NCBI GenBank assembly: GCA_020161935.1
Contig: JAIUNI010000002.1
Location: 434,001-498,000 of the forward strand
From: Chloroflexota bacterium
GTDB taxonomy: Bacteria; Chloroflexota; Anaerolineae; Aggregatilineales; Phototrophicaceae
Length of the DNA stretch: 64,000 nt
Reading direction: 5' to 3'
Below are positions 1 to 64,000 of the stretch, in pieces. The position numbers were made by a program, and so were the translations under genes. The notes under the pieces are model-generated. The model was not told where the DNA came from. It searched no databases and worked only from the letters and a program-made list of their open reading frames with translations. Position 1 is the first letter of the stretch. The number at the start of each line of letters is the position of its first letter.

Positions 1-170
1 CGCAACGGCGGGCGGAGTTCATCGCCTTTTTGAAGCCGCTCCAAGAGGAAGAATGGTCACGACGTGGCGTTCATTTCTCGGCGGGTGTGATTACCGTGCT
101 GGAGCTGGCGACCAACATGGGTTTACATGATCTGAACCACCTCGCCCAGATGACGGAAGCGCTCGGTTAA
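1..170 (+). CDS. DinB-like protein, C-terminal fragment
   Basis: The reading frame is open at the window edge and ends in TAA at 168-170, giving 55 residues. The tail contains SAGVITVLELATNMGLHDLNHL, read here as the final helix of the DinB/YfiT four-helix bundle, where an H-x3-H spaced pair (HDLNH) usually supplies part of a metal site. DinB-like proteins are small, often metal-binding and mostly of unknown enzymatic role, some acting as thiol-dependent transferases. Only the last third of a typical ~160-residue member is visible, so the family call rests on the HD-NH pattern and helix length. The N-terminus lies outside the window. Confidence 0.6.
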   Translation, partial: QRRAEFIAFLKPLQEEEWSRRGVHFSAGVITVLELATNMGLHDLNHLAQMTEALG

Positions 171-185
171 TCTGACCTTCGACAT

Positions 186-1017
186 TCATTGATTATCGAC
201 TACAAGACGGGTGCAGAAGCACTCGTTTTGTTTTGTGGCGGCGATGGCGGCGAAATTGTCGTCGCCATAAGGCTTTATTTTCCGCCATAGATGTTCAAAA
301 AATTGAAAATATTGCTGTTGTTGCAGTTGATGTTGTTGTGACAACATCATTTTGACGGCAGTTGTGAGGGAGCGAACTGCCAATCTGCGAATAATGCTGC
401 AAATTCTGCAAATGCGACAGTGGTTTGGCGGCGGCTGTGAGGGAGCGATTTGCCGAACCTGCACAAATTTCTTCAATTTCACTGTGCATTTTGGGAGTGG
501 GTTGTGAATTTGAACCTCCAGATGTTGTAAATGTTCAAAATGTTGCAACAATTGCAACTGCGATTCTCATTATTCTCAACATTTGAGCGAGCAATGATGC
601 TGTTGATGCTGTTGTTACAACGATTTTGTGTCGGCGATGGCGGCGAAGTCGTCGTCGCCAAAAGGCCGTTTTATGTCGGAAATGTCGTCAGTGTCGGAAG
701 AGAGTTATCAGTTCAATACAAATGCGAGTCGCCAAGTACGCCAAGATAAACAGAGAACGCCAAGGGGGATGTGGTTGTTAAGATGCGATTAGGTTTGCTA
801 GGTGAGGGTTTGTCAGCGCCACTTCCGGCCCTACGACCAGCCCTTTCAATAGCATAAGCGATATGGAGACGTTTAGGGTGAACATTTGTCAGAACATTTG
901 GTCACTTTTACGCCGTGTTGGCGCTAACTTTTCAGGGGAGGAAATGGTGAGTGAAGTTGGTGTAAGGTTGGAAAATGGTTTGCCGACAAACCTGATTCAA
1001 ACGTAGGAAATAATAAG
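186..1017. repeat. Dispersed repeat, copy A
   Basis: No convincing gene is present between 171 and 1257. The stretch shares several blocks, in the same order, with 44560-45212. A 27-bp block at 665-691 (core TTTATGTCGGAAATGTCGTC) is identical to 44668-44694, and a 37-bp block at 876-912 (starting GGGTGAACATTTGTCAGAAC) is identical to 45070-45106. Related blocks are 724-764 with 44920-44960, and 985-1015 with 45183-45212. Copy A also has internal duplication: a GGCGATGGCGGCGAA block at about 238-270 recurs at 631-665, and a GTGAGGGAGCGA block recurs at about 363 and 437. The hairpin-forming GGCAGTT...AACTGCC lies at 357-381. After the last shared block comes a degenerate AGTC-rich micro-repeat (1015-1047). 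Short frames here look random. Confidence 0.75.
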
Positions 1018-1222
1018 TCTATAGTCGACAGTCTTTAGTCAATAGATCCATGCAAAGACATCCGTGCGGTCCAGTCGGTCACAAGGATATTTGTCAGGGT
1101 TGAAATAGGGGTTTTGTGAAGAATTTCATCGAAAAACGCTGTGAAAAGTAGGCTTTTGACGTAAAAAATGGCAAAAATAGCGTCAGAATCATGATTTTTA
1201 TCCAGTTTTCATATTGGTTCTA

Positions 1223-1251
1223 TTGGAAATTTGGAAGTGGTATGCTATTCT
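1223..1251 (+). promoter_or_regulatory. Sigma-70-like promoter for candidate small RNA
   Basis: TTGGAA at 1223-1228 and TATTCT at 1246-1251 are separated by 17 bp, which predicts a start near 1258. The next intrinsic terminator downstream lies at 1434-1468, so the predicted transcript is about 200 nt. Confidence 0.5.
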
Positions 1252-1257
1252 GACTGA

Positions 1258-1468
1258 CGTTGCCAAGAACAAAATGAATTTGAGCAATCCAAGATGAAAC
1301 TTGCCGTGATGCGTCCTATGCAGTGCTTAAACGCTTGTCGTATGTGTCCCACACATACTACAGTGATGTTTGCACGCATGGCGAAAGCAAGTCCGACTGA
1401 GTAATTCCTCTCAATACCGGTACGACTCTAACAGCCCCGTCGCAAACAACGATGGGGCTTTTTGTTTG
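1258..1468 (+). ncRNA. Candidate structured small RNA, 6S-like rod
   Basis: The segment has no coding frame but folds by eye into one long irregular rod. Nested pairings are TTGAG 1280-1284 with CTCAA 1410-1414; ACTTGC 1299-1304 with GCAAGT 1387-1392; ATGCGT 1309-1314 with ACGCAT 1374-1379; and an apical 8-bp stem GTATGTGT 1340-1347 with ACACATAC 1351-1358 across a CCC loop. The largest internal loop is 1285-1298 against 1393-1409. A rod with one large asymmetric bubble, a length near 200 nt, and its own promoter and terminator resemble 6S RNA, which binds RNA polymerase by mimicking an open promoter. A cis-acting leader for the transporter genes starting at 1504 is the main alternative. The 6S identity is inference; the nested complementarity is seen directly. 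Confidence 0.5.
1434..1468 (+). terminator. Intrinsic terminator
   Basis: A 9-bp stem pairs 1434-1442 (GCCCCGTCG) with 1450-1458 (CGATGGGGC), with one G-U pair and a 7-nt loop. It is followed by a T-rich run from 1459. It lies 35 bp before the transporter genes and ends the candidate small RNA, or could act as an attenuator. Confidence 0.8.
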
Positions 1469-1503
1469 TCTGTGATGTTGTTATGTCTGTGAGTGTGTTT
1501 TGA

Positions 1504-2469
1504 ATGGCGAATTATCTGGTACGCCGCCTGTTACAAGCGATCCCACTGCTGTTGGTCATCTCGATATTGACCTTCCTCATTGTGGAAATCGCGCCGGGTG
1601 ACGCGGCACAAATGTATATCGATCCAGATCGGGGTTCTGATCCGGCTTATATTCAGCAGGTTCGTACGAGTTTAGGGTTGGACGAGCCGTTTTACGTGCG
1701 CTATGTGTCGTGGTTGGGCAAGACGATTACCGGCGACTGGGGCTTTTCGCTCCGCACCCGCCGCGCCGTCACCCTCGAAGTCGGCGACCGGCTGCCGAAC
1801 ACCATCCTACTCAGCGGTACAGCGTTATTTATTTCCTTCGTACTAGCTGTTCCCATCGGCGTGATCTCGGCGGTCAAGCGTTACACGGCGATTGACTACA
1901 CCCTGACGACACTCTCGCTGGTGGGCATTTCCGTACCGATCTTCTGGGTGGCGCTGCTGCTACTTCAGGTCTTTGCTATTCAGCTCGATTGGGTGCCGGC
2001 TTCGGGGATGCGTTCAGCCCGACAGAATTACCAAGGGACGCAGGCGGTCATCGACATCGTACACCACATGATCCTACCAACCATCGTCCTGAGCCTCGCG
2101 CAGGTTGCCAGCTGGTCACGCTACCAACGTTCGGCGCTGCTGGATGTGATGGGGCAAGATTACATCCGCACGGCACGCGGTAAAGGGCTTTCCGAACGGC
2201 AGGTGATGTACCACGCACTGCGGAACGCGCTGATCCCGATGATTACCCTCGTCGGTTTGTCGGTGCCGGGGGTGGTGACGGGGGCATTCCTGACCGAAAC
2301 CATTTTTAGCTGGCCGGGGTTAGGGCGTTTGGGCGTGGATGCCGTCACCGGACGCGATTACCCGATTATCATGGCGGTGACGATGCTTTCGGCGCTGCTG
2401 ATCGTAGGCGGCAACTTACTGGCAGACCTTGCCATCGCGTGGGCAGATCCGAGAATTCGTTATGAGTAA
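1504..2469 (+). CDS. ABC transporter permease, DppB/OppB type
   Basis: This 321-residue inner-membrane protein belongs to the DppB/OppB branch of binding-protein-dependent permeases, which import peptides, and in some bacteria oligosaccharides or nickel. The N-terminus (MANYLVRRLLQAIPLLLVIS) is the usual first membrane segment followed by the long extracytoplasmic loop of this subfamily. Five further hydrophobic segments follow, and the cytoplasmic EAA-like loop ARGKGLSERQVMYHALRN, which docks the ATPase, is present near residue 225. It overlaps the next permease gene by 8 bp, so the two are translationally coupled. The Shine-Dalgarno is weak. No ATPase genes lie nearby. The substrate cannot be told from the sequence. 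Confidence 0.9.
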   Translation: MANYLVRRLLQAIPLLLVISILTFLIVEIAPGDAAQMYIDPDRGSDPAYIQQVRTSLGLDEPFYVRYVSWLGKTITGDWGFSLRTRRAVTLEVGDRLPNTILLSGTALFISFVLAVPIGVISAVKRYTAIDYTLTTLSLVGISVPIFWVALLLLQVFAIQLDWVPASGMRSARQNYQGTQAVIDIVHHMILPTIVLSLAQVASWSRYQRSALLDVMGQDYIRTARGKGLSERQVMYHALRNALIPMITLVGLSVPGVVTGAFLTETIFSWPGLGRLGVDAVTGRDYPIIMAVTMLSALLIVGGNLLADLAIAWADPRIRYE

Positions 2470-3355
2470 CATTCAAAGTTTATCCCTCGACGCGGAGCAA
2501 ATCCCCGTCAGAACCGAACGTGTCCGTTTCTGGCGGGTATTTAGCAAGCACCGTTTGGCGGTTGCCAGCCTGCTGCTGCTGATCGTGTTCAGCTTCGTGG
2601 GTGTGTTTGCCGACCAGATTACGCCTTACGACCCGAACTCCACGAATACGTCCTATGCCAAAGGGAAGCCGCAGCCGCCCTCGGCTGAATATGCGCTGGG
2701 GACGGATAACTATGGGCGGGATTACTTCTCGCGCACCATCAGCGCCGTTCGCATCTCGCTGTTTGTAGGCATCACCGCGGTGGCGTTCCAGTTGGTGATC
2801 GGGGTGAGCGTTGGCGCGGCGGCTGGCTACTTCGGTGGGCGGCTCGACAATATCCTGATGCGCATTACGGATATTTTCCTGTCGATACCGGCGTTCATGC
2901 TGCTGCTGATTATGGCGGGTATCCTCGGCGGCTCGCTGGCGGCGCTGATTATCGCCATCGGCGGCCTGAACTGGATGACAGTAGCACGGTTGGTACGGGC
3001 GGAGTTCCTGTCGCTGCGCGAACGGGAATTCGTGCTGGCGGGGCGGGCGCTGGGTGCGTCGCCGTGGCGGCTCATCATCATTTACCTGCTGCCGAATACC
3101 ATATCCTCAATTGTTATTTCCGCGACCCTCTCCATCCCCAGCGCCATACTCACCGAGTCGGCATTGAGCTTTTTGGGGTTGGGTGTTCCACCACCGAATG
3201 CCAGTTTGGGCAACATGCTTCAAGAAGCCCAGCAGTGGATTCGCGCGTCGTGGTGGATGTGGGTCGTTCCGGGCGTAACGATCTCCTTGATCGTACTCGC
3301 CTTTAATTTCGTGGGCGACGGCTTGCGCGATGCGCTTGACCGTCAGTTGGGATAA
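2462..3355 (+). CDS. ABC transporter permease, DppC/OppC type
   Basis: The 297-residue second permease pairs with the upstream DppB-like protein. The start is set at the ATG at 2462 (MSNIQSLSLD), which overlaps the upstream stop; a longer in-frame version from 2429 would add a basic stretch read through the preceding gene. It has the N-terminal OppC_N segment (KHRLAVASLLLLIVFSFVGV), a periplasmic-type loop containing LGTDNYGRDYFSR, five more membrane segments and the EAA loop GRALGASPWRLIIIYLLPN. The motif LGTDxxGRD is characteristic of this subfamily. It acts in the cytoplasmic membrane as half of the translocation pore. Confidence 0.9.
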   Translation: MSNIQSLSLDAEQIPVRTERVRFWRVFSKHRLAVASLLLLIVFSFVGVFADQITPYDPNSTNTSYAKGKPQPPSAEYALGTDNYGRDYFSRTISAVRISLFVGITAVAFQLVIGVSVGAAAGYFGGRLDNILMRITDIFLSIPAFMLLLIMAGILGGSLAALIIAIGGLNWMTVARLVRAEFLSLREREFVLAGRALGASPWRLIIIYLLPNTISSIVISATLSIPSAILTESALSFLGLGVPPPNASLGNMLQEAQQWIRASWWMWVVPGVTISLIVLAFNFVGDGLRDALDRQLG

Positions 3356-3459
3356 GGAGATGGGGGATCACATGACCTGTTGTAGCTGCTAGTGTGTTCT
3401 TGTCGTGTTCACCTCATGATTAGTTTTACAAGGCTCTATATCTTAGCGAAGGAGATACC

Positions 3460-5046
3460 ATGCGTAAGTTGAGCCAGATCGTACTTTTGTTTCTCGTTTT
3501 AAGTTTGTCGGTAGTGATTACAGCCGCCCAAGACGATGTGCAAACGCTCATCGTGCAGGGCAACGGCGACCCGCAAACCCTGAGTGGTTTGTATGCCAAT
3601 GACGGTAACAGTTTGGCGGTCGTCACGTTCATGGCCGAACCCCTGATCCTCGGCGGCGAAAATTGGGGCGATTCAATTGAACCCGCGCTGGCCGAAAGCT
3701 GGACGGCATCCGAAGACGGCCTCGAATATACCTTCAACCTGCGGCAGGGTGTGAAGTGGAGCGACGGTGAGGATTTCACCGCCGAGGACGTGCTGTTCAC
3801 CTATGAAGCCGTTTTGCAAGAAGACAACGCGATTGATTGGCGTTCGAACCTGCTCCAAAACGGTGAACCCTTCAAGTTCGAAGTCATCGACGACCATACC
3901 TTCAAGGTGATCTTGAGCCAACCGGATGCCACCGTTTTGACCGCACTGGCAATCCCGATTGTGCCTGCCCATGCGTTTGAAAGCACCAGCGTGATTGACG
4001 CGCCCTACAACACCAACCCCATCACCACCGGCCCTTACCGCTTCGTGGAATGGAAGTCGGGTGAAAGCGTCACCCTCGAAGCCAACCCCTACTACTGGCG
4101 CGGCGAACCGAAGATCGGTCGTATCGTGGTCAGCTTCATCGAAGGCGTACAGAACTCCGCCAACGCTCTGCTGGCTGGCGAACTGGACTTCGCCCGTATC
4201 GACGGCGCGGACTTGTCGCCCTTCCAAGATAACCCCGACTTCACGATTGTGAATGCCCCGCGTGACTTGCAGCGTTACGTCGGCTTCAACACCCAGAGCA
4301 AGAACTTTAGCGATCCAGCCATCCGCCGTGCGCTCATCACCGGCCTCGACCGCCAAGCCGTCATTGACGCGGTGGCCGCAGGTAACGGTTTGCTCTCAGA
4401 CTCGGTGTTCAACCGTTCGGTGTTTGTTTATGAAGAAGGCCGCAACGCCCAATACCCCTTCGACCCCGAAGCCGCGAAGCAGCAGTTGGCTGACCTCGGT
4501 TGGACGGACAGCGACGGCAACGGCTTCCTCGATAAGGACGGCGAAGAACTGACACTGCGACTGGTGTACCTCGGTTCGTGGTCGCTGATGCAGGGGATCG
4601 CGCCGATTGTGTACGACAACTGGCGTGCGCTCGGCGTGAACATTGAACTCGCCCCGCTGGACGATGCCGCGACCAACGAAGCGATCTACGACAACACCAG
4701 CGTGGAAAAGTCGTACGATGCGTTCCTCGGCGGCTGGGGTCTGTTCGGGCCGGAACCGGATCACTACCGCAACTACCTCGCCAACGAAACCGGTTTCTTC
4801 GCCTTCGCCAACCCGGAAATCGTTGACCTGTTCCAACAGGGCCGCGCGGAAAGCGATGTCGCCAAACGCACGGAAATCTACACACAGGTGGATGAACTGC
4901 TGTGGCAAGACCTGCCACTGCTGCCGATCTTCCAGCCAATTGGTGTGTACGTCTATCGTTCGGACTTGAACCTCGACGAAGCCGAAATTAACGGCACGTT
5001 CTTGACAGGTCTGAAGTTCCCCGGCTTGGCGTACTTCACCGAGTAA
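3460..5046 (+). CDS. ABC transporter substrate-binding protein, family 5
   Basis: This 528-residue extracytoplasmic protein has an N-terminal export signal (about residues 1-23, ending TAAQDD) and the SBP_bac_5 fold. Typical blocks include PALAESWTASEDGLEYTF and LRQGVKWSDGEDFTAEDVLF, then NPYYWRGEPKIGRIV. There is no lipobox Cys, so the anchor, if any, is the uncleaved signal. A strong GAAGGAGA site precedes the ATG. It follows the two permeases by 104 bp and is closed by a terminator at 5062-5100. Family 5 proteins bind peptides, nickel or cello-/xylo-oligosaccharides; the ligand is not predictable here. It needs an ATPase pair encoded elsewhere. Confidence 0.9.
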   Translation: MRKLSQIVLLFLVLSLSVVITAAQDDVQTLIVQGNGDPQTLSGLYANDGNSLAVVTFMAEPLILGGENWGDSIEPALAESWTASEDGLEYTFNLRQGVKWSDGEDFTAEDVLFTYEAVLQEDNAIDWRSNLLQNGEPFKFEVIDDHTFKVILSQPDATVLTALAIPIVPAHAFESTSVIDAPYNTNPITTGPYRFVEWKSGESVTLEANPYYWRGEPKIGRIVVSFIEGVQNSANALLAGELDFARIDGADLSPFQDNPDFTIVNAPRDLQRYVGFNTQSKNFSDPAIRRALITGLDRQAVIDAVAAGNGLLSDSVFNRSVFVYEEGRNAQYPFDPEAAKQQLADLGWTDSDGNGFLDKDGEELTLRLVYLGSWSLMQGIAPIVYDNWRALGVNIELAPLDDAATNEAIYDNTSVEKSYDAFLGGWGLFGPEPDHYRNYLANETGFFAFANPEIVDLFQQGRAESDVAKRTEIYTQVDELLWQDLPLLPIFQPIGVYVYRSDLNLDEAEINGTFLTGLKFPGLAYFTE

Positions 5047-5061
5047 TACGCTGATCTAACC

Positions 5062-5100
5062 AACAAGGAGGCACATCACGGATGTACCTCCTTGTTTTCT
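5062..5100 (+). terminator. Intrinsic terminator after transporter genes
   Basis: A 10-bp perfect stem pairs AACAAGGAGG (5062-5071) with CCTCCTTGTT (5087-5096) and runs into a T-rich tail. It separates the transporter genes from the secreted protein gene at 5154. Confidence 0.85.
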
Positions 5101-5153
5101 AAATTGGCTCCTGATTTCTTGTTATTAGACGCATTAGAAGGAAAGGTGCTCCG

Positions 5154-6392
5154 ATGAAACGACGCTCATTGATTCTTCTGCTGGCGAGTGTGTCCCTGAT
5201 CAGCGGCGTGATTGCTGCCCACGACGAAGCGCCTATCACTGACCAAGCGAGCGCATACACGCAATACTTTCATTCCCGATATGACATTGTTCTCGCCGAC
5301 GCAGTGGACGAGACCCAATTTTCCGACGTGGCCGTCTCTCTGACTGAGGCTGCCGAAATTCCGGCGGATTTGGAACTGGAAGACTTCACAAACCTCGAAG
5401 CGGTCATCAAGACGGTGTACTACGTCAATCTTGATGAACTGGCGCTGACGTACCCCGAGGCCAAGATCGAAGCCGCGCTGGCGGATGTGGAAGGATTGCC
5501 CGCCGACCTGCCGACCAACCAACAGCAAATCGTCGCGACCGCGATTGACGCGGGACTGATTAGCGCGGATTTCGCCTCGACCTATGACCTCTCAGCCGCC
5601 GTATCCGCCGACTCGGCGTACTACCTGCTGGGGCAAGCACTCGAACTGACCGGCCAGTACAAGCACTATATCGGCTCGGTGAGCGACGCGGATATTTTCA
5701 ACAAACTGGTGTATACGTGGGAGTCGTTCGATCAGGTTTTCGCGCCTGATCTTCAGCAGCCCGCCAACCAACTGATCCGCGATGGTATCATTACGGGTTA
5801 CAACCTCAAGCGCACCTCGCTCAACGCGGGCTTCGACCCTGAACTGTCGCTGGTATACGGTCACGCCGACATCGACCATGCACGCCAACTGCTGACCCTG
5901 CTCCGCAGCGAAGGCTTGGACGCGAAGGTGCAGTTGGAACCCAAGACCTCGGCGTTCTTGTATCTGGCCGAGTGGGGCGAACCGGGAACAAGCCCTGAGT
6001 TCCAAGTGGAGCTGCTGGACGACGGTAATTACATCGCCTACGCCAAAGAGTACGACCTCGCCTTAGAGTTCGAGACGCAAGAAGCCCGCGACCAGTTTGA
6101 CGCGGTGATTAATACCTACGCCAAGAAAGACTCCGACGATGAACCGGGTTTGATCTTCGGTGCGTGGCGGCAGCCGTTGTACTCGGCGTTGGTGGAAGTG
6201 CCGGATTACGTTGAGGTGAAGAATAACGTGGTTTACATTGGCGACTTTTACCTCCAGTCGTTCTCGTTAAACGAAAATTCCGAAACGATTGTCGAGAACT
6301 TCACCAAGAACTACGAAGACGGCGATGTTCAGGTGTGGAATTTGTGGGTCAACCAAGCGTTCCACCGCTACCTGCTGGGTGAGCCGCTGTAG
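5154..6392 (+). CDS. Secreted protein of unknown function
   Basis: The 412-residue product starts with a clear signal peptide (MKRRSLILLLASVSLISGVIA, cut before AHDEAP). The ATG is preceded by AGAAGGAAAGG. I do not recognise the family. The mature part is acidic, rich in Ala, Leu, Asp and Tyr, and appears to have two regions. An N-terminal helical half has LAVDEL-like segments around ALTYPEAKIEAALADVEGLP and YDLSAAVSADSAYYLLGQAL. A C-terminal mixed half contains an extended series of beta-type strands (PDYVEVKNNVVYIGDFYL). The middle ALT/AAI segments vaguely recall S-layer-homology packing, but the motif is not convincing. The gene has its own terminator upstream, so it is probably transcribed alone. 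Confidence 0.7.
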   Translation: MKRRSLILLLASVSLISGVIAAHDEAPITDQASAYTQYFHSRYDIVLADAVDETQFSDVAVSLTEAAEIPADLELEDFTNLEAVIKTVYYVNLDELALTYPEAKIEAALADVEGLPADLPTNQQQIVATAIDAGLISADFASTYDLSAAVSADSAYYLLGQALELTGQYKHYIGSVSDADIFNKLVYTWESFDQVFAPDLQQPANQLIRDGIITGYNLKRTSLNAGFDPELSLVYGHADIDHARQLLTLLRSEGLDAKVQLEPKTSAFLYLAEWGEPGTSPEFQVELLDDGNYIAYAKEYDLALEFETQEARDQFDAVINTYAKKDSDDEPGLIFGAWRQPLYSALVEVPDYVEVKNNVVYIGDFYLQSFSLNENSETIVENFTKNYEDGDVQVWNLWVNQAFHRYLLGEPL

Positions 6393-6898
6393 TTTGTAGG
6401 GGCTTCGTTCCATATGAGGGGGGGTCAGGCCCTCCCTTTACGCAAAGACGACTTTTGCAGTAAGGAACACGCACGCAGCACACCGCGTCCCCTACACGTG
6501 TCCTGCCCCTATCCCAATATCAACGTCAATCCATCCTCGACATCCTCCCCCCTGCAATCTGCGTTCCTCGGCACGGCAGAGGCGTGATTTATTCAAAAAC
6601 ATTACAAAATCGAATCAAATATTGAAAACCGATATAGTTTAAGGGTTTATTCGAATATTGAGACCTTAAAATGTAAGTAGAGTCTGTTCGGGTAAAGAAT
6701 GGGCAATTGGGCAGTGATAAATGTCAAGATTAGAGGCTGAGTATCTTCGTAAATAATTAAGAAACTAAAAGCATCATTACGAAAACACAGGCTTTATACT
6801 AGTTTAAGGTGGGTTTGTTTTTTCATACATTCATCCTTCGACTTATCCCACTCCTAACATTTATCCGTCAGTCGTCACAGTCAACGAGGAATGTTCCT
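6393..6898 (+). promoter_or_regulatory. AT-rich control region before repeat-protein genes
   Basis: No gene is seen. The first 130 bp contain GC-rich hairpin-like sequence (about 6418-6440, GAGGG...CCCTCCC), possibly the end of the upstream transcript, and a reversed GTAGGG-type element near 6485-6500. From about 6590 the sequence becomes AT-rich. It has two direct copies of (A/G)AATATTGA at 6617-6625 and 6653-6661, 36 bp apart. TATACT at 6795-6800 fits a -10 box and predicts a start near 6807 with a roughly 90-nt leader. No convincing -35 was found. Confidence 0.4.
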
Positions 6899-8560
6899 TT
6901 GAACCGTAATCTACGCACCTCAGTCTATATTTTTAGTGCCATACTGGTTACTCTTTTGGCGGTTGCAACGGCGGGCTGGACGTTTGTCCCTGCTTATGCC
7001 GCCGAAGAGACTGTTGAAACGCCGGTTGTGCCGGAATCGACCCATGCGCCCGAAGAGCCGCCAACTGCCGAGCCGACGGAAGCGCCGCCTGCCGAAGCAC
7101 CGACTAACGCGCCCACCGATGAACCGACTATTGATGCGCCCACCCCGGAACCGGCGACGGATATACCATCGACTGATGTGCCGACTATCGACGCGCCTAC
7201 TGATGAGGCGACTATCGACGCACCCACCGAAGAGGCGACAACCGATGTCACACCAACCGCAGCCGCCGAAGAAACGGTTGAACCGGAGTTAACTGCGGAA
7301 GCGACCGAGGAAGCGACCGAAACAGCCATCGCGCCAGAAGAAACGCTTGAACCGGAAGCGACTGCGGAAGTCACTGAAACACCCATCCCGGTCGAACCCG
7401 AATTCGAGGTTACGCTGTCGTGTAGTGAAAACGGGGTTGAATTCGTCATCACGAACACCGGCGCGGATATGGAAGCCGCCTCTTCATTCACGCTGCAACT
7501 GGATGACGAAGCCAACGCTGCCGCGCCAACACCGCCGACCGACTTACCGGACAGCACCTTCCCGATTGAATTCACCCTGTTGGCTGGCGAATTTACGACC
7601 GTCAAGGCTGGATATGGCCTGCCGCAGATTGTTCTCGACGGCGTACCCTACTACCCGGAAACACCCTGCTTGCCACCAACACCGCCTGTCATCGAGGTGA
7701 GCGCTGTTTGTGCCTTTGAAACGGGTGTGACGTTTACCATCTTGAACACCGGCGGGGCGATGACGGCTGAACAGGGCTACACAATCTCCAACCTTGATGA
7801 ACAGGCCAACAGCACGTTCATCCTCGGCACAAACGAATCCGTCAGCGTTGCAGCCGGTTACGGCCTCCCCACATTGACCACCGGCGAGGTCGTCAGTGGG
7901 TTGGCAGAAACATGCTTTGCGCCGACTTCCATCTCTGGTACCATCTGGGACGACATGAATGAAGATGCGGTACGCGGCGGAGATGAAATTGGCATGAGTG
8001 GTGTGGGAGTCAGCTTGATTGACACCACTGGCACGGCCTTGTATGCGATCAGCGACGCGGATGGCAATTACAATTTCGCCAACATCCCGGTTGCCACCTA
8101 TACGATTAGTGTTGACCTCACAACCCTTTCGAGCGATTATCACGTTTCGTTCCCTGAAAGCACGACGGTCAATTTTCAGGCGTATGAAACGAACACCCCC
8201 ATTGATTTCGGCTTCACGGCGCAGCCCACCGCTTCCATCACTGGCACCGTATGGATGGACTCGACCAACTACGGGGTGCGCGATGCCGATGAAACGGGTA
8301 TCGCCGGGGTGTTGGTTGAACTGGTTGACGCAACCGGCACCGTAGTCGCGACCACGCCTATCGACGCGCTAACCGGCACGTATGTGTTCGTCAATCTATT
8401 CTCCGGCGATTACACCGTTCGTCTCGACCAAAACACGGTGTTCCAACCGAACGCGGTGTCGTTTAACAGCGACAGCACGATTGATTACGAAACGCCGATC
8501 AAACTGACTTCCGGCGAAGCACTGGCGAACATTGACTTTGGCCTTGTAGGCACCTACTGA
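6899..8560 (+). CDS. Secreted Thr/Pro/Glu-rich protein with two SdrD_B domains
   Basis: The TTG at 6899, with AGGA 8 nt upstream, gives MNRNLRTSVYIFS followed by a clean signal peptide ending PAYA-AEE. A GTG at 6809 would add 30 residues but lies at the predicted transcription start, so I prefer TTG. The mature protein (about 520 residues) has a long low-complexity linker of T/E/A/P repeats. Two related modules begin CSENGVEFVITNTG and CAFETGVTFTILNTG. Two SdrD_B/Cna_B-like beta domains follow (SISGTIWDDMNEDAVRGGDE and SITGTVWMDSTNYGVRDADE). No LPXTG or C-terminal membrane segment is present. It is followed 18 bp later by the giant gene, so the two likely form one operon and act together at the cell surface. 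Confidence 0.8.
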   Translation: MNRNLRTSVYIFSAILVTLLAVATAGWTFVPAYAAEETVETPVVPESTHAPEEPPTAEPTEAPPAEAPTNAPTDEPTIDAPTPEPATDIPSTDVPTIDAPTDEATIDAPTEEATTDVTPTAAAEETVEPELTAEATEEATETAIAPEETLEPEATAEVTETPIPVEPEFEVTLSCSENGVEFVITNTGADMEAASSFTLQLDDEANAAAPTPPTDLPDSTFPIEFTLLAGEFTTVKAGYGLPQIVLDGVPYYPETPCLPPTPPVIEVSAVCAFETGVTFTILNTGGAMTAEQGYTISNLDEQANSTFILGTNESVSVAAGYGLPTLTTGEVVSGLAETCFAPTSISGTIWDDMNEDAVRGGDEIGMSGVGVSLIDTTGTALYAISDADGNYNFANIPVATYTISVDLTTLSSDYHVSFPESTTVNFQAYETNTPIDFGFTAQPTASITGTVWMDSTNYGVRDADETGIAGVLVELVDATGTVVATTPIDALTGTYVFVNLFSGDYTVRLDQNTVFQPNAVSFNSDSTIDYETPIKLTSGEALANIDFGLVGTY

Positions 8561-8578
8561 TAAACGGATACATCAAAT

Positions 8579-11500
8579 ATGCGACCTCACCTACGGAAGT
8601 ACTTACGTTCGTCATCTTCCCGCTTCATCGTCATCCTTGCAACGCTCCTCAGCCTTCTGACAATCCTGTCAGAAGGTTTTGCCGTTGATGTCACCTCTAT
8701 CGTCCCGCAGTGGCAAGCGCCCACTGGCAGCAGCGGTGCGCCCACCTGCTTGACGACAGATAATGCCTCCACACCGGTTACAGTACGCTACGGCGACGAT
8801 GATTTGACCAACCCGCCGTGTCCGGCAGCCAGCGTGCAGTCAGGTTTCGGGTTCACAGCCGGATCGACCGGTACCTTTACAAACGGCACTCCGTTTATAT
8901 TGGGGCAGCTCACGCATTTTAATAATCAAGTATTTGCATCCAGTTTACTGACGGGTGCGCGTTTAAATTTGACTTTTACTTCAAACACGCCGGTGCTGCC
9001 CCCTATTGATACACAGGTAGCGCTGGATGAAACGGCGAATAATCTTTCCAACTGCCCTTATGGCGATCCACAGCCTTGCGCTGACCGCGTGACCATTACG
9101 CCGGCTGCGGTCGAATTCAACGAAGCCGGGACGGATTACCAGCTCGAAATCCTCGGCATCATTCCGGGCAGCATCGGGACTTGTACATACAACCAAGCAG
9201 ACCTGCGTTTGTCGTTCATCAGCGATGAAAATTCGAACAACTCCGGCTGCTTGTTCGGGCGTGTCACGATAGTATCCGATGCGGTAATGCAAATCGAGAA
9301 AACAACCACCGCGACCGAGTTACAACCCGGCGATGTTGTGGATTACCAAATTGACTATACCTGCGCCAGTACAACCTCGACCTGTAATGGTGTTCAACTG
9401 GTAGACTTCCTACCGGATGAATTGATTTACGTGGGGTCGTCAGGTTCGACACATACCGTTAGCCCCACAGGCTCCTATTCCACTGGTGGTAACACGGTTA
9501 CGTTTAACTTTATTGACCCGCTTCCGGCTGGTTCAACCGGTTACGTTCGGGTTCGCGCCCGCGTGCGAAACGACGGTACGCTGACGAACGGTCAAACGAT
9601 CACGAATACAGGCACATCAACCCAGACTAACGGCCCGACAACCACGAGTTCGGTTAGCTTACCGGTGACAACCACCTCAGACTGGGAAGTCACGAAGGCG
9701 GGTGACGGCGTTGCTTTCGTTAGCACAGAACCACCGATTACCGACATGACGTATAGCGTCGCCATATGCCCGAATGGCAGTAATGTGAACCTGCTCAACG
9801 CGCAAATGGTGGATACACTGCCAGCGGGCGCGGAATTTGTCAGCGCATCCGGCGGCGGGGTTTACAATGCAGGCGCGAACACGGTCACATGGACATTAGG
9901 CGATTTGTCGATTACCAACGGCTGTAACACACAGACGGTTGTCGTACGCTTCCCCCCTCCGACATTTGCTGCTGGTAATTCCGTCCTGAATACCGTTACC
10001 GGTACAGGAACGATTCCCGATGACGGGCCGTTCAACGATACGGCAGATGTTACACGCATATTGCAGACCTTCGTGCCAGCCGCGTCGATTCAAATCAATA
10101 AAAATACAACCCGTACTGATTATGTCGTGGGTGCGGAAGTCGATTACTTCCTGACGACTGGTAACACGGGTAACACCAATCTGTACAACATGGTGATGAC
10201 CGATGATTTGCCGGATGCTTTCCGTACAACCGAAGTTCAAACGGGATCATCCGCTTTCCCAATGGTCGTCGAATACGCCATCAACGGCAGCAGCACCTAT
10301 ACCACATGGGCGAATGTGCCTGCGGGCAGCAACTCGACCTTAGGCGTTTCGGCTCTCGGATTGCAGCCAACCGATTGGATTACCAGCATCCGCTGGCGGT
10401 TCAACCCCGGCGTGGGTACACCTCCCGGTTGGACTATGGGAAGCAGGGCCCGCATCACTGGAACAATCACCAGCCCCGACCGCAACGGTGTCGCGATTGT
10501 GGAGGCTGACCAGATTAACAACAATGCCCGCCTTGACTGGGAATATCTACCCGGCGGCGTGGGGGATTGCAGCAGCCCCGGCGCACAATGCGGCAGTGGA
10601 ACGGACGGAGCAACGATTGATGTCGTGCCGATCCCCGTACCTGTTTTTGACAAGGTAAGCGGTGGCGGTGTTAGCGCATCTCAGCGTTTCATTATCGGGC
10701 AGCAGGTCGGCTACTTTGACCTCACAGTCGATAACAATACCGGTATTGGGGTTGATAACTTCGTCCTGACGGATAGTATTCCGGCGGCATTTAATGTCAC
10801 CTCGGTCAATGTGGGTAATTACAACGAATATACCAACGCCATCAACCTGCGTTACCAAGCGAGTGACAATCCCGGTGTGTGGGTGACGTGGCCGGGTTCG
10901 CCATTTGCGGAAGGCACGACAGTCAACACCTCCGCCCTCGGCTTACCGGCTGGCATTTATATCTCGCGTTTGGAATTCAACTACGGCTCGATTCCGATGA
11001 ATTTCGAGGGCTACGCCCGAATTATGGGCGAGACGCTGGAGACTGACCGCGATGGCGCAACGGTCGCGGATGGCGATAATATGGTCAACAACGCCAGCAT
11101 GGACTGGGAATTTATGGGGGTGCCGAATAACCGAACCGACAGCACCACCAATCCTATTCATGGACCAACGGTCACTCCGGCGGCGGCGAAATCAACCACG
11201 ACGAACGGCCCTTATATCCCGACTTCCGCAGTCGGCTTCCGGCTAACGTTCGGCGCAGGTGGGGATTCGCCAAGTAATGTGCTGAATAATCCGGTCGTGG
11301 CAGATTTGCTGCCCGCCAATGTGAATTATGTGAGCTACACCTACAACGCCAACGGCACGGGTTTGGCCGCGCCAACCTTCGAGCAAATCGCGGATTACAA
11401 CGGCACAGGCCGTACTCTGGTGCGGTGGCGCTTCACCGGAACCCTAACACGTGGGCAAACGGCCTTCATTGATCTGAACACTACGCTTTCCGCAGGGACA

Positions 11501-14500
11501 CCCAGCGGCAGCCTTGCCAACACGTTCGCGGTTATTGTTGACGATATGCCCACCAACGGCGGCACGCCTGATGCACAGGACTTGGACGGCGATGGGCAAA
11601 CGACCGATACTATTATCACCGCGACCACATCCATACCGGTCGAACAACTCATCGGCCTTGATTCGCAGAAGCGTGTCAGAGGCCAGTTGGATACCGCTTA
11701 CTCGGTATTCCCCAGCTACGGGCACACTGTCCCCAACGGCAGCGTCGATTACCGGCTGACGATCATTAATCGCGGTAATATTCCGGTCAATAACGTGCGC
11801 GTGATTGATATTCTGCCCTTTGTCGGTGATACGGGTGTACAAGATACCCGACCGCGTAATTCAGCGTGGCGGCCTGTTTTGACTGGCCCGGTCACACCGC
11901 AATCGGGCGTGACGATCTATTATTCGACGGCCACTAATCCCTGCCGTCCGCAAATTATTCCCTCTGGTCCGGCGGGTTGTACATCACCAAATTGGTCACT
12001 GGTACCGCCCGCAAATTTGGACACCGTGCGTTCGCTGCGCTTCGACTTCGCGGGGACGATGGCACCGGGACAATCATTCACCTTTAATTGGTCGATGCGT
12101 GCGCCCGCGACCGCCGTAGACGAGTCGATTGCGTGGAACTCGTTCGCGTTTACCTCCACCAACGCCATCACCGGTGTGCCGCTGCGTCCGGCGGAACCGA
12201 ACAAGGTCGGTATCATACTGGATACGACACCACTGACCTCGTTGATTACGCTTAAGAAGTACACCAACACCGAGGATGCTGACCTCGCGCCCGGCCCGTA
12301 CATTCCGCTAAACGGCACGGTCACATGGCGTTACGACGTGACGAATATCGGTCAAACTCGGTTGGGTAATGTAACGCTGACGGATAATGTGGAAGGGACG
12401 ATCACCTGCCCACAGGCGACCCTTGAACCCAACGAATCGATGACGTGTACGCTGGTCAGCCCGAACCCCCCGCAAATTGGGCAGTACGCGAACACGGCGA
12501 ACGTTATCGGTACAGCGATTGACGCGGGTGGCACGCCGATTGATGGCGACCCCGTAGCGCCGGGGACGCAGTTGGTGCAGCCAACCTCGACCGATCCGAG
12601 CCACTATTACGGTTACGACCCGCTGACGGCGAGCATCGGAGATTACACTTGGATTGACCTCGACTATAACGGTCAGCAGGATGTTGGTGAGCCACCGCTG
12701 GGTGGTGTCACAGTGCGGCTGCTGGACTCCAGCGGCAATCCAGTGGATGACCCGTCACAGGCGGGAATTCAGGATTATGTCACCACAACGGATGCGAACG
12801 GGTTCTACAATTTCGTGAACCTTCCGGCAGGGAATTACATCGTTGAATTCGAAATTCCGTCGGCCTATTCGCTGACACTGCCCAACGTCGCCCCGGACGC
12901 GACGGATAGTGATGCCAACATCACCACCGGACGCACCGGTGTTATCCCGCTGGCGGTGGACGAACACAACACGACTGTGGATGCGGGGTATATCGCTTAT
13001 GCTTCGCTGGGCGACCGCATTTGGATGGATACCAACGGTAACGGCATTCAGGATGCCGCCGAAACCGCGACACCTGCCCTTTTGGAAGGGTTGCAAGTCC
13101 TGCTGCTGGACAGCACCGGAACCACGACCATTGCGACAACCTACACCGATGCTGGTGGTAACTACCTTTTCGATAATCTGCTGCCGGGTGACTACATCGT
13201 CCAATTCCCGCTGCCGCCGACCGGTTACGTCTGGACAGCACTCAACGCTGCCGGAAGCACAGCTACGAATGACAGTGACGTTATCCTTGCCACCCGCCGC
13301 ACAGTTACGACGAGTTTGCAGGCCGACGAAAACGACCCATCGTGGGATGCTGGCCTCGTCACACTGGCGAACATCGGTAACTTCGTTTGGTCGGACACCA
13401 ACTTTAACGGGCGGCAAGACGCGGGTGAACCGGGTGTCGCCGGTGTAACCGTACGCCTGCTGAACAGCAGCGGTACACAAGCAACTGACGACAATGGCGT
13501 ACCGATCCCGGATACGACGACCAACGCCAGCGGTGCTTACAGCTTTACGAACCTGCGTCCGCAGCAGTATGCGGTTCGCTTTACACTGCCCACAGGCTAC
13601 ATCTTTACCACGCAAGACGCAGCAGGCTCGACCGACGCGAACGATAGCGACGCGGTTGAAAGCGGCGTGAACATCGGGCAGACCATCGTCACAACCCTCG
13701 ACCCCAGCGAAACCGATAACACATGGGATGCGGGGTTGATTCAACTCGCCAGCCTCGGTAACTTCGTCTGGCAGGATACCAACAATAACGGTCAGCAGGA
13801 TGGGGGTGAACCGGGTGTGGCGGGTGCCATCGTCACACTGCTGGACAGCACAGGTACGCCGGTTACGACCGACGCACTCGGCAACGCGATTACGCCGATC
13901 ACGACTCCGGCTAGCGGCGCGTACAGCTTCACCAACCTCGATCCCCGTATCAGCTATATCGTACAGTTCGAGCGTCCGGCGAATTATGTCTTCGCCACTC
14001 CGAACACAGGCGCGGACGCGACCGACAGTGACGCGGTAGTTTCGAACTTGCTGCCCGTAAGAATCGCCCATACGGGAACGATTACGCTTACTGCGGGACA
14101 AAACGATACCACGATTGATGCGGGTCTGGTTCAGGCCGCTTCGATTGGCAACTATGTCTTCTATGACAATAACAACAATGGTCAGCAGGATGCGGGAGAC
14201 GCGCCAGTCCAAGGTGTGACCGTCCGCTTGCTGAATGCTGCGGGCAACCAAGCAACCGACGAACAAGGTACGCTGATCCCTGATCTCGTCACGGATGCAA
14301 ACGGCCTTTACCAATTCACAAACTTGATCCCCGGTACCTACTCACTGTATTTCTCGACCCTACCGGCAACCTACACCTTCGCACAACGGGATATTGGCTC
14401 GGATGTGACTGACAGTGACCCGAACCGTTTCACAGGCCGAACGATTACCACCGTACTTGCCCCAAATGAAACGGATCTCACATGGGATACAGGGTTGGTC

Positions 14501-17500
14501 GTGGCTGCGGCATTGGGCGATTTCGTGTGGATTGATACGAACGCCAACGGTCAACAGGACGGCGGCGAAGCAGGGTTAGCCGGTGTGACCGTCCGCCTGC
14601 TCGACGGCAGCAATAACCCGATTGATAACCCGAATACCGCAGCCCTCAACGATGCTTACACCGCAACAACTGATGTCAACGGTAACTACAGCTTCGTCGG
14701 CCTGCCGCCGAACCTCACCTACCGCGTCCGCTTCGACCGACCGGCAGGCTATGTCTTTACGGCTGCCAACACGGGCGCGGACGCAACCGACAGCGATGGT
14801 GTGTTGAACGGTCAAACGAATGTAGCAACCGTCACCACAAACAACATCACAACCTTAACCCCCGGCACGACCGACAACACTTGGGATCAAGGGGTGCTGC
14901 TGCCATCGGCGCTGGGCGATTATGTCTGGCGTGATAACAACGATGATGGCTTGCAAACCGGCGGTGAACCTGCGATTAGCGGCGTAACCGTGCGGTTGCT
15001 CGACAGCGCAGGAGCAGCGGTCGATGATCCCAACACGAACGGCACACAGGCTTACACCGCCACGACGAATGCCAGCGGCTTATACAGCTTCACCAACCTC
15101 TATCCGGGTACGTACATCGTTGAGTTCGTCACGCCAACTGGCTACAAGCGGGCAGATTACTTCGTCGGCGGCGGAACAAACGCGGCGACCGACAGCGACA
15201 TGCAGACAGCGGGTGTCAGCGCGGGGCGCACACCGACGATCACGCTGCCCTACAATACAACCGACAACACATGGGACGCGGGTTTCGTGCCGCTGGCGAC
15301 CATTGGCAACTTCGTCTGGCGCGATAACGACAATGACGGTGTTCAGGATGTGGGTGAACCGGGTGTGGCCGGTGCAACCGTCACACTGTTGGACAGCACC
15401 GGCACAGCAGTGACGACAGACGGCATGGGGAACGCCATCAGCCCGATTGTCACCACTGGCACGGGCGCGTACAGTTTCACCAACCTTGACCCCGATATTG
15501 ACTATATTGTGCAGTTCACGCTGCCTACACCAGCAGCGGGGCAAGCTGGTTACAAGTTCAGCCCACAAGATGTTGGCGCGGATACCACCGACAGCGACGC
15601 GGATACCACCACCGGACGCACAGCGGTTATCCCTCTCAATCCGGGGCAAACCGATAACGACCGTGATGCGGGTTTGACACCGCTGGCGCAGTTGGGTAAC
15701 TACGTCTGGAATGACTTGAACGGCGATGGTGTACAAGGTGGCGCGGGTGAACTGGGTATCAATAATGTGACGGTCGAGTTGTTCCTGTCGAGCAACCTTG
15801 TCACGCCTATCGCCACAACTACGACGGGCAACAACCCGGTTGGCGGCGCGGCAGGCTACTACCAGTTCCTAAACCTCGACGCGGGAACGTACGCCGTCCG
15901 GTTTACCCTGCCATCGGGTTATGTCTTTACGCGGCAAGACGCGGCAGCGGCCACCGACGCGACCGACAGTGATGCGAATCGCTTCACCGGTTTCACCGGA
16001 AGCTATACCCTAGCATGGGGTGGTTCGAACCAAACCATTGATGCAGGTATCGTCCAACCCGCGAGCCTCGGCGACTACGTGTGGTATGACACAGATGACG
16101 ACGGTATTCAGGACGTAACGGAAGTCGGGCAGAACGGCGTGGTCGTCCGCTTGTTGGATGCAGCCAATAACCCGATTGATGACCCGAACACGCCCGCCGT
16201 CAATGATGCTTATGTGCTGACGACTGCGAATAATCCGGTGGGCGGCGCACCCGGCTACTATGTATTCCAAAACCTGCTGCCGGGGGATTACCGTGTGCAG
16301 TTTGACCTGCCAGCCAGCACCTTACCACAACCCAGCGTGGACTATGTTCTGGCACGGCAAAATCAGGGTGGTGATGATGCGCTGGACAGTGACCCTGATC
16401 GCGCGACAGGCATCACCGCGACCATCAACCTGAGCGCCAATGAAAATGACATGACCAACGACGCGGGTATCCTGCTGCGTGGCGCGAACCTCGGCAACCG
16501 TGTATGGATCGACCTCAACAACAACGGTATTCAGGACGGTGGCGAAGTCGGCTTGAACGGTGTAACGGTTACGCTGCTGAACGGCTCCGGCGGCACGGAT
16601 ATTGATCCAATCACCCCCGGCACACAGACACTCAGCACCGTAACGGCATTCGATGCGACGGTTGGCAATGGCTACTACCAATTCACCGAACTGGTACCCG
16701 GCACTTATATCGTCCAAGTCACACTGCCTGCTGGATACCAGTTCAGCCCGCAGAATCAGGGTGGGGATGATACGGTTGATAGTGATGTTAACCTGACCAC
16801 CGGGCGTACCGCTGTCATCACCGTCGCCCAAGACGGAGACGACCAGACATGGGATGCGGGTGTCGTGCCGCTGGCGAGCATCGGTGATTATGTCTGGCGC
16901 GATAACAATAACGACGGCTTACAAACGGTGGGCGAACCTGCTCTGGCGGGTGTCGTTGTCCGGCTGCTGGATACCGCCAACAATCCGGTCGATAACCCGA
17001 ATGTCGCGGGCTTCCAAGCCTACACATACACCACTGTGGCGGACGGCGCGTATCTGTTCAACAACCTGCCGCCAGATGTTTCGTATGTGGTGCAGTTCGA
17101 CTTACCTGCTACCGGTTACCGCCGCTCGCCTGTTGATGCGAATGGCAACACCAACGACGCGACCGACAGCGACGCGAACCTGACCACAGGCCGCAGCCCG
17201 GCGACACTGCTTTCGCCGAATGAGTTTGATAACACGGTGGATGCAGGCTTCGTGCCGCTGGCAACCATCGGCGACTATGTATGGATCGACACCGACGGCG
17301 ACGGTGTACAGGATGCGGGCGAAGTCGGCTTGAACGGCGTGACGGTGAACCTGTACGACGCGGCAAACCTCAGCACGATCCTGCGTACCACCACCACCGC
17401 CAACAATCCAGTCGGCGGCGCACCCGGTTACTACCAGTTCTCGAACCTCGATGCGGGTAGCTACGTGGTCGAGTTTGTCCAACCGGTAGGGTACATTTTC

Positions 17501-20500
17501 ACCAACCCGAACATCAACAGCGCGGCCACAACCCCGGCCTCAACCGACGCGAACGACAGCGATGCCGACCGTTACACAGGGCGCACTGGCACTTACGTCC
17601 TGAACTGGGGCGACAGTGTTCAAACCGTAGACGCAGGTGTCCTGCAACCAGCGGCGCTCGGCAACTACGTCTGGGTGGATACCAATGACAACGGTGTTCA
17701 GGACGGCGGCGAGCTTGGCTTGGACGGCGTGACTGTTCACCTGCTCGATAGCGCGGGTAATCCCGTTGATAACCCGAATACGGCTGCGGTCGGTGATGCA
17801 TATACCGTCACCACAGCGGGCGGCGGGGCGTATGCCTTCACCGGCTTGCTGCCCGGCACCTACTCGGTACAGTTCGACCTGCCGAATGCGACTTACGTGT
17901 TCGCACGGCAGGATGCGGCAGCCGCGACCGACGCGACCGACAGCGACGCGAACCGCACCACCGGACGCACCGGTAACTATACGCTGATCGCCAACCAGAC
18001 CGACAACACGGTTGACGCGGGTATGCTGCTGCGGGCAAGCCTCGGCGACTACGTATGGATTGATACGGATGGCGACGGTGTTCAGGATGGCGGCGAAACC
18101 GGTGTCCAGAACGTGACCGTCACCCTCTACGACGGTACCGGCGCACAGGTCGATAACCCGAACACGCCAGCGGTGGACACCTATGTCGTCCAGACCGATG
18201 TGAACGGCGCGTATCTCTTCAACAACCTCATCCCCGGCGACTACTATTTGGTCTTTACCCTGCCCTCCGGCTACATCTTCACACGGCAGGACGCAGCCGC
18301 CGCGACCGACGCGACCGACAGCGACGCGAATCGCTTCAATGGACGCACGATTACGACGGCGCTGATCTCCGGCGAGAATGATCTGACGTGGGACGCGGGT
18401 ATTTTGCAACCAGCGGCGCTCGGCAACTACGTGTGGGTGGATACCAATGACAACGGTGTTCAGGACGGTGGCGAGCTTGGCTTGGACGGCGTGACCGTTC
18501 ACCTGCTCGACAACGCGGGTAATCCCGTTGATAACCCGAATACGGCTGCGGTCGGTGATGCATATACCGTCACCACAGCGGGCGGCGGGGCATATGCCTT
18601 CACTGGCCTGTTCCCCGGCGTGTACGCGGTACAGTTCGACCTGCCCAACACGACCTACGCTTTCGCACGGCAGGATGCGGCAGCCGCCACCGACGCGACC
18701 GACAGCGATGCCGACCGCACCACCGGACGCACCGGTAACTATACGCTCATCGCCAACCAGACCGACAACACAGTTGACGCGGGTGTCCTCGCACGCGCCA
18801 GCCTCGGCGACTTCGTGTGGAACGATGTCAACGGCAACGGTGTTCAGGATGGCGCTGAAACCGGTGTCCAGAACGTAACTGTCACCCTCTACGACGGCAC
18901 GGGCGCACAGGTCGATAATCCGAACACGCCAGCGGTGGACACCTATGTCGTCCAGACCGATGTGAACGGCGCGTATCTCTTCAACAACCTCATCCCCGGC
19001 GACTACTATGTCGTGTTCACTCTGCCCTCCGGCTACATCTTCACACGGCAGGACGCAGCCGCTGCGACCGACCTGACCGACAGTGATGCCGACCGCTTCA
19101 ACGGACGCACGATTACGACGGCGCTAATCTCCGGCGAGAATGACTTGACGTGGGACGCGGGTATCCTGCAACCCGCCGCACTCGGCAACTACGTCTGGGT
19201 GGACACCAACGACAACGGTGTTCAGGACGGCGGCGAGCTTGGCTTGGACGGCGTGACTGTTCACCTGCTCGACAACGCGGGTAATCCCGTTGATAACCCG
19301 AACACGGCTGCGGTCGGTGATGCATATACCGTCACCACAGCGGGCGGCGGGGCGTATGCCTTCACTGGCTTGTTCCCCGGCGTGTACGCGGTGGAGTTCG
19401 TCCTGCCCGGCGCAACCGATGTGTTCGCGCGGCAGAACCAAGGCGGCGACGACACACTTGACAGCGATGCCGACCGCACCACCGGACGCACCGGTAACTA
19501 TACGCTGATCGCCAACCAGACCGACAACACGGTTGACGCGGGTGTCCTCGCACGCGCCAGCCTCGGTGACTTCGTGTGGAACGATGTCAACGGCAACGGT
19601 GTTCAGGACGGCGGCGAAACCGGTGTCCAGAACGTGACCGTCACCCTCTACGACGGTACCGGCGCACAGGTCGATAACCCGAACACGCCAGCAGCGGATA
19701 CCTATGTCGTCCAGACCGATGTGAACGGCGCGTATCTCTTCAACAACCTGATCCCCGGCGACTACTATGTCGTGTTCACCCTGCCCTCCGGCTACATCTT
19801 CACACGGCAGGACGCAGCCGCCGCGACCGACGCGACCGACAGTGATGCTGACCGCTTCAACGGTCGCACGATTACGACGGCGCTGATCTCCGGCGAGAAT
19901 GACCTGACATGGGATGCAGGTATCTTGCAACCAGCGGCGCTCGGCAACTTTGTCTGGATCGACACCAACGACAACGGTGTTCAGGACAGCGGTGAAACCG
20001 GCCTCGCGGGTGTCACCGTGCGGCTGTTGGATAATGCTGGCAACCCCGTCAATGACCCGAACAATCCAGTCGCGACACCCTATGTCGTCACCACCGATGT
20101 CAATGGGGCGTATGCCTTCACCGGCCTGCTCCCCGGTGACTACGCGGTACAGTTCGACCTGCCATCGGCGGACTACGTGTTCGCACGGCAGGCTGCGGCA
20201 GCCGCGACCGACGCAACCGACAGCGACGCGAACCGCACCACCGGACGCACCGGTAACTATACGCTGATCGCCAACCAGACCGATAACACAGTCGATGCGG
20301 GTATGATGCAGCGGGCGAGCATCGGTAACTTCGTGTGGCTGGACATGAATGACAACGGCATTCAGGACAGCGCCGAAACCGGCCTCGCGGGTGTCACCGT
20401 CAACCTGACCGATGAAAACGCTGTGATGACGACCACCACCACCCTGTTCGACGGCTCGTACCTGTTCGACAACCTCGTACCGGGGAACTACAGTCTGCAA

Positions 20501-23500
20501 TTCGTCTTACCGTCGAACCAGTACGAGTTCAGCGACCTCAATCAGGGCAGCGACCCTGCGCTCGACAGTGACGCGAACATCACCACCGGCAGCACGGTTA
20601 TCACCCACCTGACCTCCAACGAGGATGATATGACGTGGGACGCGGGTATTGTTCCGCTTGCCAGCATCGGCGACCGTGTGTGGATCGACATCAACAATAA
20701 CGGTGTTCAGGATGGCGGCGAGGCCGATTACGTCGGCGCGACCGTGAACCTGCTCAACAGCAGCGGCACGGTCATCGCGACCACCACCACTAACGCCACC
20801 GGTAACTATCTGTTCGACCGCCTGTCACCCGGTCAGTACGCTGTCCAGGTGGTGCTGCCGACTGGCTACCAGTTCAGCCCGCAGGATGTGGGCGGCGCGG
20901 ACGCTTCGGACAGTGACGTGAACACCACAACCGGACGTACCATCACGACAACCCTCATCCCCGGCGAAAACGATTTAAGCTGGGACGCGGGCTTGGTTCC
21001 GCTGGTGAGCATCGGCAACTATGTCTGGGTCGATATGAATAACGACGGCGTACAAGATGGCGCGGAAACGGGTGCAAGCGGTGTCACCGTCAACCTGCTC
21101 AACAGCGCGGGAACGATCATCGCGACGACCACCACCAACGCCACCGGTAACTATCTGTTCAACAACCTGCCGCCCGACGACTACCGCGTCGAGTTTGTAC
21201 TGCCCGCTGGCTACCAGTTCAGCCCGCCAGACGCAGGAGGCGACGACAGCCTCGACAGCGACGCGAACCCGACCACCGGACGCACCATCCTTGTGAACCT
21301 GCCCCCCGGCACGAACGACCTCTCGCGTGATGCGGGTATCGTCCCGCTGACCAGCATCGGTAACTTCGTCTGGCGCGACAACAACGGTGACGGTATTCAG
21401 GACGCGGGTGAACCGGGCATCGCGGGGATTACCGTCCAGTTGCACGGTGGGCCGACGGTCTTAACCACGACCACCGATGTGAATGGTAACTACCTGTTCA
21501 ATCTGCTGCCGCCGGGGAACTACTACATCGAAGTCGTCGTCCCGAATGACTACGCGGTTAGCCCGTTGAATGCGGGTGGTGACACGGCGCTCGACAACGA
21601 CATTGACCCGGCCACCAACCGCAGCGTGACCACCACCCTCATCCCTGACGAAGACGATATGACATGGGATGTCGGCTTGGCTCCGCTGGCGAACATCGGC
21701 GACCGTGTATGGGTGGACGCTAACGCGGATGGTATTCAGGATGCGGGTGAGAACGGCTTGGCGGGTATCACCGTCAATCTGCTGGACGCGGGTGGCAACC
21801 TGCTGGAAACCACCACGACCGACACGAACGGCTTGTACCTGTTCGATAACCTGCGTCCCGGTGATTACATCATCGAGGTTATCCTGCCCGCCGACTCGAC
21901 GTTCAGCCCGATGGACGCGGCAGCAGCGACGGATGCAACCGACAGCGACGTTGACCCCACGACCGGACGCACCATCGCCGTCAACCTCGGCTACGGTGAA
22001 ATCGACCTGACGTGGGATGCGGGTATTGTCCCGTTGGGGAGCATTGGTGATTACGTGTGGAACGACACCAACGCCAACGGTATCCAGGACGCAGGTGAAG
22101 CTGGCATTCCGAACGTCACCGTCAACCTGACCGACAGCAATGGTGTGACAATCTCCGTCGTGACCGACAGCACAGGCCACTACCTGTTCACCGACCTGCT
22201 GGCGGACAGCTACACCATCACCGTTGACACGACTACCCTGCCAGCGGGCATGGGACAAACCTACGACCTGAATGGTACGCTCGACCACAGCGCCACCTAC
22301 ACGCTGGGCATCGGTGAAGACGTGCTGACGGTTGACTTCGGATACGTGCTGCTTGGCTCTATCGGCGACACCATCTGGGTTGATAACAATCGCAACGGCA
22401 TTCAGGATGGCAGTGAACCCGGCATCCCGAATGTGACGGTGACGCTGGTTCTGCCGGACGGCTCAACCCTGACCACCACGACCGATGCCAACGGCAACTA
22501 CAGCTTCACCGATTTGTATCCCGGTGATTACCGTGTGGTTGTTGACCTGTCCACCATTCCCTCAACGCTGCTGCCCGTCTTTGATCCCGACGGCACCTTC
22601 GACGGTTGGACGGATGTCACACTGAGCGCGGGCGAGCAGCACATCACGGCTGACTTCGGCTACGCGCCGCCCATTCCGCCCGGTCCGGCCTTAACACCGA
22701 CACCGGTGCCGACCGCCGACACCAGCGGGCTGTCACAGGGGGTGGGCGTGTGTACACGCGGCTGCGTCGATTGGCAGTTGTATCACTCCAACCAGACCGG
22801 CGATTGGGAAATCTTCCGCCTCGACAAAACGGGTGATTTGGACTCGCCAAGCATCAGCACCAACCTGTCGCAGGGTGAAGACGCGGAAGATATGGCACCG
22901 ACCCGTTCGCCTAACGCCGAATGGATCGTGTTCTCCAGCAACCGCGATGGCAACTGGGAACTGTATCTGGCCTCGACTGACGGTGATCGCAGCAAGACAC
23001 GGCGCTTGACCTACAACACCTTCGCCCATGACACCGATCCGGTTTGGGGGCCGAACAACTACGTGGTGTACGAAACCACCCGCGACGGCAACTGGGAACT
23101 CTACCTGCTCGATATGACGACTGGCCGCGAAAGCCGCCTGACCAATAACGCGGCGAGCGACATCAATGCCTACTGGTCATCGGATGGGAAGAGCCTGTTG
23201 TTCCAGAGCGACCGCAGCGGCCTGTGGCAGATTTATCGCTATGATCTGGCGACAGGGCAAATCACCCGCCTGAGCGACGGCACCGCCAACGATGTCGATC
23301 CGCAGTACAGCAACAACGACGGTCGTATCGCCTTCCGGTCATACCGCGATGGCGCAAAGAGTACGCTCTACCTCATGAACAGCGACGGCAGCGGCCTCAA
23401 GCGCATCAGCGATGTGGATGGCGACGCGACCAACCAGTCGTGGTCAACCAACGACAGTTTGATTGCCTACCAATCCGACCTCGACGGCGATCTCGACATC

Positions 23501-23953
23501 TACATCTACCAAGTTGGCACGGGGATTACACGTAAGCTGACCGAGAACACCATCCCGGACTACGCGCCGACATGGTTGTGTAACGGAACGATTGTGGTCT
23601 TCACCTCGGACATCGACGGCAACCCGAACATCTTCGACGCAGACGCGCTGGCGATCAAAGCACCCGCTATCGACGTACAGGAAGAAGCCAACCGCCTGAC
23701 CACCGATCCAGCGGATGACATCTATCCTGAAAACTCGCCTGTGGAAGAAAACGCCAGCCGTGAAGGTCGCCTGCCGGGGATCAACCTCGGTGCCCAGACC
23801 GACTTCCTCATCCCTGATGTAACGGTGACGGACTTCGACCCCTCGCTCGATACCGGGCGCGTGATAGAACCGATTGACGGGTGCGGTGCGGGTTCGACGG
23901 CGTTAAGGCCCACACCCACCCCAACGCCTACGGCGACACTGGGCGGGACATAA
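8579..23953 (+). CDS. Giant secreted SdrD_B-repeat protein with C-terminal beta-propeller
   Basis: One uninterrupted frame encodes 5,124 residues. Order: signal peptide (about 1-36); a Cys-containing N-terminal domain (to about 235); some seven DUF11-like Ig-type domains with L-x-N/D-V-x-x-x-D-x-L-P signatures (about 236-1345); 27 SdrD_B units of about 124 residues (1351-4697); a Pro/Thr linker; a TolB/PD40-type propeller (about 4731-5020) with repeated DGNWELYL blades; and an acidic tail ending in a PTPTPT run. Each SdrD_B unit begins with G(D/N)xVWxDxNxNGxQDxGE, whose spaced acidic residues match the calcium loop of staphylococcal Sdr B-repeats, so a calcium-stiffened rod is likely. No sortase motif or C-terminal membrane anchor is visible. 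Likely an adhesin or surface fibre; the function is inference. Confidence 0.9.
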   Translation: MRPHLRKYLRSSSSRFIVILATLLSLLTILSEGFAVDVTSIVPQWQAPTGSSGAPTCLTTDNASTPVTVRYGDDDLTNPPCPAASVQSGFGFTAGSTGTFTNGTPFILGQLTHFNNQVFASSLLTGARLNLTFTSNTPVLPPIDTQVALDETANNLSNCPYGDPQPCADRVTITPAAVEFNEAGTDYQLEILGIIPGSIGTCTYNQADLRLSFISDENSNNSGCLFGRVTIVSDAVMQIEKTTTATELQPGDVVDYQIDYTCASTTSTCNGVQLVDFLPDELIYVGSSGSTHTVSPTGSYSTGGNTVTFNFIDPLPAGSTGYVRVRARVRNDGTLTNGQTITNTGTSTQTNGPTTTSSVSLPVTTTSDWEVTKAGDGVAFVSTEPPITDMTYSVAICPNGSNVNLLNAQMVDTLPAGAEFVSASGGGVYNAGANTVTWTLGDLSITNGCNTQTVVVRFPPPTFAAGNSVLNTVTGTGTIPDDGPFNDTADVTRILQTFVPAASIQINKNTTRTDYVVGAEVDYFLTTGNTGNTNLYNMVMTDDLPDAFRTTEVQTGSSAFPMVVEYAINGSSTYTTWANVPAGSNSTLGVSALGLQPTDWITSIRWRFNPGVGTPPGWTMGSRARITGTITSPDRNGVAIVEADQINNNARLDWEYLPGGVGDCSSPGAQCGSGTDGATIDVVPIPVPVFDKVSGGGVSASQRFIIGQQVGYFDLTVDNNTGIGVDNFVLTDSIPAAFNVTSVNVGNYNEYTNAINLRYQASDNPGVWVTWPGSPFAEGTTVNTSALGLPAGIYISRLEFNYGSIPMNFEGYARIMGETLETDRDGATVADGDNMVNNASMDWEFMGVPNNRTDSTTNPIHGPTVTPAAAKSTTTNGPYIPTSAVGFRLTFGAGGDSPSNVLNNPVVADLLPANVNYVSYTYNANGTGLAAPTFEQIADYNGTGRTLVRWRFTGTLTRGQTAFIDLNTTLSAGTPSGSLANTFAVIVDDMPTNGGTPDAQDLDGDGQTTDTIITATTSIPVEQLIGLDSQKRVRGQLDTAYSVFPSYGHTVPNGSVDYRLTIINRGNIPVNNVRVIDILPFVGDTGVQDTRPRNSAWRPVLTGPVTPQSGVTIYYSTATNPCRPQIIPSGPAGCTSPNWSLVPPANLDTVRSLRFDFAGTMAPGQSFTFNWSMRAPATAVDESIAWNSFAFTSTNAITGVPLRPAEPNKVGIILDTTPLTSLITLKKYTNTEDADLAPGPYIPLNGTVTWRYDVTNIGQTRLGNVTLTDNVEGTITCPQATLEPNESMTCTLVSPNPPQIGQYANTANVIGTAIDAGGTPIDGDPVAPGTQLVQPTSTDPSHYYGYDPLTASIGDYTWIDLDYNGQQDVGEPPLGGVTVRLLDSSGNPVDDPSQAGIQDYVTTTDANGFYNFVNLPAGNYIVEFEIPSAYSLTLPNVAPDATDSDANITTGRTGVIPLAVDEHNTTVDAGYIAYASLGDRIWMDTNGNGIQDAAETATPALLEGLQVLLLDSTGTTTIATTYTDAGGNYLFDNLLPGDYIVQFPLPPTGYVWTALNAAGSTATNDSDVILATRRTVTTSLQADENDPSWDAGLVTLANIGNFVWSDTNFNGRQDAGEPGVAGVTVRLLNSSGTQATDDNGVPIPDTTTNASGAYSFTNLRPQQYAVRFTLPTGYIFTTQDAAGSTDANDSDAVESGVNIGQTIVTTLDPSETDNTWDAGLIQLASLGNFVWQDTNNNGQQDGGEPGVAGAIVTLLDSTGTPVTTDALGNAITPITTPASGAYSFTNLDPRISYIVQFERPANYVFATPNTGADATDSDAVVSNLLPVRIAHTGTITLTAGQNDTTIDAGLVQAASIGNYVFYDNNNNGQQDAGDAPVQGVTVRLLNAAGNQATDEQGTLIPDLVTDANGLYQFTNLIPGTYSLYFSTLPATYTFAQRDIGSDVTDSDPNRFTGRTITTVLAPNETDLTWDTGLVVAAALGDFVWIDTNANGQQDGGEAGLAGVTVRLLDGSNNPIDNPNTAALNDAYTATTDVNGNYSFVGLPPNLTYRVRFDRPAGYVFTAANTGADATDSDGVLNGQTNVATVTTNNITTLTPGTTDNTWDQGVLLPSALGDYVWRDNNDDGLQTGGEPAISGVTVRLLDSAGAAVDDPNTNGTQAYTATTNASGLYSFTNLYPGTYIVEFVTPTGYKRADYFVGGGTNAATDSDMQTAGVSAGRTPTITLPYNTTDNTWDAGFVPLATIGNFVWRDNDNDGVQDVGEPGVAGATVTLLDSTGTAVTTDGMGNAISPIVTTGTGAYSFTNLDPDIDYIVQFTLPTPAAGQAGYKFSPQDVGADTTDSDADTTTGRTAVIPLNPGQTDNDRDAGLTPLAQLGNYVWNDLNGDGVQGGAGELGINNVTVELFLSSNLVTPIATTTTGNNPVGGAAGYYQFLNLDAGTYAVRFTLPSGYVFTRQDAAAATDATDSDANRFTGFTGSYTLAWGGSNQTIDAGIVQPASLGDYVWYDTDDDGIQDVTEVGQNGVVVRLLDAANNPIDDPNTPAVNDAYVLTTANNPVGGAPGYYVFQNLLPGDYRVQFDLPASTLPQPSVDYVLARQNQGGDDALDSDPDRATGITATINLSANENDMTNDAGILLRGANLGNRVWIDLNNNGIQDGGEVGLNGVTVTLLNGSGGTDIDPITPGTQTLSTVTAFDATVGNGYYQFTELVPGTYIVQVTLPAGYQFSPQNQGGDDTVDSDVNLTTGRTAVITVAQDGDDQTWDAGVVPLASIGDYVWRDNNNDGLQTVGEPALAGVVVRLLDTANNPVDNPNVAGFQAYTYTTVADGAYLFNNLPPDVSYVVQFDLPATGYRRSPVDANGNTNDATDSDANLTTGRSPATLLSPNEFDNTVDAGFVPLATIGDYVWIDTDGDGVQDAGEVGLNGVTVNLYDAANLSTILRTTTTANNPVGGAPGYYQFSNLDAGSYVVEFVQPVGYIFTNPNINSAATTPASTDANDSDADRYTGRTGTYVLNWGDSVQTVDAGVLQPAALGNYVWVDTNDNGVQDGGELGLDGVTVHLLDSAGNPVDNPNTAAVGDAYTVTTAGGGAYAFTGLLPGTYSVQFDLPNATYVFARQDAAAATDATDSDANRTTGRTGNYTLIANQTDNTVDAGMLLRASLGDYVWIDTDGDGVQDGGETGVQNVTVTLYDGTGAQVDNPNTPAVDTYVVQTDVNGAYLFNNLIPGDYYLVFTLPSGYIFTRQDAAAATDATDSDANRFNGRTITTALISGENDLTWDAGILQPAALGNYVWVDTNDNGVQDGGELGLDGVTVHLLDNAGNPVDNPNTAAVGDAYTVTTAGGGAYAFTGLFPGVYAVQFDLPNTTYAFARQDAAAATDATDSDADRTTGRTGNYTLIANQTDNTVDAGVLARASLGDFVWNDVNGNGVQDGAETGVQNVTVTLYDGTGAQVDNPNTPAVDTYVVQTDVNGAYLFNNLIPGDYYVVFTLPSGYIFTRQDAAAATDLTDSDADRFNGRTITTALISGENDLTWDAGILQPAALGNYVWVDTNDNGVQDGGELGLDGVTVHLLDNAGNPVDNPNTAAVGDAYTVTTAGGGAYAFTGLFPGVYAVEFVLPGATDVFARQNQGGDDTLDSDADRTTGRTGNYTLIANQTDNTVDAGVLARASLGDFVWNDVNGNGVQDGGETGVQNVTVTLYDGTGAQVDNPNTPAADTYVVQTDVNGAYLFNNLIPGDYYVVFTLPSGYIFTRQDAAAATDATDSDADRFNGRTITTALISGENDLTWDAGILQPAALGNFVWIDTNDNGVQDSGETGLAGVTVRLLDNAGNPVNDPNNPVATPYVVTTDVNGAYAFTGLLPGDYAVQFDLPSADYVFARQAAAAATDATDSDANRTTGRTGNYTLIANQTDNTVDAGMMQRASIGNFVWLDMNDNGIQDSAETGLAGVTVNLTDENAVMTTTTTLFDGSYLFDNLVPGNYSLQFVLPSNQYEFSDLNQGSDPALDSDANITTGSTVITHLTSNEDDMTWDAGIVPLASIGDRVWIDINNNGVQDGGEADYVGATVNLLNSSGTVIATTTTNATGNYLFDRLSPGQYAVQVVLPTGYQFSPQDVGGADASDSDVNTTTGRTITTTLIPGENDLSWDAGLVPLVSIGNYVWVDMNNDGVQDGAETGASGVTVNLLNSAGTIIATTTTNATGNYLFNNLPPDDYRVEFVLPAGYQFSPPDAGGDDSLDSDANPTTGRTILVNLPPGTNDLSRDAGIVPLTSIGNFVWRDNNGDGIQDAGEPGIAGITVQLHGGPTVLTTTTDVNGNYLFNLLPPGNYYIEVVVPNDYAVSPLNAGGDTALDNDIDPATNRSVTTTLIPDEDDMTWDVGLAPLANIGDRVWVDANADGIQDAGENGLAGITVNLLDAGGNLLETTTTDTNGLYLFDNLRPGDYIIEVILPADSTFSPMDAAAATDATDSDVDPTTGRTIAVNLGYGEIDLTWDAGIVPLGSIGDYVWNDTNANGIQDAGEAGIPNVTVNLTDSNGVTISVVTDSTGHYLFTDLLADSYTITVDTTTLPAGMGQTYDLNGTLDHSATYTLGIGEDVLTVDFGYVLLGSIGDTIWVDNNRNGIQDGSEPGIPNVTVTLVLPDGSTLTTTTDANGNYSFTDLYPGDYRVVVDLSTIPSTLLPVFDPDGTFDGWTDVTLSAGEQHITADFGYAPPIPPGPALTPTPVPTADTSGLSQGVGVCTRGCVDWQLYHSNQTGDWEIFRLDKTGDLDSPSISTNLSQGEDAEDMAPTRSPNAEWIVFSSNRDGNWELYLASTDGDRSKTRRLTYNTFAHDTDPVWGPNNYVVYETTRDGNWELYLLDMTTGRESRLTNNAASDINAYWSSDGKSLLFQSDRSGLWQIYRYDLATGQITRLSDGTANDVDPQYSNNDGRIAFRSYRDGAKSTLYLMNSDGSGLKRISDVDGDATNQSWSTNDSLIAYQSDLDGDLDIYIYQVGTGITRKLTENTIPDYAPTWLCNGTIVVFTSDIDGNPNIFDADALAIKAPAIDVQEEANRLTTDPADDIYPENSPVEENASREGRLPGINLGAQTDFLIPDVTVTDFDPSLDTGRVIEPIDGCGAGSTALRPTPTPTPTATLGGT
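12629..22671 (+). repeat. Array of 27 SdrD_B coding repeats
   Basis: I counted 27 successive units by the signature (A/S)xxG(D/N)xVWxDxNxNGxQDxxE, averaging about 372 bp each. The first starts at 12629 (ASIGDYTWIDLDYNG) and the last at about 22350 (GSIGDTIWVDNNRNG). Outer units have diverged in sequence, while the central block (17645-19927) is almost identical at DNA level. Units end with a NxxTxDAG motif before the next begins. Confidence 0.9.
17645..20655 (+). repeat. 762-bp tandem two-domain duplication
   Basis: Within the SdrD_B array a pair of units (one with GELGLDGVTVHLLD, one with GETGVQNVTVTLYD) is repeated. Equivalent points lie at 17645, 18407, 19169 and 19928, giving spacings of 762, 762 and 759 bp. 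The first three copies are nearly identical in DNA; the fourth has drifted (GLAGVTVRLLD). This implies recent unequal exchange, and a region where assemblers may collapse or expand copies. Confidence 0.9.
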
Positions 23954-23970
23954 GACTTATCAGACACAAT

Positions 23971-24002
23971 ATGAAAATGACTCCAATTGGAGTCATTTTC
24001 AT
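23971..24002. terminator. Bidirectional terminator, perfect 32-bp palindrome
   Basis: ATGAAAATGACTCCAA (23971-23986) is followed directly by its exact reverse complement (23987-24002). The A-rich arm reads as a U-rich tract on the opposite strand, so it can stop transcripts from both the giant gene (+) and the fructan operon (-), which converge here. Confidence 0.8.
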
Positions 24003-24037
24003 TTCAGCGTTATTGGGTTATCCAAGAAGGCTGTATG

Positions 24038-25576
24038 CTACCCCGCGCAGAAGTCAAAGTCGGCACGGCGGGCAGCGTCGCTATCCGCGCCCCAGATGCT
24101 GTTCAGGGCGTAGATTTCCAGATGCTTAACCTCAAGTGTCCCCTTTTCGGCGAACAGCGCCACGCCCTTATCCGCCGCGTTCGTGAAATCTTGTCCGGTG
24201 ATCGAGAACACACCGTCCTGAGCCAGCACCTCAACCGAGGACTCATCCACGAAGATGTGCAAGCGCAGCGGTTCGGCGCTAAACGGGATGGGCGCACCAA
24301 ACGCGGTGGTAAAGTTATTGATGACTCCTTCAGCGGGTTGGTCACTGCGGCTGATGAGCAGCTTGGACTGCGCCGTGTTATAAACGATGCGCGTCTTATT
24401 TTCCGCGCCGCGATGCACATCAATGCCGAAGCGTTCGGCGCTGCTGGCGCTGATCTCGACGATGATTTCCAGCGTGCGGCCTTCTACACCTTCCAACACC
24501 AAGTCCCCATCGACCGTCAGATCATCCCATGTGCCGAGCGGCTGGCGCAGCGTCTCGAACTCTGCGGGAATGGACTGCGCCAACCGGATACCGTCCGCCG
24601 TCCGCACCAAACGTAGTTCACGCGGCAGGGTGTTTGCCCCACGCCACGGTGCCGTCGGCAGGCTGGTCGCGTACTGCCAGTTATCCATCCAGCCGATGTA
24701 GACGCGGCGGTCGGGCAGATCGCTCCATGTGGTTCCGGCGTAGTTATCCGGCCCATAGTCGATCCACAGTTGCGGCGCGTCAGTGTCGTAGGTGAACGTG
24801 CGCCCATCAAAGTCACCGATAAAATACTGCACACCGCCCCCACCAGCGGGCGCGAGTTGGCTGATGCTGGCGAGGAAAATCCACTTGGTTTCGCCGTCGA
24901 TTTCCAGCGGGAACAAATCCGGCACTTCCCACACGCCGCCGAGGATGCCACCGCGAAAACTCTGCGTGTGTTCCCAGTTGATCAAATTCGGCGACACGAA
25001 AATTTGGAGTTCAGGGCCAGCGGCAATCGGCATCACCCAATGCTGGCTCGCCTCGTGCCAGAATACTTTCGGGTCGCGGAAGTCTTTCGCCAACGCCCCA
25101 ATCACTGGATTACCGTCGTATTTCGTCCACGTCCGTCCTTTGTCGCTGCTGTAAGCAATCCCCTGCGACTGGTTCTCATACGAGTAGATGGCAACCAAAC
25201 CGCCGCCGGGAACAAGCCCGCTGGTATTGTTCGCATCCACCACCACACTACCTGACCAGATCGGGCCATTGTCATCGGGATACAGCGCAATCGGCAGCGT
25301 TTGCCAGTGAACAAGGTCAGGGCTAACGGCATGTCCCCAATGAATTTTGAAGGGGGTCATCGCCGCCGGATTAAACTGGTAAAAGAGATGATACTCGCCC
25401 TCATAATAGACCATGCCATTCGGGTCGTTCATCCACTGGCAGGGCGGACTGTAATGGAACTGCGGGCGGTAAGGTTCGTGATAGAAATTATCTTGAGCCA
25501 TCGTCATACTCCCTATAAGTGAAACGATCAGAATGGTGAGCAGTCGCGTTGTCATCAGGTGGCGCACATATCGCAT
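24038..25576 (-). CDS. Secreted GH32 fructosidase (levanase/invertase type)
   Basis: About 512 residues in the version starting at ATG 25576 (MRYVRHLMTTRLL), which has GGGG nine bases upstream. A signal peptide follows (hydrophobic LLTILIVSLIGSMTMA, then QDNFYHEP). Clan GH-J hallmarks are present: WMNDPNG (nucleophile Asp), FRDPKVF (transition-state Asp), and WEVPDLF, where the Glu acid/base sits; the usual Cys after it is Val. The C-terminal beta-sandwich of GH32 follows. It should hydrolyse beta-fructosidic bonds of fructans or sucrose outside the cell, feeding the ABC transporter encoded upstream in the same operon. The last gene of the minus-strand run; whether it is exo- or endo-acting cannot be told. 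Confidence 0.9.
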   Translation of the reverse strand: MRYVRHLMTTRLLTILIVSLIGSMTMAQDNFYHEPYRPQFHYSPPCQWMNDPNGMVYYEGEYHLFYQFNPAAMTPFKIHWGHAVSPDLVHWQTLPIALYPDDNGPIWSGSVVVDANNTSGLVPGGGLVAIYSYENQSQGIAYSSDKGRTWTKYDGNPVIGALAKDFRDPKVFWHEASQHWVMPIAAGPELQIFVSPNLINWEHTQSFRGGILGGVWEVPDLFPLEIDGETKWIFLASISQLAPAGGGGVQYFIGDFDGRTFTYDTDAPQLWIDYGPDNYAGTTWSDLPDRRVYIGWMDNWQYATSLPTAPWRGANTLPRELRLVRTADGIRLAQSIPAEFETLRQPLGTWDDLTVDGDLVLEGVEGRTLEIIVEISASSAERFGIDVHRGAENKTRIVYNTAQSKLLISRSDQPAEGVINNFTTAFGAPIPFSAEPLRLHIFVDESSVEVLAQDGVFSITGQDFTNAADKGVALFAEKGTLEVKHLEIYALNSIWGADSDAARRADFDFCAG

Positions 25577-25689
25577 GATGATAAACCCCAATCTCTTATC
25601 GCCAATGGTCAGCAGCTAGCAGCACTAAACTCAGCATCCGTAAAAAGGAATGCTGTGTATCTGAATATTCACTTTGACCCGTCACAGGC

Positions 25690-26598
25690 TTATGCCGTTG
25701 ACAGGATTTCACCATCAGCAAAGCCGAGCAATAGGGCTGACGCATCAGTTGGATGCAGACACAGGCTCATCGGCACACTGCCACTTGGCAACCGAATGGT
25801 TGATGGCTGCCACGTCACACCGCTATCCGCCGACAAAACAACCTTATCCTCAAGCAGCGCATAAACGTTCGCTTCCGGTTTGCCAGCCATTAGAACCGCG
25901 TTTACCCCGCCGGAGAGCAGCGCATCATCGACTGGATGCCACTTGCTGCCGTGGTCGGTTGACACGAACAACCCGCTGGCTTCCGTCCCTGCGTAAACCC
26001 GCCCATCGGTCGCGAAGGTTGGCGCGAACGCGAGACTGATGACCGGCGCGGCGGACATCGGGAAGTCAATCTCACTCCACCCGCGCCCACCGTTCCGGCT
26101 CGAAAACAGGCCGCTTTCCGTCCCCGCCAAAATCAGCTTGTCATCCCCGTATGCAGGCGAAAACGCCAGCGCATAAACGTGCATATCGACCAAGCCGAAG
26201 TTCCACGCCGTCCAATGTGCGCCGCAGTCGGTGGTCACGAACACGCCGTCATCCGCCGTGCCAACCAGCGCCGTGCCATCTGCGACAAAATTGGGCGATA
26301 TGGCGATAGCCGTTACCGTCGGCGGCGGTGAGGCCAAACCCACGATGTTCCAGTTCGCGCCCGCGTCAGTCGAGCAAACCACCGCGCCCTTCACGCCAGC
26401 CAACACCGTGTCCCCGTGCAGCGCAGCAGCCGTCACCGGTGATGGCTGCCAATCGCGCAGGTTCGCGAACGCATCGTCCCACGTCCGACCCGCGTCGAAA
26501 GAACGCGCAAGGCCAGACTGCCGGGCGGCATATACCACGCCCGCCGAAGCCGCTAATCCGTAAACCGTATCTTGAGCCATAGTTATCGTGGGCATCAT
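25690..26598 (-). CDS. BNR/YCF48-type beta-propeller protein
   Basis: The 302-residue product contains about six repeats with BNR-like Asp-box cores, such as SFDAGRTWDD, STDAGANWNI, TTDCGAHWTA, SRNGGRGWSE, STDHGSKWHP and SADSGVTWQP. Each has S-x-D-x-G-x-x-W, typical of sialidase-like and plant photosystem-II-assembly-like propellers. No catalytic sialidase residues (RIP motif, Tyr/Glu pair) are obvious, so a binding or scaffold role is more likely than sialidase. No clear signal peptide is present. Its ATG overlaps the stop of the chaperonin-like gene by 4 bp (ATGA), so the two proteins are probably made together, and a partnership is a reasonable guess. Confidence 0.75.
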   Translation of the reverse strand: MMPTITMAQDTVYGLAASAGVVYAARQSGLARSFDAGRTWDDAFANLRDWQPSPVTAAALHGDTVLAGVKGAVVCSTDAGANWNIVGLASPPPTVTAIAISPNFVADGTALVGTADDGVFVTTDCGAHWTAWNFGLVDMHVYALAFSPAYGDDKLILAGTESGLFSSRNGGRGWSEIDFPMSAAPVISLAFAPTFATDGRVYAGTEASGLFVSTDHGSKWHPVDDALLSGGVNAVLMAGKPEANVYALLEDKVVLSADSGVTWQPSTIRLPSGSVPMSLCLHPTDASALLLGFADGEILSTA

Positions 26599-28226
26599 GG
26601 CGGGTTGCCGATCATTTCTGGCTTGGCGAGGTGTACCAGCGAGTCGATAGTCAGCGCCATCGCGGCAGTCGAAATCGCGTTACGAACACTCGCTTTCAAA
26701 GTGGTCGCGCTGTCCAGAATGCCAGCCTCGCGCATATTGACCACCTGATTACCGATCACATCGAAGCCCACGTCGGCGCATTCGTGGTGCAGTTGTGCCA
26801 TCACCTCGCTCGAATCATAACCCGCGTTGTGAAAAATCGAACGGGCAGGCGCGGCAAACGCCTCCATCAAGAGGTGACACGCCGCCCGTAGGTCGCTATC
26901 GGTCGTACTATTTCGCTCGTGGTTCAGCATCTCGCGGCAGTTCAGCAGCGTGATACCGCCGCCGGGGACAACCCCTTCCTGAATAGCCGACCGCAGTGCC
27001 AATGCCGTCCGCTCCGCCACAGCCTTCCGATTCTTGATGTCCGGCTCGGTAAAGCCGCCCACCCACACCGTAATCGCCCCGCCGAGCAGCGTACCGATAC
27101 GCTCTTGCAGCTTTTTGCGGTCATCTTTCTCCGGCAGGTTGTGGTAACGCGCCTTCAACACACGGATATGCTCACGCAGCTTGGCAGGGTTGCCACCGCC
27201 GCTCACCAGCCCGAACGAGCGCATATCCGCCCACAAGCGCCGCGCCTTCCCGAAATCGGCAGCCGTAAACGACTCCAGACGGTTGCCCATAATCGTGAGG
27301 TACGGTTTCGCACCGGTTAAATAGCCGAGGTCATCCACATTCGTCATGCGGTCGTCCGCGTTCAACCCCGGCAGCTTGACCGCCGCGACCTTGAACTTGT
27401 CCATCTTGTTATGTGCGCCCAGCAGCGCCACCGCTTTTTCCGAGAGGCTGCGAACGATGATGACCAGCGACTCAACCTGCGCCTGATGAGCCGCTTGCAA
27501 AATGGGAAACAATTCCTGATGGTCAGCGATGTCGAAATCCGAGAGGAAGATACTGGGGTTCTCATACGTCGGCTTGAGCGAAGCATCATCCGGCAGTTGC
27601 GTGCGCGATAGCAAACCCGTATGGAAGTATGTCCCTTCGACATATTCCCGCGCCAGCGTGCGCCCGTACCCCTCGCGTACTTCCAAGCGCCCGAACTCGC
27701 CCACGAGGTCAAACGCCTCGCCCATAATCTCCGCGAGCGCCTCATCGTGGCACACGGACATCGCCATGCGCGTTAAAGCCGTTTTGCCTTCGAGCCGCAG
27801 CGTCATCCGGTCGATTTCGTTGAGTATGCAGGGGGTCAGCCGTTCGAGGTGGCGGCGGAGCAGCATCGAGTTCCCACCTGCCGCGATATACCGCAGACCT
27901 GCGTCAAAAATCGCTTTGAACAGCACGGCTGCCGTCGCGGTCCCATCACCAACGCGCTCGTACTGGCGCAGCAGCATTCCACGCAGCAGCATCGCGCCCA
28001 TGTCTTCGTCACGGTTGGGCAGTTCGATGATACGGCGGGCGATCAAGCCGCCGTCATCAAGAAATTCGGGCATGGTTTCAGCATCGTTCAGCGGGTCAAT
28101 CGCCACGCCGGATGCGAGCGGCCCCAACGTGGGACGAATAGCGTTCACCAGTTTGTCAATGCCGCGCTGCAAACCATGATGGACGTGGGGCTGGAACACA
28201 ACCCCCGGCTTTTGTTTGGCTTTCAT
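26595..28226 (-). CDS. Divergent GroEL-like (Cpn60) chaperonin paralogue
   Basis: At 543 residues it has full Cpn60 length. GDGTATA (93-99, GroEL GDGTTTA) and the DDG loop (57-59, GroEL D52) are kept. The GroEL catalytic D398 within VEDALHATRAA aligns with Arg near 406 in AERTALALRSA, so ATP hydrolysis is probably impaired. The KGRN part of the phosphate loop after TLGP is replaced (LASG), and apical residues corresponding to GYLSPYF read GLLSRTQ, altering the substrate groove. There is no GGM tail. No groES lies next to it. The gene is placed between the sugar permease (13 bp upstream) and the propeller gene (4-bp overlap). It is probably a specialised paralogue beside a housekeeping GroEL; its client is unknown. 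Confidence 0.85.
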   Translation of the reverse strand: MKAKQKPGVVFQPHVHHGLQRGIDKLVNAIRPTLGPLASGVAIDPLNDAETMPEFLDDGGLIARRIIELPNRDEDMGAMLLRGMLLRQYERVGDGTATAAVLFKAIFDAGLRYIAAGGNSMLLRRHLERLTPCILNEIDRMTLRLEGKTALTRMAMSVCHDEALAEIMGEAFDLVGEFGRLEVREGYGRTLAREYVEGTYFHTGLLSRTQLPDDASLKPTYENPSIFLSDFDIADHQELFPILQAAHQAQVESLVIIVRSLSEKAVALLGAHNKMDKFKVAAVKLPGLNADDRMTNVDDLGYLTGAKPYLTIMGNRLESFTAADFGKARRLWADMRSFGLVSGGGNPAKLREHIRVLKARYHNLPEKDDRKKLQERIGTLLGGAITVWVGGFTEPDIKNRKAVAERTALALRSAIQEGVVPGGGITLLNCREMLNHERNSTTDSDLRAACHLLMEAFAAPARSIFHNAGYDSSEVMAQLHHECADVGFDVIGNQVVNMREAGILDSATTLKASVRNAISTAAMALTIDSLVHLAKPEMIGNPP

Positions 28227-28239
28227 GAACAGCAGTACC

Positions 28240-29130
28240 TCATCCCTTCAAACCGCCTGCCATCAACCCTTCAATCAGGTAACGCTGACCGAAGATGTAG
28301 ATGATGATGACAGGGATGGTGGAGAGGACGATCCCCGCCAGCACGACCGAAATGCTGCCCGTGCCGAGGTAGCCCTGCAAGTCCACGATACCCAGCGTGA
28401 TCGGGAAGCGCTCTTTGGTGTTCATGAAGATCAGCGGCGAGAAGTAGTCATTCCACTTGGCGTTAAATGTCAGCACCGCCAGAATCGCCAACCCCGGTGA
28501 GGCCAGCGGTAGATAAATCTTGCGGAAGATTTGCCACTGGTTCGCGCCTTCCACCAACGCCGCTTCCTCAAATTCATCCGGTATGCCCATGAAATATTGG
28601 CGCAGCAAGAAGGTACCGAACGCCGTCGCCAACCCCGGTACGATCAACGCCCCCAGCGTATCGTTGAGGTGCAGCCCGCGCGAGATCAGGATGAACACCG
28701 GAATAATCGTCGCCTGTCCGGGGATCATCATCGTCGCCAAGACCAACCCGAACAGCAGGTTGCGCCCACGAAAACGCAAACGCGCGAACGCATACCCCGC
28801 CAGCGACGCAGTAAGGAGCTGCCCCGCCACCACCGACAGCGTAATGATGAAGCTGTTGCCAATTTGCTGCCAGAACGGGATTTCCTCAAACACCCGCGCG
28901 TAGTTGCTGAAATCCATATCCGTCGGTATCCACTTCGGCGGCACCGAAAACGATTGTGCGGGCGTACGCAGGGAAGTCGCCACGACCCAGACGAACGGCA
29001 TCAGGGTAAGGATAGCAATGACAACCAAGAAGATGATCGACAGCCACTTCGACCAACTGATCGAGCGCTTTTTGGGAGGCTGTGTGGTTGTCGCCACTTT
29101 GAGACCTGTATTTTGAGCAGCAGTAGCCAT
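28240..29130 (-). CDS. Sugar ABC transporter permease, MalG type (CUT1)
   Basis: The 296-residue protein has six hydrophobic segments and the CUT1 EAA loop EAALVEGANQWQIFRKIYLP near residue 200, which contacts the ATPase. The N-terminal cytoplasmic tail is Lys/Thr-rich, and the C-terminus (RYLIEGLMAGGLKG) is the usual MalG-type end. It follows the MalF-type gene by 15 bp. Together they form the membrane channel for a carbohydrate, here most likely fructose oligomers or sucrose given the flanking GH32 genes. No MalK/MsmK ATPase is encoded in the locus, so a shared ATPase from elsewhere is expected. Confidence 0.9.
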   Translation of the reverse strand: MATAAQNTGLKVATTTQPPKKRSISWSKWLSIIFLVVIAILTLMPFVWVVATSLRTPAQSFSVPPKWIPTDMDFSNYARVFEEIPFWQQIGNSFIITLSVVAGQLLTASLAGYAFARLRFRGRNLLFGLVLATMMIPGQATIIPVFILISRGLHLNDTLGALIVPGLATAFGTFLLRQYFMGIPDEFEEAALVEGANQWQIFRKIYLPLASPGLAILAVLTFNAKWNDYFSPLIFMNTKERFPITLGIVDLQGYLGTGSISVVLAGIVLSTIPVIIIYIFGQRYLIEGLMAGGLKG

Positions 29131-29145
29131 AATAAAATTAACCCC

Positions 29146-30105
29146 TTATCGATAAAACACCCAACGGCGGCTCAAATAGAACTGGAAGCCGGTCACGATC
29201 ATGATGACCGAGAACAACACCAGCGCGATGGCGGACGCATAGCCGAACTCCAAATTGCCGAAGCCCGATTCGTACATCATCATCACCACCGTGCGGCTGG
29301 AATCCCCCGGCCCACCGCGCGTCATAATGAACGGCTCGTCAAAGAATTGGAGCATCTTAATCACGTCCGTCACCACCGCGAACAAAATCGTCGGACTGAG
29401 CAGCGGCAGCGTAATTTTGAGGAACTTTTGCAAACCGGTCGCGCCGTCAACTTCCGCCGCCTCCAGCACTTCACCCGGCATACTGCTAAGGCCGCCCAAG
29501 TAGATGATGAACGTGAAGCCGAGGTTGCGCCAAACCGTCGTCAGCGCGATGCTGAACAGCACCACATCGGATGAGGTCAACCACGGGATTTTCGGTACAC
29601 CGAGTAACCCCAGATAGTAATTGATGACCCCGAAATCTTTATTGAATAAGTAGCCTAACGTCACCGCGACAGCAGCACCGGATAGCAAAACAGGCAAAAA
29701 ATAAGCGGTGCGGAAAAAGGTCGCTAAAGCACGGTTTGCCAGCCGGTAAACCGAAAGCGCCAGCGCCAATGCCAACGCTTCGAGCATCACAACCGTCATC
29801 GCAACCAGAATAAACGTATTTTTGAAACTGACAAATACACGGGCATCACTCGCGAGGCGTTCAAAATTAGCCAGCCCGATGAATTCCGGCGGGCGGAACA
29901 CATTCCATTTGTAGAAACTCAAACCGAACGAACCCACCATCGGCCCGACGATAAACACGAGGAGGCCAATAATGGTCGGCAGGATAAAGAGATACCCTAG
30001 GATAGCTCGCTGCCGCCGGACACCATCCAGTGTATCGGCGCGGAACCATCGGGTGAGGGGATTACCCGGCTGCGGGGCGGGGGACTGAACTGCGCTGCTG
30101 GTCAC
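29146..30105 (-). CDS. Sugar ABC transporter permease, MalF/UgpA type (CUT1)
   Basis: The 319-residue product has a cytoplasmic N-terminus, six membrane segments and the EAA loop EAAEVDGATGLQKFLKITLP. The first segment (RAILGYLFILPTIIGLLVFI) is typical of UgpA-like permeases. It is the partner of the MalG-type protein encoded immediately after it. A GC-rich stem-loop at 30126-30151 separates it from the binding-protein gene, which may lower its expression relative to the binding protein. Confidence 0.9.
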   Translation of the reverse strand: MTSSAVQSPAPQPGNPLTRWFRADTLDGVRRQRAILGYLFILPTIIGLLVFIVGPMVGSFGLSFYKWNVFRPPEFIGLANFERLASDARVFVSFKNTFILVAMTVVMLEALALALALSVYRLANRALATFFRTAYFLPVLLSGAAVAVTLGYLFNKDFGVINYYLGLLGVPKIPWLTSSDVVLFSIALTTVWRNLGFTFIIYLGGLSSMPGEVLEAAEVDGATGLQKFLKITLPLLSPTILFAVVTDVIKMLQFFDEPFIMTRGGPGDSSRTVVMMMYESGFGNLEFGYASAIALVLFSVIMIVTGFQFYLSRRWVFYR

Positions 30106-30125
30106 GCTGTTACCTCCTCAAGTTT

Positions 30126-30151
30126 AGCGGGGAACGTTTCGGCTCCCCGCT
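30126..30151 (-). promoter_or_regulatory. Intercistronic stem-loop
   Basis: AGCGGGGA (30126-30133) pairs with TCCCCGCT (30144-30151) across a 10-nt loop, just after the stop of the binding-protein gene. Such hairpins commonly protect the upstream message or partly terminate, giving more binding protein than permease. No long T-run follows on the minus strand, favouring stabilisation. Confidence 0.55.
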
Positions 30152-30172
30152 GACAACTGCTTACTGTAATAT

Positions 30173-31567
30173 TTAGCTGCGGGCGTACAAGGCTTCAAGC
30201 TCGGCCTGCATCCCGTCCAGCGCGTCTTTGGGGGTCATTTCGCGGCTGGTTGCAAGGCTGGTGAAGCGCGTGTAAATGTTGGTCATTTCAATCGAGAACA
30301 CGGGCGCGGGAATTGGCGCGGTATCCGGGCGCTTGTCCAGCGCGTCATAGAATACATGACCATTCTCCAGCCCTGTCTGTCCCCAGTATTCGGGCGTGTT
30401 GATCGAACGGCGTACCGGCGTGGTCGAGGCGTTCGCCATCCACGGGATCATCAGCATGATTTCGGTCGCAGTGTTGAACTTCACGAATTCCCACGCTTCG
30501 TCCTCGCCACCGGCACCGTTCAAAATCCACGCGCCGCCTGTACCAAATTGGTGACGCTGGGACTTCCATTCCGGCCAGTATTGAACTTCGAACGAACCCT
30601 TTTCCATGCCCTTAGCGACCAGCGCACCCGCCCAGAAGCCGCCAGCGACCGTCATACCCAGCTTGTTCGAAACGAAGAAGCCGTCCAGCGTGTCGCCACC
30701 ACCGATTTGCACTTCGGGGGTCAAGCCTTGTTCGGTCAGCGAGACAACGAATTCCAATGCCTCGACCATCGCCGGGTTGTTGGCTTGGGGAGCGGGCCAG
30801 CGCCAGCCACCACCACGGCCTTCCGCCAGCGGTTCGTCGGCGTAGAACGTGTTCCAGATCGCCTCGCCACCGGGGGCGCGTTCTTCGGTCAGCAGGTTCG
30901 TGTCGTTCACGAAGAACCACGGTGTCCAACTGCCCCACAGGCGGTTCGTCCAGCCGTAGCCGAAAGAATCACCACCGCCAATGCCGGTCAAGGCTTTCGC
31001 GTATTCGAGGAAGTCATCCTTCGTCCACGTTTCACCGGGAACTTCTAAACCCGCTTCTTCAAGCAGCGTCTTGTTGAGATAAATGTGGGCGGCGTTGAAG
31101 TCACGCGGGAGCTGATACAGATCGCCTTCGTACATCATGCCTTCGACCAGCGTCGGGCTAACGTCCGCGAAGTATTCCGCCAGTTCCGCTTGGTCAGCCA
31201 CCGCGCGTTCGGTCAGCGGCATCGCCAAACCTTCACCCGCGTACAACTGTGTCGCTTCGGTCGCGGCATAACCGATGTTCACCGGCTGCCCGGCTGCCAA
31301 CTGCGACAGAATCTTGCTGGCGATTTCGGCATGGTCAACGCCGGTCACATTGACGAACTCAATATTGACGTTCGGGAATTTTTCGCGGAAGGCTTCCACA
31401 ATCGCGCCGTAGTTTTCCGCATTCTCTTGGAAGCGCAGGGTAATTGTTTCTTGACCAGCGGGGGACGCAAAAATCTTTATACTTGGAATAAATCCGGTGC
31501 CGACTGCGGCTGCACTCGCGGCGGCAAGTTTCAGTAGCTCGCGGCGGCTTATCTTATTACTAGCCAT
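30173..31567 (-). CDS. Sugar ABC transporter substrate-binding protein (CUT1)
   Basis: The start is set at the ATG beginning MASNKISRRELLKLAA, 5 nt after GGAGGAA; earlier in-frame starts lack such a site. The N-terminus carries a twin-arginine-type signal (SRRELLKLAAASAAAVGTG), so the protein may be exported folded by Tat. The mature part (about 430 residues) is a family 1 solute-binding protein with typical blocks such as NAAHIYLNKTLLEEAGLEVP and VPGETWTKDDFLEYAKAL. It should deliver an oligosaccharide to the two permeases. No lipobox Cys follows the signal. The ligand is inferred as fructan or sucrose from the two flanking GH32 genes only. Confidence 0.9.
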   Translation of the reverse strand: MASNKISRRELLKLAAASAAAVGTGFIPSIKIFASPAGQETITLRFQENAENYGAIVEAFREKFPNVNIEFVNVTGVDHAEIASKILSQLAAGQPVNIGYAATEATQLYAGEGLAMPLTERAVADQAELAEYFADVSPTLVEGMMYEGDLYQLPRDFNAAHIYLNKTLLEEAGLEVPGETWTKDDFLEYAKALTGIGGGDSFGYGWTNRLWGSWTPWFFVNDTNLLTEERAPGGEAIWNTFYADEPLAEGRGGGWRWPAPQANNPAMVEALEFVVSLTEQGLTPEVQIGGGDTLDGFFVSNKLGMTVAGGFWAGALVAKGMEKGSFEVQYWPEWKSQRHQFGTGGAWILNGAGGEDEAWEFVKFNTATEIMLMIPWMANASTTPVRRSINTPEYWGQTGLENGHVFYDALDKRPDTAPIPAPVFSIEMTNIYTRFTSLATSREMTPKDALDGMQAELEALYARS

Positions 31568-31652
31568 CATTTCCTCCATAAAACATAAACACACACATGC
31601 TCAATTTGATGGGTTAATCCGTGTGATGTCGTTACCGAATCACCTCCCTCGT

Positions 31653-33161
31653 TTATGACTGGCTCGATTGCCAGATTGAAGGCATTTCCCAAACGTCTAT
31701 TTGTTCAACCCATTGTGGATCGCCGATCACTTGCAAGCCGTCATGGTCAGGCACAGGGGTATACAGACGGTAGGTGAAACTCGCGCGCTCGTTGGCGATA
31801 ATCTCCACCACCGAGGCATCCAACAGAATACGCAGTTGCAGTTGTTCGCCGGGTTGGAGTGGGTGCGGAATGGACTGCGTGACTTGCACCGGGGCTTCGG
31901 CTGCTGCTTTTTCCTCGGCGAAACCGAAGTGTGTACTGACGGTGCGCCGTCCATCCGCGTGTATTTGGCTGGCATCGGCTTCGCTGGTTCGGCTGCGGAT
32001 GACAAGCCGCTGTGAGGCCGCTTCATAAACAATATCGAAGCGTTCCTCGCCGTCAGCCGACCGCGCGAGGCTCAGGCCGCAGTCGGATGTGAGGTTCGCG
32101 GCAAACGTGGCTTGGATGTCGAGCGAGCGCCCTTTTACATCCAGCGTCCCGCCGCTCGGAATGGTCGAAGCGCTGTACGAGTGACGCTGCCCGCGAATGC
32201 TGTCAAGCGCTGGAACGGGAGTCATGGTTAAGCGGTCATCACGCAGTTCGAGGACACGCGGAACCGACTGCACGCCTGACCACCCCGCCGCCGCCTGCTG
32301 CTCCACCGACCGCGACTCGCGCAGCCAACCAAGCATTAGCAGCCGGTTCTGGTCGTCCCGCATCGAAAGCGGCGCGTAAAACTGCCCGTAATCGACCACC
32401 CCTTCGTAAACAGGCGTGAATTGGTGATCTTTGTAATCACCCACGAAGTAGATAACCGTATCGGTCGCGTTCCCGACGTGCGACGAAATCACCAGTATCC
32501 AGCGATCACCCAGCTTGAAAAAGTTCGGGCATTCCCAGATCACGCCGTTGCGCTTGATGTCACCGACCAGCAGCGGGTGTAAATATTCCCAATGCTGGAG
32601 GTCTTGCGAGCGGTACAGGAACACCGCCCCGCCCACATCCTGAATGCGCGACCCCAGCACCATGTACCACCCATCCGCTTCTTTCCACACGTAAGGGTCG
32701 CGGAAATCGCGCTGCTGGCCGGAAACCGCTGGAACCTCAGCGATCACCGGATTCGCCGGATGCTTCTCCCAATGAATCAGGTCAGCATCCCCCGTAGCCA
32801 CACACTGCGTTTGAACTTCATTCCGCTCGCCGCGTGTGCCGGTGTAGATGAACGTCGGTACGCCGTTGTTCACCGCGCAGCCGGAGAAACACCCTGCCTC
32901 ATCCGGCCCACCAACCGTCGGGAAAAGCGCGATGGGTAAATCCGTCCAGTGAATCAAATCCTCACTGACGGTATGCCCCCAGTGCATGTTGCCCCAAAGT
33001 GCGCCAAACGGATTATGTTGATAAAAGAGGTGGTACTTGCCTTGCCATTGAATAAACCCGTTGGGGTCATTCATCCAGTTCGACGGCGGCAGGAAGTGGT
33101 AGCGTGGACGAAGAAAGTCATTTGAAAATGACTGCCGGACAGCCAAAGCATCCTTAGACAT
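31653..33161 (-). CDS. Cytoplasmic GH32 beta-fructofuranosidase
   Basis: About 502 residues when started at ATG 33161 (MSKDALAVRQ), which has GGGG six bases upstream. There is no signal peptide, so it acts in the cytoplasm on imported sugars. GH32 signatures are complete: WMNDPNG (nucleophile), RDPYVW, and WECPNFF (acid/base Glu with the usual Cys). The C-terminal beta-sandwich ends IDVWEMPS. It is the first gene after the divergent control region and so probably the most strongly regulated. With the secreted GH32 it forms an outside-cut, import, inside-cut pathway ending in fructose and glucose or sucrose cleavage. Confidence 0.92.
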   Translation of the reverse strand: MSKDALAVRQSFSNDFLRPRYHFLPPSNWMNDPNGFIQWQGKYHLFYQHNPFGALWGNMHWGHTVSEDLIHWTDLPIALFPTVGGPDEAGCFSGCAVNNGVPTFIYTGTRGERNEVQTQCVATGDADLIHWEKHPANPVIAEVPAVSGQQRDFRDPYVWKEADGWYMVLGSRIQDVGGAVFLYRSQDLQHWEYLHPLLVGDIKRNGVIWECPNFFKLGDRWILVISSHVGNATDTVIYFVGDYKDHQFTPVYEGVVDYGQFYAPLSMRDDQNRLLMLGWLRESRSVEQQAAAGWSGVQSVPRVLELRDDRLTMTPVPALDSIRGQRHSYSASTIPSGGTLDVKGRSLDIQATFAANLTSDCGLSLARSADGEERFDIVYEAASQRLVIRSRTSEADASQIHADGRRTVSTHFGFAEEKAAAEAPVQVTQSIPHPLQPGEQLQLRILLDASVVEIIANERASFTYRLYTPVPDHDGLQVIGDPQWVEQIDVWEMPSIWQSSQS

Positions 33162-33197
33162 AATGAACCCCAACATTTAATTCCAAAAAATGATTTT

Positions 33198-33241
33198 GTG
33201 ATCGATCCCACCCAATACATTTTTTTGTGTGAACGATCCCA
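33198..33241. promoter_or_regulatory. Two operator-like sites for the adjacent LacI regulator
   Basis: GTGATCGATCCCA at 33198-33210 and GTGAACGATCCCA at 33229-33241 are near-identical imperfect palindromes centred on CG, as usual for LacI-family sites. Their starts are 31 bp apart, about three helical turns, so dimers would sit on one DNA face. Both lie just downstream of the predicted start of the minus-strand operon. Confidence 0.65.
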
Positions 33242-33252
33242 AACCTCAAACG

Positions 33253-33281
33253 ACTATACCATGCCTATGTATGGATTGCAA
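33253..33281 (-). promoter_or_regulatory. Promoter of the fructan operon
   Basis: On the minus strand TTGCAA (33276-33281) and TATAGT (33253-33258) are spaced by 17 bp. The predicted start is near 33246, directly before the two operator-like sites, consistent with repression by blocking polymerase. Confidence 0.65.
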
Positions 33282-33357
33282 CCATCCTACCGCCTAAATC
33301 AACTGTGTGGTTTAATAGATTGTAAGAAAGCATTCAGCAGTTGTACAAGCAGGTTTA

Positions 33358-34389
33358 ATGCAGCACAAATATACGATTGAAGACGTGGCGAAAATCGCGG
33401 GTGTCAGTCGCGGCACGGTTTCGCGCGTCCTCAACAATCATCCCGCCGTGAGCGATGAAGCCCGCGCCAAAGTTCTTGAGGCCATCGAAAAATCCAACTA
33501 CCGCCCGAACTTTAGTGCGCGTCATATGCGTACCGATAGTTCCAACCTCATTGGCTTCGGCTTGCTGGCGGATGAAGTCATCACCACCCCCTACGCCGTC
33601 GATATGATTCGCGGCGCACAGGAAGCGTTGTGGGCGATGGGTAAAGTCATGCTCGTCGTCAACGCGGGGAAGGCCAATGGCGAAAGCATGACCGAAACCT
33701 CGCTCGAAGCCCTGCTTGAACGCCGCGTCGAGGGCATCATCTACGCCGCTATGTTCCACCACGCCGTCGAAATCCCACCGAGCAACTCTCAGGTACCCAT
33801 CGTCCTCGCCAACTGCTTCTCCGAAGATCGCCGTTTCCCGTCCGTGGTGCCGGATGAAGTCGCGGGGGGGTACGCCGCCACCAAACACCTGCTCGAAGCC
33901 GGTCACAAGCGCATCGGCTTCATCAACCTCAGCAGCACCCACCCCAGCGTACCCTCGCCCATTCCGGCAGCCAGCGGTCGTTTAAAGGGTTACAAAAAGG
34001 CGCTGGAAGAATTTGACGTTCCCTTCGACGAGTCGCTCATTCTCTACACCAAGCAAACACCTCAGCGTAACTACGAGCTGACGATGGACCTCATGCAGAT
34101 GCCCAACCCGCCCACCGCCATTTTTTGCGGAAACGACCGCACGGCGATGGCCTGTTACGGGGCGCTGTCTCACCTCGGCCTGCGTATCCCGCAGGATGTC
34201 GCGGTCGTCGGCTTTGACAATCAGCTTGATCTCGCCCCGGCGCTGTGGCCGAGCCTCACCACCGTTCAACTTCCCCACTACGAAATGGGCAAATGGGCTG
34301 TTGAGTATCTTTTCTCGGTTAAAGAAAAGTCTCCACAGCCCATTCAACATATGATCGACTGCCCGCTCATCATCCGCGAGTCCGTCTAA
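33358..34389 (+). CDS. LacI-family transcription regulator
   Basis: The 343-residue protein begins with a LacI helix-turn-helix and hinge (YTIEDVAKIAGVSRGTVSRV, then NYRPNFSARHM). A periplasmic-binding-like effector domain follows (VVGFDNQLDLAPALWPSLTT near the end). It is transcribed away from the GH32/ABC operon and almost certainly represses it until an inducing sugar binds. The operator-like pair at 33198-33241 also lies upstream of its own gene, so it may control itself. The effector cannot be deduced; fructose or sucrose would fit the locus. Confidence 0.9.
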   Translation: MQHKYTIEDVAKIAGVSRGTVSRVLNNHPAVSDEARAKVLEAIEKSNYRPNFSARHMRTDSSNLIGFGLLADEVITTPYAVDMIRGAQEALWAMGKVMLVVNAGKANGESMTETSLEALLERRVEGIIYAAMFHHAVEIPPSNSQVPIVLANCFSEDRRFPSVVPDEVAGGYAATKHLLEAGHKRIGFINLSSTHPSVPSPIPAASGRLKGYKKALEEFDVPFDESLILYTKQTPQRNYELTMDLMQMPNPPTAIFCGNDRTAMACYGALSHLGLRIPQDVAVVGFDNQLDLAPALWPSLTTVQLPHYEMGKWAVEYLFSVKEKSPQPIQHMIDCPLIIRESV

Positions 34390-34416
34390 TCACAAATTAC
34401 ATCCCCCTGATCTATT

Positions 34417-34443
34417 CCCCCTCTGCCACTTGTGGAGAGGGGG
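34417..34443. repeat. GC-rich intergenic hairpin
   Basis: CCCCCTCT (34417-34424) and CCAC (34426-34429) pair with GTGG (34432-34435) and AGAGGGGG (34436-34443) around a TT loop, with one bulged G. It lies between the convergent regulator and PPDK genes. There is no T-run, so it may be a dispersed hairpin element that also slows polymerase. Confidence 0.5.
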
Positions 34444-34460
34444 CTAGGGGGTGAAGTCTC

Positions 34461-37244
34461 TTACTTATCTTCCTTGACCTTCACGCCTTGGTCTTTCAAC
34501 GCCGCATGTGCCGCCGCCAACCGTGCCACCGGTACGCGGAACGGTGAGCAGCTCACATAATCCAACCCCGCCTGATGGCAGAAGTGGATGCTCTTGGGTT
34601 CGCCGCCGTGTTCACCGCAGATACCGACTTCGAGGTTAGGCCGCGCCTTGCGCCCCTTATCGACACCCATCTTAATCAGGTAGCCCACACCGTCCTCGTC
34701 TAGCACTTGGAACGGGTTCTCTGGCAGCAGGCCATTTTCGACATAGTACAGCAGGAACTTGCCTTCCGCGTCGTCACGGCTGATGCCGAATGTCGTTTGC
34801 GTCAGGTCATTCGTCCCGAACGAGAAGAACTCGGAGTATTCTGCCATCTGGTCGGCGACGATAGCCGCGCGGGGCAGTTCAATCATCGTGCCGATCTTGA
34901 AGCCGAAGTTGACATGGAATTGGCTCATCACCTCACGCGCCACCCGTTCAATCAGTTCACGCATGAGTTTGACTTCGTTCGGGTGATTGGTCACCGCCAC
35001 CATGATTTCTGGGTGAACAGTCACGCCTTCCACCGTGAGTTGGCACGCCGCCTCGAACAGCGCCCGCACCTGCATCTCACTGATCGCGGGGCGCATAATC
35101 CCCAAACGGCTGCCGCGCAAACCGAGCATCGGGTTAAACTCTTGCAGCCCTTCGACCGCCGTCATCAATTCCTCAACACGGTTCAATTCATTCGGACGAT
35201 CATTCATCAGGCGCAAACCCGCCGCCCGCAGCGCCAACTGTTCGTGGGCTGGCATGAACTCATGCAGCGGTGGGTCGAGCAGGCGGATAATCACCGGCTG
35301 GCCTTCCATCGCGCGGAAAATCCCGTAGAAGTCGTCATGCTGGAACTGCTGTAGGAAGTCAAGCTGCTTTTTCTCTTCTTCGCTGTTCGGCTCGGCAAGG
35401 ATCATCGCCTGAACAATCGGCAGCCGGTCTTCTTGGAAGAACATATGCTCCGTGCGGCACAAGCCCACACCTTGCGCGCCGTATTCCCGCGCCCGCCGTG
35501 CGTCGTTCGGGTAATCCGCATTGGCGTAGACGCTCAAGCGGCGGAAGCTGTCCGCCCAACCCAGCAGCTTACGCAAATAGGTTTCGCGGGCGAAGTCCGG
35601 CTCCACGCGCTTGATCTCGCCGATGAACACCTCACCCGTACCGCCATCAATCGAAAGGGTGTCACCTTCGTGAATTTCAAACGTGCCGACCTTCAACACC
35701 CGCCCGCGTACATCAATATCCAGCGCTTCCGCACCGCACACGCACGGTACACCGAACTGCCGTGCCACGACCGCTGCATGGCTGGTCGCGCCGCCGCGGC
35801 TGGTCAGAATACCCTTCGAGGCCAACATGCCGTGAACATCATCCGGCTTGGTTTCAGGCCGCACCATGATGACGGATTTACCAGCCTTGCCCCACTTTTC
35901 GGCGACATCTGCGTCAAATGCCACCATACCGACCGCCGCGCCCGGTGAAGCGTTCACACCTTTACCAATCAAGCGCTCGGCTTTTTCGGCCTTAATCTTC
36001 TCGTCAATATCGAATTGCGGATGCAGCAGTTGCAGAACATGCAGCGGCGAAATCCGCAGCACAGCCTCTTGCTTGCTAATCACCCCTTCGTCCACCATCT
36101 CGACGGCGATGCGGACAGCCGCCCGCGCGGTGCGTTTGCCGTCGCGCGTTTGCAGCATCCACAGCTTGCCCTTCTCAATCGTGAACTCCACATCCTGCAT
36201 CTCGCGGTAGTGCTTCTCCAGCTTCGTACCCACGTCCACGAATTGAGCGAACACTTCGGGGTTTTCGCGCTCTAGCTGGGCAATCGGCTCCGGCGTGCGG
36301 ATACCCGCCACCACGTCCTCACCCTGCGCGTTCATCAGGAAGTCGCCAAACAGCACCTTCTCGCCGGTCGATGGGTTGCGTGTGAAGGCCACACCCGTAC
36401 CCGACCCCGCGCCCATGTTACCGAACACCATCGTCTGAATGTTGACTGCCGTTCCCAGATTGTGTGAGATACCGGCGGCGTTGCGGTAATCAAACGCGCG
36501 TTTACCATTCCACGACTTGAACACCGCTTCAATCGCGTGTTCCAACTGCACCAGCGGGTCTTGCGGGAAGTCGCTCCCCACATGCTCGCGATACAACACC
36601 TTGAACTGCTGCGTCACTTCGCGCCAATCCTCCGCCGTCAAATCCACATCGGATTTCACGCCGCGCTGCTTCTTCATCTCGGTAAGGTAGTCTTCGAACA
36701 CCTCATCTTCAATGCCCATCACCACCGAGCCAAACATCTGCACCAAACGGCGGTAAGCGTCATAGACGAAGCGTGCATCCCCCGTAAGCGAGGTCATGCT
36801 CTCGGCAATCGCATCCGTCAAACCGAGGTTCAGGACGGTATCCATCATCCCCGGCATCGAAAACTTCGCGCCAGAGCGAACCGAGACCAACAGCGGGTTA
36901 TCGACATTGTTGAAGCGCTTGCCGGACTTCTGTTCGACCTTCTTAAGCGCCTCTAACACCTGCTCCCACATACCGGTTGGGAATTTCCCACCTTCCGCCA
37001 GATAAGCGTTACATGCCTCGGTCGTAATCGTCAGCCCCGGCGGCACAGGTACACCGGCGCGGGTCATATCCCCCAAGCCTGAACCCTTACCACCGAGCAG
37101 TGCGCGTACCTTATCCCACGAACCACCGACTGCCTCTTCCGCTTGTTCCACCTCATCAAACAAATAAACCCACTTGTGAGGTGGGGCTGTCTTTCGGGTA
37201 TCGATTGGTTTCTTCACCACAGCGGGCTTTGTTAGCGTTACCAT
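34461..37244 (-). CDS. ppdK: Pyruvate, phosphate dikinase
   Basis: About 927 residues from ATG 37244 (MVTLTKPAVV), which has GGGAGA upstream; a start 12 codons earlier lacks support. The enzyme interconverts pyruvate, ATP and phosphate with PEP, AMP and pyrophosphate. Domain order is normal: nucleotide-binding domain (KWVYLFDE...GGKGSGLGDM), swivelling phosphohistidine domain with GGATSHAAVVARQFGVPC (phospho-His), and a C-terminal TIM barrel with the substrate-binding and catalytic Cys region YVSCSPFRVPVARLAA. Length matches bacterial PPDK. It lies upstream of no obvious operon partner but is near PFOR, so it can route pyruvate made from sugars or acetyl-CoA to PEP. Confidence 0.95.
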   Translation of the reverse strand: MVTLTKPAVVKKPIDTRKTAPPHKWVYLFDEVEQAEEAVGGSWDKVRALLGGKGSGLGDMTRAGVPVPPGLTITTEACNAYLAEGGKFPTGMWEQVLEALKKVEQKSGKRFNNVDNPLLVSVRSGAKFSMPGMMDTVLNLGLTDAIAESMTSLTGDARFVYDAYRRLVQMFGSVVMGIEDEVFEDYLTEMKKQRGVKSDVDLTAEDWREVTQQFKVLYREHVGSDFPQDPLVQLEHAIEAVFKSWNGKRAFDYRNAAGISHNLGTAVNIQTMVFGNMGAGSGTGVAFTRNPSTGEKVLFGDFLMNAQGEDVVAGIRTPEPIAQLERENPEVFAQFVDVGTKLEKHYREMQDVEFTIEKGKLWMLQTRDGKRTARAAVRIAVEMVDEGVISKQEAVLRISPLHVLQLLHPQFDIDEKIKAEKAERLIGKGVNASPGAAVGMVAFDADVAEKWGKAGKSVIMVRPETKPDDVHGMLASKGILTSRGGATSHAAVVARQFGVPCVCGAEALDIDVRGRVLKVGTFEIHEGDTLSIDGGTGEVFIGEIKRVEPDFARETYLRKLLGWADSFRRLSVYANADYPNDARRAREYGAQGVGLCRTEHMFFQEDRLPIVQAMILAEPNSEEEKKQLDFLQQFQHDDFYGIFRAMEGQPVIIRLLDPPLHEFMPAHEQLALRAAGLRLMNDRPNELNRVEELMTAVEGLQEFNPMLGLRGSRLGIMRPAISEMQVRALFEAACQLTVEGVTVHPEIMVAVTNHPNEVKLMRELIERVAREVMSQFHVNFGFKIGTMIELPRAAIVADQMAEYSEFFSFGTNDLTQTTFGISRDDAEGKFLLYYVENGLLPENPFQVLDEDGVGYLIKMGVDKGRKARPNLEVGICGEHGGEPKSIHFCHQAGLDYVSCSPFRVPVARLAAAHAALKDQGVKVKEDK

Positions 37245-37393
37245 TGTCCATTCTCCCTGAGTTTGTACTATTTTTCGCAATACCTCTATTGTCGTCCTAC
37301 GCGGAGAATTTCGGTGATGACATTAAGCGGGTTCTGGTGTGACAAGCATAACAATCTTAGAAACCAACTTCTCGTTCGAAACTGAAATACAAA

Positions 37394-37423
37394 AGAGCCA
37401 GCAGACAAGATCCGGCTGGCTCT
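37394..37423 (-). terminator. Intrinsic terminator of the PFOR operon
   Basis: AGAGCCAGC (37394-37402) pairs with GCTGGCTCT (37415-37423); on the minus strand the stem is followed by TTTTGTATTT. It lies 77 bp after the stop of the DHOD-like gene. Confidence 0.8.
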
Positions 37424-37499
37424 AAAACGTGGATAGCGGTTACAGAGTAAAAAACCTTACGCCTCAACCGCCGCAACAAATAATCAGAACAATAAGCCT

Positions 37500-38501
37500 C
37501 TACACACGGTTCGGCTGGTAGGTCGTCAGCGCCCGCATATACTGCGCGCGCTCAAATGCCGTCGGGTCTTCGGCGTGCAGTTGGCTCACACTCCCGCGTA
37601 ACTGCGCCACCGATTCGTATTCATTCTTTTCCATCCAGGCGCGAAGCTGCTGCTCAACCACACTCAGGTGCTTAATGCCGTGCTTCAGCAGCGCCGAAGT
37701 CATCATCGTCACATTCGCCCCTGCCAGCAGGAGCTTCACCGCGTCCTCGCCGGAATGTACGCCGCTGGTCGCCGCAAGGTCAGCCTCGATACGCTTGTAC
37801 AGAATGCCGATCCACGTCAGCGGCAGCCGTGTGTCGTGGGAGGTACTCAGGATCACGTTAGGCTTCACAGCCAGCGTTTCCAGCTCGATGTCCGGTTGGT
37901 AGAAGCGGTTGAACAACACCAGCGCGTCCACCCCCGCCGCATCCAACTGCTGCGCCATCGCCGCCATGTTGCTAAAGTACGGGCTGAGTTTCATCGCCAC
38001 CGGAATAGTGACCGATTGCTTCACCGCATTCAAGATGTCGATATACGTTTGCTCGATCTGTTGCCCCGATAAACGTGCGTCGGTCGGGATGTAATAGACA
38101 TTCAGTTCAAGCGCGTCCGCGCCTGCGTCCTGCATCTTCCGCGCGAATTGCGTCCAGCCGCCCAGCGTACTGCCGTTCAAACTGGCGATCACCGGCATAT
38201 CAACCGCCGCCTTCGCCTTCTGAATCAGTTCCAGATACTGATCGGGTCCAGCATGGAAGGTGTCCGGCTCTGGCAAATGCGTCAACGCCTCGGCGAACGT
38301 GTCCGTCCCGAATGTCAGGTGATGATAGAGCGCCTCCCGTTCCTGCCGGATTTGCTCCTCGAACAGCGAGAACAACACCACCGCGCCTGCCCCGGCATCT
38401 TCCATCTGACGGATATTGCCCACATTCTCTGAAAGAGGCGATGCCGAAGCCACCAGCGGCGACCGCAGCGTCATATCGAGGTAAGTCGTCGTGAGGGTCA
38501 T
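37500..38501 (-). CDS. Dihydroorotate dehydrogenase-like flavoprotein
   Basis: The 333-residue TIM-barrel protein resembles class 1 dihydroorotate dehydrogenases (FMN-binding; AMKLSPYFSNM, GVDALVLFNRFY, and the glycine-rich SGVHSGEDAVKLLLAGA phosphate site). It lacks a typical pyrimidine-pathway context. Its start overlaps the end of the PFOR gene by 4 bp, so it is translationally coupled to it. Such PFOR-linked paralogues are recurrent in bacteria and annotated DHOD-like; their substrate is not established. Pyrimidine synthesis proper cannot be excluded. The neighbourhood suggests a role linked to ferredoxin or pyruvate metabolism. Confidence 0.85.
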   Translation of the reverse strand: MTLTTTYLDMTLRSPLVASASPLSENVGNIRQMEDAGAGAVVLFSLFEEQIRQEREALYHHLTFGTDTFAEALTHLPEPDTFHAGPDQYLELIQKAKAAVDMPVIASLNGSTLGGWTQFARKMQDAGADALELNVYYIPTDARLSGQQIEQTYIDILNAVKQSVTIPVAMKLSPYFSNMAAMAQQLDAAGVDALVLFNRFYQPDIELETLAVKPNVILSTSHDTRLPLTWIGILYKRIEADLAATSGVHSGEDAVKLLLAGANVTMMTSALLKHGIKHLSVVEQQLRAWMEKNEYESVAQLRGSVSQLHAEDPTAFERAQYMRALTTYQPNRV

Positions 38502-41500
38502 GCCTTTTCTCCTTCGTTTGCCCCGCGTGAGGCCAGATATTCATACAGCGCCCAGCGGGCGTTCACATCCTCTTGCGCCTCCGCGAACAGCGTCTTAGCG
38601 GTTTCCGGCTTGCTGAATTGCAGCATATTGAAGCGCGTTTCCATTTGCAGGTAATCCTTCACCGGGATCTTCGGCGCACGCGAGTCCAGCGACATCGGAT
38701 TGTCACCCTGCTCCGCCTTATCCGGGTTGTAGCGGTACAGCGGCCATTGACCGGACTCAACCGCTGCCTTCTGGTTACGCATCCCCTTGCCCATATCAAT
38801 GCCGTGCATCAGGCAGTGGCTGTAGGCGATAATCAGCGATGGCCCATCATAGGCTTCCGCCTCAAGGAACGCCCGCAGCGTTTGCTCGTCCTTCGCGCCC
38901 ATCGCCACCCGCGCCACATATACATTGCCGTAGCTCATGGCGATCAAGCCCAGATCTTTCTTGCCAGCCGGTTTACCACCCGCCGCGAACTTGGCGACCG
39001 CGCCGCGCGGGGTTGATTTCGACATCTGCCCGCCCGTGTTCGAGTACACTTCCGTATCCATCACCAGAATATTGACATTGCGCCCGCTGGCGATCACATG
39101 GTCAAGCCCACCGAAGCCGATGTCATACGCCCAACCATCACCGCCGACGATCCACACGTCCTTCTTCACCAGCGAGTCCGCCACAGCCAGCAGTTGCTTC
39201 GCCGCATCCGACTCGGTAGTCGTCAACTTGGCCTTCAACGCCGCCACCCGTTCGCGCTGGTCGTGGATACCCGCTTCGCCCGCTTGGTCGGCGTTCAGAA
39301 TAGCATCCACTAATTCGCTGCCAATCTCACCCGCGAGCTGCTGCGTCAGTTCCCGCGCCATCTCGTTCTGCTTATCCAGTGCCACCCGCATCCCCAGCCC
39401 GAACTCCGCGTTATCTTCGAACAGCGAGTTCGACCACGCTGGCCCGCGTCCTTCGGCATTCTTCGCCCACGGGGTTGTCGGCAGGTTGCCGCCGTAGATC
39501 GACGAGCAGCCAGTCGCGTTGGCGATCACCGAACGGTCGCCGAATAACTGCGAAATCAACTTCAGGTACGGGGTTTCGCCGCAGCCAGTACATGCGCCGG
39601 AAAACTCGAACAACGGCTGTTGAACCTGCTGCTGCCGGATGCTGCTCACCTTGATGTTGCGGCGATCCATCTCCGGTATCTCGGTAAAGAAGTTCCAGTT
39701 CTCGCGCTCTGCCGCCAGCAGTGGCGGCTGCGCTTCCATGTTGATCGCCTTGCGGTTCACCGCTGACTTGTTCTTGACCGGGCAAACATCGACGCAGATA
39801 CCGCAGCCCGTGCAGTCCTCCGGCGACACTTGTATCGTATATTGCAAATCTTTCCATTCGGTATCCCGCGCCGGAACCGCCTTGAAGGTTTCTGGTGCGC
39901 CCACCAGCGCCGCGCCATCATACGTCTTAATGCGGATAACGGCGTGCGGGCAAACCATCGCGCACTTGCCGCACTGGATACAAATGTCCGAGTCCCACAC
40001 CGGTATCTCCGTGGCGATATTCCGCTTCTCCCACTGTGATGTACCCGTCGGGTAAGTACCGTCCACCGGCAGCGCACTTACGGGGATAAAGTCGCCGCGC
40101 TGGGCAATCATCTCGCCCAACACACCCTGCACGAACTCCGGCGCACGCGGCGCAACCGGCGACAGGAACGCCACCTTGCTCGTCACCGCGTCCGGTACCT
40201 TAACCTCAAACAGGTTCTCTAGCGTCTGGTCAACCGCTTGCAGGTTCTTCTGGACGATCTCCTCGCCCTTCTTCCCGTACGTCTTGGCAATCGACTTCTT
40301 GATCTCGGCAATCGCCTCTTGCGGGGGCAGCACGCCCGAAATCGCGAAGAAGCACACCTGCATCACCGTATTGATGCGCCCCTTCATCCCCGCCTGTTGG
40401 GCAATCTTCAGCGCGTCGATCACATAAAACTTCAGCTTCTTGCTGATAATTTGTTCCTGTATCGGCTGTGGCAGCTTGTCCCAAACCGTATCCGCCGTAT
40501 GCGGGCTGTTCAGCAGGAACACACCCCCCGGCATCAGCGTCTTGAGCATATCGTGGCGCTCAAGGAAGTTGGGTTGGTGGCAGGCCACGAAGCTCGCCTT
40601 CGTAATCAGGTAGTTCGAGCGGATCGGTCGCGCCCCAAAACGCAGGTGCGATACCGTCATCGTCCCCGACTTCTTCGAGTCGTAAACGAAGTAACCCTGT
40701 GCGTAGTTCGCCGTGTTCTCGCCGATGATCTTGATCGAGTTCTTATTCGCCCCCACTGTGCCATCCGCGCCCAACCCGTAAAACACCGCCCGGATCACAT
40801 CATCCGGCTCAATCGAGAAGTCCGCGTCGTAATCAAGGCTCGTGTGGCTCACATCGTCATTAATGCCCACCGTAAAGTGGTTCTTCGGCTGTGCTTGGGT
40901 GAGGTTGTCATAAATCGCCTTAACCATCGCTGGCGTGAATTCCTTCGACGATAACCCGTAGCGCCCACCCACCAGCTTCGGCATCCGGTCTTGCTGCCAG
41001 TTTTCATAGAGCGCTGTTACGCAGTCCAGATACAGGGGTTCACCGCCGCTGCCCGGTTCTTTCGTGCGGTCAAGCACGGCTATCGCCTTCACCGTTTGGG
41101 GTAGTGCCGCCGCGAACCGCTGCATATCGAACGGGCGGTACAGCCGCACCTTCAACACGCCCACCTTTTCGCCCCGCGCCGTCAGGTAATCGACCGTTTC
41201 ATGCACCGCCTCACTGCCCGACCCCATCATGACGATCACCCGCTCCGCATCCGGCGCACCATGATAATCAAACAGGTGATACTGCCGTCCGGTCAGCTTG
41301 GCGAATGCATCCATCGTTTCTTGTACGAGATCAGTACAGGCCGTGTAATACGGGTTGACCGTTTCACGCGCTTGGAAGTAAACATCAGGGTTCTGCGCCG
41401 TCCCGCGCATAATCGGATGGTCGGGTGAAAGCGACCGTGCGCGGTGTTCCAGTATCTTCTCGTAGGGGATCATCGCCCGCAGGTCGTCATCCGTCAGCAG

Positions 41501-42055
41501 TTCCATTTTGACGACTTCATGCGACGTACGGAAGCCGTCGAAGAAGTGCAAAAATGGGATACGCGCTTTCAACGTCGCCGCGTGCGAAATCAGCGCGAAG
41601 TCATGCGCTTCCTGCACCGAGGCCGACGACAGCATCGCCCACCCCGTTGCCCGCGCCGCCATCACGTCACTGTGGTCGCCAAAAATCGACAACCCCTGCG
41701 CCGCCAGCGCTCGTGCCGCGATATGAAAAACCGCCGAAGTCAATTCCCCGGCGATCTTGTACATATTCGGGATCATCAGCAGAAGCCCCTGTGACGCGGT
41801 GAAGGTTGTCGCCAGCGCCCCTGCTTGCAGCGCCCCGTGGATCGCCCCAGCCGCGCCGCCTTCGCTCTGCATCTCCACCACCTGCGGCACCGTTCCCCAC
41901 AGGTTCTTCTTCCCGCCAGATGCCCATTCGTCCGCCCATTCCCCCATCGGTGTCGAAGGCGTAATCGGGTAGAGTGCAATCACTTCATTTAATTGATAAG
42001 CGACGCGGGCGACCGCTTCGTTGCCATCAATGGTTGTTATTGCCCGTTCACTCAT
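38498..42055 (-). CDS. nifJ: Pyruvate:ferredoxin (flavodoxin) oxidoreductase
   Basis: This 1,185-residue single-chain PFOR oxidises pyruvate and CoA to acetyl-CoA and CO2, passing electrons to ferredoxin. Visible features in order: N-terminal pyrimidine-binding domain (YPITPSTPMGEWADEW), gamma and CoA-binding domains, two 4Fe-4S motifs (CIQCGKCAMVCP and CTGCGICVDVCP), the additional cluster motif CTGCGETPYLKL, and the TPP domain (GGDGWAYDIGFGGLDH, then DTEVYSNTGGQMSKSTPRGA). A GAGGAG site precedes the ATG. It implies an anaerobic or facultative lifestyle, or ferredoxin-based metabolism at low oxygen. It is co-transcribed with the DHOD-like gene. Confidence 0.95.
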   Translation of the reverse strand: MSERAITTIDGNEAVARVAYQLNEVIALYPITPSTPMGEWADEWASGGKKNLWGTVPQVVEMQSEGGAAGAIHGALQAGALATTFTASQGLLLMIPNMYKIAGELTSAVFHIAARALAAQGLSIFGDHSDVMAARATGWAMLSSASVQEAHDFALISHAATLKARIPFLHFFDGFRTSHEVVKMELLTDDDLRAMIPYEKILEHRARSLSPDHPIMRGTAQNPDVYFQARETVNPYYTACTDLVQETMDAFAKLTGRQYHLFDYHGAPDAERVIVMMGSGSEAVHETVDYLTARGEKVGVLKVRLYRPFDMQRFAAALPQTVKAIAVLDRTKEPGSGGEPLYLDCVTALYENWQQDRMPKLVGGRYGLSSKEFTPAMVKAIYDNLTQAQPKNHFTVGINDDVSHTSLDYDADFSIEPDDVIRAVFYGLGADGTVGANKNSIKIIGENTANYAQGYFVYDSKKSGTMTVSHLRFGARPIRSNYLITKASFVACHQPNFLERHDMLKTLMPGGVFLLNSPHTADTVWDKLPQPIQEQIISKKLKFYVIDALKIAQQAGMKGRINTVMQVCFFAISGVLPPQEAIAEIKKSIAKTYGKKGEEIVQKNLQAVDQTLENLFEVKVPDAVTSKVAFLSPVAPRAPEFVQGVLGEMIAQRGDFIPVSALPVDGTYPTGTSQWEKRNIATEIPVWDSDICIQCGKCAMVCPHAVIRIKTYDGAALVGAPETFKAVPARDTEWKDLQYTIQVSPEDCTGCGICVDVCPVKNKSAVNRKAINMEAQPPLLAAERENWNFFTEIPEMDRRNIKVSSIRQQQVQQPLFEFSGACTGCGETPYLKLISQLFGDRSVIANATGCSSIYGGNLPTTPWAKNAEGRGPAWSNSLFEDNAEFGLGMRVALDKQNEMARELTQQLAGEIGSELVDAILNADQAGEAGIHDQRERVAALKAKLTTTESDAAKQLLAVADSLVKKDVWIVGGDGWAYDIGFGGLDHVIASGRNVNILVMDTEVYSNTGGQMSKSTPRGAVAKFAAGGKPAGKKDLGLIAMSYGNVYVARVAMGAKDEQTLRAFLEAEAYDGPSLIIAYSHCLMHGIDMGKGMRNQKAAVESGQWPLYRYNPDKAEQGDNPMSLDSRAPKIPVKDYLQMETRFNMLQFSKPETAKTLFAEAQEDVNARWALYEYLASRGANEGEKA

Positions 42056-42584
42056 AAGCCGTTCTCCTCACTTTGCTTTTTACGCATACAGTCATCTTTT
42101 TAGTATGCGTCTGAGGACGAACCCATCACCAGTGATAGGTGTAACGGCAATCGGGTAGCATATGTCGCCTATTCTTCCAACCGGATAACTAGGCTTCACA
42201 CAACATCAATATTCACTTGTCGCATCACGGGGAAACGGCTGACCTGTAGCACATCAACTGAACGCCTAACGGGGCTTCTCGCGTAGGGACACATAGTAAT
42301 GCGCCCACCTTAATCAAGGCTATCGTCTAGGCAGCTTGTTCAAATAGGCACTATTCTGTGTAGGGGCGCAAGGCTTGCGCCCTTTTGTCACCATCCACCA
42401 CAATCAATTCTCATTGTGTAGGGACGCGATACATCGCGTCCGCATCATTAACCCCAAACAATCCTTATTCCGTAGGGGAGGGTATGTGACCCTCCCGCCT
42501 TCATTTCCCTCCTTGTTACTACGGCTATCGGCGGAGTGAGCCTGCGAACGTGCCGATGTGGGGTTAGGGTGGGGTCTAATATAT
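42056..42584. other. Gene-free stretch with three TAGGG hairpins
   Basis: Nothing coding is convincing. The half near 42056-42250 should hold the PFOR promoter. Three hairpins, each led by TAGGG, follow: GGGCGCAAG/CTTGCGCCC at 42364-42372 and 42374-42382; GGACGCGAT/ATCGCGTCC at 42422-42430 and 42433-42441; and GGGAGGGT/ACCCTCCC at 42476-42483 and 42489-42496. They lie about 55-60 bp apart. Their stems differ in sequence but pair perfectly, so the structure rather than the bases is conserved. Confidence 0.7.
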
Positions 42585-43619
42585 TTACTTCCCCAACCGC
42601 TTCTTCAACTCCGCCGTCAACGCCGGAATAATCGCGTACAAATCACCAACCAACCCGTACCGCGCCAGCTTGAAAATCGGCGCATCCCCATCCTTGTTGA
42701 TGGCGACGATCACCTTGCTCGACCGCATACCCGCTTGGTGCTGGATCGCGCCCGAAATACCCGCCGCGATGTACAAATCCGGCGCGACAGTCTTACCCGT
42801 CTGCCCGACCTGATGCGCGTAGGGGATGTAACCCGCGTCCACCGCCGCACGGCTCGCGCCAACCGCCGCACCCAGCGTATCGGCTAACGGTTGGATAACG
42901 TTGGTGAAACCGTCCTGTGCCTTCCACACCGCCGCGTCGCTGCCTGCCGGTGCGTCCTTCGGGTTGTTCGCCATCGCCCGCCCGCCGCTGACGATAATCG
43001 CCGCATCGGTCAGGTTAACGGTGCCAACTTCTGCCTCAAAGCTCTCGATCTTCGTGGCGATGTCCGCTTCCGCCAGCACCGCCGGAACGGTCGACACTTC
43101 CGCGCTGCCGGTGCCTTCTGCGTTCGGCTTGAACGCGCGACCACGCAGCGTCAGGAACTGTGTCCCCGCCGCGCTGCTAATCGCCTCGCTCAAGATTTTA
43201 CCGGCGTATACCGGGCGCGTAACCTTCACCGCGCCGTCGCCCTGTACCTCGATGCTCGTGGCTTCGGTAATCAGGCCGCTGTCGGTATCCCCTGCCGAGG
43301 CCGCCAGCAGTTCGCGCCCCCGCGCCGTGCCGATAGCCAGCACCGCCTTCGGTTTGTTGTCCGCCACCAATTTGCTCAGTAAAGCTGCATATGGTTCGAG
43401 GCGGAACCCGTTCAGGGTCGCGTCCTCGCTCACGATAGCCTTGTCCGCCCCATGAGCGCCCGCTTCCGCGCCAACCGCGCTGGCGTTCTCACCAAACACG
43501 AGCGCCGCCAGCGGTACATTCAAAGCGCTGGCGATAGTTTTACCCGCGCCCAACGCTTCCCAACTGCTGTTCAGCGCCTTGCCGTTAAAGGTTTCAATCC
43601 ATACATAAACAGCAGTCAT
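42585..43619 (-). CDS. etfA: Electron transfer flavoprotein, alpha subunit
   Basis: The 344-residue subunit carries the C-terminal FAD domain signature: [14 protein letters not shown], then [40 protein letters not shown] and [13 protein letters not shown]. It begins 2 bp after the beta-subunit stop, so the pair is coupled. EtfAB accepts electrons from acyl-CoA or other flavin dehydrogenases and passes them to a quinone reductase, or takes part in bifurcation; neither a dehydrogenase nor an ETF:quinone oxidoreductase is nearby, so the electron source is unknown. A ferredoxin link with PFOR is a guess from proximity. Confidence 0.95.
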
Positions 43620-43621
43620 GA

Positions 43622-44401
43622 TTACAACACCTTCTCTTCCAGCAAGCGGTCAACCAATTTTGTAGCCTGTTCTTCCGGCGTGCCGGTAATCAGTTCTACC
43701 TGAACATTCTTGGCGGGCAGGTTCATGAACTGCGTCACCTTGGACTGTGAAGTAGGCAGCGTCGCACCTAAGTCCGCCAGCGACCATTCGGGAATAACCG
43801 CCTTCGAAGCCTTACGAATACCGATGAACGACGGATAGCGCGGCTCGTTGATGTCCTTCATCACGCTGATGACGGCGGGCAGCTTGCTCGTCACAACCTG
43901 CTTGCCCTGTTCCAGCAAACGCTCAACCTTAATCGTCTTGGCGTTGTAATCCACCGCGATAATCTTGGAAACGTAGCTCAACATCGTCCAACCCAGCTTA
44001 CGCGCCGTCTGGTAAATATGCTGGTCGGTGCCAACATCCACACTTTCCTTACCGCAGATCACCAGATCCACGTCGCCCAGCTTCTTCACTGCCGCCGCAG
44101 CCGCCGTCGCATAAGCGAGGCTGTCTGTCCCTTCCAACGCGCCGTCCCACACCCGCGCCGCTTCGTCCACACCCATCGCGAGGCTGTGCTTCAGCGACTC
44201 GTTGTTGAATTCTGGCCCGATGGCGATCACCGTCGCCTTGCCGCCAGCATTCTTGGCTTGCACAATCGCTTCTTCAAGCGCGTACTCATCCCACGGGTTG
44301 ACCACGGTTGCCGCGTCGCCCCAACCAATCGCGCCGTTCGCGCCGACTTCGACTTTCGCCGCAGTATCCGGCGTACTGCGAGTAAAAACCACTACATGCA
44401 A
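43622..44401 (-). CDS. etfB: Electron transfer flavoprotein, beta subunit
   Basis: The 259-residue subunit starts at a TTG codon (MHVVVFTRSTPDT), preceded by GGAGGG seven bases upstream; no ATG fits in frame. It shows the ETF-beta pattern of an N-terminal Rossmann-like domain with DEYALEEAI, DLVICGKESVDVGTDQ, and KLPAVISVMKDINEPRYPSF. It binds AMP in the standard ETF and pairs with EtfA to hold FAD. It is the first gene of an etfB-etfA operon. Confidence 0.95.
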   Translation of the reverse strand: MHVVVFTRSTPDTAAKVEVGANGAIGWGDAATVVNPWDEYALEEAIVQAKNAGGKATVIAIGPEFNNESLKHSLAMGVDEAARVWDGALEGTDSLAYATAAAAAVKKLGDVDLVICGKESVDVGTDQHIYQTARKLGWTMLSYVSKIIAVDYNAKTIKVERLLEQGKQVVTSKLPAVISVMKDINEPRYPSFIGIRKASKAVIPEWSLADLGATLPTSQSKVTQFMNLPAKNVQVELITGTPEEQATKLVDRLLEEKVL

Positions 44402-44559
44402 GGTAAAACCCTCCTGAAGAAATCTTCCAATAGCACTTTAGGCCATATTGTACTCGATAAGTAACAGAAATCGAATCATGGTTCGATTAATATTCTCCTA
44501 TTGTCCATCGCTTTTAATCTGTGCGTTGCCAACAACCTCAACCGCTACAAACCATTTCC

Positions 44560-45212
44560 TACTGTAGGGCGGCAGTGAGAGAGCGAACTGCCACTATGCG
44601 CCCTAAAGGATTTCCTTCGGTCAAAAAATTCTGCAAATGCAAAAGTGGCTTTTAGCTCTATACAAAAGCCGTTTTATGTCGGAAATGTCGTCAGAGTCGT
44701 CAGTGTCGGAGATGTCAGTTGGCAAAATTGGCGGCAATTTCGGCAATGGCAGTCAAAAGTTATCAGTTCATAGTTGAGAGTTATCAGTTCAAGACGAAAC
44801 CGGAGTTGTTAAGTTGCATTTTTATTTGCAGCGGCGGATGGTTGGTTCGCTGCTGCAACGTTTGCTGCAAAAAGGCCGTCTTTAGTCGACAGTCAACAGT
44901 CATTCGTTCAATACAAAGGCGAGTCGCCAAGTGCACCAAGAAAGACAGAGAACGCCAAGGTATTGGATAAGATCGGTTATTAAGGTGCGTGTGGTCGGGA
45001 GCGCGGAGGAGGCACGCCTCCTCCCTACATCCAGCCCTATGAACAGGATAGCAGGAATAGACGATAAAAGGGTGAACATTTGTCAGAACATTTGGTCACT
45101 TTTACGAGGTGTTGGCGTTAACCATTTTGAGGGAGCAGAAATGTTAAGCGGGTTAGTAGATGGTTGGTAAATGGTTTGTGGCACAAACCAGATTCAAATG
45201 TAGGAAATAATA
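44560..45212. repeat. Dispersed repeat, copy B
   Basis: The gene-free region 44402-45426 holds the second copy of the repeat at 186-1017, in the same orientation. Identical blocks of 27 bp (44668-44694) and 37 bp (45070-45106) and several related blocks keep their order. Copy B lacks the internal duplication of copy A and instead has extra degenerate GTTATCAGTT-type micro-repeats at about 44755-44795, plus a GTAG-type hairpin inserted at 45005-45028. The start includes GGCAGTGAGAGAGCGAACTG, matching the hairpin at 357-381. Both copies end in GAAATAATA, followed by a variable AGT-rich tract. Confidence 0.75.
45005..45028 (-). repeat. TAGGG hairpin inside repeat copy B
   Basis: GGAGGAGGC (45005-45013) pairs with GCCTCCTCC (45016-45024); read on the minus strand it begins GTAGGG, like the hairpins at 42364-42496 and 61164-61187. 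It is not found at the matching place of copy A, so it looks like a separate insertion into the longer repeat. Confidence 0.6.
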
Positions 45213-45370
45213 GTTTCAAGTTACAAGTGGCAAGTTTTAAGACGGAAGATTGGCGTTCTTGGCAACTCGTATTCGCCTTTGCCTTAAGCTGGAGACTGGT
45301 GACTGATAGCTGACGACTCGCCTTTATCTTGATCTGTCACCTGTCACCTGTTGACTAACGACTGTAAAAC
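45213..45370. repeat. Degenerate simple-repeat tract
   Basis: Following copy B are loosely repeated motifs (CAAGTTACAAGTGGCAAGTT, then GACTGGTGACTGATAGCTGA, then a doubled CTGTCAC). A similar tract (AGTC-rich, 1015-1047) follows copy A. No fixed unit length is seen. It is not coding. Confidence 0.5.
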
Positions 45371-45375
45371 AAAAA

Positions 45376-45393
45376 GGAGGGCCAATGCCCTCC
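45376..45393 (-). terminator. Terminator of the HtrA gene
   Basis: GGAGGGC (45376-45382) pairs with GCCCTCC (45387-45393); on the minus strand TTTTTGTTTT follows. It lies 34 bp after the protease stop. Confidence 0.85.
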
Positions 45394-45426
45394 CTCTTAC
45401 CAAATTATGCCGTTGAACGGGTGCGC

Positions 45427-46569
45427 TTAGTTGCCCACCGGACGCGCTTCCAACGTCACCGGAATATCCAACGGCTGACCATCGCGCAGGATTTGCAGAG
45501 TCACCGTTTGACCGGGAGTCGTGCTGCTGGCGAGGTACGAAACCAGTTCGCTCATATCCTTGACTTCATGACCATCAATCGCGGTGATGATGTCCGCCGA
45601 AGTCGGCACAGCATTCCGGTTGGTCAAGCCGCCCGCGCTTTGCAGACCAGCCTTCTCGGCGGGGCTGTTGTTCGAAACTTCACCAATCACCACCCCTTGC
45701 GTATTGTTGGGGATATTCAGCGCTTCAATCAGGTCAAGGTTGACACCGGAAAAGGCGCTGATACCGAGGTAAGAATACTCGACCTTACCGGTGTTGATAA
45801 TCTGATCCGCCACATGCTTGATGAGATTGCTGGGGATCGCGAACCCGACACCCGAACTGCTGTTGCTCTGGCTCAAGATTTGCGAGTTCATACCGATGAC
45901 CTCACCTTGCAGGTTAATCAGTGGGCCGCCGCTGTTACCGGGGTTGATCGCGGCATCCGTCTGGATAGCCGAGCCAACCGAGTAAGTCGTCTGGCCGGAA
46001 ATCGTACGGTCAAGTGCGCTGATAATACCGGTCGTCAGCGTCCACCGTTGGTTGAACGGGCTGCCAATCGCCAGTGTCGTCTGTCCGATGAACAGCGTGT
46101 CCGAGTCACCCATTGTAACCGGAGTCAGTTCGTTCGCGGGCAGATCAACCTTGATGACCGCGAGATCCGAGTCGGGGTCAAGCCCAACGACCGTGCCTTT
46201 GACAATCGTGCCGTCAAAGAAATTGACTTCGATCTCACTAGCCTCCGCGACCACATGGTCATTGGTCACGATATGACCGTTCGTATCAACGACGAAGCCC
46301 GTACCCGCACCGCCGAATTCAGCGCCGGTGTTCGACATGCCGCTGACGACAATCGAAACCACCGACGGACTAAGCCGGTTATAGATGTCCGAGAAAGCGC
46401 GTTCGCTCTCGGTAGAAGGAACGGACGTAGCCACGGGAGCCTGTTGAACCACAATGGCTGGGACATGGGCGGTCGTACTCATGACACTCGTACCAAGTAC
46501 GAAGCCAAAGACCACCATAACGAGCGCGGCGACTACCGTTACGGAGCGCTTCGCGTGATTGCTTAACAT
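45427..46569 (-). CDS. HtrA/DegP-type serine protease with one PDZ domain
   Basis: The start at ATG 46569 (MLSNHAKRSVTVV) has AGAGG seven bases upstream. It has an uncleaved-type N-terminal membrane anchor (VTVVAALVMVVFGFVLGTSV), a trypsin-like domain and one PDZ domain (YLGISAF...GVVIGEVSNNSPAEKAGL). The catalytic triad is visible: His in GHIVTNDHVV, Asp in DPDSDLAVIKVD, and Ser in GNSGGPLIN. Such proteins degrade misfolded extracytoplasmic proteins. About 380 residues is normal for the single-PDZ group. It diverges from the SH3b gene at 46797, and both may respond to envelope conditions, though no shared operator was seen. Confidence 0.93.
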   Translation of the reverse strand: MLSNHAKRSVTVVAALVMVVFGFVLGTSVMSTTAHVPAIVVQQAPVATSVPSTESERAFSDIYNRLSPSVVSIVVSGMSNTGAEFGGAGTGFVVDTNGHIVTNDHVVAEASEIEVNFFDGTIVKGTVVGLDPDSDLAVIKVDLPANELTPVTMGDSDTLFIGQTTLAIGSPFNQRWTLTTGIISALDRTISGQTTYSVGSAIQTDAAINPGNSGGPLINLQGEVIGMNSQILSQSNSSSGVGFAIPSNLIKHVADQIINTGKVEYSYLGISAFSGVNLDLIEALNIPNNTQGVVIGEVSNNSPAEKAGLQSAGGLTNRNAVPTSADIITAIDGHEVKDMSELVSYLASSTTPGQTVTLQILRDGQPLDIPVTLEARPVGN

Positions 46570-46796
46570 TTGAATACCTCTTATCTGACTGGACAAAACG
46601 TCATTACATTCGAACAGGATAGTCTTAACCCATGAGAAAAAAGCGAGTACTGTATTAACCCTGTGTCAATAAATTATGTATAGAAGATGAATGGCATTAA
46701 GGTACAACTCATCCCTATGGGATGATACCAGTAGCATTAAGTTGCTCGTTACGCTGAGTTGCTGTATGCTGAATTGAGCGACCGAAGGAGAGCAGT

Positions 46797-48263
46797 ATGT
46801 CTAACCCATTCGTAGCCTACGTTAGCGGTATTCCATCACGCCCGACGGTGAATGTGCGTAGCGGCCCCAACACGAGCTATGACCCGCCCCTCTTTGAAAT
46901 TCCAGTCGGCACATCCAACCTACCAATCGTGGACGTTCGGGCGGATGACAAAGGCGCGAACTTACAGGGCAAAACCTACCAGTGGTTCCGCCTGCAATTC
47001 CCCAACGGTCAGCAAGGATGGATACGCGACGATCTCCTTACCGTCAGTGGGAACGGTACAGCCTTCGGTTACGGGGTCGTCACAACCGGCACGGTCGCGT
47101 TTAACCTTATCCGCTCCTTTGTGCCAAACATCCCCGCGCAGCCCATTATGCCTGTAGGGGTCGTCCCCTCTGCGCCCGCAGCCCCCGTACCATCCGTTCC
47201 GGCTGCCCCTCCTGCCCCGACCATCCCGGCTGCCCCCACACAGCCGATGGCTCCGGTCGTGGTCACACCGGTCACGCCGCCGACCCAGCCCGCCGCGCCA
47301 ACCGTTGTGGTCGTGCCAGTCGTCATTCCGGTCACAACAGCCGCCGTACCCGTCGCGCCGCCCGCACCGGTTGCTCCGGCTCCTGCCGTACCGCAGCCTG
47401 TCGCACCGCCGCCCGTTGCGCCGACACCGGCTCTCCCCGCGACCGCGCCAATGGCCGTCATCAAGACGATGGGCGCAGCACCGACGCGCCTTGGCCCCAG
47501 CACCACCTTCGCCCGAACCGGCATTCTGCTCAACCGTCACGGGCGCTACTCGATCCTCGAAGTCCAGCGCGAGAACGCCAACCAGCGCTACCGTTGGTTC
47601 CGCGTCAGTTCGAACGGTCAGGCCGTCTGGATACGCGAAGACCTCGTGAGCTATGAGGGCGATACCAGTGCGCTTGGCCTCCCCGCCGACCTCTACCCCG
47701 CACCCATGATCGAAAAATACTGGTGGGTACGCGGTTACAATATGGCCCCCAATCTCGATACCGGCTTGGTACAACACGACGGCTGGGACTTGGGCGCTGC
47801 CGCCGGTGAACCGATGTACTGCGGCCCGAACGGTGGCACAGTCGTCAAAATAAACATCTGTACCAAATGTACCGCCGAGAAACCCAGCACGCTCATGAAC
47901 GGTTACAGTATTGGCGATCCGGCCATTTTTAACGATCCGGCTTGGGGCTTCGGCTATGGTAACTATGTCATCGTCCGCTACACCAGCGAACAGTTGCCCG
48001 TTTCAACACGCCAATTGCTCATCTCACGCGGCTTCGGCGACACTGCCACCATGTTTGTCATGTACGCCCACATGGCCGCGATGGCTGTCCGCGAAGGGCA
48101 GGTACTCACCAGTGGGCAGCAAATTGGAACGTGTGGCAACACCGGTAACTCGGAAGCGGCCCATTTGCACCTCGAAGTCCGCGCCTCCAAGAGTGCCCAA
48201 TTTACCGGTTGGTTTAATGTCCGCAGTGGCGTAATGGATGCCGTCGCCTTGTTCAAACGCTAG
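46797..48263 (+). CDS. SH3b - Pro-rich - SH3b - M23 peptidase protein
   Basis: The 488-residue protein starts directly with an SH3b-type module (VNVRSGPNTSY...GWIRDDL, about 18-80). A Pro/Ala/Thr/Val-rich linker follows (about 120-225), then a second SH3b-like module (RLGPSTTFARTGILL...VWIREDL). The M23 LytM-type metallopeptidase domain has HDGWDLG (His about 327, Asp in the motif), YAHM and HLHLEV (456-461), which together give the HxxxD...HxH zinc set. M23 enzymes cut peptidoglycan cross-links, yet no signal peptide or membrane segment is visible. Export must be non-classical, or it acts during lysis, as phage endolysins do. A start further upstream was not found. A good AGGAG site precedes the ATG. 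It is followed by a paralogous gene. Confidence 0.85.
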   Translation: MSNPFVAYVSGIPSRPTVNVRSGPNTSYDPPLFEIPVGTSNLPIVDVRADDKGANLQGKTYQWFRLQFPNGQQGWIRDDLLTVSGNGTAFGYGVVTTGTVAFNLIRSFVPNIPAQPIMPVGVVPSAPAAPVPSVPAAPPAPTIPAAPTQPMAPVVVTPVTPPTQPAAPTVVVVPVVIPVTTAAVPVAPPAPVAPAPAVPQPVAPPPVAPTPALPATAPMAVIKTMGAAPTRLGPSTTFARTGILLNRHGRYSILEVQRENANQRYRWFRVSSNGQAVWIREDLVSYEGDTSALGLPADLYPAPMIEKYWWVRGYNMAPNLDTGLVQHDGWDLGAAAGEPMYCGPNGGTVVKINICTKCTAEKPSTLMNGYSIGDPAIFNDPAWGFGYGNYVIVRYTSEQLPVSTRQLLISRGFGDTATMFVMYAHMAAMAVREGQVLTSGQQIGTCGNTGNSEAAHLHLEVRASKSAQFTGWFNVRSGVMDAVALFKR

Positions 48264-48419
48264 CCATAAACACTCACAAATCACGGGGGAGCAGTCACTT
48301 GCTCCCTCAAGAATAGTCCTAATAAATACGATCTTAAGCAACCAGTCAGCCCCATTTCCACCCATAATGAAATGACAACCAAAATTTAGCTTTGTTCATG
48401 AGCCAAAAGGTTTTTGAAG

Positions 48420-49655
48420 ATGTCGATCTCCCCTTTTTTGATTACGGTACGCGGCATTCCCTCCAGTCCCATCGTCAACGTTCGCATCGGCCCCAACACC
48501 AGCTACGCCAAACTTGTTGAACTCCCGGTCGGCACACCCAACCTCGCCGTCCTCGAAGTTCGCGCCGATGACAAAAACACCCAGCTTCAAGGCCGCACCT
48601 ACCAGTGGCTGCGCTGCACCCTCCCAAACGGTCAAAACGGTTGGATACGCGATGACCTCGTGACCGCGCAGGGCGATGGCACCCGCTTCGGCTACCCCAT
48701 TGTCGTGCAGCCCATTCTCGTCGCCGATCTAACCCGCAAATTCGCGCCGGTCGGGGTTTCCACACCACCCACCACCGTGTCCGCCCCCGCTGCGCCCGTC
48801 ACACCGCCTACACCACCTGCGCCCGCTGTCGCGCCACCAGCACCGCCCGCGCCTGCCGCTGCCGCGTTCACAGCCGCCAGCGTTCCCGCCGCCCCAGCCG
48901 CTGTATCCACTGCACCTGCCGCTGCGCCTATCGCACCCAACGTCGGCTCGCTAGATCGTGTACGGCGTTCATCCTTCGCCATCACATCAGCCTTTGAGGG
49001 CGGTGGTTACGCCACCTATCAAACCTATGACAGTGGCATCATCAGCTACGGGCGCTTCCAGTTCACACTGGCATCGGGCAGCTTCATGACTGTGATTAAC
49101 CGTTACCTCCAGCGCACATCCGGCCCAACCGTCGATGGCATACGAGGTTACCTACCACGCCTGAACGCGAAAGATGAAGCGCTGCGACAGGATGCCGGTT
49201 TAAAAACCTTGTGCATCAACGCCGCCTCCGACCCGATCATGCAAGCCATTCAAGACGAAGTAGCAACGGAGGGCTATTGGGGCGCGGTTATCGACCTGAG
49301 TATCGCCCCGCGTAATATCAAGTCGGCGCTGGGCTACGCGCTCATCTTCGATATGTCCATCCAGCACGGCAAGTACAACTTCCTTGTCCCAAAGGCCGAA
49401 ACCGACTTGGGTGTGCCGAACAAATCCCGCCTCGGCGAAAACGGCATCACCGAGCCGCAGTACCTCACCAAGCTCGCCCAACTTCGGCGCGAGAATCTGT
49501 ACGCCCTCGCCGATAAGCTCAAGCTGCCGGGGTTACGGTTTCGCGGTGACTTCTGGGTCAGCCTTGTGTCAGCCAGCGACTGGAACTTGCAGGGTGACAC
49601 CAACGGGAACGTCAACATCAACGGCAAAATCGTTCAAGTCCGAACGCCAGCGTAA
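48420..49655 (+). CDS. SH3b - Pro-rich - GH46-like (chitosanase-type) protein
   Basis: From ATG 48420 this is 411 residues. Its first 80 residues clearly match the SH3b module of the preceding protein (VNVRIGPNTSY, VRADDK, YQWLRCTLPNGQNGWIRDDL), so the two genes arose by duplication. After an A/P linker (about 115-175) the C-terminal domain begins RSSFAITSAFEGGG and continues YDSGIISYGRFQF. The Glu near 193 and Asp near 204 match the spacing of the GH46 chitosanase catalytic acids. GH46 folds also occur in lysozyme-like muramidases, so peptidoglycan or chitosan are both possible substrates. No signal peptide is seen. It lies 156 bp after the M23 gene with no terminator between, so co-expression is likely. 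Confidence 0.75.
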   Translation: MSISPFLITVRGIPSSPIVNVRIGPNTSYAKLVELPVGTPNLAVLEVRADDKNTQLQGRTYQWLRCTLPNGQNGWIRDDLVTAQGDGTRFGYPIVVQPILVADLTRKFAPVGVSTPPTTVSAPAAPVTPPTPPAPAVAPPAPPAPAAAAFTAASVPAAPAAVSTAPAAAPIAPNVGSLDRVRRSSFAITSAFEGGGYATYQTYDSGIISYGRFQFTLASGSFMTVINRYLQRTSGPTVDGIRGYLPRLNAKDEALRQDAGLKTLCINAASDPIMQAIQDEVATEGYWGAVIDLSIAPRNIKSALGYALIFDMSIQHGKYNFLVPKAETDLGVPNKSRLGENGITEPQYLTKLAQLRRENLYALADKLKLPGLRFRGDFWVSLVSASDWNLQGDTNGNVNINGKIVQVRTPA

Positions 49656-49666
49656 TATTCAATAAA

Positions 49667-49695
49667 TTGACACTATCAACGGTATCACCTACAAT
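49667..49695 (+). promoter_or_regulatory. Consensus promoter placing transcription start at the PIN ATG
   Basis: TTGACA (49667-49672) and TACAAT (49690-49695) have 17 bp between them. The expected start, seven bases after the -10, is 49702, exactly the A of the PIN start codon. There is no Shine-Dalgarno sequence before that ATG. A leaderless mRNA is predicted. Confidence 0.7.
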
Positions 49696-49701
49696 ACCAA
49701 C

Positions 49702-50130
49702 ATGAGCATCTATCAGATCGTAATTGATACAAATGTCTTTGTGTCAGCTTTGAAATCTAATCAGGGCGCTTCGTATAAATTATTGATGATGTTAGGCACT
49801 TCCCAATTTGAGACTAATGTCTCAATTCCACTAGTGTTGGAGTACGAGGAAGTTGCAAAACGCCTTATCGATCAAATAGCGCTTACTGAAAATGATGTTG
49901 ATAGCATCATCGACTACGTTTGCAAAGTATCAAATCACCATGAAATATTCTTCCTGTGGCGACCGTTCTTAAAAGACCCTGACGACGATATGGTCCTCGA
50001 ATTAGCAGTAACAGCTAAGTGTCAATTCATTGTGACGCATAACCAAAAGGACTTCCTCAGAATTGACCAGTTTGGGATAAAAGCAGTGTCGCCGAAAGAA
50101 TTCCTGCAGGAGATAGGAGCCATATCATGA
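49702..50130 (+). CDS. PIN-domain toxin
   Basis: The 142-residue protein matches the PIN RNase fold of type II toxins: N-terminal IVIDTNVFVSAL (first Asp), SIPLVLEYEEVAK (Glu) and DPDDDMVLELAV (Asp pair), ending in the usual IVTHNQKDFL and SPKEFL blocks. PIN toxins cleave tRNA or other RNAs with Mg2+. It precedes its antitoxin, the reverse of the most common order, and overlaps it by 4 bp. The gene is more AT-rich and uses different codons from its GC-rich neighbours, suggesting recent acquisition. Confidence 0.88.
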   Translation: MSIYQIVIDTNVFVSALKSNQGASYKLLMMLGTSQFETNVSIPLVLEYEEVAKRLIDQIALTENDVDSIIDYVCKVSNHHEIFFLWRPFLKDPDDDMVLELAVTAKCQFIVTHNQKDFLRIDQFGIKAVSPKEFLQEIGAIS

Positions 50131-50363
50131 GTACCATCAGTCTCCGATTACCCGAATCGTTACATGAATCCGCACGTAAACTAGCTGAGCGTGAGAACAT
50201 ATCAATCAACCAGTTGATAACCTTAGCACTCGCTGAAAAACTTTCTGCTCTTTTAACGGAAGATTATCTGAAAGAACGGGCAGAACGTGGCAATCGGCGA
50301 GACTTTGAACGAGCGATGGCAAAAGTAGCGAGTACCGAGCCAGACGACAAAGATCGTTTGTAA
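50127..50363 (+). CDS. Ribbon-helix-helix antitoxin
   Basis: The 78-residue product has an N-terminal RHH (CopG/HicB-like) DNA-binding core: MSTISLRLPESLHESARKLA, then ENISINQLITLALAEKL. The hydrophilic, charged C-terminus (KERAERGNRRDFERAMAK) would cover the PIN toxin. The strand RLPESL is the beta-ribbon. Its start overlaps the toxin stop (ATGA). Dimers probably bind the promoter at 49667-49695 to repress the module. Its composition matches the toxin gene, not the neighbours. Confidence 0.85.
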   Translation: MSTISLRLPESLHESARKLAERENISINQLITLALAEKLSALLTEDYLKERAERGNRRDFERAMAKVASTEPDDKDRL

Positions 50364-50365
50364 GT

Positions 50366-51316
50366 TCACAAAATATCGCCGCCCAAACAATCCCACGCCT
50401 TAAAATCGAGGAACGCCTTCGGGGTATTGGCGAACGGTTTAACCGTCAGGTAATAAGGTGATCGGCTGTAGGGCATGGTCGCGACGTAACCCAACGTATG
50501 GAGTTCGGAGCGCACTCTGCCCTGTGGCGTACTCAACACGTGAAGGAATCGCATCCCCTCGCGCTGAATAGCCGCTGACCAGCGTGCCAGTAATTCGCTG
50601 CATTGCGCCCCATAAGCAGCCAGCAGCGACACGCCTTTGACCCCGGCAAGCCGCACCTTGCGGTACACAACCACCCCTTGAACCATCCCACCGTCTTCCC
50701 ACACGCCGAACTGATAGCGCCGGAATGGGTGGTCGGCGAAACGGTGCGCTAAGGTTTCGGGTGTCGTGGCAAACCGAGATAATAAACTGTTCGCGCTGGC
50801 CGCTTGGGCAAAGGGTGATCGAGGCCACGCATCCGTAAGCGTGATAGCTGCCTGCCGTTGCGGGCGCAGCCACACAACCAACGACTGCATCTGCCCCACC
50901 ACCTGATAACCATAACTCTTGCTTTTCAGGTCAACCTTCACGCCCTGCTTGTTCGAAAAACCGATACCGGAGACACCTCCACACGCAGCCACCGCCTCGT
51001 AAACCGGCTGTGACACCTGCTTAATCAAGCCACGCCCACGGTAAGCAGGGTCAACCGCCATATTGATGCTCATGCCCACCGGAACAGTCACACCATCCGG
51101 CTGCGTGATGTGCATCATGGCGCAGTTGTATTGTGCCGCCAGCGTATCCCCGTCCCACGCGCCCCAACCGATTACCGTATGCCCCTGATGCAGCCAATCG
51201 AGCAGCCGCAGCATATCGTCTGGAGTACGGTTGAACGAAACTGCTAGCAGCTCTGCCCATTGGGGTTTGTCGCCGGGGGTAAGTGGGGCAGCACGCATCA
51301 TAAAACGCTTTCTCAA
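50366..51316 (-). CDS. GNAT-family N-acetyltransferase
   Basis: The 316-residue protein has one clear GNAT domain in the N-terminal half: LLAVSFNRTPDDMLRLLDW, then VGMSINMAVDPAYRGRGL, which contains the acetyl-CoA pyrophosphate loop RGRG. The C-terminal half has no GNAT loop but includes further sheet-like segments (RRYQFGVWEDGGMVQGVVVY), so it may be a degenerate second domain or substrate cover. The substrate is unknown. Its stop lies 3 bp from the end of the convergent antitoxin gene. It ends the minus-strand stretch before the ClpC gene, which has its own terminator upstream. Confidence 0.75.
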   Translation of the reverse strand: MRKRFMMRAAPLTPGDKPQWAELLAVSFNRTPDDMLRLLDWLHQGHTVIGWGAWDGDTLAAQYNCAMMHITQPDGVTVPVGMSINMAVDPAYRGRGLIKQVSQPVYEAVAACGGVSGIGFSNKQGVKVDLKSKSYGYQVVGQMQSLVVWLRPQRQAAITLTDAWPRSPFAQAASANSLLSRFATTPETLAHRFADHPFRRYQFGVWEDGGMVQGVVVYRKVRLAGVKGVSLLAAYGAQCSELLARWSAAIQREGMRFLHVLSTPQGRVRSELHTLGYVATMPYSRSPYYLTVKPFANTPKAFLDFKAWDCLGGDIL

Positions 51317-51405
51317 ATAAAGGTGATACTGTTAATAATAGTCGCAGATATTTACGCAATCTCGCCGCTTGCGCTACGCCAGCACGACTGCTGCCCAACA
51401 AAAAA

Positions 51406-51427
51406 GGCCACCCGTTTCCGGGTGGCC
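51406..51427 (-). terminator. Terminator of the clpC gene
   Basis: GGCCACCCG (51406-51414) pairs with CGGGTGGCC (51419-51427) around a 4-nt loop. On the minus strand a TTTTTTG tract follows. It is 40 bp after the clpC stop. Confidence 0.9.
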
Positions 51428-51466
51428 TTTCGCTTGCAACTTATCTCTTGAAACTTCCGGCTGTCA

Positions 51467-53965
51467 CTAGCCTTCAGCCGCTTCGCTAGCGGTTTCTTCA
51501 ACCGGCTCCAAAATCAGTTCGCCGTCTTCACCCACCGTGACACGGACTTCGTTACCGATCTTGAACTTACCCGCCAGAATACCGTCAGACATCGCGTCCT
51601 CGATTTCGTTCTGGATCAGGCGGCGCAGCGGGCGCGCACCAAATTCGGGGTCGTAACCCTTCACCGCCAGCCAATCACGGGCCGATTCGGTCACATCAAG
51701 GGTGATGGCGTGTTCAATCAAGCGCTCGCTGACCTTATGCAGTTCGAGGTCAACAATTTCCTTGATTTCTTCACGGGTCAATGCGCGGAAGATGATACTG
51801 GCATCAACACGGTTGAGGAATTCAGGCCGGAACGTGCGCCGTACCTGATCCATCACGCCCTTCTTCATTTCGTCGTAAATTTGCTTCTCGGCCTTCGCGT
51901 CGTCCTTCGGCATATCGAAGCCGAGGATCGGACCGCGCTTGATCGTATCTGCGCCGACGTTGCTGGTCATGATGATGATGGCGTTGCGGAAATTCACCGT
52001 ACGCCCACGGGCATCAGTCAACTGGCCTTCTTCCATCATCTGAAGCAGCATGTTAAACGCTTCGGGATGTGCCTTCTCAATTTCGTCAAACACGACGATG
52101 CTGTACGGGCGGCGGCGGATGGCTTCCGTGAGCTGACCGGCATCTTCGTAACCGACGTAACCGGGGGGCGCACCCACCAAACGGGCAACCGAGTGCCGTT
52201 CCATGAATTCGCTCATATCCAACTGGATAAGCGCTTCTTCACTGCCGAACAGGAACTCTGCCAGCGTCTTGGTCAGTTCCGTCTTACCAACACCCGTCGG
52301 CCCAAGGAACATGAACGAACCAATCGGGCGGCGAGGGTCTTTCAGGCCAGCGCGGGCGCGGCGTACAGCCTTGCTGATGGCTTCAATCGCTTCATGTTGA
52401 CCGACGATACGCTTATGCAGCGCATTTTCCATCGCCATGAGGCGTTCGCTTTCTTCACCGGCGATACGCATGATCGGGATACCCGTCCACATCGAAACGA
52501 CTTCCGCCACATCATCCTCGCCGAGGCGCGGTTGGTTGGTTTCCTCGTTCCAGTTGGAGCGGAATTCCTGCATCATGTCACGCAGGTTATCGCGCTGAAC
52601 GCGCAGCCCAAACACCTCTTCGCTTTGCGGATCGTCCTTTTCCATCAGTTCGAGGTCTTCCTCAACCTGAGCAAGGTCACGCTCCGCCTTACGCACCTGC
52701 GCGGCTTCGGGACTCTTGTACATCCGCAAGCGAGCCGCACCTTCGTCGATCAGGTCAATCGCCTTATCGGGCAGGAAGCGGTCAGGGACATACCGCGCCG
52801 AAAGGTTAGCTGCGGCTTCAATCGCTTCGTCAGTAATTTCGACGTTGTGATGTTCTTGGTAAGGGATCTTGATGCCCTGCAAAATTTCGATGGTTTCTTC
52901 AACCGAAGGTTCGTCCACCAAAATTTGCTGGAAGCGGCGTTCAAGCGCCGGATCGCTCTCAATATGCTTGCGGTACTCATCCAGCGTCGTCGCGCCGATG
53001 CATTGCAGTTCGCCACGCGAAAGTGCTGGCTTGAGGATATTCGCTGCGTCTACGCTGCTGCCCGCGCTGCCTGCGCCGACCAGCATGTGAACTTCGTCAA
53101 TAAACAGAATGCTGTCTGATGATTTCAGTTCTTCGATCACGCGCTTGAGGCGTTCTTCGAATTGACCGCGATACATCGTACCAGCGACCAGTGAACCGAC
53201 ATCCAACTGAAGAACACGCTTGCCCAGCAGCGGCTTCGGCGTTTCGCCCATGACGATACGCTGCGCCAAGCCTTCGACAATCGCTGTCTTACCAACACCC
53301 GGCTCACCGATGAGCGCAGGGTTGTTCTTGCGGCGGCGGCTCAAAATCTGAATAACACGTTCGATTTCCGTCTCGCGCCCGACCACGGGGTCGAGCTTGC
53401 CCTGTTCGGCGAGGGCGGTCAGGTCGGTTGCCAGTTGGTCAACCAACGGCGTTTTGCCACCCTTATCCGTGCGCGGGGTACGCGGCGGGGTATCTTGCGG
53501 CGTATTGGTTTGCACAGGGCTTTCTTGAAGCACACGGCGCGTTTGGCGGCGTACTTCTTCCGGGCTAACGCCGAGGCGCTTTAGCACATCAATCGCCACA
53601 CCTTCCGACTGGCGCACGAGGCCCAGCAGCAGGTGTTCCGTACCGATGTAGTGATGCCCCATCCGGCGGGCTTCATCCACGGCCAGTTCCAGTACGCGCT
53701 TCGTGCCGGGCGAAAGCTCGGCGGTCGAGGCGGTCGTACGGGCGGTCGCGCGGGTCAGTTCTTCAACCAACTCCTCCACACGCCGCTGCTCAAGGCCGAG
53801 GTCACGCAAGACGCGCCCCGCTACGCCACCTTCTTCACGCAATAAGCCCAACAGTAAATGCTCTGTCCCGATATAATTATGGCGCAGGCGTTCGGCTTCC
53901 TCTTGCGCGAGACTCAATACCCGACGCGCGCGCTGCGTAAAACGCTCCATCTTATTGTTTGGCAC
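51467..53965 (-). CDS. clpC: ClpC-type AAA+ protease ATPase
   Basis: The 832-residue Hsp100 protein starts at a GTG with GGAGGG upstream. It has two N-terminal Clp repeats ([38 protein letters not shown]). The first AAA+ module carries Walker [14 protein letters not shown] and Walker [12 protein letters not shown]. Between the modules is a coiled middle region ([20 protein letters not shown]), shorter than in ClpB, as expected for ClpC. The second module has [18 protein letters not shown] and [15 protein letters not shown]. It unfolds proteins for ClpP, which is not in the window. No CtsR operator or McsA/B genes were seen here. Confidence 0.93.
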
Positions 53966-54177
53966 GGTTTATCCCTCCGCCACCTGTGGTCGAATAACCA
54001 CTTTTTTGACCGATTGGGTGAATACCAAGATGCACAATCATTAAATTTATTTTACCTATTATAACAGGCCGCAGCCTTGCATGTACATTGACGCAACATC
54101 TATGTTCCATTAGAAACTGACCGATATTGCCCGACAAACATTACAAAATGTAAATGAACACTAACCTGAATGAAACA

Positions 54178-54201
54178 GGGGGCAGCAGCTATGCTCCCCC
54201 C
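54178..54201 (-). terminator. Hairpin after the S1 gene
   Basis: GGGGG (54178-54182) with AGCA pairs with TGCT (54192-54195) and CCCCC, with one bulge. On the minus strand it is followed by TGTTTCATT. It lies 65 bp after the S1 stop. The remainder of 53966-54265 should hold the clpC promoter but shows no clear boxes. Confidence 0.6.
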
Positions 54202-54265
54202 GTGCAATCTCTATAGAGATATACCATGCCCACCAACTTACGGCAACCTGCTCATTGGTCTAGGT

Positions 54266-55579
54266 TTATCCCCAGTCCATATCGAGGTATTCAGCCGAGT
54301 TAACTTTCTTCAGGCTGAGGCCGAGACGGCGATCTTCAATATCCATCTTCACCACGCGCAAGGTGACGGTTTCACCTTCTTGCAATACTTCGCGCGGGTG
54401 CGCCACCCGCTGGTCAGACAGTTCGGAAATGTGTACCAAACCTTCAATCTCCGGCACATCGACCAACCGGACGAACGCGCCGAATTTCGTCATCTTGGTG
54501 ACCACGCCCTGCACCAATTGACCGATCTGGTAATTGATAGCGACGGTATCCCACGGGTCGGCTTCTTGGCGCTTCATGCTCAAGCCAATGCGCTTGTTCT
54601 CAGGGTCAATGCTGATAACCTCAACCTTAACCTCTTGCCCGACCTTCAGGAATTCCTTGGGGTGGGTGACGTGCTTCCACGAAAGTTCGGTCAGATGCAC
54701 CAAACCTTCCGCCCCGCCAACATCGACGAACGCACCGAAATCGACTAGGCTCACCACACGACCTGTCCGCACTTCACCAACTTGCAAGCGACCGATCAGG
54801 TCTTCCTTACGGCTCTCACGGCTTTCACGTGCAGCCATACGCTCCGAAAGGATCAATCGGTTGCGGGCGCGATCAACTTCCATCACCTTCACGCTGATGG
54901 TTTCGTTTACCATTTTGCCCCAACGTTCTTCGGGGGTCTCACCTTCCAACAGACGGCGGCGGTCGCTGCCGATCTGGCTTTGCGGCACGAAGCCCCGCAG
55001 CCGACCAAAACGCACAATCAGCCCACCTTTGTTGTACCCCGCCACATGGCTTTCAAAGACTTCCTGACTTTCACGATATTCTTCTGCCCGTCGCCAATCA
55101 AGTTCTTCCAGCGCACGGTTCAGTGACAGGAGTGGGCCACCATCTTGCGAGTGGGGGTTCACGACATACACCGTGATGCTCGCGCCGGGCTTGAGCAGAT
55201 CCAATGTTTCGCGATTCATCCGTTCCAGCTCACGACCGGGGATTACGCCCTCAGCCTTCGCGCCGACATCCACATACACAGCCGTTGGCGATGTGGCGGT
55301 CACAACACCGTCAATCACATCACCCCGCTTTGGCCCTTTCTGGTCAGAAGTATCCTGTGCCAGCCAATCCCCCTCCGCCGGAGTTGATGCGTCCGCATCT
55401 TCCGAGGAGGCTTCCACTGTGGCGGGAGTTTCTTCTTCACCAGCCGGTACAGCATCGGTCGGCGCAGCAACCGTTTCGACCGCAGCAGATGCCTCAACCG
55501 CTTCCGGCTGTGCTGGTTCAACTGCTGAAGAATCTTGCTTCAGTTCAGTATCTTCCAGCCCTTGTCCATTTGCATTCAT
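54266..55579 (-). CDS. rpsA: Ribosomal protein S1 (four S1 domains)
   Basis: From ATG 55579 (MNANGQGLED; GGAGA seven bases upstream) it has 437 residues. After an acidic, Ala/Glu/Thr-rich leader of about 85 residues come four S1 (OB-fold) domains: GPKRGDVIDGVVTATSPTAV; the second beginning EVFESHVAGYNKGGLIVRFG; VRTGRVVSLVDFGAFVDVGG; and LVQGVVTKMTKFGAFVRLVD. Four domains are the norm for Chloroflexi and many Gram-positives, against six in E. coli. It binds mRNA at the 30S platform. The acidic leader is unusual and could act as a disordered regulator. A good promoter is found at 55616-55644. Confidence 0.9.
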   Translation of the reverse strand: MNANGQGLEDTELKQDSSAVEPAQPEAVEASAAVETVAAPTDAVPAGEEETPATVEASSEDADASTPAEGDWLAQDTSDQKGPKRGDVIDGVVTATSPTAVYVDVGAKAEGVIPGRELERMNRETLDLLKPGASITVYVVNPHSQDGGPLLSLNRALEELDWRRAEEYRESQEVFESHVAGYNKGGLIVRFGRLRGFVPQSQIGSDRRRLLEGETPEERWGKMVNETISVKVMEVDRARNRLILSERMAARESRESRKEDLIGRLQVGEVRTGRVVSLVDFGAFVDVGGAEGLVHLTELSWKHVTHPKEFLKVGQEVKVEVISIDPENKRIGLSMKRQEADPWDTVAINYQIGQLVQGVVTKMTKFGAFVRLVDVPEIEGLVHISELSDQRVAHPREVLQEGETVTLRVVKMDIEDRRLGLSLKKVNSAEYLDMDWG

Positions 55580-55615
55580 AGTTTTGTCTCCGCACACATG
55601 GGTACTCGGCGAGTA

Positions 55616-55644
55616 ATTATAACGGGGGTTTTACGAAGAATCAA
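55616..55644 (-). promoter_or_regulatory. rpsA promoter
   Basis: On the minus strand TTGATT (55639-55644) and TATAAT (55616-55621) are 17 bp apart, giving a start near 55609 and a leader of about 30 nt. Confidence 0.7.
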
Positions 55645-55706
55645 ACCATTGTGTACCAAGTTTCTAATAGAATACTGAGTTCGAGTTGAACCCTTCTAAA
55701 CTCTCT

Positions 55707-55735
55707 TGACATAAGTAGGCTTATCACATACGCTA
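55707..55735 (+). promoter_or_regulatory. Promoter for the phosphotransferase gene
   Basis: TTGACA (55707-55712), 17 bp, then TACGCT (55730-55735). The predicted start near 55742 leaves a 95-nt leader with a small ACCC...GGGT hairpin. Confidence 0.55.
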
Positions 55736-55836
55736 CAGGTGCGGAACACCCTTGATGGGTTACGGCTTAAAACGATAACACCCATCGCGTTCTGTTATCC
55801 GCATCCTATGCCTCCCTCATTTCACCGCTGCATATT

Positions 55837-56757
55837 ATGAACCAACACCTGCCGGACGAAACCGTCCAACAGATCATCAACAAGCTGGACTCACAAGCCC
55901 AATTACGGCGAACGTGGGCGCTGGTCGGCGGTGTCTCCGCACAAGTCACCGCAGCCGAGTTCGAACAGGCGGATGGACAGCTACAGCGGGTCGTCATCCG
56001 GCAGCACGGCGCGGCTGATCTGGCGCACAATCCTCACGTGGCGCGGGATGAATACCAGCTTCTCCACGTGCTTTATACAGGCGGAATGAGTGTTCCACGG
56101 CCGCTTTTTGCTGATGAGTCCGGTGCAATTCTCCCCTCGCCTTATGTGGTGATCGCCTTCATCGAGGGCGAAACCTTGTTTGCGGCTGACGACCTCAGCA
56201 GCTATATCGCGCAAGCCGCCGCACAGTTAGCGAAGCTGCACAGCACTCACTGGCAGGGTATCAGCTTTCTCCCCGCATCGGCCTATGCCACATGGTTTCA
56301 GGAACGCCCTACCACATTGGACGACTCCCTACAAGAAGGCCATATTCGTGATGTGTTGGAAGCCGCTTGGCCTCTACCAGCAATCAATCCAGTCTCACTT
56401 CTGCATGGGGATTATTGGCCGGGGAACCTGATGTGGAAAGCCGGCAAACTTGCCGCCGTGATTGATTGGGAAGATGCCCATCTCGGTGACCCATTAGAGG
56501 ATGTAGCCATCACGCGGCTGGAAATGCTCTGGGCGTTCGGGCAGGAGGCGATGGAGCAGTTCACCCGCACTTACCAAACGTTAGCCTCGCTGGATGACCG
56601 CAACCTGCCCTACTGGGATTTATGCGCCGCGCTCCGTCCGGCTGGCAAACTCAGTTCGTGGATCACCGACTCGACCGTTCGCCACTCCCTGCGCGAAAAA
56701 CATCACGTCTTTGTCGAACAGGCAATATCAAAAATCAGCAGCAACTCATCGCGGTAG
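55837..56757 (+). CDS. Aminoglycoside phosphotransferase-family kinase
   Basis: The 306-residue product matches the APH/choline-kinase fold. Brenner motif HGDYWPGN starts near residue 190, with the catalytic Asp at 192, and the metal-binding motif IDWEDAHLGD near 209. An N-lobe VxxF/Y..GE segment (IAFIEGETLF) precedes it. It transfers phosphate from ATP to a small hydroxylated molecule. Family members often phosphorylate sugars, macrolides or homoserine rather than aminoglycosides, so resistance should not be assumed. It is alone in its direction with its own promoter; nothing nearby hints at the substrate. Confidence 0.85.
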   Translation: MNQHLPDETVQQIINKLDSQAQLRRTWALVGGVSAQVTAAEFEQADGQLQRVVIRQHGAADLAHNPHVARDEYQLLHVLYTGGMSVPRPLFADESGAILPSPYVVIAFIEGETLFAADDLSSYIAQAAAQLAKLHSTHWQGISFLPASAYATWFQERPTTLDDSLQEGHIRDVLEAAWPLPAINPVSLLHGDYWPGNLMWKAGKLAAVIDWEDAHLGDPLEDVAITRLEMLWAFGQEAMEQFTRTYQTLASLDDRNLPYWDLCAALRPAGKLSSWITDSTVRHSLREKHHVFVEQAISKISSNSSR

Positions 56758-56819
56758 GTTTGTGCGGGCGACACGAACCCGGCCCGCTACCTGCCTACAG
56801 TGACATCTTTTATGACCGG

Positions 56820-56867
56820 ATGTCCTTAAGAATAGGGACATAATCGGGACACAATAAGGACACCGCG
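56820..56867. promoter_or_regulatory. 11-bp direct repeats with inverted first half-site
   Basis: GGGACATAATC (56835-56845), GGGACACAATA (56846-56856) and AGGACACCGCG (56857-56867) are consecutive 11-bp repeats. ATGTCC at 56820-56825 pairs as an inverted copy with the first. They lie about 160 bp upstream of the exporter gene and probably form a regulator binding site. The rest of 56758-57027 shows nothing else. Confidence 0.5.
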
Positions 56868-57027
56868 CCCGATCATTTCATGGTAACCTGTTATCAATGA
56901 GGGTGCTGTAACACAGTCACCCAACCCAATCCAAATACGCAACCGAATTCCTAAGATTAGGGTAGGCCACAACGGTTTACCGTTCGATTTACGCGCTCAT
57001 TTTTGGGCGGCAAAAGGATGAGTCACC

Positions 57028-57678
57028 ATGAACCCGTCAACGATTGCAGGCAGTATTAGTCCCCTCAGTCAAGGCTTCCTGCTGTGTGCCAGCATCATCG
57101 TTGCGCTTGGGCCGCAAAACCTATTCATCCTGCGTCAGGGGCTGCGGAAGCAGCATCTTTTCGCGACTGCCTTATTCAGCACCTTAGCGGATGTGGTGCT
57201 GATCGCATTAGGTGTCGGTGGTTTGAGTTCGCTGATTAACGGCAGCAGCTTCATCCACAGCGCCGTTACCGTGGGCGGCGTGCTTTTTCTGGCGTGGTGC
57301 GGCGGTCGTTCGCTGCTGCGAGCCTACAACCCGCAATCGCCGGCTGCTGAAATCGCGTCCCATTCCGCCACGACCGGACTGCTGACAGTCATTATCGCCA
57401 CCCTCAGCTTCTCGCTGCTGAACCCCGCCGCGTATCTGGACACACTGGTCATCATCGGCAGCAAAAGTCTGTTGTTTCCGGTAGACCAACGGGTGATCTT
57501 TGGCATCGGCGCAATCGCCGCCTCGACCTTCTGGTTCTTCACGCTGACCTACGGCGCGAGCAAGCTCTCCCCGATCTTCCGCTCACCGATTGCGTGGCGG
57601 GCATTGGATGTCATCAGCGGTTTCATTATGCTGGGCATCGCTGTGACGATGTTCAGCAGTTTATCGGTCGCCGTATAA
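57028..57678 (+). CDS. LysE/ArgO-family amino acid exporter
   Basis: The 216-residue integral membrane protein has six hydrophobic segments and the LysE signature GPQNLFILRQGLRKQHL in the first loop. The conserved NPAAYLDT in the middle segment is typical of LysE/ArgO rather than RhtB exporters. It exports basic amino acids such as lysine or arginine when they accumulate; family members are often controlled by a LysR regulator, but none is adjacent. AAAGGATG precedes the ATG by seven bases. It converges with the response regulator gene; the gap is only 9 bp with no clear terminator. Confidence 0.88.
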   Translation: MNPSTIAGSISPLSQGFLLCASIIVALGPQNLFILRQGLRKQHLFATALFSTLADVVLIALGVGGLSSLINGSSFIHSAVTVGGVLFLAWCGGRSLLRAYNPQSPAAEIASHSATTGLLTVIIATLSFSLLNPAAYLDTLVIIGSKSLLFPVDQRVIFGIGAIAASTFWFFTLTYGASKLSPIFRSPIAWRALDVISGFIMLGIAVTMFSSLSVAV

Positions 57679-57687
57679 GCGCCCCGA

Positions 57688-58332
57688 CTACTCCAGCCCT
57701 GCCTGACGTGCCTTCCGGGCGGCGGCGATGCGATCACTCACTTCCAGCTTCTTCAACACCTGTGACACGTAATTCCGTACCGTCTTGGGCGATAGGGTCA
57801 GCTTTTCGGTGATGGTGGGGTTGTCATCACCGGCGGCGATCAGAGTCAAGATGTCGAGTTCGCGCCGGCTCAATTCCGGCAGTTCGACGGCTGGCTCCGG
57901 CTGAAGGGTCGCCATTTGCGTAAACCAGCGCATGATGTGACTGGCGATTTGCGGGCTAAACACCGCGCCGCCCGTGGCCGCCACCCGCAGCGTTTGCAAC
58001 ATCTCGTTGGGTTTAATCCCCTTAAGGATGTAGCCGGATGCGCCCGCACGCATCGCCGCAAAAACGGACTTGTCATCCTCAAACATGGTGAGCATCAGCA
58101 CTGTCAGATCAGGATACTGCTGCTTGATGCGGCGGGTAACTTCGATGCCATTTTCACCCGGCATGTGGATGTCCATGAGGATCAGATCAGGCTGCAAACC
58201 TTCCAATTTCGCCAGCACATCCGCGCCGGACTCGGCCTCGCCAATCAGCGCCATATCGTCAGACGCTTCAATGAGTACCCGTAAACCATCTCTAAAAATT
58301 GCGTGATCATCAACAACAAAGATATTTATCAA
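57688..58332 (-). CDS. NarL-type response regulator
   Basis: The 214-residue protein has an N-terminal receiver (VVDDHAIFRDGL acidic pair; phospho-acceptor Asp54 in LILMDIHMPG; Lys in LKGIKP). The C-terminal LuxR-type helix-turn-helix follows (LSRRELDILTLIAAGDDNPT, then TVRNYVSQVLKKLEV). It should bind DNA when phosphorylated by the kinase whose gene overlaps it by 4 bp. Its targets are unknown; the 11-bp repeats at 56820-56867 are a nearby candidate. The replacement of the usual NKEIA by NPTITEK is mild. Confidence 0.92.
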   Translation of the reverse strand: MINIFVVDDHAIFRDGLRVLIEASDDMALIGEAESGADVLAKLEGLQPDLILMDIHMPGENGIEVTRRIKQQYPDLTVLMLTMFEDDKSVFAAMRAGASGYILKGIKPNEMLQTLRVAATGGAVFSPQIASHIMRWFTQMATLQPEPAVELPELSRRELDILTLIAAGDDNPTITEKLTLSPKTVRNYVSQVLKKLEVSDRIAAARKARQAGLE

Positions 58333-59642
58333 TTATCTGTTTCCTTCGTCAGTTCGGGTTCCGGCAAAAGTGGAATCGAGACTTCGAGCGCCGTACCGCG
58401 CGGGGCGGTGGGGGCAATCGCGAACGTGCCGCCCAGTTCCTCGGTGCGCTCACGCATCGAGGTTAAACCGACCCCTGCCAGAACCTTCGGCGAAATACCG
58501 ATCCCGTTATCCGTAACCCTAATATTGAGATTACTCGCGGTAACTGTCAACCGCACATCGCAGCGGGTCGCCTGTGCATGTTTGATGACATTATCAATGG
58601 AGGTCTGCATGATACGAAAGGCCGCCACTTCGACCGCCGCTTTCAACGAGGGGAGTTCAGCGGGGAGATGCAGTTGAATGTCGCCCGCCCCCTCGTGCTG
58701 ACTTACAAAATGGGTAATCGCGCCGATCAAGCCGAGCTGATCGAGCAGCGGCGGGCGCAGTTCGTAGACAAGCTGGCGAACATTGGTGAGTGTGCCTTCA
58801 ATCCCATTTTGAAGATCATCCAAAATTTTGAGTGTTTTTTCGGGGTTCTTATGCACCAGTTCTTGAGCCGCGCCGATGCGGAACATCTGGGCGGCTAAGG
58901 TCGGGCCGAGGCCATCGTGCAGGTCACGGCGTAAGCGTCGGCGTTCTTCTTCACGGGCGGTGACAATGCGCTGGCGGGAAAATTGCAGCTCACGGTTGAG
59001 GCGCACCTGTTCGTCGGCAAAGAGGCGATATTTACCGAGCAGCCCACGATAGAAGGCGTTGGTATAGCGCAGGATAAAAATCATCATGAGGACGAGGATG
59101 AAAAATTTTAGTGAGGTGAATTGGGCGGAATAGTTCAGTAAAGGCGCGACCGGATCACCCATAATGTCGTGGTACAGTACCCAGATGAGGGTGACGGCCA
59201 TGATGCCAAAAGTCACGAACATCCAGCGCCGCCAGCCATAAAGCAGCGCGAGGATCACCGCGATGAGTAAGGCGACATCGCCAAAGCCGCGTGTACCGCC
59301 GTAAAGCACCAGAACCGGCGGCACGGCGAGGTGGATACACACCACGTAAATGCCCTGCGCGATGTGGGCGTAACGGGTTTTGCGGTAATACAGGTTGGCT
59401 AATGCAATCCCATTGAGCATACCGAGGATCACAACCGACAGCGGCGGTGTCGGGTCGCGCATGATGACGCGGGCGGCAAATGTAACCGCCAGCACCACCA
59501 GCGTTGTTACCATCAAGCCGACCCACAATTGACCGCGTAAACGGTCGATCTCATCGCTGTGCAGATCGGGCAACACGGCGGCGGGCGGTTGTGCGCCGAT
59601 GGGGAGCGGCGGGGTAATTTCTTTTGGGAGGCTGACCATCAT
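58329..59642 (-). CDS. Membrane histidine kinase, NarX/DegS type
   Basis: The 437-residue kinase has about six membrane segments in the first 200 residues without a large extracellular loop, so it senses within or near the membrane. A short coiled coil follows, then the HisKA_3 box RRRLRRDLHDGLGPTLA with phospho-His near 241. The HATPase domain has DNGIGISPKVLAG and GLTSMRERTEELGG. It pairs with the response regulator by a 4-bp overlap. The signal is unknown. Confidence 0.92.
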   Translation of the reverse strand: MMVSLPKEITPPLPIGAQPPAAVLPDLHSDEIDRLRGQLWVGLMVTTLVVLAVTFAARVIMRDPTPPLSVVILGMLNGIALANLYYRKTRYAHIAQGIYVVCIHLAVPPVLVLYGGTRGFGDVALLIAVILALLYGWRRWMFVTFGIMAVTLIWVLYHDIMGDPVAPLLNYSAQFTSLKFFILVLMMIFILRYTNAFYRGLLGKYRLFADEQVRLNRELQFSRQRIVTAREEERRRLRRDLHDGLGPTLAAQMFRIGAAQELVHKNPEKTLKILDDLQNGIEGTLTNVRQLVYELRPPLLDQLGLIGAITHFVSQHEGAGDIQLHLPAELPSLKAAVEVAAFRIMQTSIDNVIKHAQATRCDVRLTVTASNLNIRVTDNGIGISPKVLAGVGLTSMRERTEELGGTFAIAPTAPRGTALEVSIPLLPEPELTKETDN

Positions 59643-59813
59643 TAAACCTTTTTAGACGGAGGCTGCTATTAATCAATATTGGGGAATCATAACCTCCTAT
59701 GCCGAGTGTACTGGAAGTCGCCGATAAACAAAAACGCCAATAGACTCGCCTAATTCATCCTTCTGATACATCATTAGCGCAGATCAATATTTATCACTGA
59801 CAGGTCGCCGAAT

Positions 59814-61043
59814 ATGACTTTACAAGCTACGCCTGAGGGATTAGCCGCGTTTCAAGATATGCGTTTCGGGATGTTCATTCACTGGGGCGTGTATGCCATG
59901 ATCGCCCGTGGGGAGTGGGTGATGCACACCGAGCGCATCCCCGTCGCCGAGTATGAGAAGCTCGCGCCGCAGTTCAACCCGACCCGGTTTGATGCCGACG
60001 AGTGGGTGAGCATCGCGGTGGACGCGGGGCAAAAATACATCGTCATCACCAGCCGCCACCACGACGGCTACAGCATGTACGACACCGCCCTTTCCGACTA
60101 CAAAATCACCAACGGCCCGTTCAAGCGCGACCCGCTGGCGGAACTCGCCAACGCCTGTGCCAAGCGTGGCGATGTGAAGATCGGCTTCTACAACTCGCTG
60201 CTCGACTGGCATCATCCCGCTTACCGCTTCCGCAACGAAAGCGGCCTCGCGTGGGAGGATTACATCGCCTTCCTGCACGGGCAGGTGCGCGAATTGTGTA
60301 CCAACTACGGCCAGATCGTCTGCATGTGGTTTGATGGCGACTGGCCGATGCACGCCCTCGATGCCTCCAACGCCTACTTTGCGTCTGGCGGCTCGTTCGA
60401 ATATGAGAAGCTCTACGACATGATCCACACGCTGCAACCGCAAGCTGTTGTCCATAATAACCGCCACGCCCAGCCCCTCCCCGGCGAGGATGTGCAGGGA
60501 TTCGAGCAGGACTTACCGGGGCAGAATACGGTCGGCTTCAACACGAGCAGCGTCTATGACATGCCGGCGGAAGTCTGCATGACCATCAATAACTTCTGGG
60601 GTGAATATAAGGGCGACAACGACCACAAAACCACCCATCACCTCATCCACACGCTCGCCCGTTCCGCCAGCGCGGGGGCGAACTACCTGCTGAACGTGGG
60701 GCCAACCGCCGAGGGCGAAATCCTGCCGGTACACATCGAACGGCTGCTGGGCATGGGTTCATGGCTCTACCAGAATGGGCGCTCGATTTACGGCACCCGC
60801 GCTGGTGTCATCCCCCCAACCCGCGAAACCGTCAGCACACGGCAGGGCGACACGCACTACGTACATATCCTCAGCAACATGAGCGATGTCGTCACGCTCA
60901 AGGATGTACCGGAGTCTGTCAGCAACGCGCGGCTGCTGATGAACGGCGCAAGTGTGCCTTTCGAGCGCACCGCCGACCGTGTGAGGCTGCTGGTTCCCGA
61001 ACCGCAGCGCAACCCATTCGATACCGTTGTGGTGTTGGAATAA
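59814..61043 (+). CDS. GH29 alpha-L-fucosidase
   Basis: The 409-residue enzyme matches GH29. The N-terminal barrel starts [21 protein letters not shown] and has [10 protein letters not shown]; the nucleophile Asp is near 174 in CMWFDGDW, and the probable acid/base Glu near 231 in GFEQDLPG. A small beta-domain ends the protein. No signal peptide is present, so it acts inside the cell on fucosides taken up by a transporter, which is not adjacent. It diverges from the kinase gene; upstream, 59643-59813 shows no clear promoter. A terminator-like hairpin follows at 61049-61071. Confidence 0.9.
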
Positions 61044-61048
61044 ATAAA

Positions 61049-61071
61049 AGGGAGTACGACCTGTACTCCCT
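61049..61071 (-). terminator. Hairpin between convergent genes
   Basis: AGGGAGTAC (61049-61057) pairs with GTACTCCCT (61063-61071) across a 5-nt loop. On the minus strand TTTTATTTATT follows, so it fits best as terminator of the 61213-61611 gene; it lies 6 bp past the fucosidase stop and may act in both directions. Confidence 0.75.
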
Positions 61072-61163
61072 AACCGACACATCAAATGGTTAGAAACCGT
61101 CTAAAAGTTGAGTTTATGCAGACGGACGTGCTGTCTCGCGTCCCAAACCAATAACGCGCCTTC

Positions 61164-61187
61164 GTAGGGACAGCAGACAGGCTGTCC
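61164..61187 (+). repeat. TAGGG hairpin
   Basis: GTAGG is followed by GGACAGC (61168-61174), a 6-nt loop, and GCTGTCC (61181-61187). It shares the TAGGG lead with hairpins at 42364-42496 and 45005-45024. Confidence 0.6.
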
Positions 61188-61212
61188 ATTATTTCCAGTC
61201 CCGAATAGTTTC

Positions 61213-61611
61213 TTACCGCGACCAACCCAGCGGCAGCCGCGCCACACCGACATATACCAGCACTAACACGACCAGAATGGCAATCACATTGTTACGGGCG
61301 CGTGTTTGAACCGGCGCATCTCGCCAACGACGGGGCAAATGACCAACCACCGCCGCAATAACCATAATGACACTGTGTTCGATGCGGTATGAGGGAAAAC
61401 CCGCTCCGGCTGATCCTGACCAAATCAGGTAAATCAAACCGATGAGTACCTGTAAGTCCACCAGTCCTGAAAACGCGGACAGCAATATCTTATCGTACCG
61501 CTGCTCCGGTTGGTTGCCCAACCAAACCAACGCAAACCGAACCAGCGCAATCACTGTAACGATTACAATCAGCCATCGAACGATGGAGTGCAGCATGAGT
61601 ACAAATTCCAT
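61213..61611 (-). CDS. Small four-helix membrane protein of unknown function
   Basis: The 132-residue protein has four predicted membrane segments: LHSIVRWLIVIVTVIALVRF, ILLSAFSGLVDLQVLIGLIY, YRIEHSVIMVIAAVVGHL and NVIAILVVLVLVYVGVARLP. His residues in helix 1 (LHS) and helix 3 (EHS, GH) and Arg residues near their ends suggest a possible haem or metal site, as in small cytochrome b-like proteins, but no spacing convinces me. I do not assign a family. It stands alone on the minus strand with a hairpin terminator at 61049-61071. Confidence 0.7.
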   Translation of the reverse strand: MEFVLMLHSIVRWLIVIVTVIALVRFALVWLGNQPEQRYDKILLSAFSGLVDLQVLIGLIYLIWSGSAGAGFPSYRIEHSVIMVIAAVVGHLPRRWRDAPVQTRARNNVIAILVVLVLVYVGVARLPLGWSR

Positions 61612-61814
61612 TGAGTATCTCCTTTTCGCTTTTAATCAAACGACGACACTACTTTACCGCGCATTGGCTAATAGGCAATTTCCACTACCCTAAAAACAAT
61701 CGTTGGATAGGGCTGCAAGTTCACTTTTCACCCCATTGAATGCCGGAGTAACCACATGGCACTAAAACCACAGCGCTTGTAAACTAATGCTATCGCCCAA
61801 TACTTAAATGATGA

Positions 61815-62648
61815 ATGATGCCGCTCAACCTCACCGGACAACGCCTCCAACTACGACCGTTGCACAGCCGCGACCTTGATGCCATTCTCGCTGCCTACCG
61901 CGACCTTGACCTACAGCTCATCACCGATGGTGACAGCCCACCGCTCACCGATACGCAGGTACGCGCCTTCTGGGAAGAAATCATCGCCAACCCCGGCGTG
62001 AATTTGCGCTACTTCGCCATCGAACCGCTGGGGGCAGATGGGATGTTCGCGGGGGCTTGCAGCTTGCAGCAGATCGACATGCGGAACCGTCACGCCGAAC
62101 TCGGTGTGTGGATGGCGAGCCGCGACCAGCGCGGGCAGGGCTTCGGCACAGAGGCGGTACGGCTGCTGCTCAATTATGCATTCGAGGTGATGCGGCTGGA
62201 TAAGGTGTATCTTGGCGCGTATGACTTCAACGAAGGCGGGCTGCGCGCCTATGAACGGGTGGGCTTCCGCTACGAGGGGCGGCTGCTCAATATGCTGCAC
62301 TACGAAGGCCGCTACTGGGACGAGTGGCCGATGCGTATCCTGCGAAGCGAGTGGGAACGCGACAGCCAAGCACCCACCGAGGGACTGCGCCCGTACCACC
62401 CCAACGACTTGGATGCGGCGGTCACGCTGCTCCAGCAGGAACGTAACCTCGCGGATAAAGAAACTGCCCGCGCCGTGCTGCGCCGTTGGTGGCGGCAAAT
62501 CGACCGCGCTGTTTACGCCTACCAAGCCGATGGGCAGTTAGTGGGGTTGGCGACTGTCAGCAGCGACGGCGACTCGCCGCAGGTGCTGGATGTGGTCGTG
62601 CGCGAGGCTTATGACGCGGCGTTCGTACGCGCTTTGCAGGCGCTGTAA
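61815..62648 (+). CDS. GNAT acetyltransferase with degenerate second domain
   Basis: The 277-residue protein begins with a RimJ/RimL-like GNAT domain (LRPLHSRDLDAILAAYRD; acetyl-CoA loop RDQRGQGFGTEAV; NEGGLRAYERVGFRYEGRL). After residue 190 a second GNAT-like start appears (LRPYHPNDLDAAVTLLQQE ... LVGLATVSSDG). It reaches the strand VLDVVVREAY but lacks the following R-x-x-G-x-G loop. The C-terminus therefore looks like half of a second acetyltransferase, decayed or truncated. Stop is 2 bp before the methyltransferase ATG, so the genes form a tight run. The substrate is unknown. Confidence 0.82.
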   Translation: MMPLNLTGQRLQLRPLHSRDLDAILAAYRDLDLQLITDGDSPPLTDTQVRAFWEEIIANPGVNLRYFAIEPLGADGMFAGACSLQQIDMRNRHAELGVWMASRDQRGQGFGTEAVRLLLNYAFEVMRLDKVYLGAYDFNEGGLRAYERVGFRYEGRLLNMLHYEGRYWDEWPMRILRSEWERDSQAPTEGLRPYHPNDLDAAVTLLQQERNLADKETARAVLRRWWRQIDRAVYAYQADGQLVGLATVSSDGDSPQVLDVVVREAYDAAFVRALQAL

Positions 62649-62650
62649 CC

Positions 62651-63085
62651 ATGACGGATGACACCCGAACCGGCTATGACCGCGTGGCGGGGGAATACGC
62701 CTCGCGCTTCATCGACGAACTCAGCTACAAACCCTACGACCGCCACCTCTTGAACTTCTTTGCCGGGCAGGTAAAAGAGCGCGGCGTGGTATGCGACATC
62801 GGCACGGGACCGGGGCAAATCGTGCGTTACCTGCACCAGCAGGGCGCGGACGCGATGGGCATCGACCTCTCGGATAACAGGGGGGGCACAGGCGCGGAGG
62901 TCACACACCTCGACTCATTCTTCGACAAACCGGTTTCGATTGACTTCACCTTCTTGCACACTGCGGAGGTGCGTGGCTATCTGGAGGCAGCGGGTTTCAG
63001 CCATACGCTGACCACCGAACGCGCCCCGTATGAACAGGAACACGCCAGCCAGCGCGGGTATATCCTCGCCCAAAACATCATCTGA
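62651..63085 (+). pseudogene. SAM methyltransferase with internal in-frame deletion
   Basis: The 144-residue product has the first part of a class I methyltransferase: YDRVAGEYASRFIDELSYKP and motif I VCDIGTGPGQIVRYL, through the acidic GIDLS loop. It then jumps at about residue 77 to a typical C-terminal part (HLDSFFDKPVSIDFTFL, RGYLEAAGF, QRGYILAQ). The motifs between them that complete the SAM pocket and substrate site, usually about 70-80 residues, are missing. The junction falls at seven consecutive G (62880-62886). The frame is kept. It is probably inactive, or an assembly artefact. Both flanking genes are spaced normally. Confidence 0.75.
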
Positions 63086-63098
63086 AAGGTTACCTATC

Positions 63099-64000
63099 GT
63101 GGTTACTGCTGCTGATATTCTCGCCGCGCGTGAACGCCTCACCGGTTATTTACGCCCGACACCGCTTGAACACGTCCCGCACATCGGTGGCAGCGTATGG
63201 CTCAAGCTCGAAAACGCCAACCGCACCCACTCGTTCAAAATACGGGGTGCGCTCAACGCCATGCTCTCGCTGGATGACGCGGCACGGGCGCGGGGCATCG
63301 TCACCGCGTCCTCCGGCAACCACGCGCAGGGCGTAGCCTATGCCGCCCACCTGCTCGGCCTGCCCGCTAAAATCCTGATGCCGGTGCACACGCCTAAAAA
63401 GAAGGTGGATGGCGTTCGGCGCTACGGCGCGGAAGTCGTGCTGTTCGGCGCGAACTACGACGAAACCGAGTTGGAAGGCCGTCGGTTAGAACAGGCCGAG
63501 GGTCGCACCTTCGTCTCGCCCTACAACGACGCGCGGGTAATCGCGGGTGCGGGTACGGTCGGGGTTGAAATCATCGAGGAGCTGCCGGAAGTCGAGCGGG
63601 TCATCGTTCCCGCCAGCGGCTGCGGCCTGATCTCCGGCGTGGGTTTGGCGATCAAACATGCCAACCCTGCCATCGAGGTCATTGGCGTGAACGCCCTTTC
63701 CGCCCCCGCCCTCTACAATTGGCTGCATGGCGGTAACCTGCCGCAGGTGTGGGAAACCCTCGCCGAAGCCCTTTCCGGCGAAATCGAGGTAGGGTCGATC
63801 ACCTTCGACATCTCCAAGCAGGTGGTTGACCGCTGCGAACTCGTTACCGAAGATCAAATCGCCCATGCCATGCACTGGATCATGGTCAACGCGGGCTGGA
63901 TTGCCGAGGGCGGCGGTTCGGTCGGTGTGGCGGCGCTGCTGGCGGGTATCATTCCGCTGGACGACCGCCCGACCGCCGTGGTCATCAGCGGCGGCAACGT
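63099..64000 (+). CDS. Threonine/serine dehydratase, PLP-dependent (3' end cut)
   Basis: The GTG at 63099 has AAGG nine bases upstream, and the reading frame is open to the window end (about 300 residues visible). PLP lyase signatures are present: Lys47 in HSFKIRGA, the SSGNHAQGVAYAA loop, and EGGGSVGVAAL near the end, closing SGGN. It should deaminate threonine (or serine) to a 2-oxo acid. The usual GGGG loop is ASGCG here (near residue 170), a mild departure at the phosphate-binding turn. No ACT regulatory domain can be seen in the cut part. It follows the damaged methyltransferase by 13 bp, likely one transcript. Confidence 0.9.
   Translation, partial: MVTAADILAARERLTGYLRPTPLEHVPHIGGSVWLKLENANRTHSFKIRGALNAMLSLDDAARARGIVTASSGNHAQGVAYAAHLLGLPAKILMPVHTPKKKVDGVRRYGAEVVLFGANYDETELEGRRLEQAEGRTFVSPYNDARVIAGAGTVGVEIIEELPEVERVIVPASGCGLISGVGLAIKHANPAIEVIGVNALSAPALYNWLHGGNLPQVWETLAEALSGEIEVGSITFDISKQVVDRCELVTEDQIAHAMHWIMVNAGWIAEGGGSVGVAALLAGIIPLDDRPTAVVISGGN

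Follow-up and report, generated by a model that had tools for sequence, protein, structure and literature searches.

A 5,124-residue protein of an Aggregatilineales bacterium with DUF11-type domains, a 27-unit SdrD_B rod and a C-terminal propeller shared across the order

The giant gene and its neighbours

The window analysed here is a 64,000-nucleotide stretch of contig JAIUNI010000002.1 from a Chloroflexota bacterium of the order Aggregatilineales. On its forward strand, positions 8579-23953 form one stop-free frame from ATG to stop, which translates into 5,124 amino acids (about 538 kDa) and is very acidic, with a computed pI of about 4.05. An original prediction, made from the sequence alone, had described this unbroken 15.4-kb frame as a surface-type protein with a signal peptide, about seven DUF11-like domains, 27 SdrD_B units and a C-terminal PD40-type propeller, ending without an LPXTG anchor. 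Profile searches for the individual modules returned SdrD_B, DUF11/DUF7507 and PD40/TolB matches, and the frame and the listed modules all stand, although the list had overlooked a choice-of-anchor K domain near the N-terminus.

The protein starts with a hydrophobic segment (8579-8683, residues 1-35) that we read by eye as a Sec-type signal peptide, with cleavage probable after GFA; comparable cleavage sites, such as VSA-LT, are found in the orthologues. The mature N-terminus (8684-9286) holds the choice-of-anchor K domain (NCBIfam NF038131; residues 45-195, 57.3 bits against a cut-off of 30), which is kept in the orthologues from genomes G014, G024, G074 and G084. Seven Ig-like domains of the DUF11/DUF7507 (CLIPPER) type follow at 9287-12628, and after them the rod of 27 SdrD_B units at 12629-22669 (3,350 residues). 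A Pro/Thr-rich linker (22670-22747) leads from the rod to a TolB-type propeller (22748-23758), which opens with a CxxxC motif and closes with DxYPxNxPxEENASR. A tail with one cysteine (23759-23953), ending in PTPTPTPTATLGGT, precedes the stop codon.

Inspection of the C-terminal sequence, RPTPTPTPTATLGGT, found neither an LPXTG signal nor a membrane helix, in line with what had been predicted. The motifs LPPTG in SdrD_B unit 2 and LPATG in unit 12 are part of the folded units; as no hydrophobic, charged tail follows either of them, they do not count as sorting signals. Anchoring of the giant protein through LPXTG was rejected, despite three sortase-family matches elsewhere in the genome.

Only 18 bp separate the giant gene from the gene upstream on the same strand (6809-8560), which encodes a secreted or membrane-anchored protein of 583 amino acids with a Pro/Thr/Glu-rich spacer, two Ig-like repeats, two SdrD_B units and the C-terminus FGLVGTY. 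The original prediction had named this protein, placed at 6899-8560, as a partner. The partnership is likely, as a homologue lies directly upstream of the giant gene in all five orthologous loci; the longest frame, however, starts at 6809, with a plausible alternative start at 6899 (TTG, preceded by GAGGAA). In G014 and G024 the partner begins with a membrane segment that looks uncleaved, followed by a long spacer that is acidic or rich in Pro, Thr and Glu, and in the window and G074 its N-terminal segment looks cleavable. It is possible that the partner serves as a membrane-held base for the giant protein. More distant homologues of the partner occur in two other genomes of the same family (G069 and G072; loci L192 and L193), directly upstream of another large secreted protein; the one in G072 has a choice-of-anchor K match, and its counterpart in G069 is truncated, with an N-terminus that looks alike. 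Ahead of the gene pair lies a non-coding, partly AT-rich stretch of 416 bp (6393-6808); no Rfam family matched in the window, this stretch included.

Downstream, a perfect, terminator-like hairpin of 14 pairs (23971-24002) sits between the giant gene and a convergent GH32 gene. On the minus strand from 24038 to 33176, two GH32 genes (fructan/sucrose-type) flank two transport permeases and the genes for a BNR/sortilin-type protein, for a TAT-signal protein without other Pfam match (30173-31594) and for a divergent chaperonin. The chaperonin gene (26595-28226) lies between the permease genes, near the two GH32 genes, and encodes a 543-residue protein of the Cpn60/TCP-1 family that scores only 122 bits with the Pfam model, a candidate for a diverged chaperonin paralogue within a locus for sugar transport.

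Length of the gene and build of the stalk

Misassembly of this long gene was rejected on three grounds, namely the single frame, the terminator-like hairpin behind it and an orthologue of comparable length; exact direct repeats within the gene reach 90 bp at most. We also rejected the loss of a C-terminal anchor by frameshift, because the hairpin lies past the stop codon and no frame there continues the protein or encodes an anchor.

Counting the window genome, orthologues of the giant gene occur in five genomes of one family. The most informative is that of G024, from another genus, where both ends of one contig fall within the gene and share the same 99 bases. Joined over this overlap, they yield a single 5,280-residue frame with the same module order, 28 SdrD_B units and two propellers. 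With a length of 485,746 bp and identical 99-bp ends spanned by the giant gene, this contig (contig 13 of G024; L059, L060) is possibly circular, a replicon of some 486 kb. The orthologue in G014, of the same genus as the window genome, is split: a 3,709-residue fragment with 18 SdrD_B units and two propellers lies on one contig, and the missing first part, with the partner, the choice-of-anchor K domain and DUF11 sequence, lies at the end of another. G074 and G084 hold the N-terminal half up to a contig end. Identity among orthologues is 48-59% in the DUF11 region where both sequences are complete (52% over the part present in G014) and 67-69% in the first propeller. The tail of the window protein matches the linker that leads to the second propeller in G014 and G024, and the window protein has therefore probably lost one propeller. 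A different giant family, of about 4,460 residues with four SdrD_B-like units and without a propeller match, occurs in three further genomes of the same genus (G016, G006 and G005; L064, L065 and L066); one of its three frames, that of L065, ends with the fetched stretch.

The rod itself bears the mark of recent growth. Units 14, 16 and 18 share 86-94% identity with one another and units 15, 17 and 19 share 93-98%, whereas adjacent units within 14-19 are only about 50-60% identical. Unit 20 belongs to the 14/16/18 type but has diverged further (73-81%), and the older units share 36-68%. This alternating pattern points to recent amplification of a two-unit (A-B) block, covering units 14-20 at 17654-20305.

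Of the seven DUF11-type domains, which reach to about residue 1350, the first three (DUF11) and the seventh (DUF7507) score above their cut-offs. Domains 4-6 fall below threshold and were accepted because each carries one invariant lysine and is present in full-length orthologues, which makes up the predicted count of about seven. In alignment the domains diverge too far from one another for Asp and Asn partner columns to stand out, but each starts with a lysine (K241, K373, K508, K692, K871, K1031 and K1227). The 1,115 residues of this region hold nine lysines in total, and eight of the nine are invariant in four orthologues, compared with 32% of all columns (hypergeometric P = 7e-4); all seven at domain starts are among the invariant ones. 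DUF11 domains form isopeptide bonds that begin from a lysine at the domain start (PMC12617251), and from the lysine positions we predict such bonds in the window protein.

The SdrD_B units appear to be stabilised differently. All 27 units in the frame exceed the curated Pfam cut-off (PF17210, 29.7 bits), exactly the number predicted, and a strict loop pattern, D/N-x-D/N-x-D/N/S-G-x-Q...E, is present in 26 of them, with DSD or DND in 25. The 3,350-residue rod contains two lysines and no cysteine, and in the other four genomes, as far as their rods are covered, the lysine counts are 1, 0, 0 and 0, which excludes isopeptide bonds in nearly all units. Judged by sequence, the stalk is thus divided between DUF11 domains of the isopeptide type and an almost lysine-free rod with calcium-type loops. 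An AlphaFold model of a unit pair reached a mean pLDDT of 95.3, and its best structural match is SdrD B1-B2 (entry 10ps). B units are about 4-4.5 nm long, and by this general per-unit length the rod alone may measure about 110-120 nm. Loops of this kind occur in the B domains of SdrD and SdrG, whose unfolding takes more than 2 nN when calcium is present (PMC6232131), and the B tracts of SdrD are rigid and rod-like (PMC13174682). Together with the loops, these reports support the original suggestion of a calcium-stiffened rod, and we predict that the window rod would bind calcium and be stiff.

A propeller family at the C-terminus

The predicted C-terminal propeller was borne out by Pfam and NCBIfam profiles and by structure comparison, which identify it as a PD40/TolB propeller; its nearest solved relatives are TolB and S9-type propellers. 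The structure model, computed from four sequences, shows a propeller fold with modest confidence (mean pLDDT 69, 80-90 in the core and below 50 in the tail), and its strand pattern suggests that there are probably seven blades.

Of the 154 genomes of the order, 63 have a match to the window propeller at E below 1e-55. Sixty of these places, chosen mainly for their long frames, make up a set of 66 proteins together with five further ones and the window itself. All 66 end in the propeller as their last module, be it one copy or a tandem, with no more than 43 residues beyond the last propeller match, and each frame runs to a stop codon. Of the 48 frames whose 5′ end is complete, only one (L128) does not encode a hydrophobic N-terminal segment. 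The stalks vary: of 19 scanned with Pfam, 12 contain PKD domains, three DUF11 and one SdrD_B, and in the shorter proteins the stalk is mainly rich in Pro and Thr or without Pfam match. The window genome alone encodes four propeller proteins, of 5,124, 4,811 (PKD and DUF11), 986 and 1,052 residues. The propeller is thus a shared end-module of the order on interchangeable stalks, and probably a shared end-piece for docking or recognition. The original prediction had implied that the combination of SdrD_B rod and propeller was singular, and this was not supported; the same module order recurs in the orthologues of one family, and across the order the propeller sits at the C-terminus of many stalks.

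We call this group the Aggregatilineales C-terminal propeller family, a name coined here, with a propeller bearing the ENASR motif as last module as the mark of membership; the window protein has this mark. An alignment of 46 diverse members has a mean column identity of 46%, with the tail motif DxYPxNxPxEENASR conserved to the same degree as the blades. In a 400-genome spread of the phylum, hits beyond the order at E below 1e-80 were few and weaker, scoring under 291 bits compared with 318-554 bits for the window genome; a single other family of the class accounts for all of them.

A tree of 42 single propellers places the window sequence in a 14-member subfamily (support 99/98), whose members have cleavable-looking signal peptides, an extra cysteine before the first blade and a cysteine in a longer tail. 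The two go together, as all 22 proteins with a tail cysteine also have the CxxxC start. Members of the sister subfamily are mostly membrane-anchored, with a short tail that lacks the cysteine. The association of cysteine tail with cleavable signal peptide gives P 8e-5 in Fisher's test, uncorrected for ancestry, but it is not independent evidence, since the signal labels follow ancestry and the tree requires just four changes of label.

Tip or base, and comparison with known systems

The reading we favour, with roughly even confidence, is that of a secreted, adhesin-like fibre, long and stiff, which combines two force-resistant kinds of fold and presents the shared propeller as its head. The chain would be exported through its Sec signal, leaving the choice-of-anchor K domain as mature N-terminus. 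Seven DUF11 domains, each able to lock itself by a lysine isopeptide bond, would come next, and 27 calcium-type SdrD_B units would then form the rod. The propeller, presumably closed by a disulfide between Cys4725 and Cys5102, would come last; most likely it sits at the free end and serves there as a head for docking or recognition. The giant fibrillar protein would be produced together with its upstream SdrD_B partner, with whose product we expect it to pair. The original description as a surface-type protein is supported, and we infer the surface location and the head function.

The original prediction had left open whether the propeller lies at the tip or at the base of the fibre. Relatives held at the other end favour the tip. 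About 18 of them have an N-terminal membrane segment that looks uncleaved and one has a lipobox (signal-peptide and membrane-segment labels were assigned by eye), and among the class-level relatives in the other family, 8 of 10 have a lipobox among residues 1-60, and in each of the 10 the propeller is still C-terminal. With the N-terminus held in this way, the propeller of such proteins would be at the free end. The argument relies on relatives, mostly from the sister propeller subfamily, because the window protein has a cleavable-looking signal peptide and, like its own subfamily, no recognisable anchor. By extension, the propeller of the window protein would lie at the tip rather than at the base, though in its own subfamily the base is also a plausible reading.

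A possible, if doubtful, alternative is that the propeller is the base, attaching the C-terminus non-covalently and independently of sortase to the wall, the S-layer or a partner protein, so that the choice-of-anchor K domain and the DUF11 part would stay outside. The propeller occupies the usual place of LPXTG or PEP-CTERM signals, and choice-of-anchor proteins usually bear their anchor at the C-terminus. It is also the window subfamily, all 14 rows with cleavable-looking signal peptides and no other anchor, that has the cysteine tail, which is absent from the sister subfamily with its N-terminal membrane segments, although tail and anchor type changed independently just a few times on the tree, which makes this association weak. 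A precedent exists in PilY1, which docks by a conserved C-terminal seven-bladed propeller (PMC13190605). Against attachment through the propeller, the same module ends proteins that a membrane segment or lipobox already anchors N-terminally and that need no second anchor. Moreover, no PF00691 (OmpA/Pal family) match was found in the genome, with controls positive; a partner of the TolB-Pal type was rejected on this ground. The broader proposal that the propeller is a lineage-wide, disulfide-closed attachment module, docking giant stalks to the envelope or to a membrane-held partner without sortase, seems to us rather unlikely.

We consider it improbable that the protein is a released matrix fibre or a component of an S-layer-like sheath, making side contacts only, with the propeller as a folding cap that protects the C-terminus. 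The missing anchor and the strongly acidic composition would suit such a fibre, as would the disulfide-type closure, whose cysteine is conserved together with the tail in all 22 proteins. A mere cap, however, would not need the conserved DxYPxNxPxEENASR motif or a mean identity of 46% over 46 diverse members, and short proteins also end in single propellers. That the propeller is an enzyme or a regulatory domain of a peptidase, as its structural likeness to the propellers of S9 peptidases and to oligogalacturonate lyase might suggest, is very improbable, as none of the 66 proteins has an alpha/beta-hydrolase domain after the propeller and the Pectate_lyase22 match is weak and below its cut-off.

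Every module of the giant protein is already known. Searches of the open-licence literature on choice-of-anchor proteins, Chloroflexi giant proteins and propellers, and PD40 with PKD turned up neither this combination nor anything on the order-wide C-terminal propeller family; little was found there on adhesive or filamentous surface construction in Chloroflexota. The family offers a simple handle on such construction, as a single kind of propeller stands at the end of stalks that range from under 800 to about 6,000 residues, and it bears on the question whether a propeller can be a terminal head or an anchor. In the window protein, the stalk unites two known force-resisting types, since its DUF11 domains, towards the N-terminus, are of the isopeptide type and its SdrD_B rod is of the calcium type.

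Each half of this stalk has its counterpart among known adhesins. The staphylococcal MSCRAMM adhesins SdrD, SdrG and UafA likewise carry a tandem SdrD_B stalk of the calcium type, and the best solved match, 10ps, is one of theirs. They have a few units rather than 27, and the giant protein lacks their N2-N3 ligand domain, SD repeat and C-terminal LPXTG, with a propeller at its C-terminus; when it was scanned in pieces with the NCBIfam SdrD model, its C-terminal third reached 738.5 bits and its middle part 655 bits, far below the cut-off of 2500. Fibrillar adhesins of the DUF11/CLIPPER type share a secreted stalk of tandem DUF11/DUF7507 domains with a lysine at each domain start (PMC12617251), to which the giant protein adds the long SdrD_B rod and the terminal propeller, and it is without a known sorting domain.

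For the propeller, TolB of the Tol-Pal system is closest by both sequence and fold. The TolB equivalog model nevertheless scores 147.9 bits, below its cut-off of 343.15, and the giant protein lacks the N-terminal TolB domain, its propeller being a C-terminal module of surface proteins. BapP of Pseudoalteromonas tunicata also combines a propeller with a calcium-type beta-sandwich stalk, but its propeller is five-bladed and N-terminal, and a type I secretion route is suggested for it (PMC12153261). The best organisational analogue appears to be PilY1/PilC, pilus-tip proteins in which a conserved C-terminal seven-bladed propeller stands behind variable N-terminal parts (PMC13190605). The likeness is one of arrangement: the propeller of the giant protein matches PD40/TolB, PF05567 (the PilY1 propeller) is not among the Pfam matches of its C-terminal third, and no sequence relation was found. 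In PilY1 the propeller can be the docking side and is not thought to be the adhesive part (PMC13190605), which keeps attachment through the propeller alive as a reading of the giant protein.
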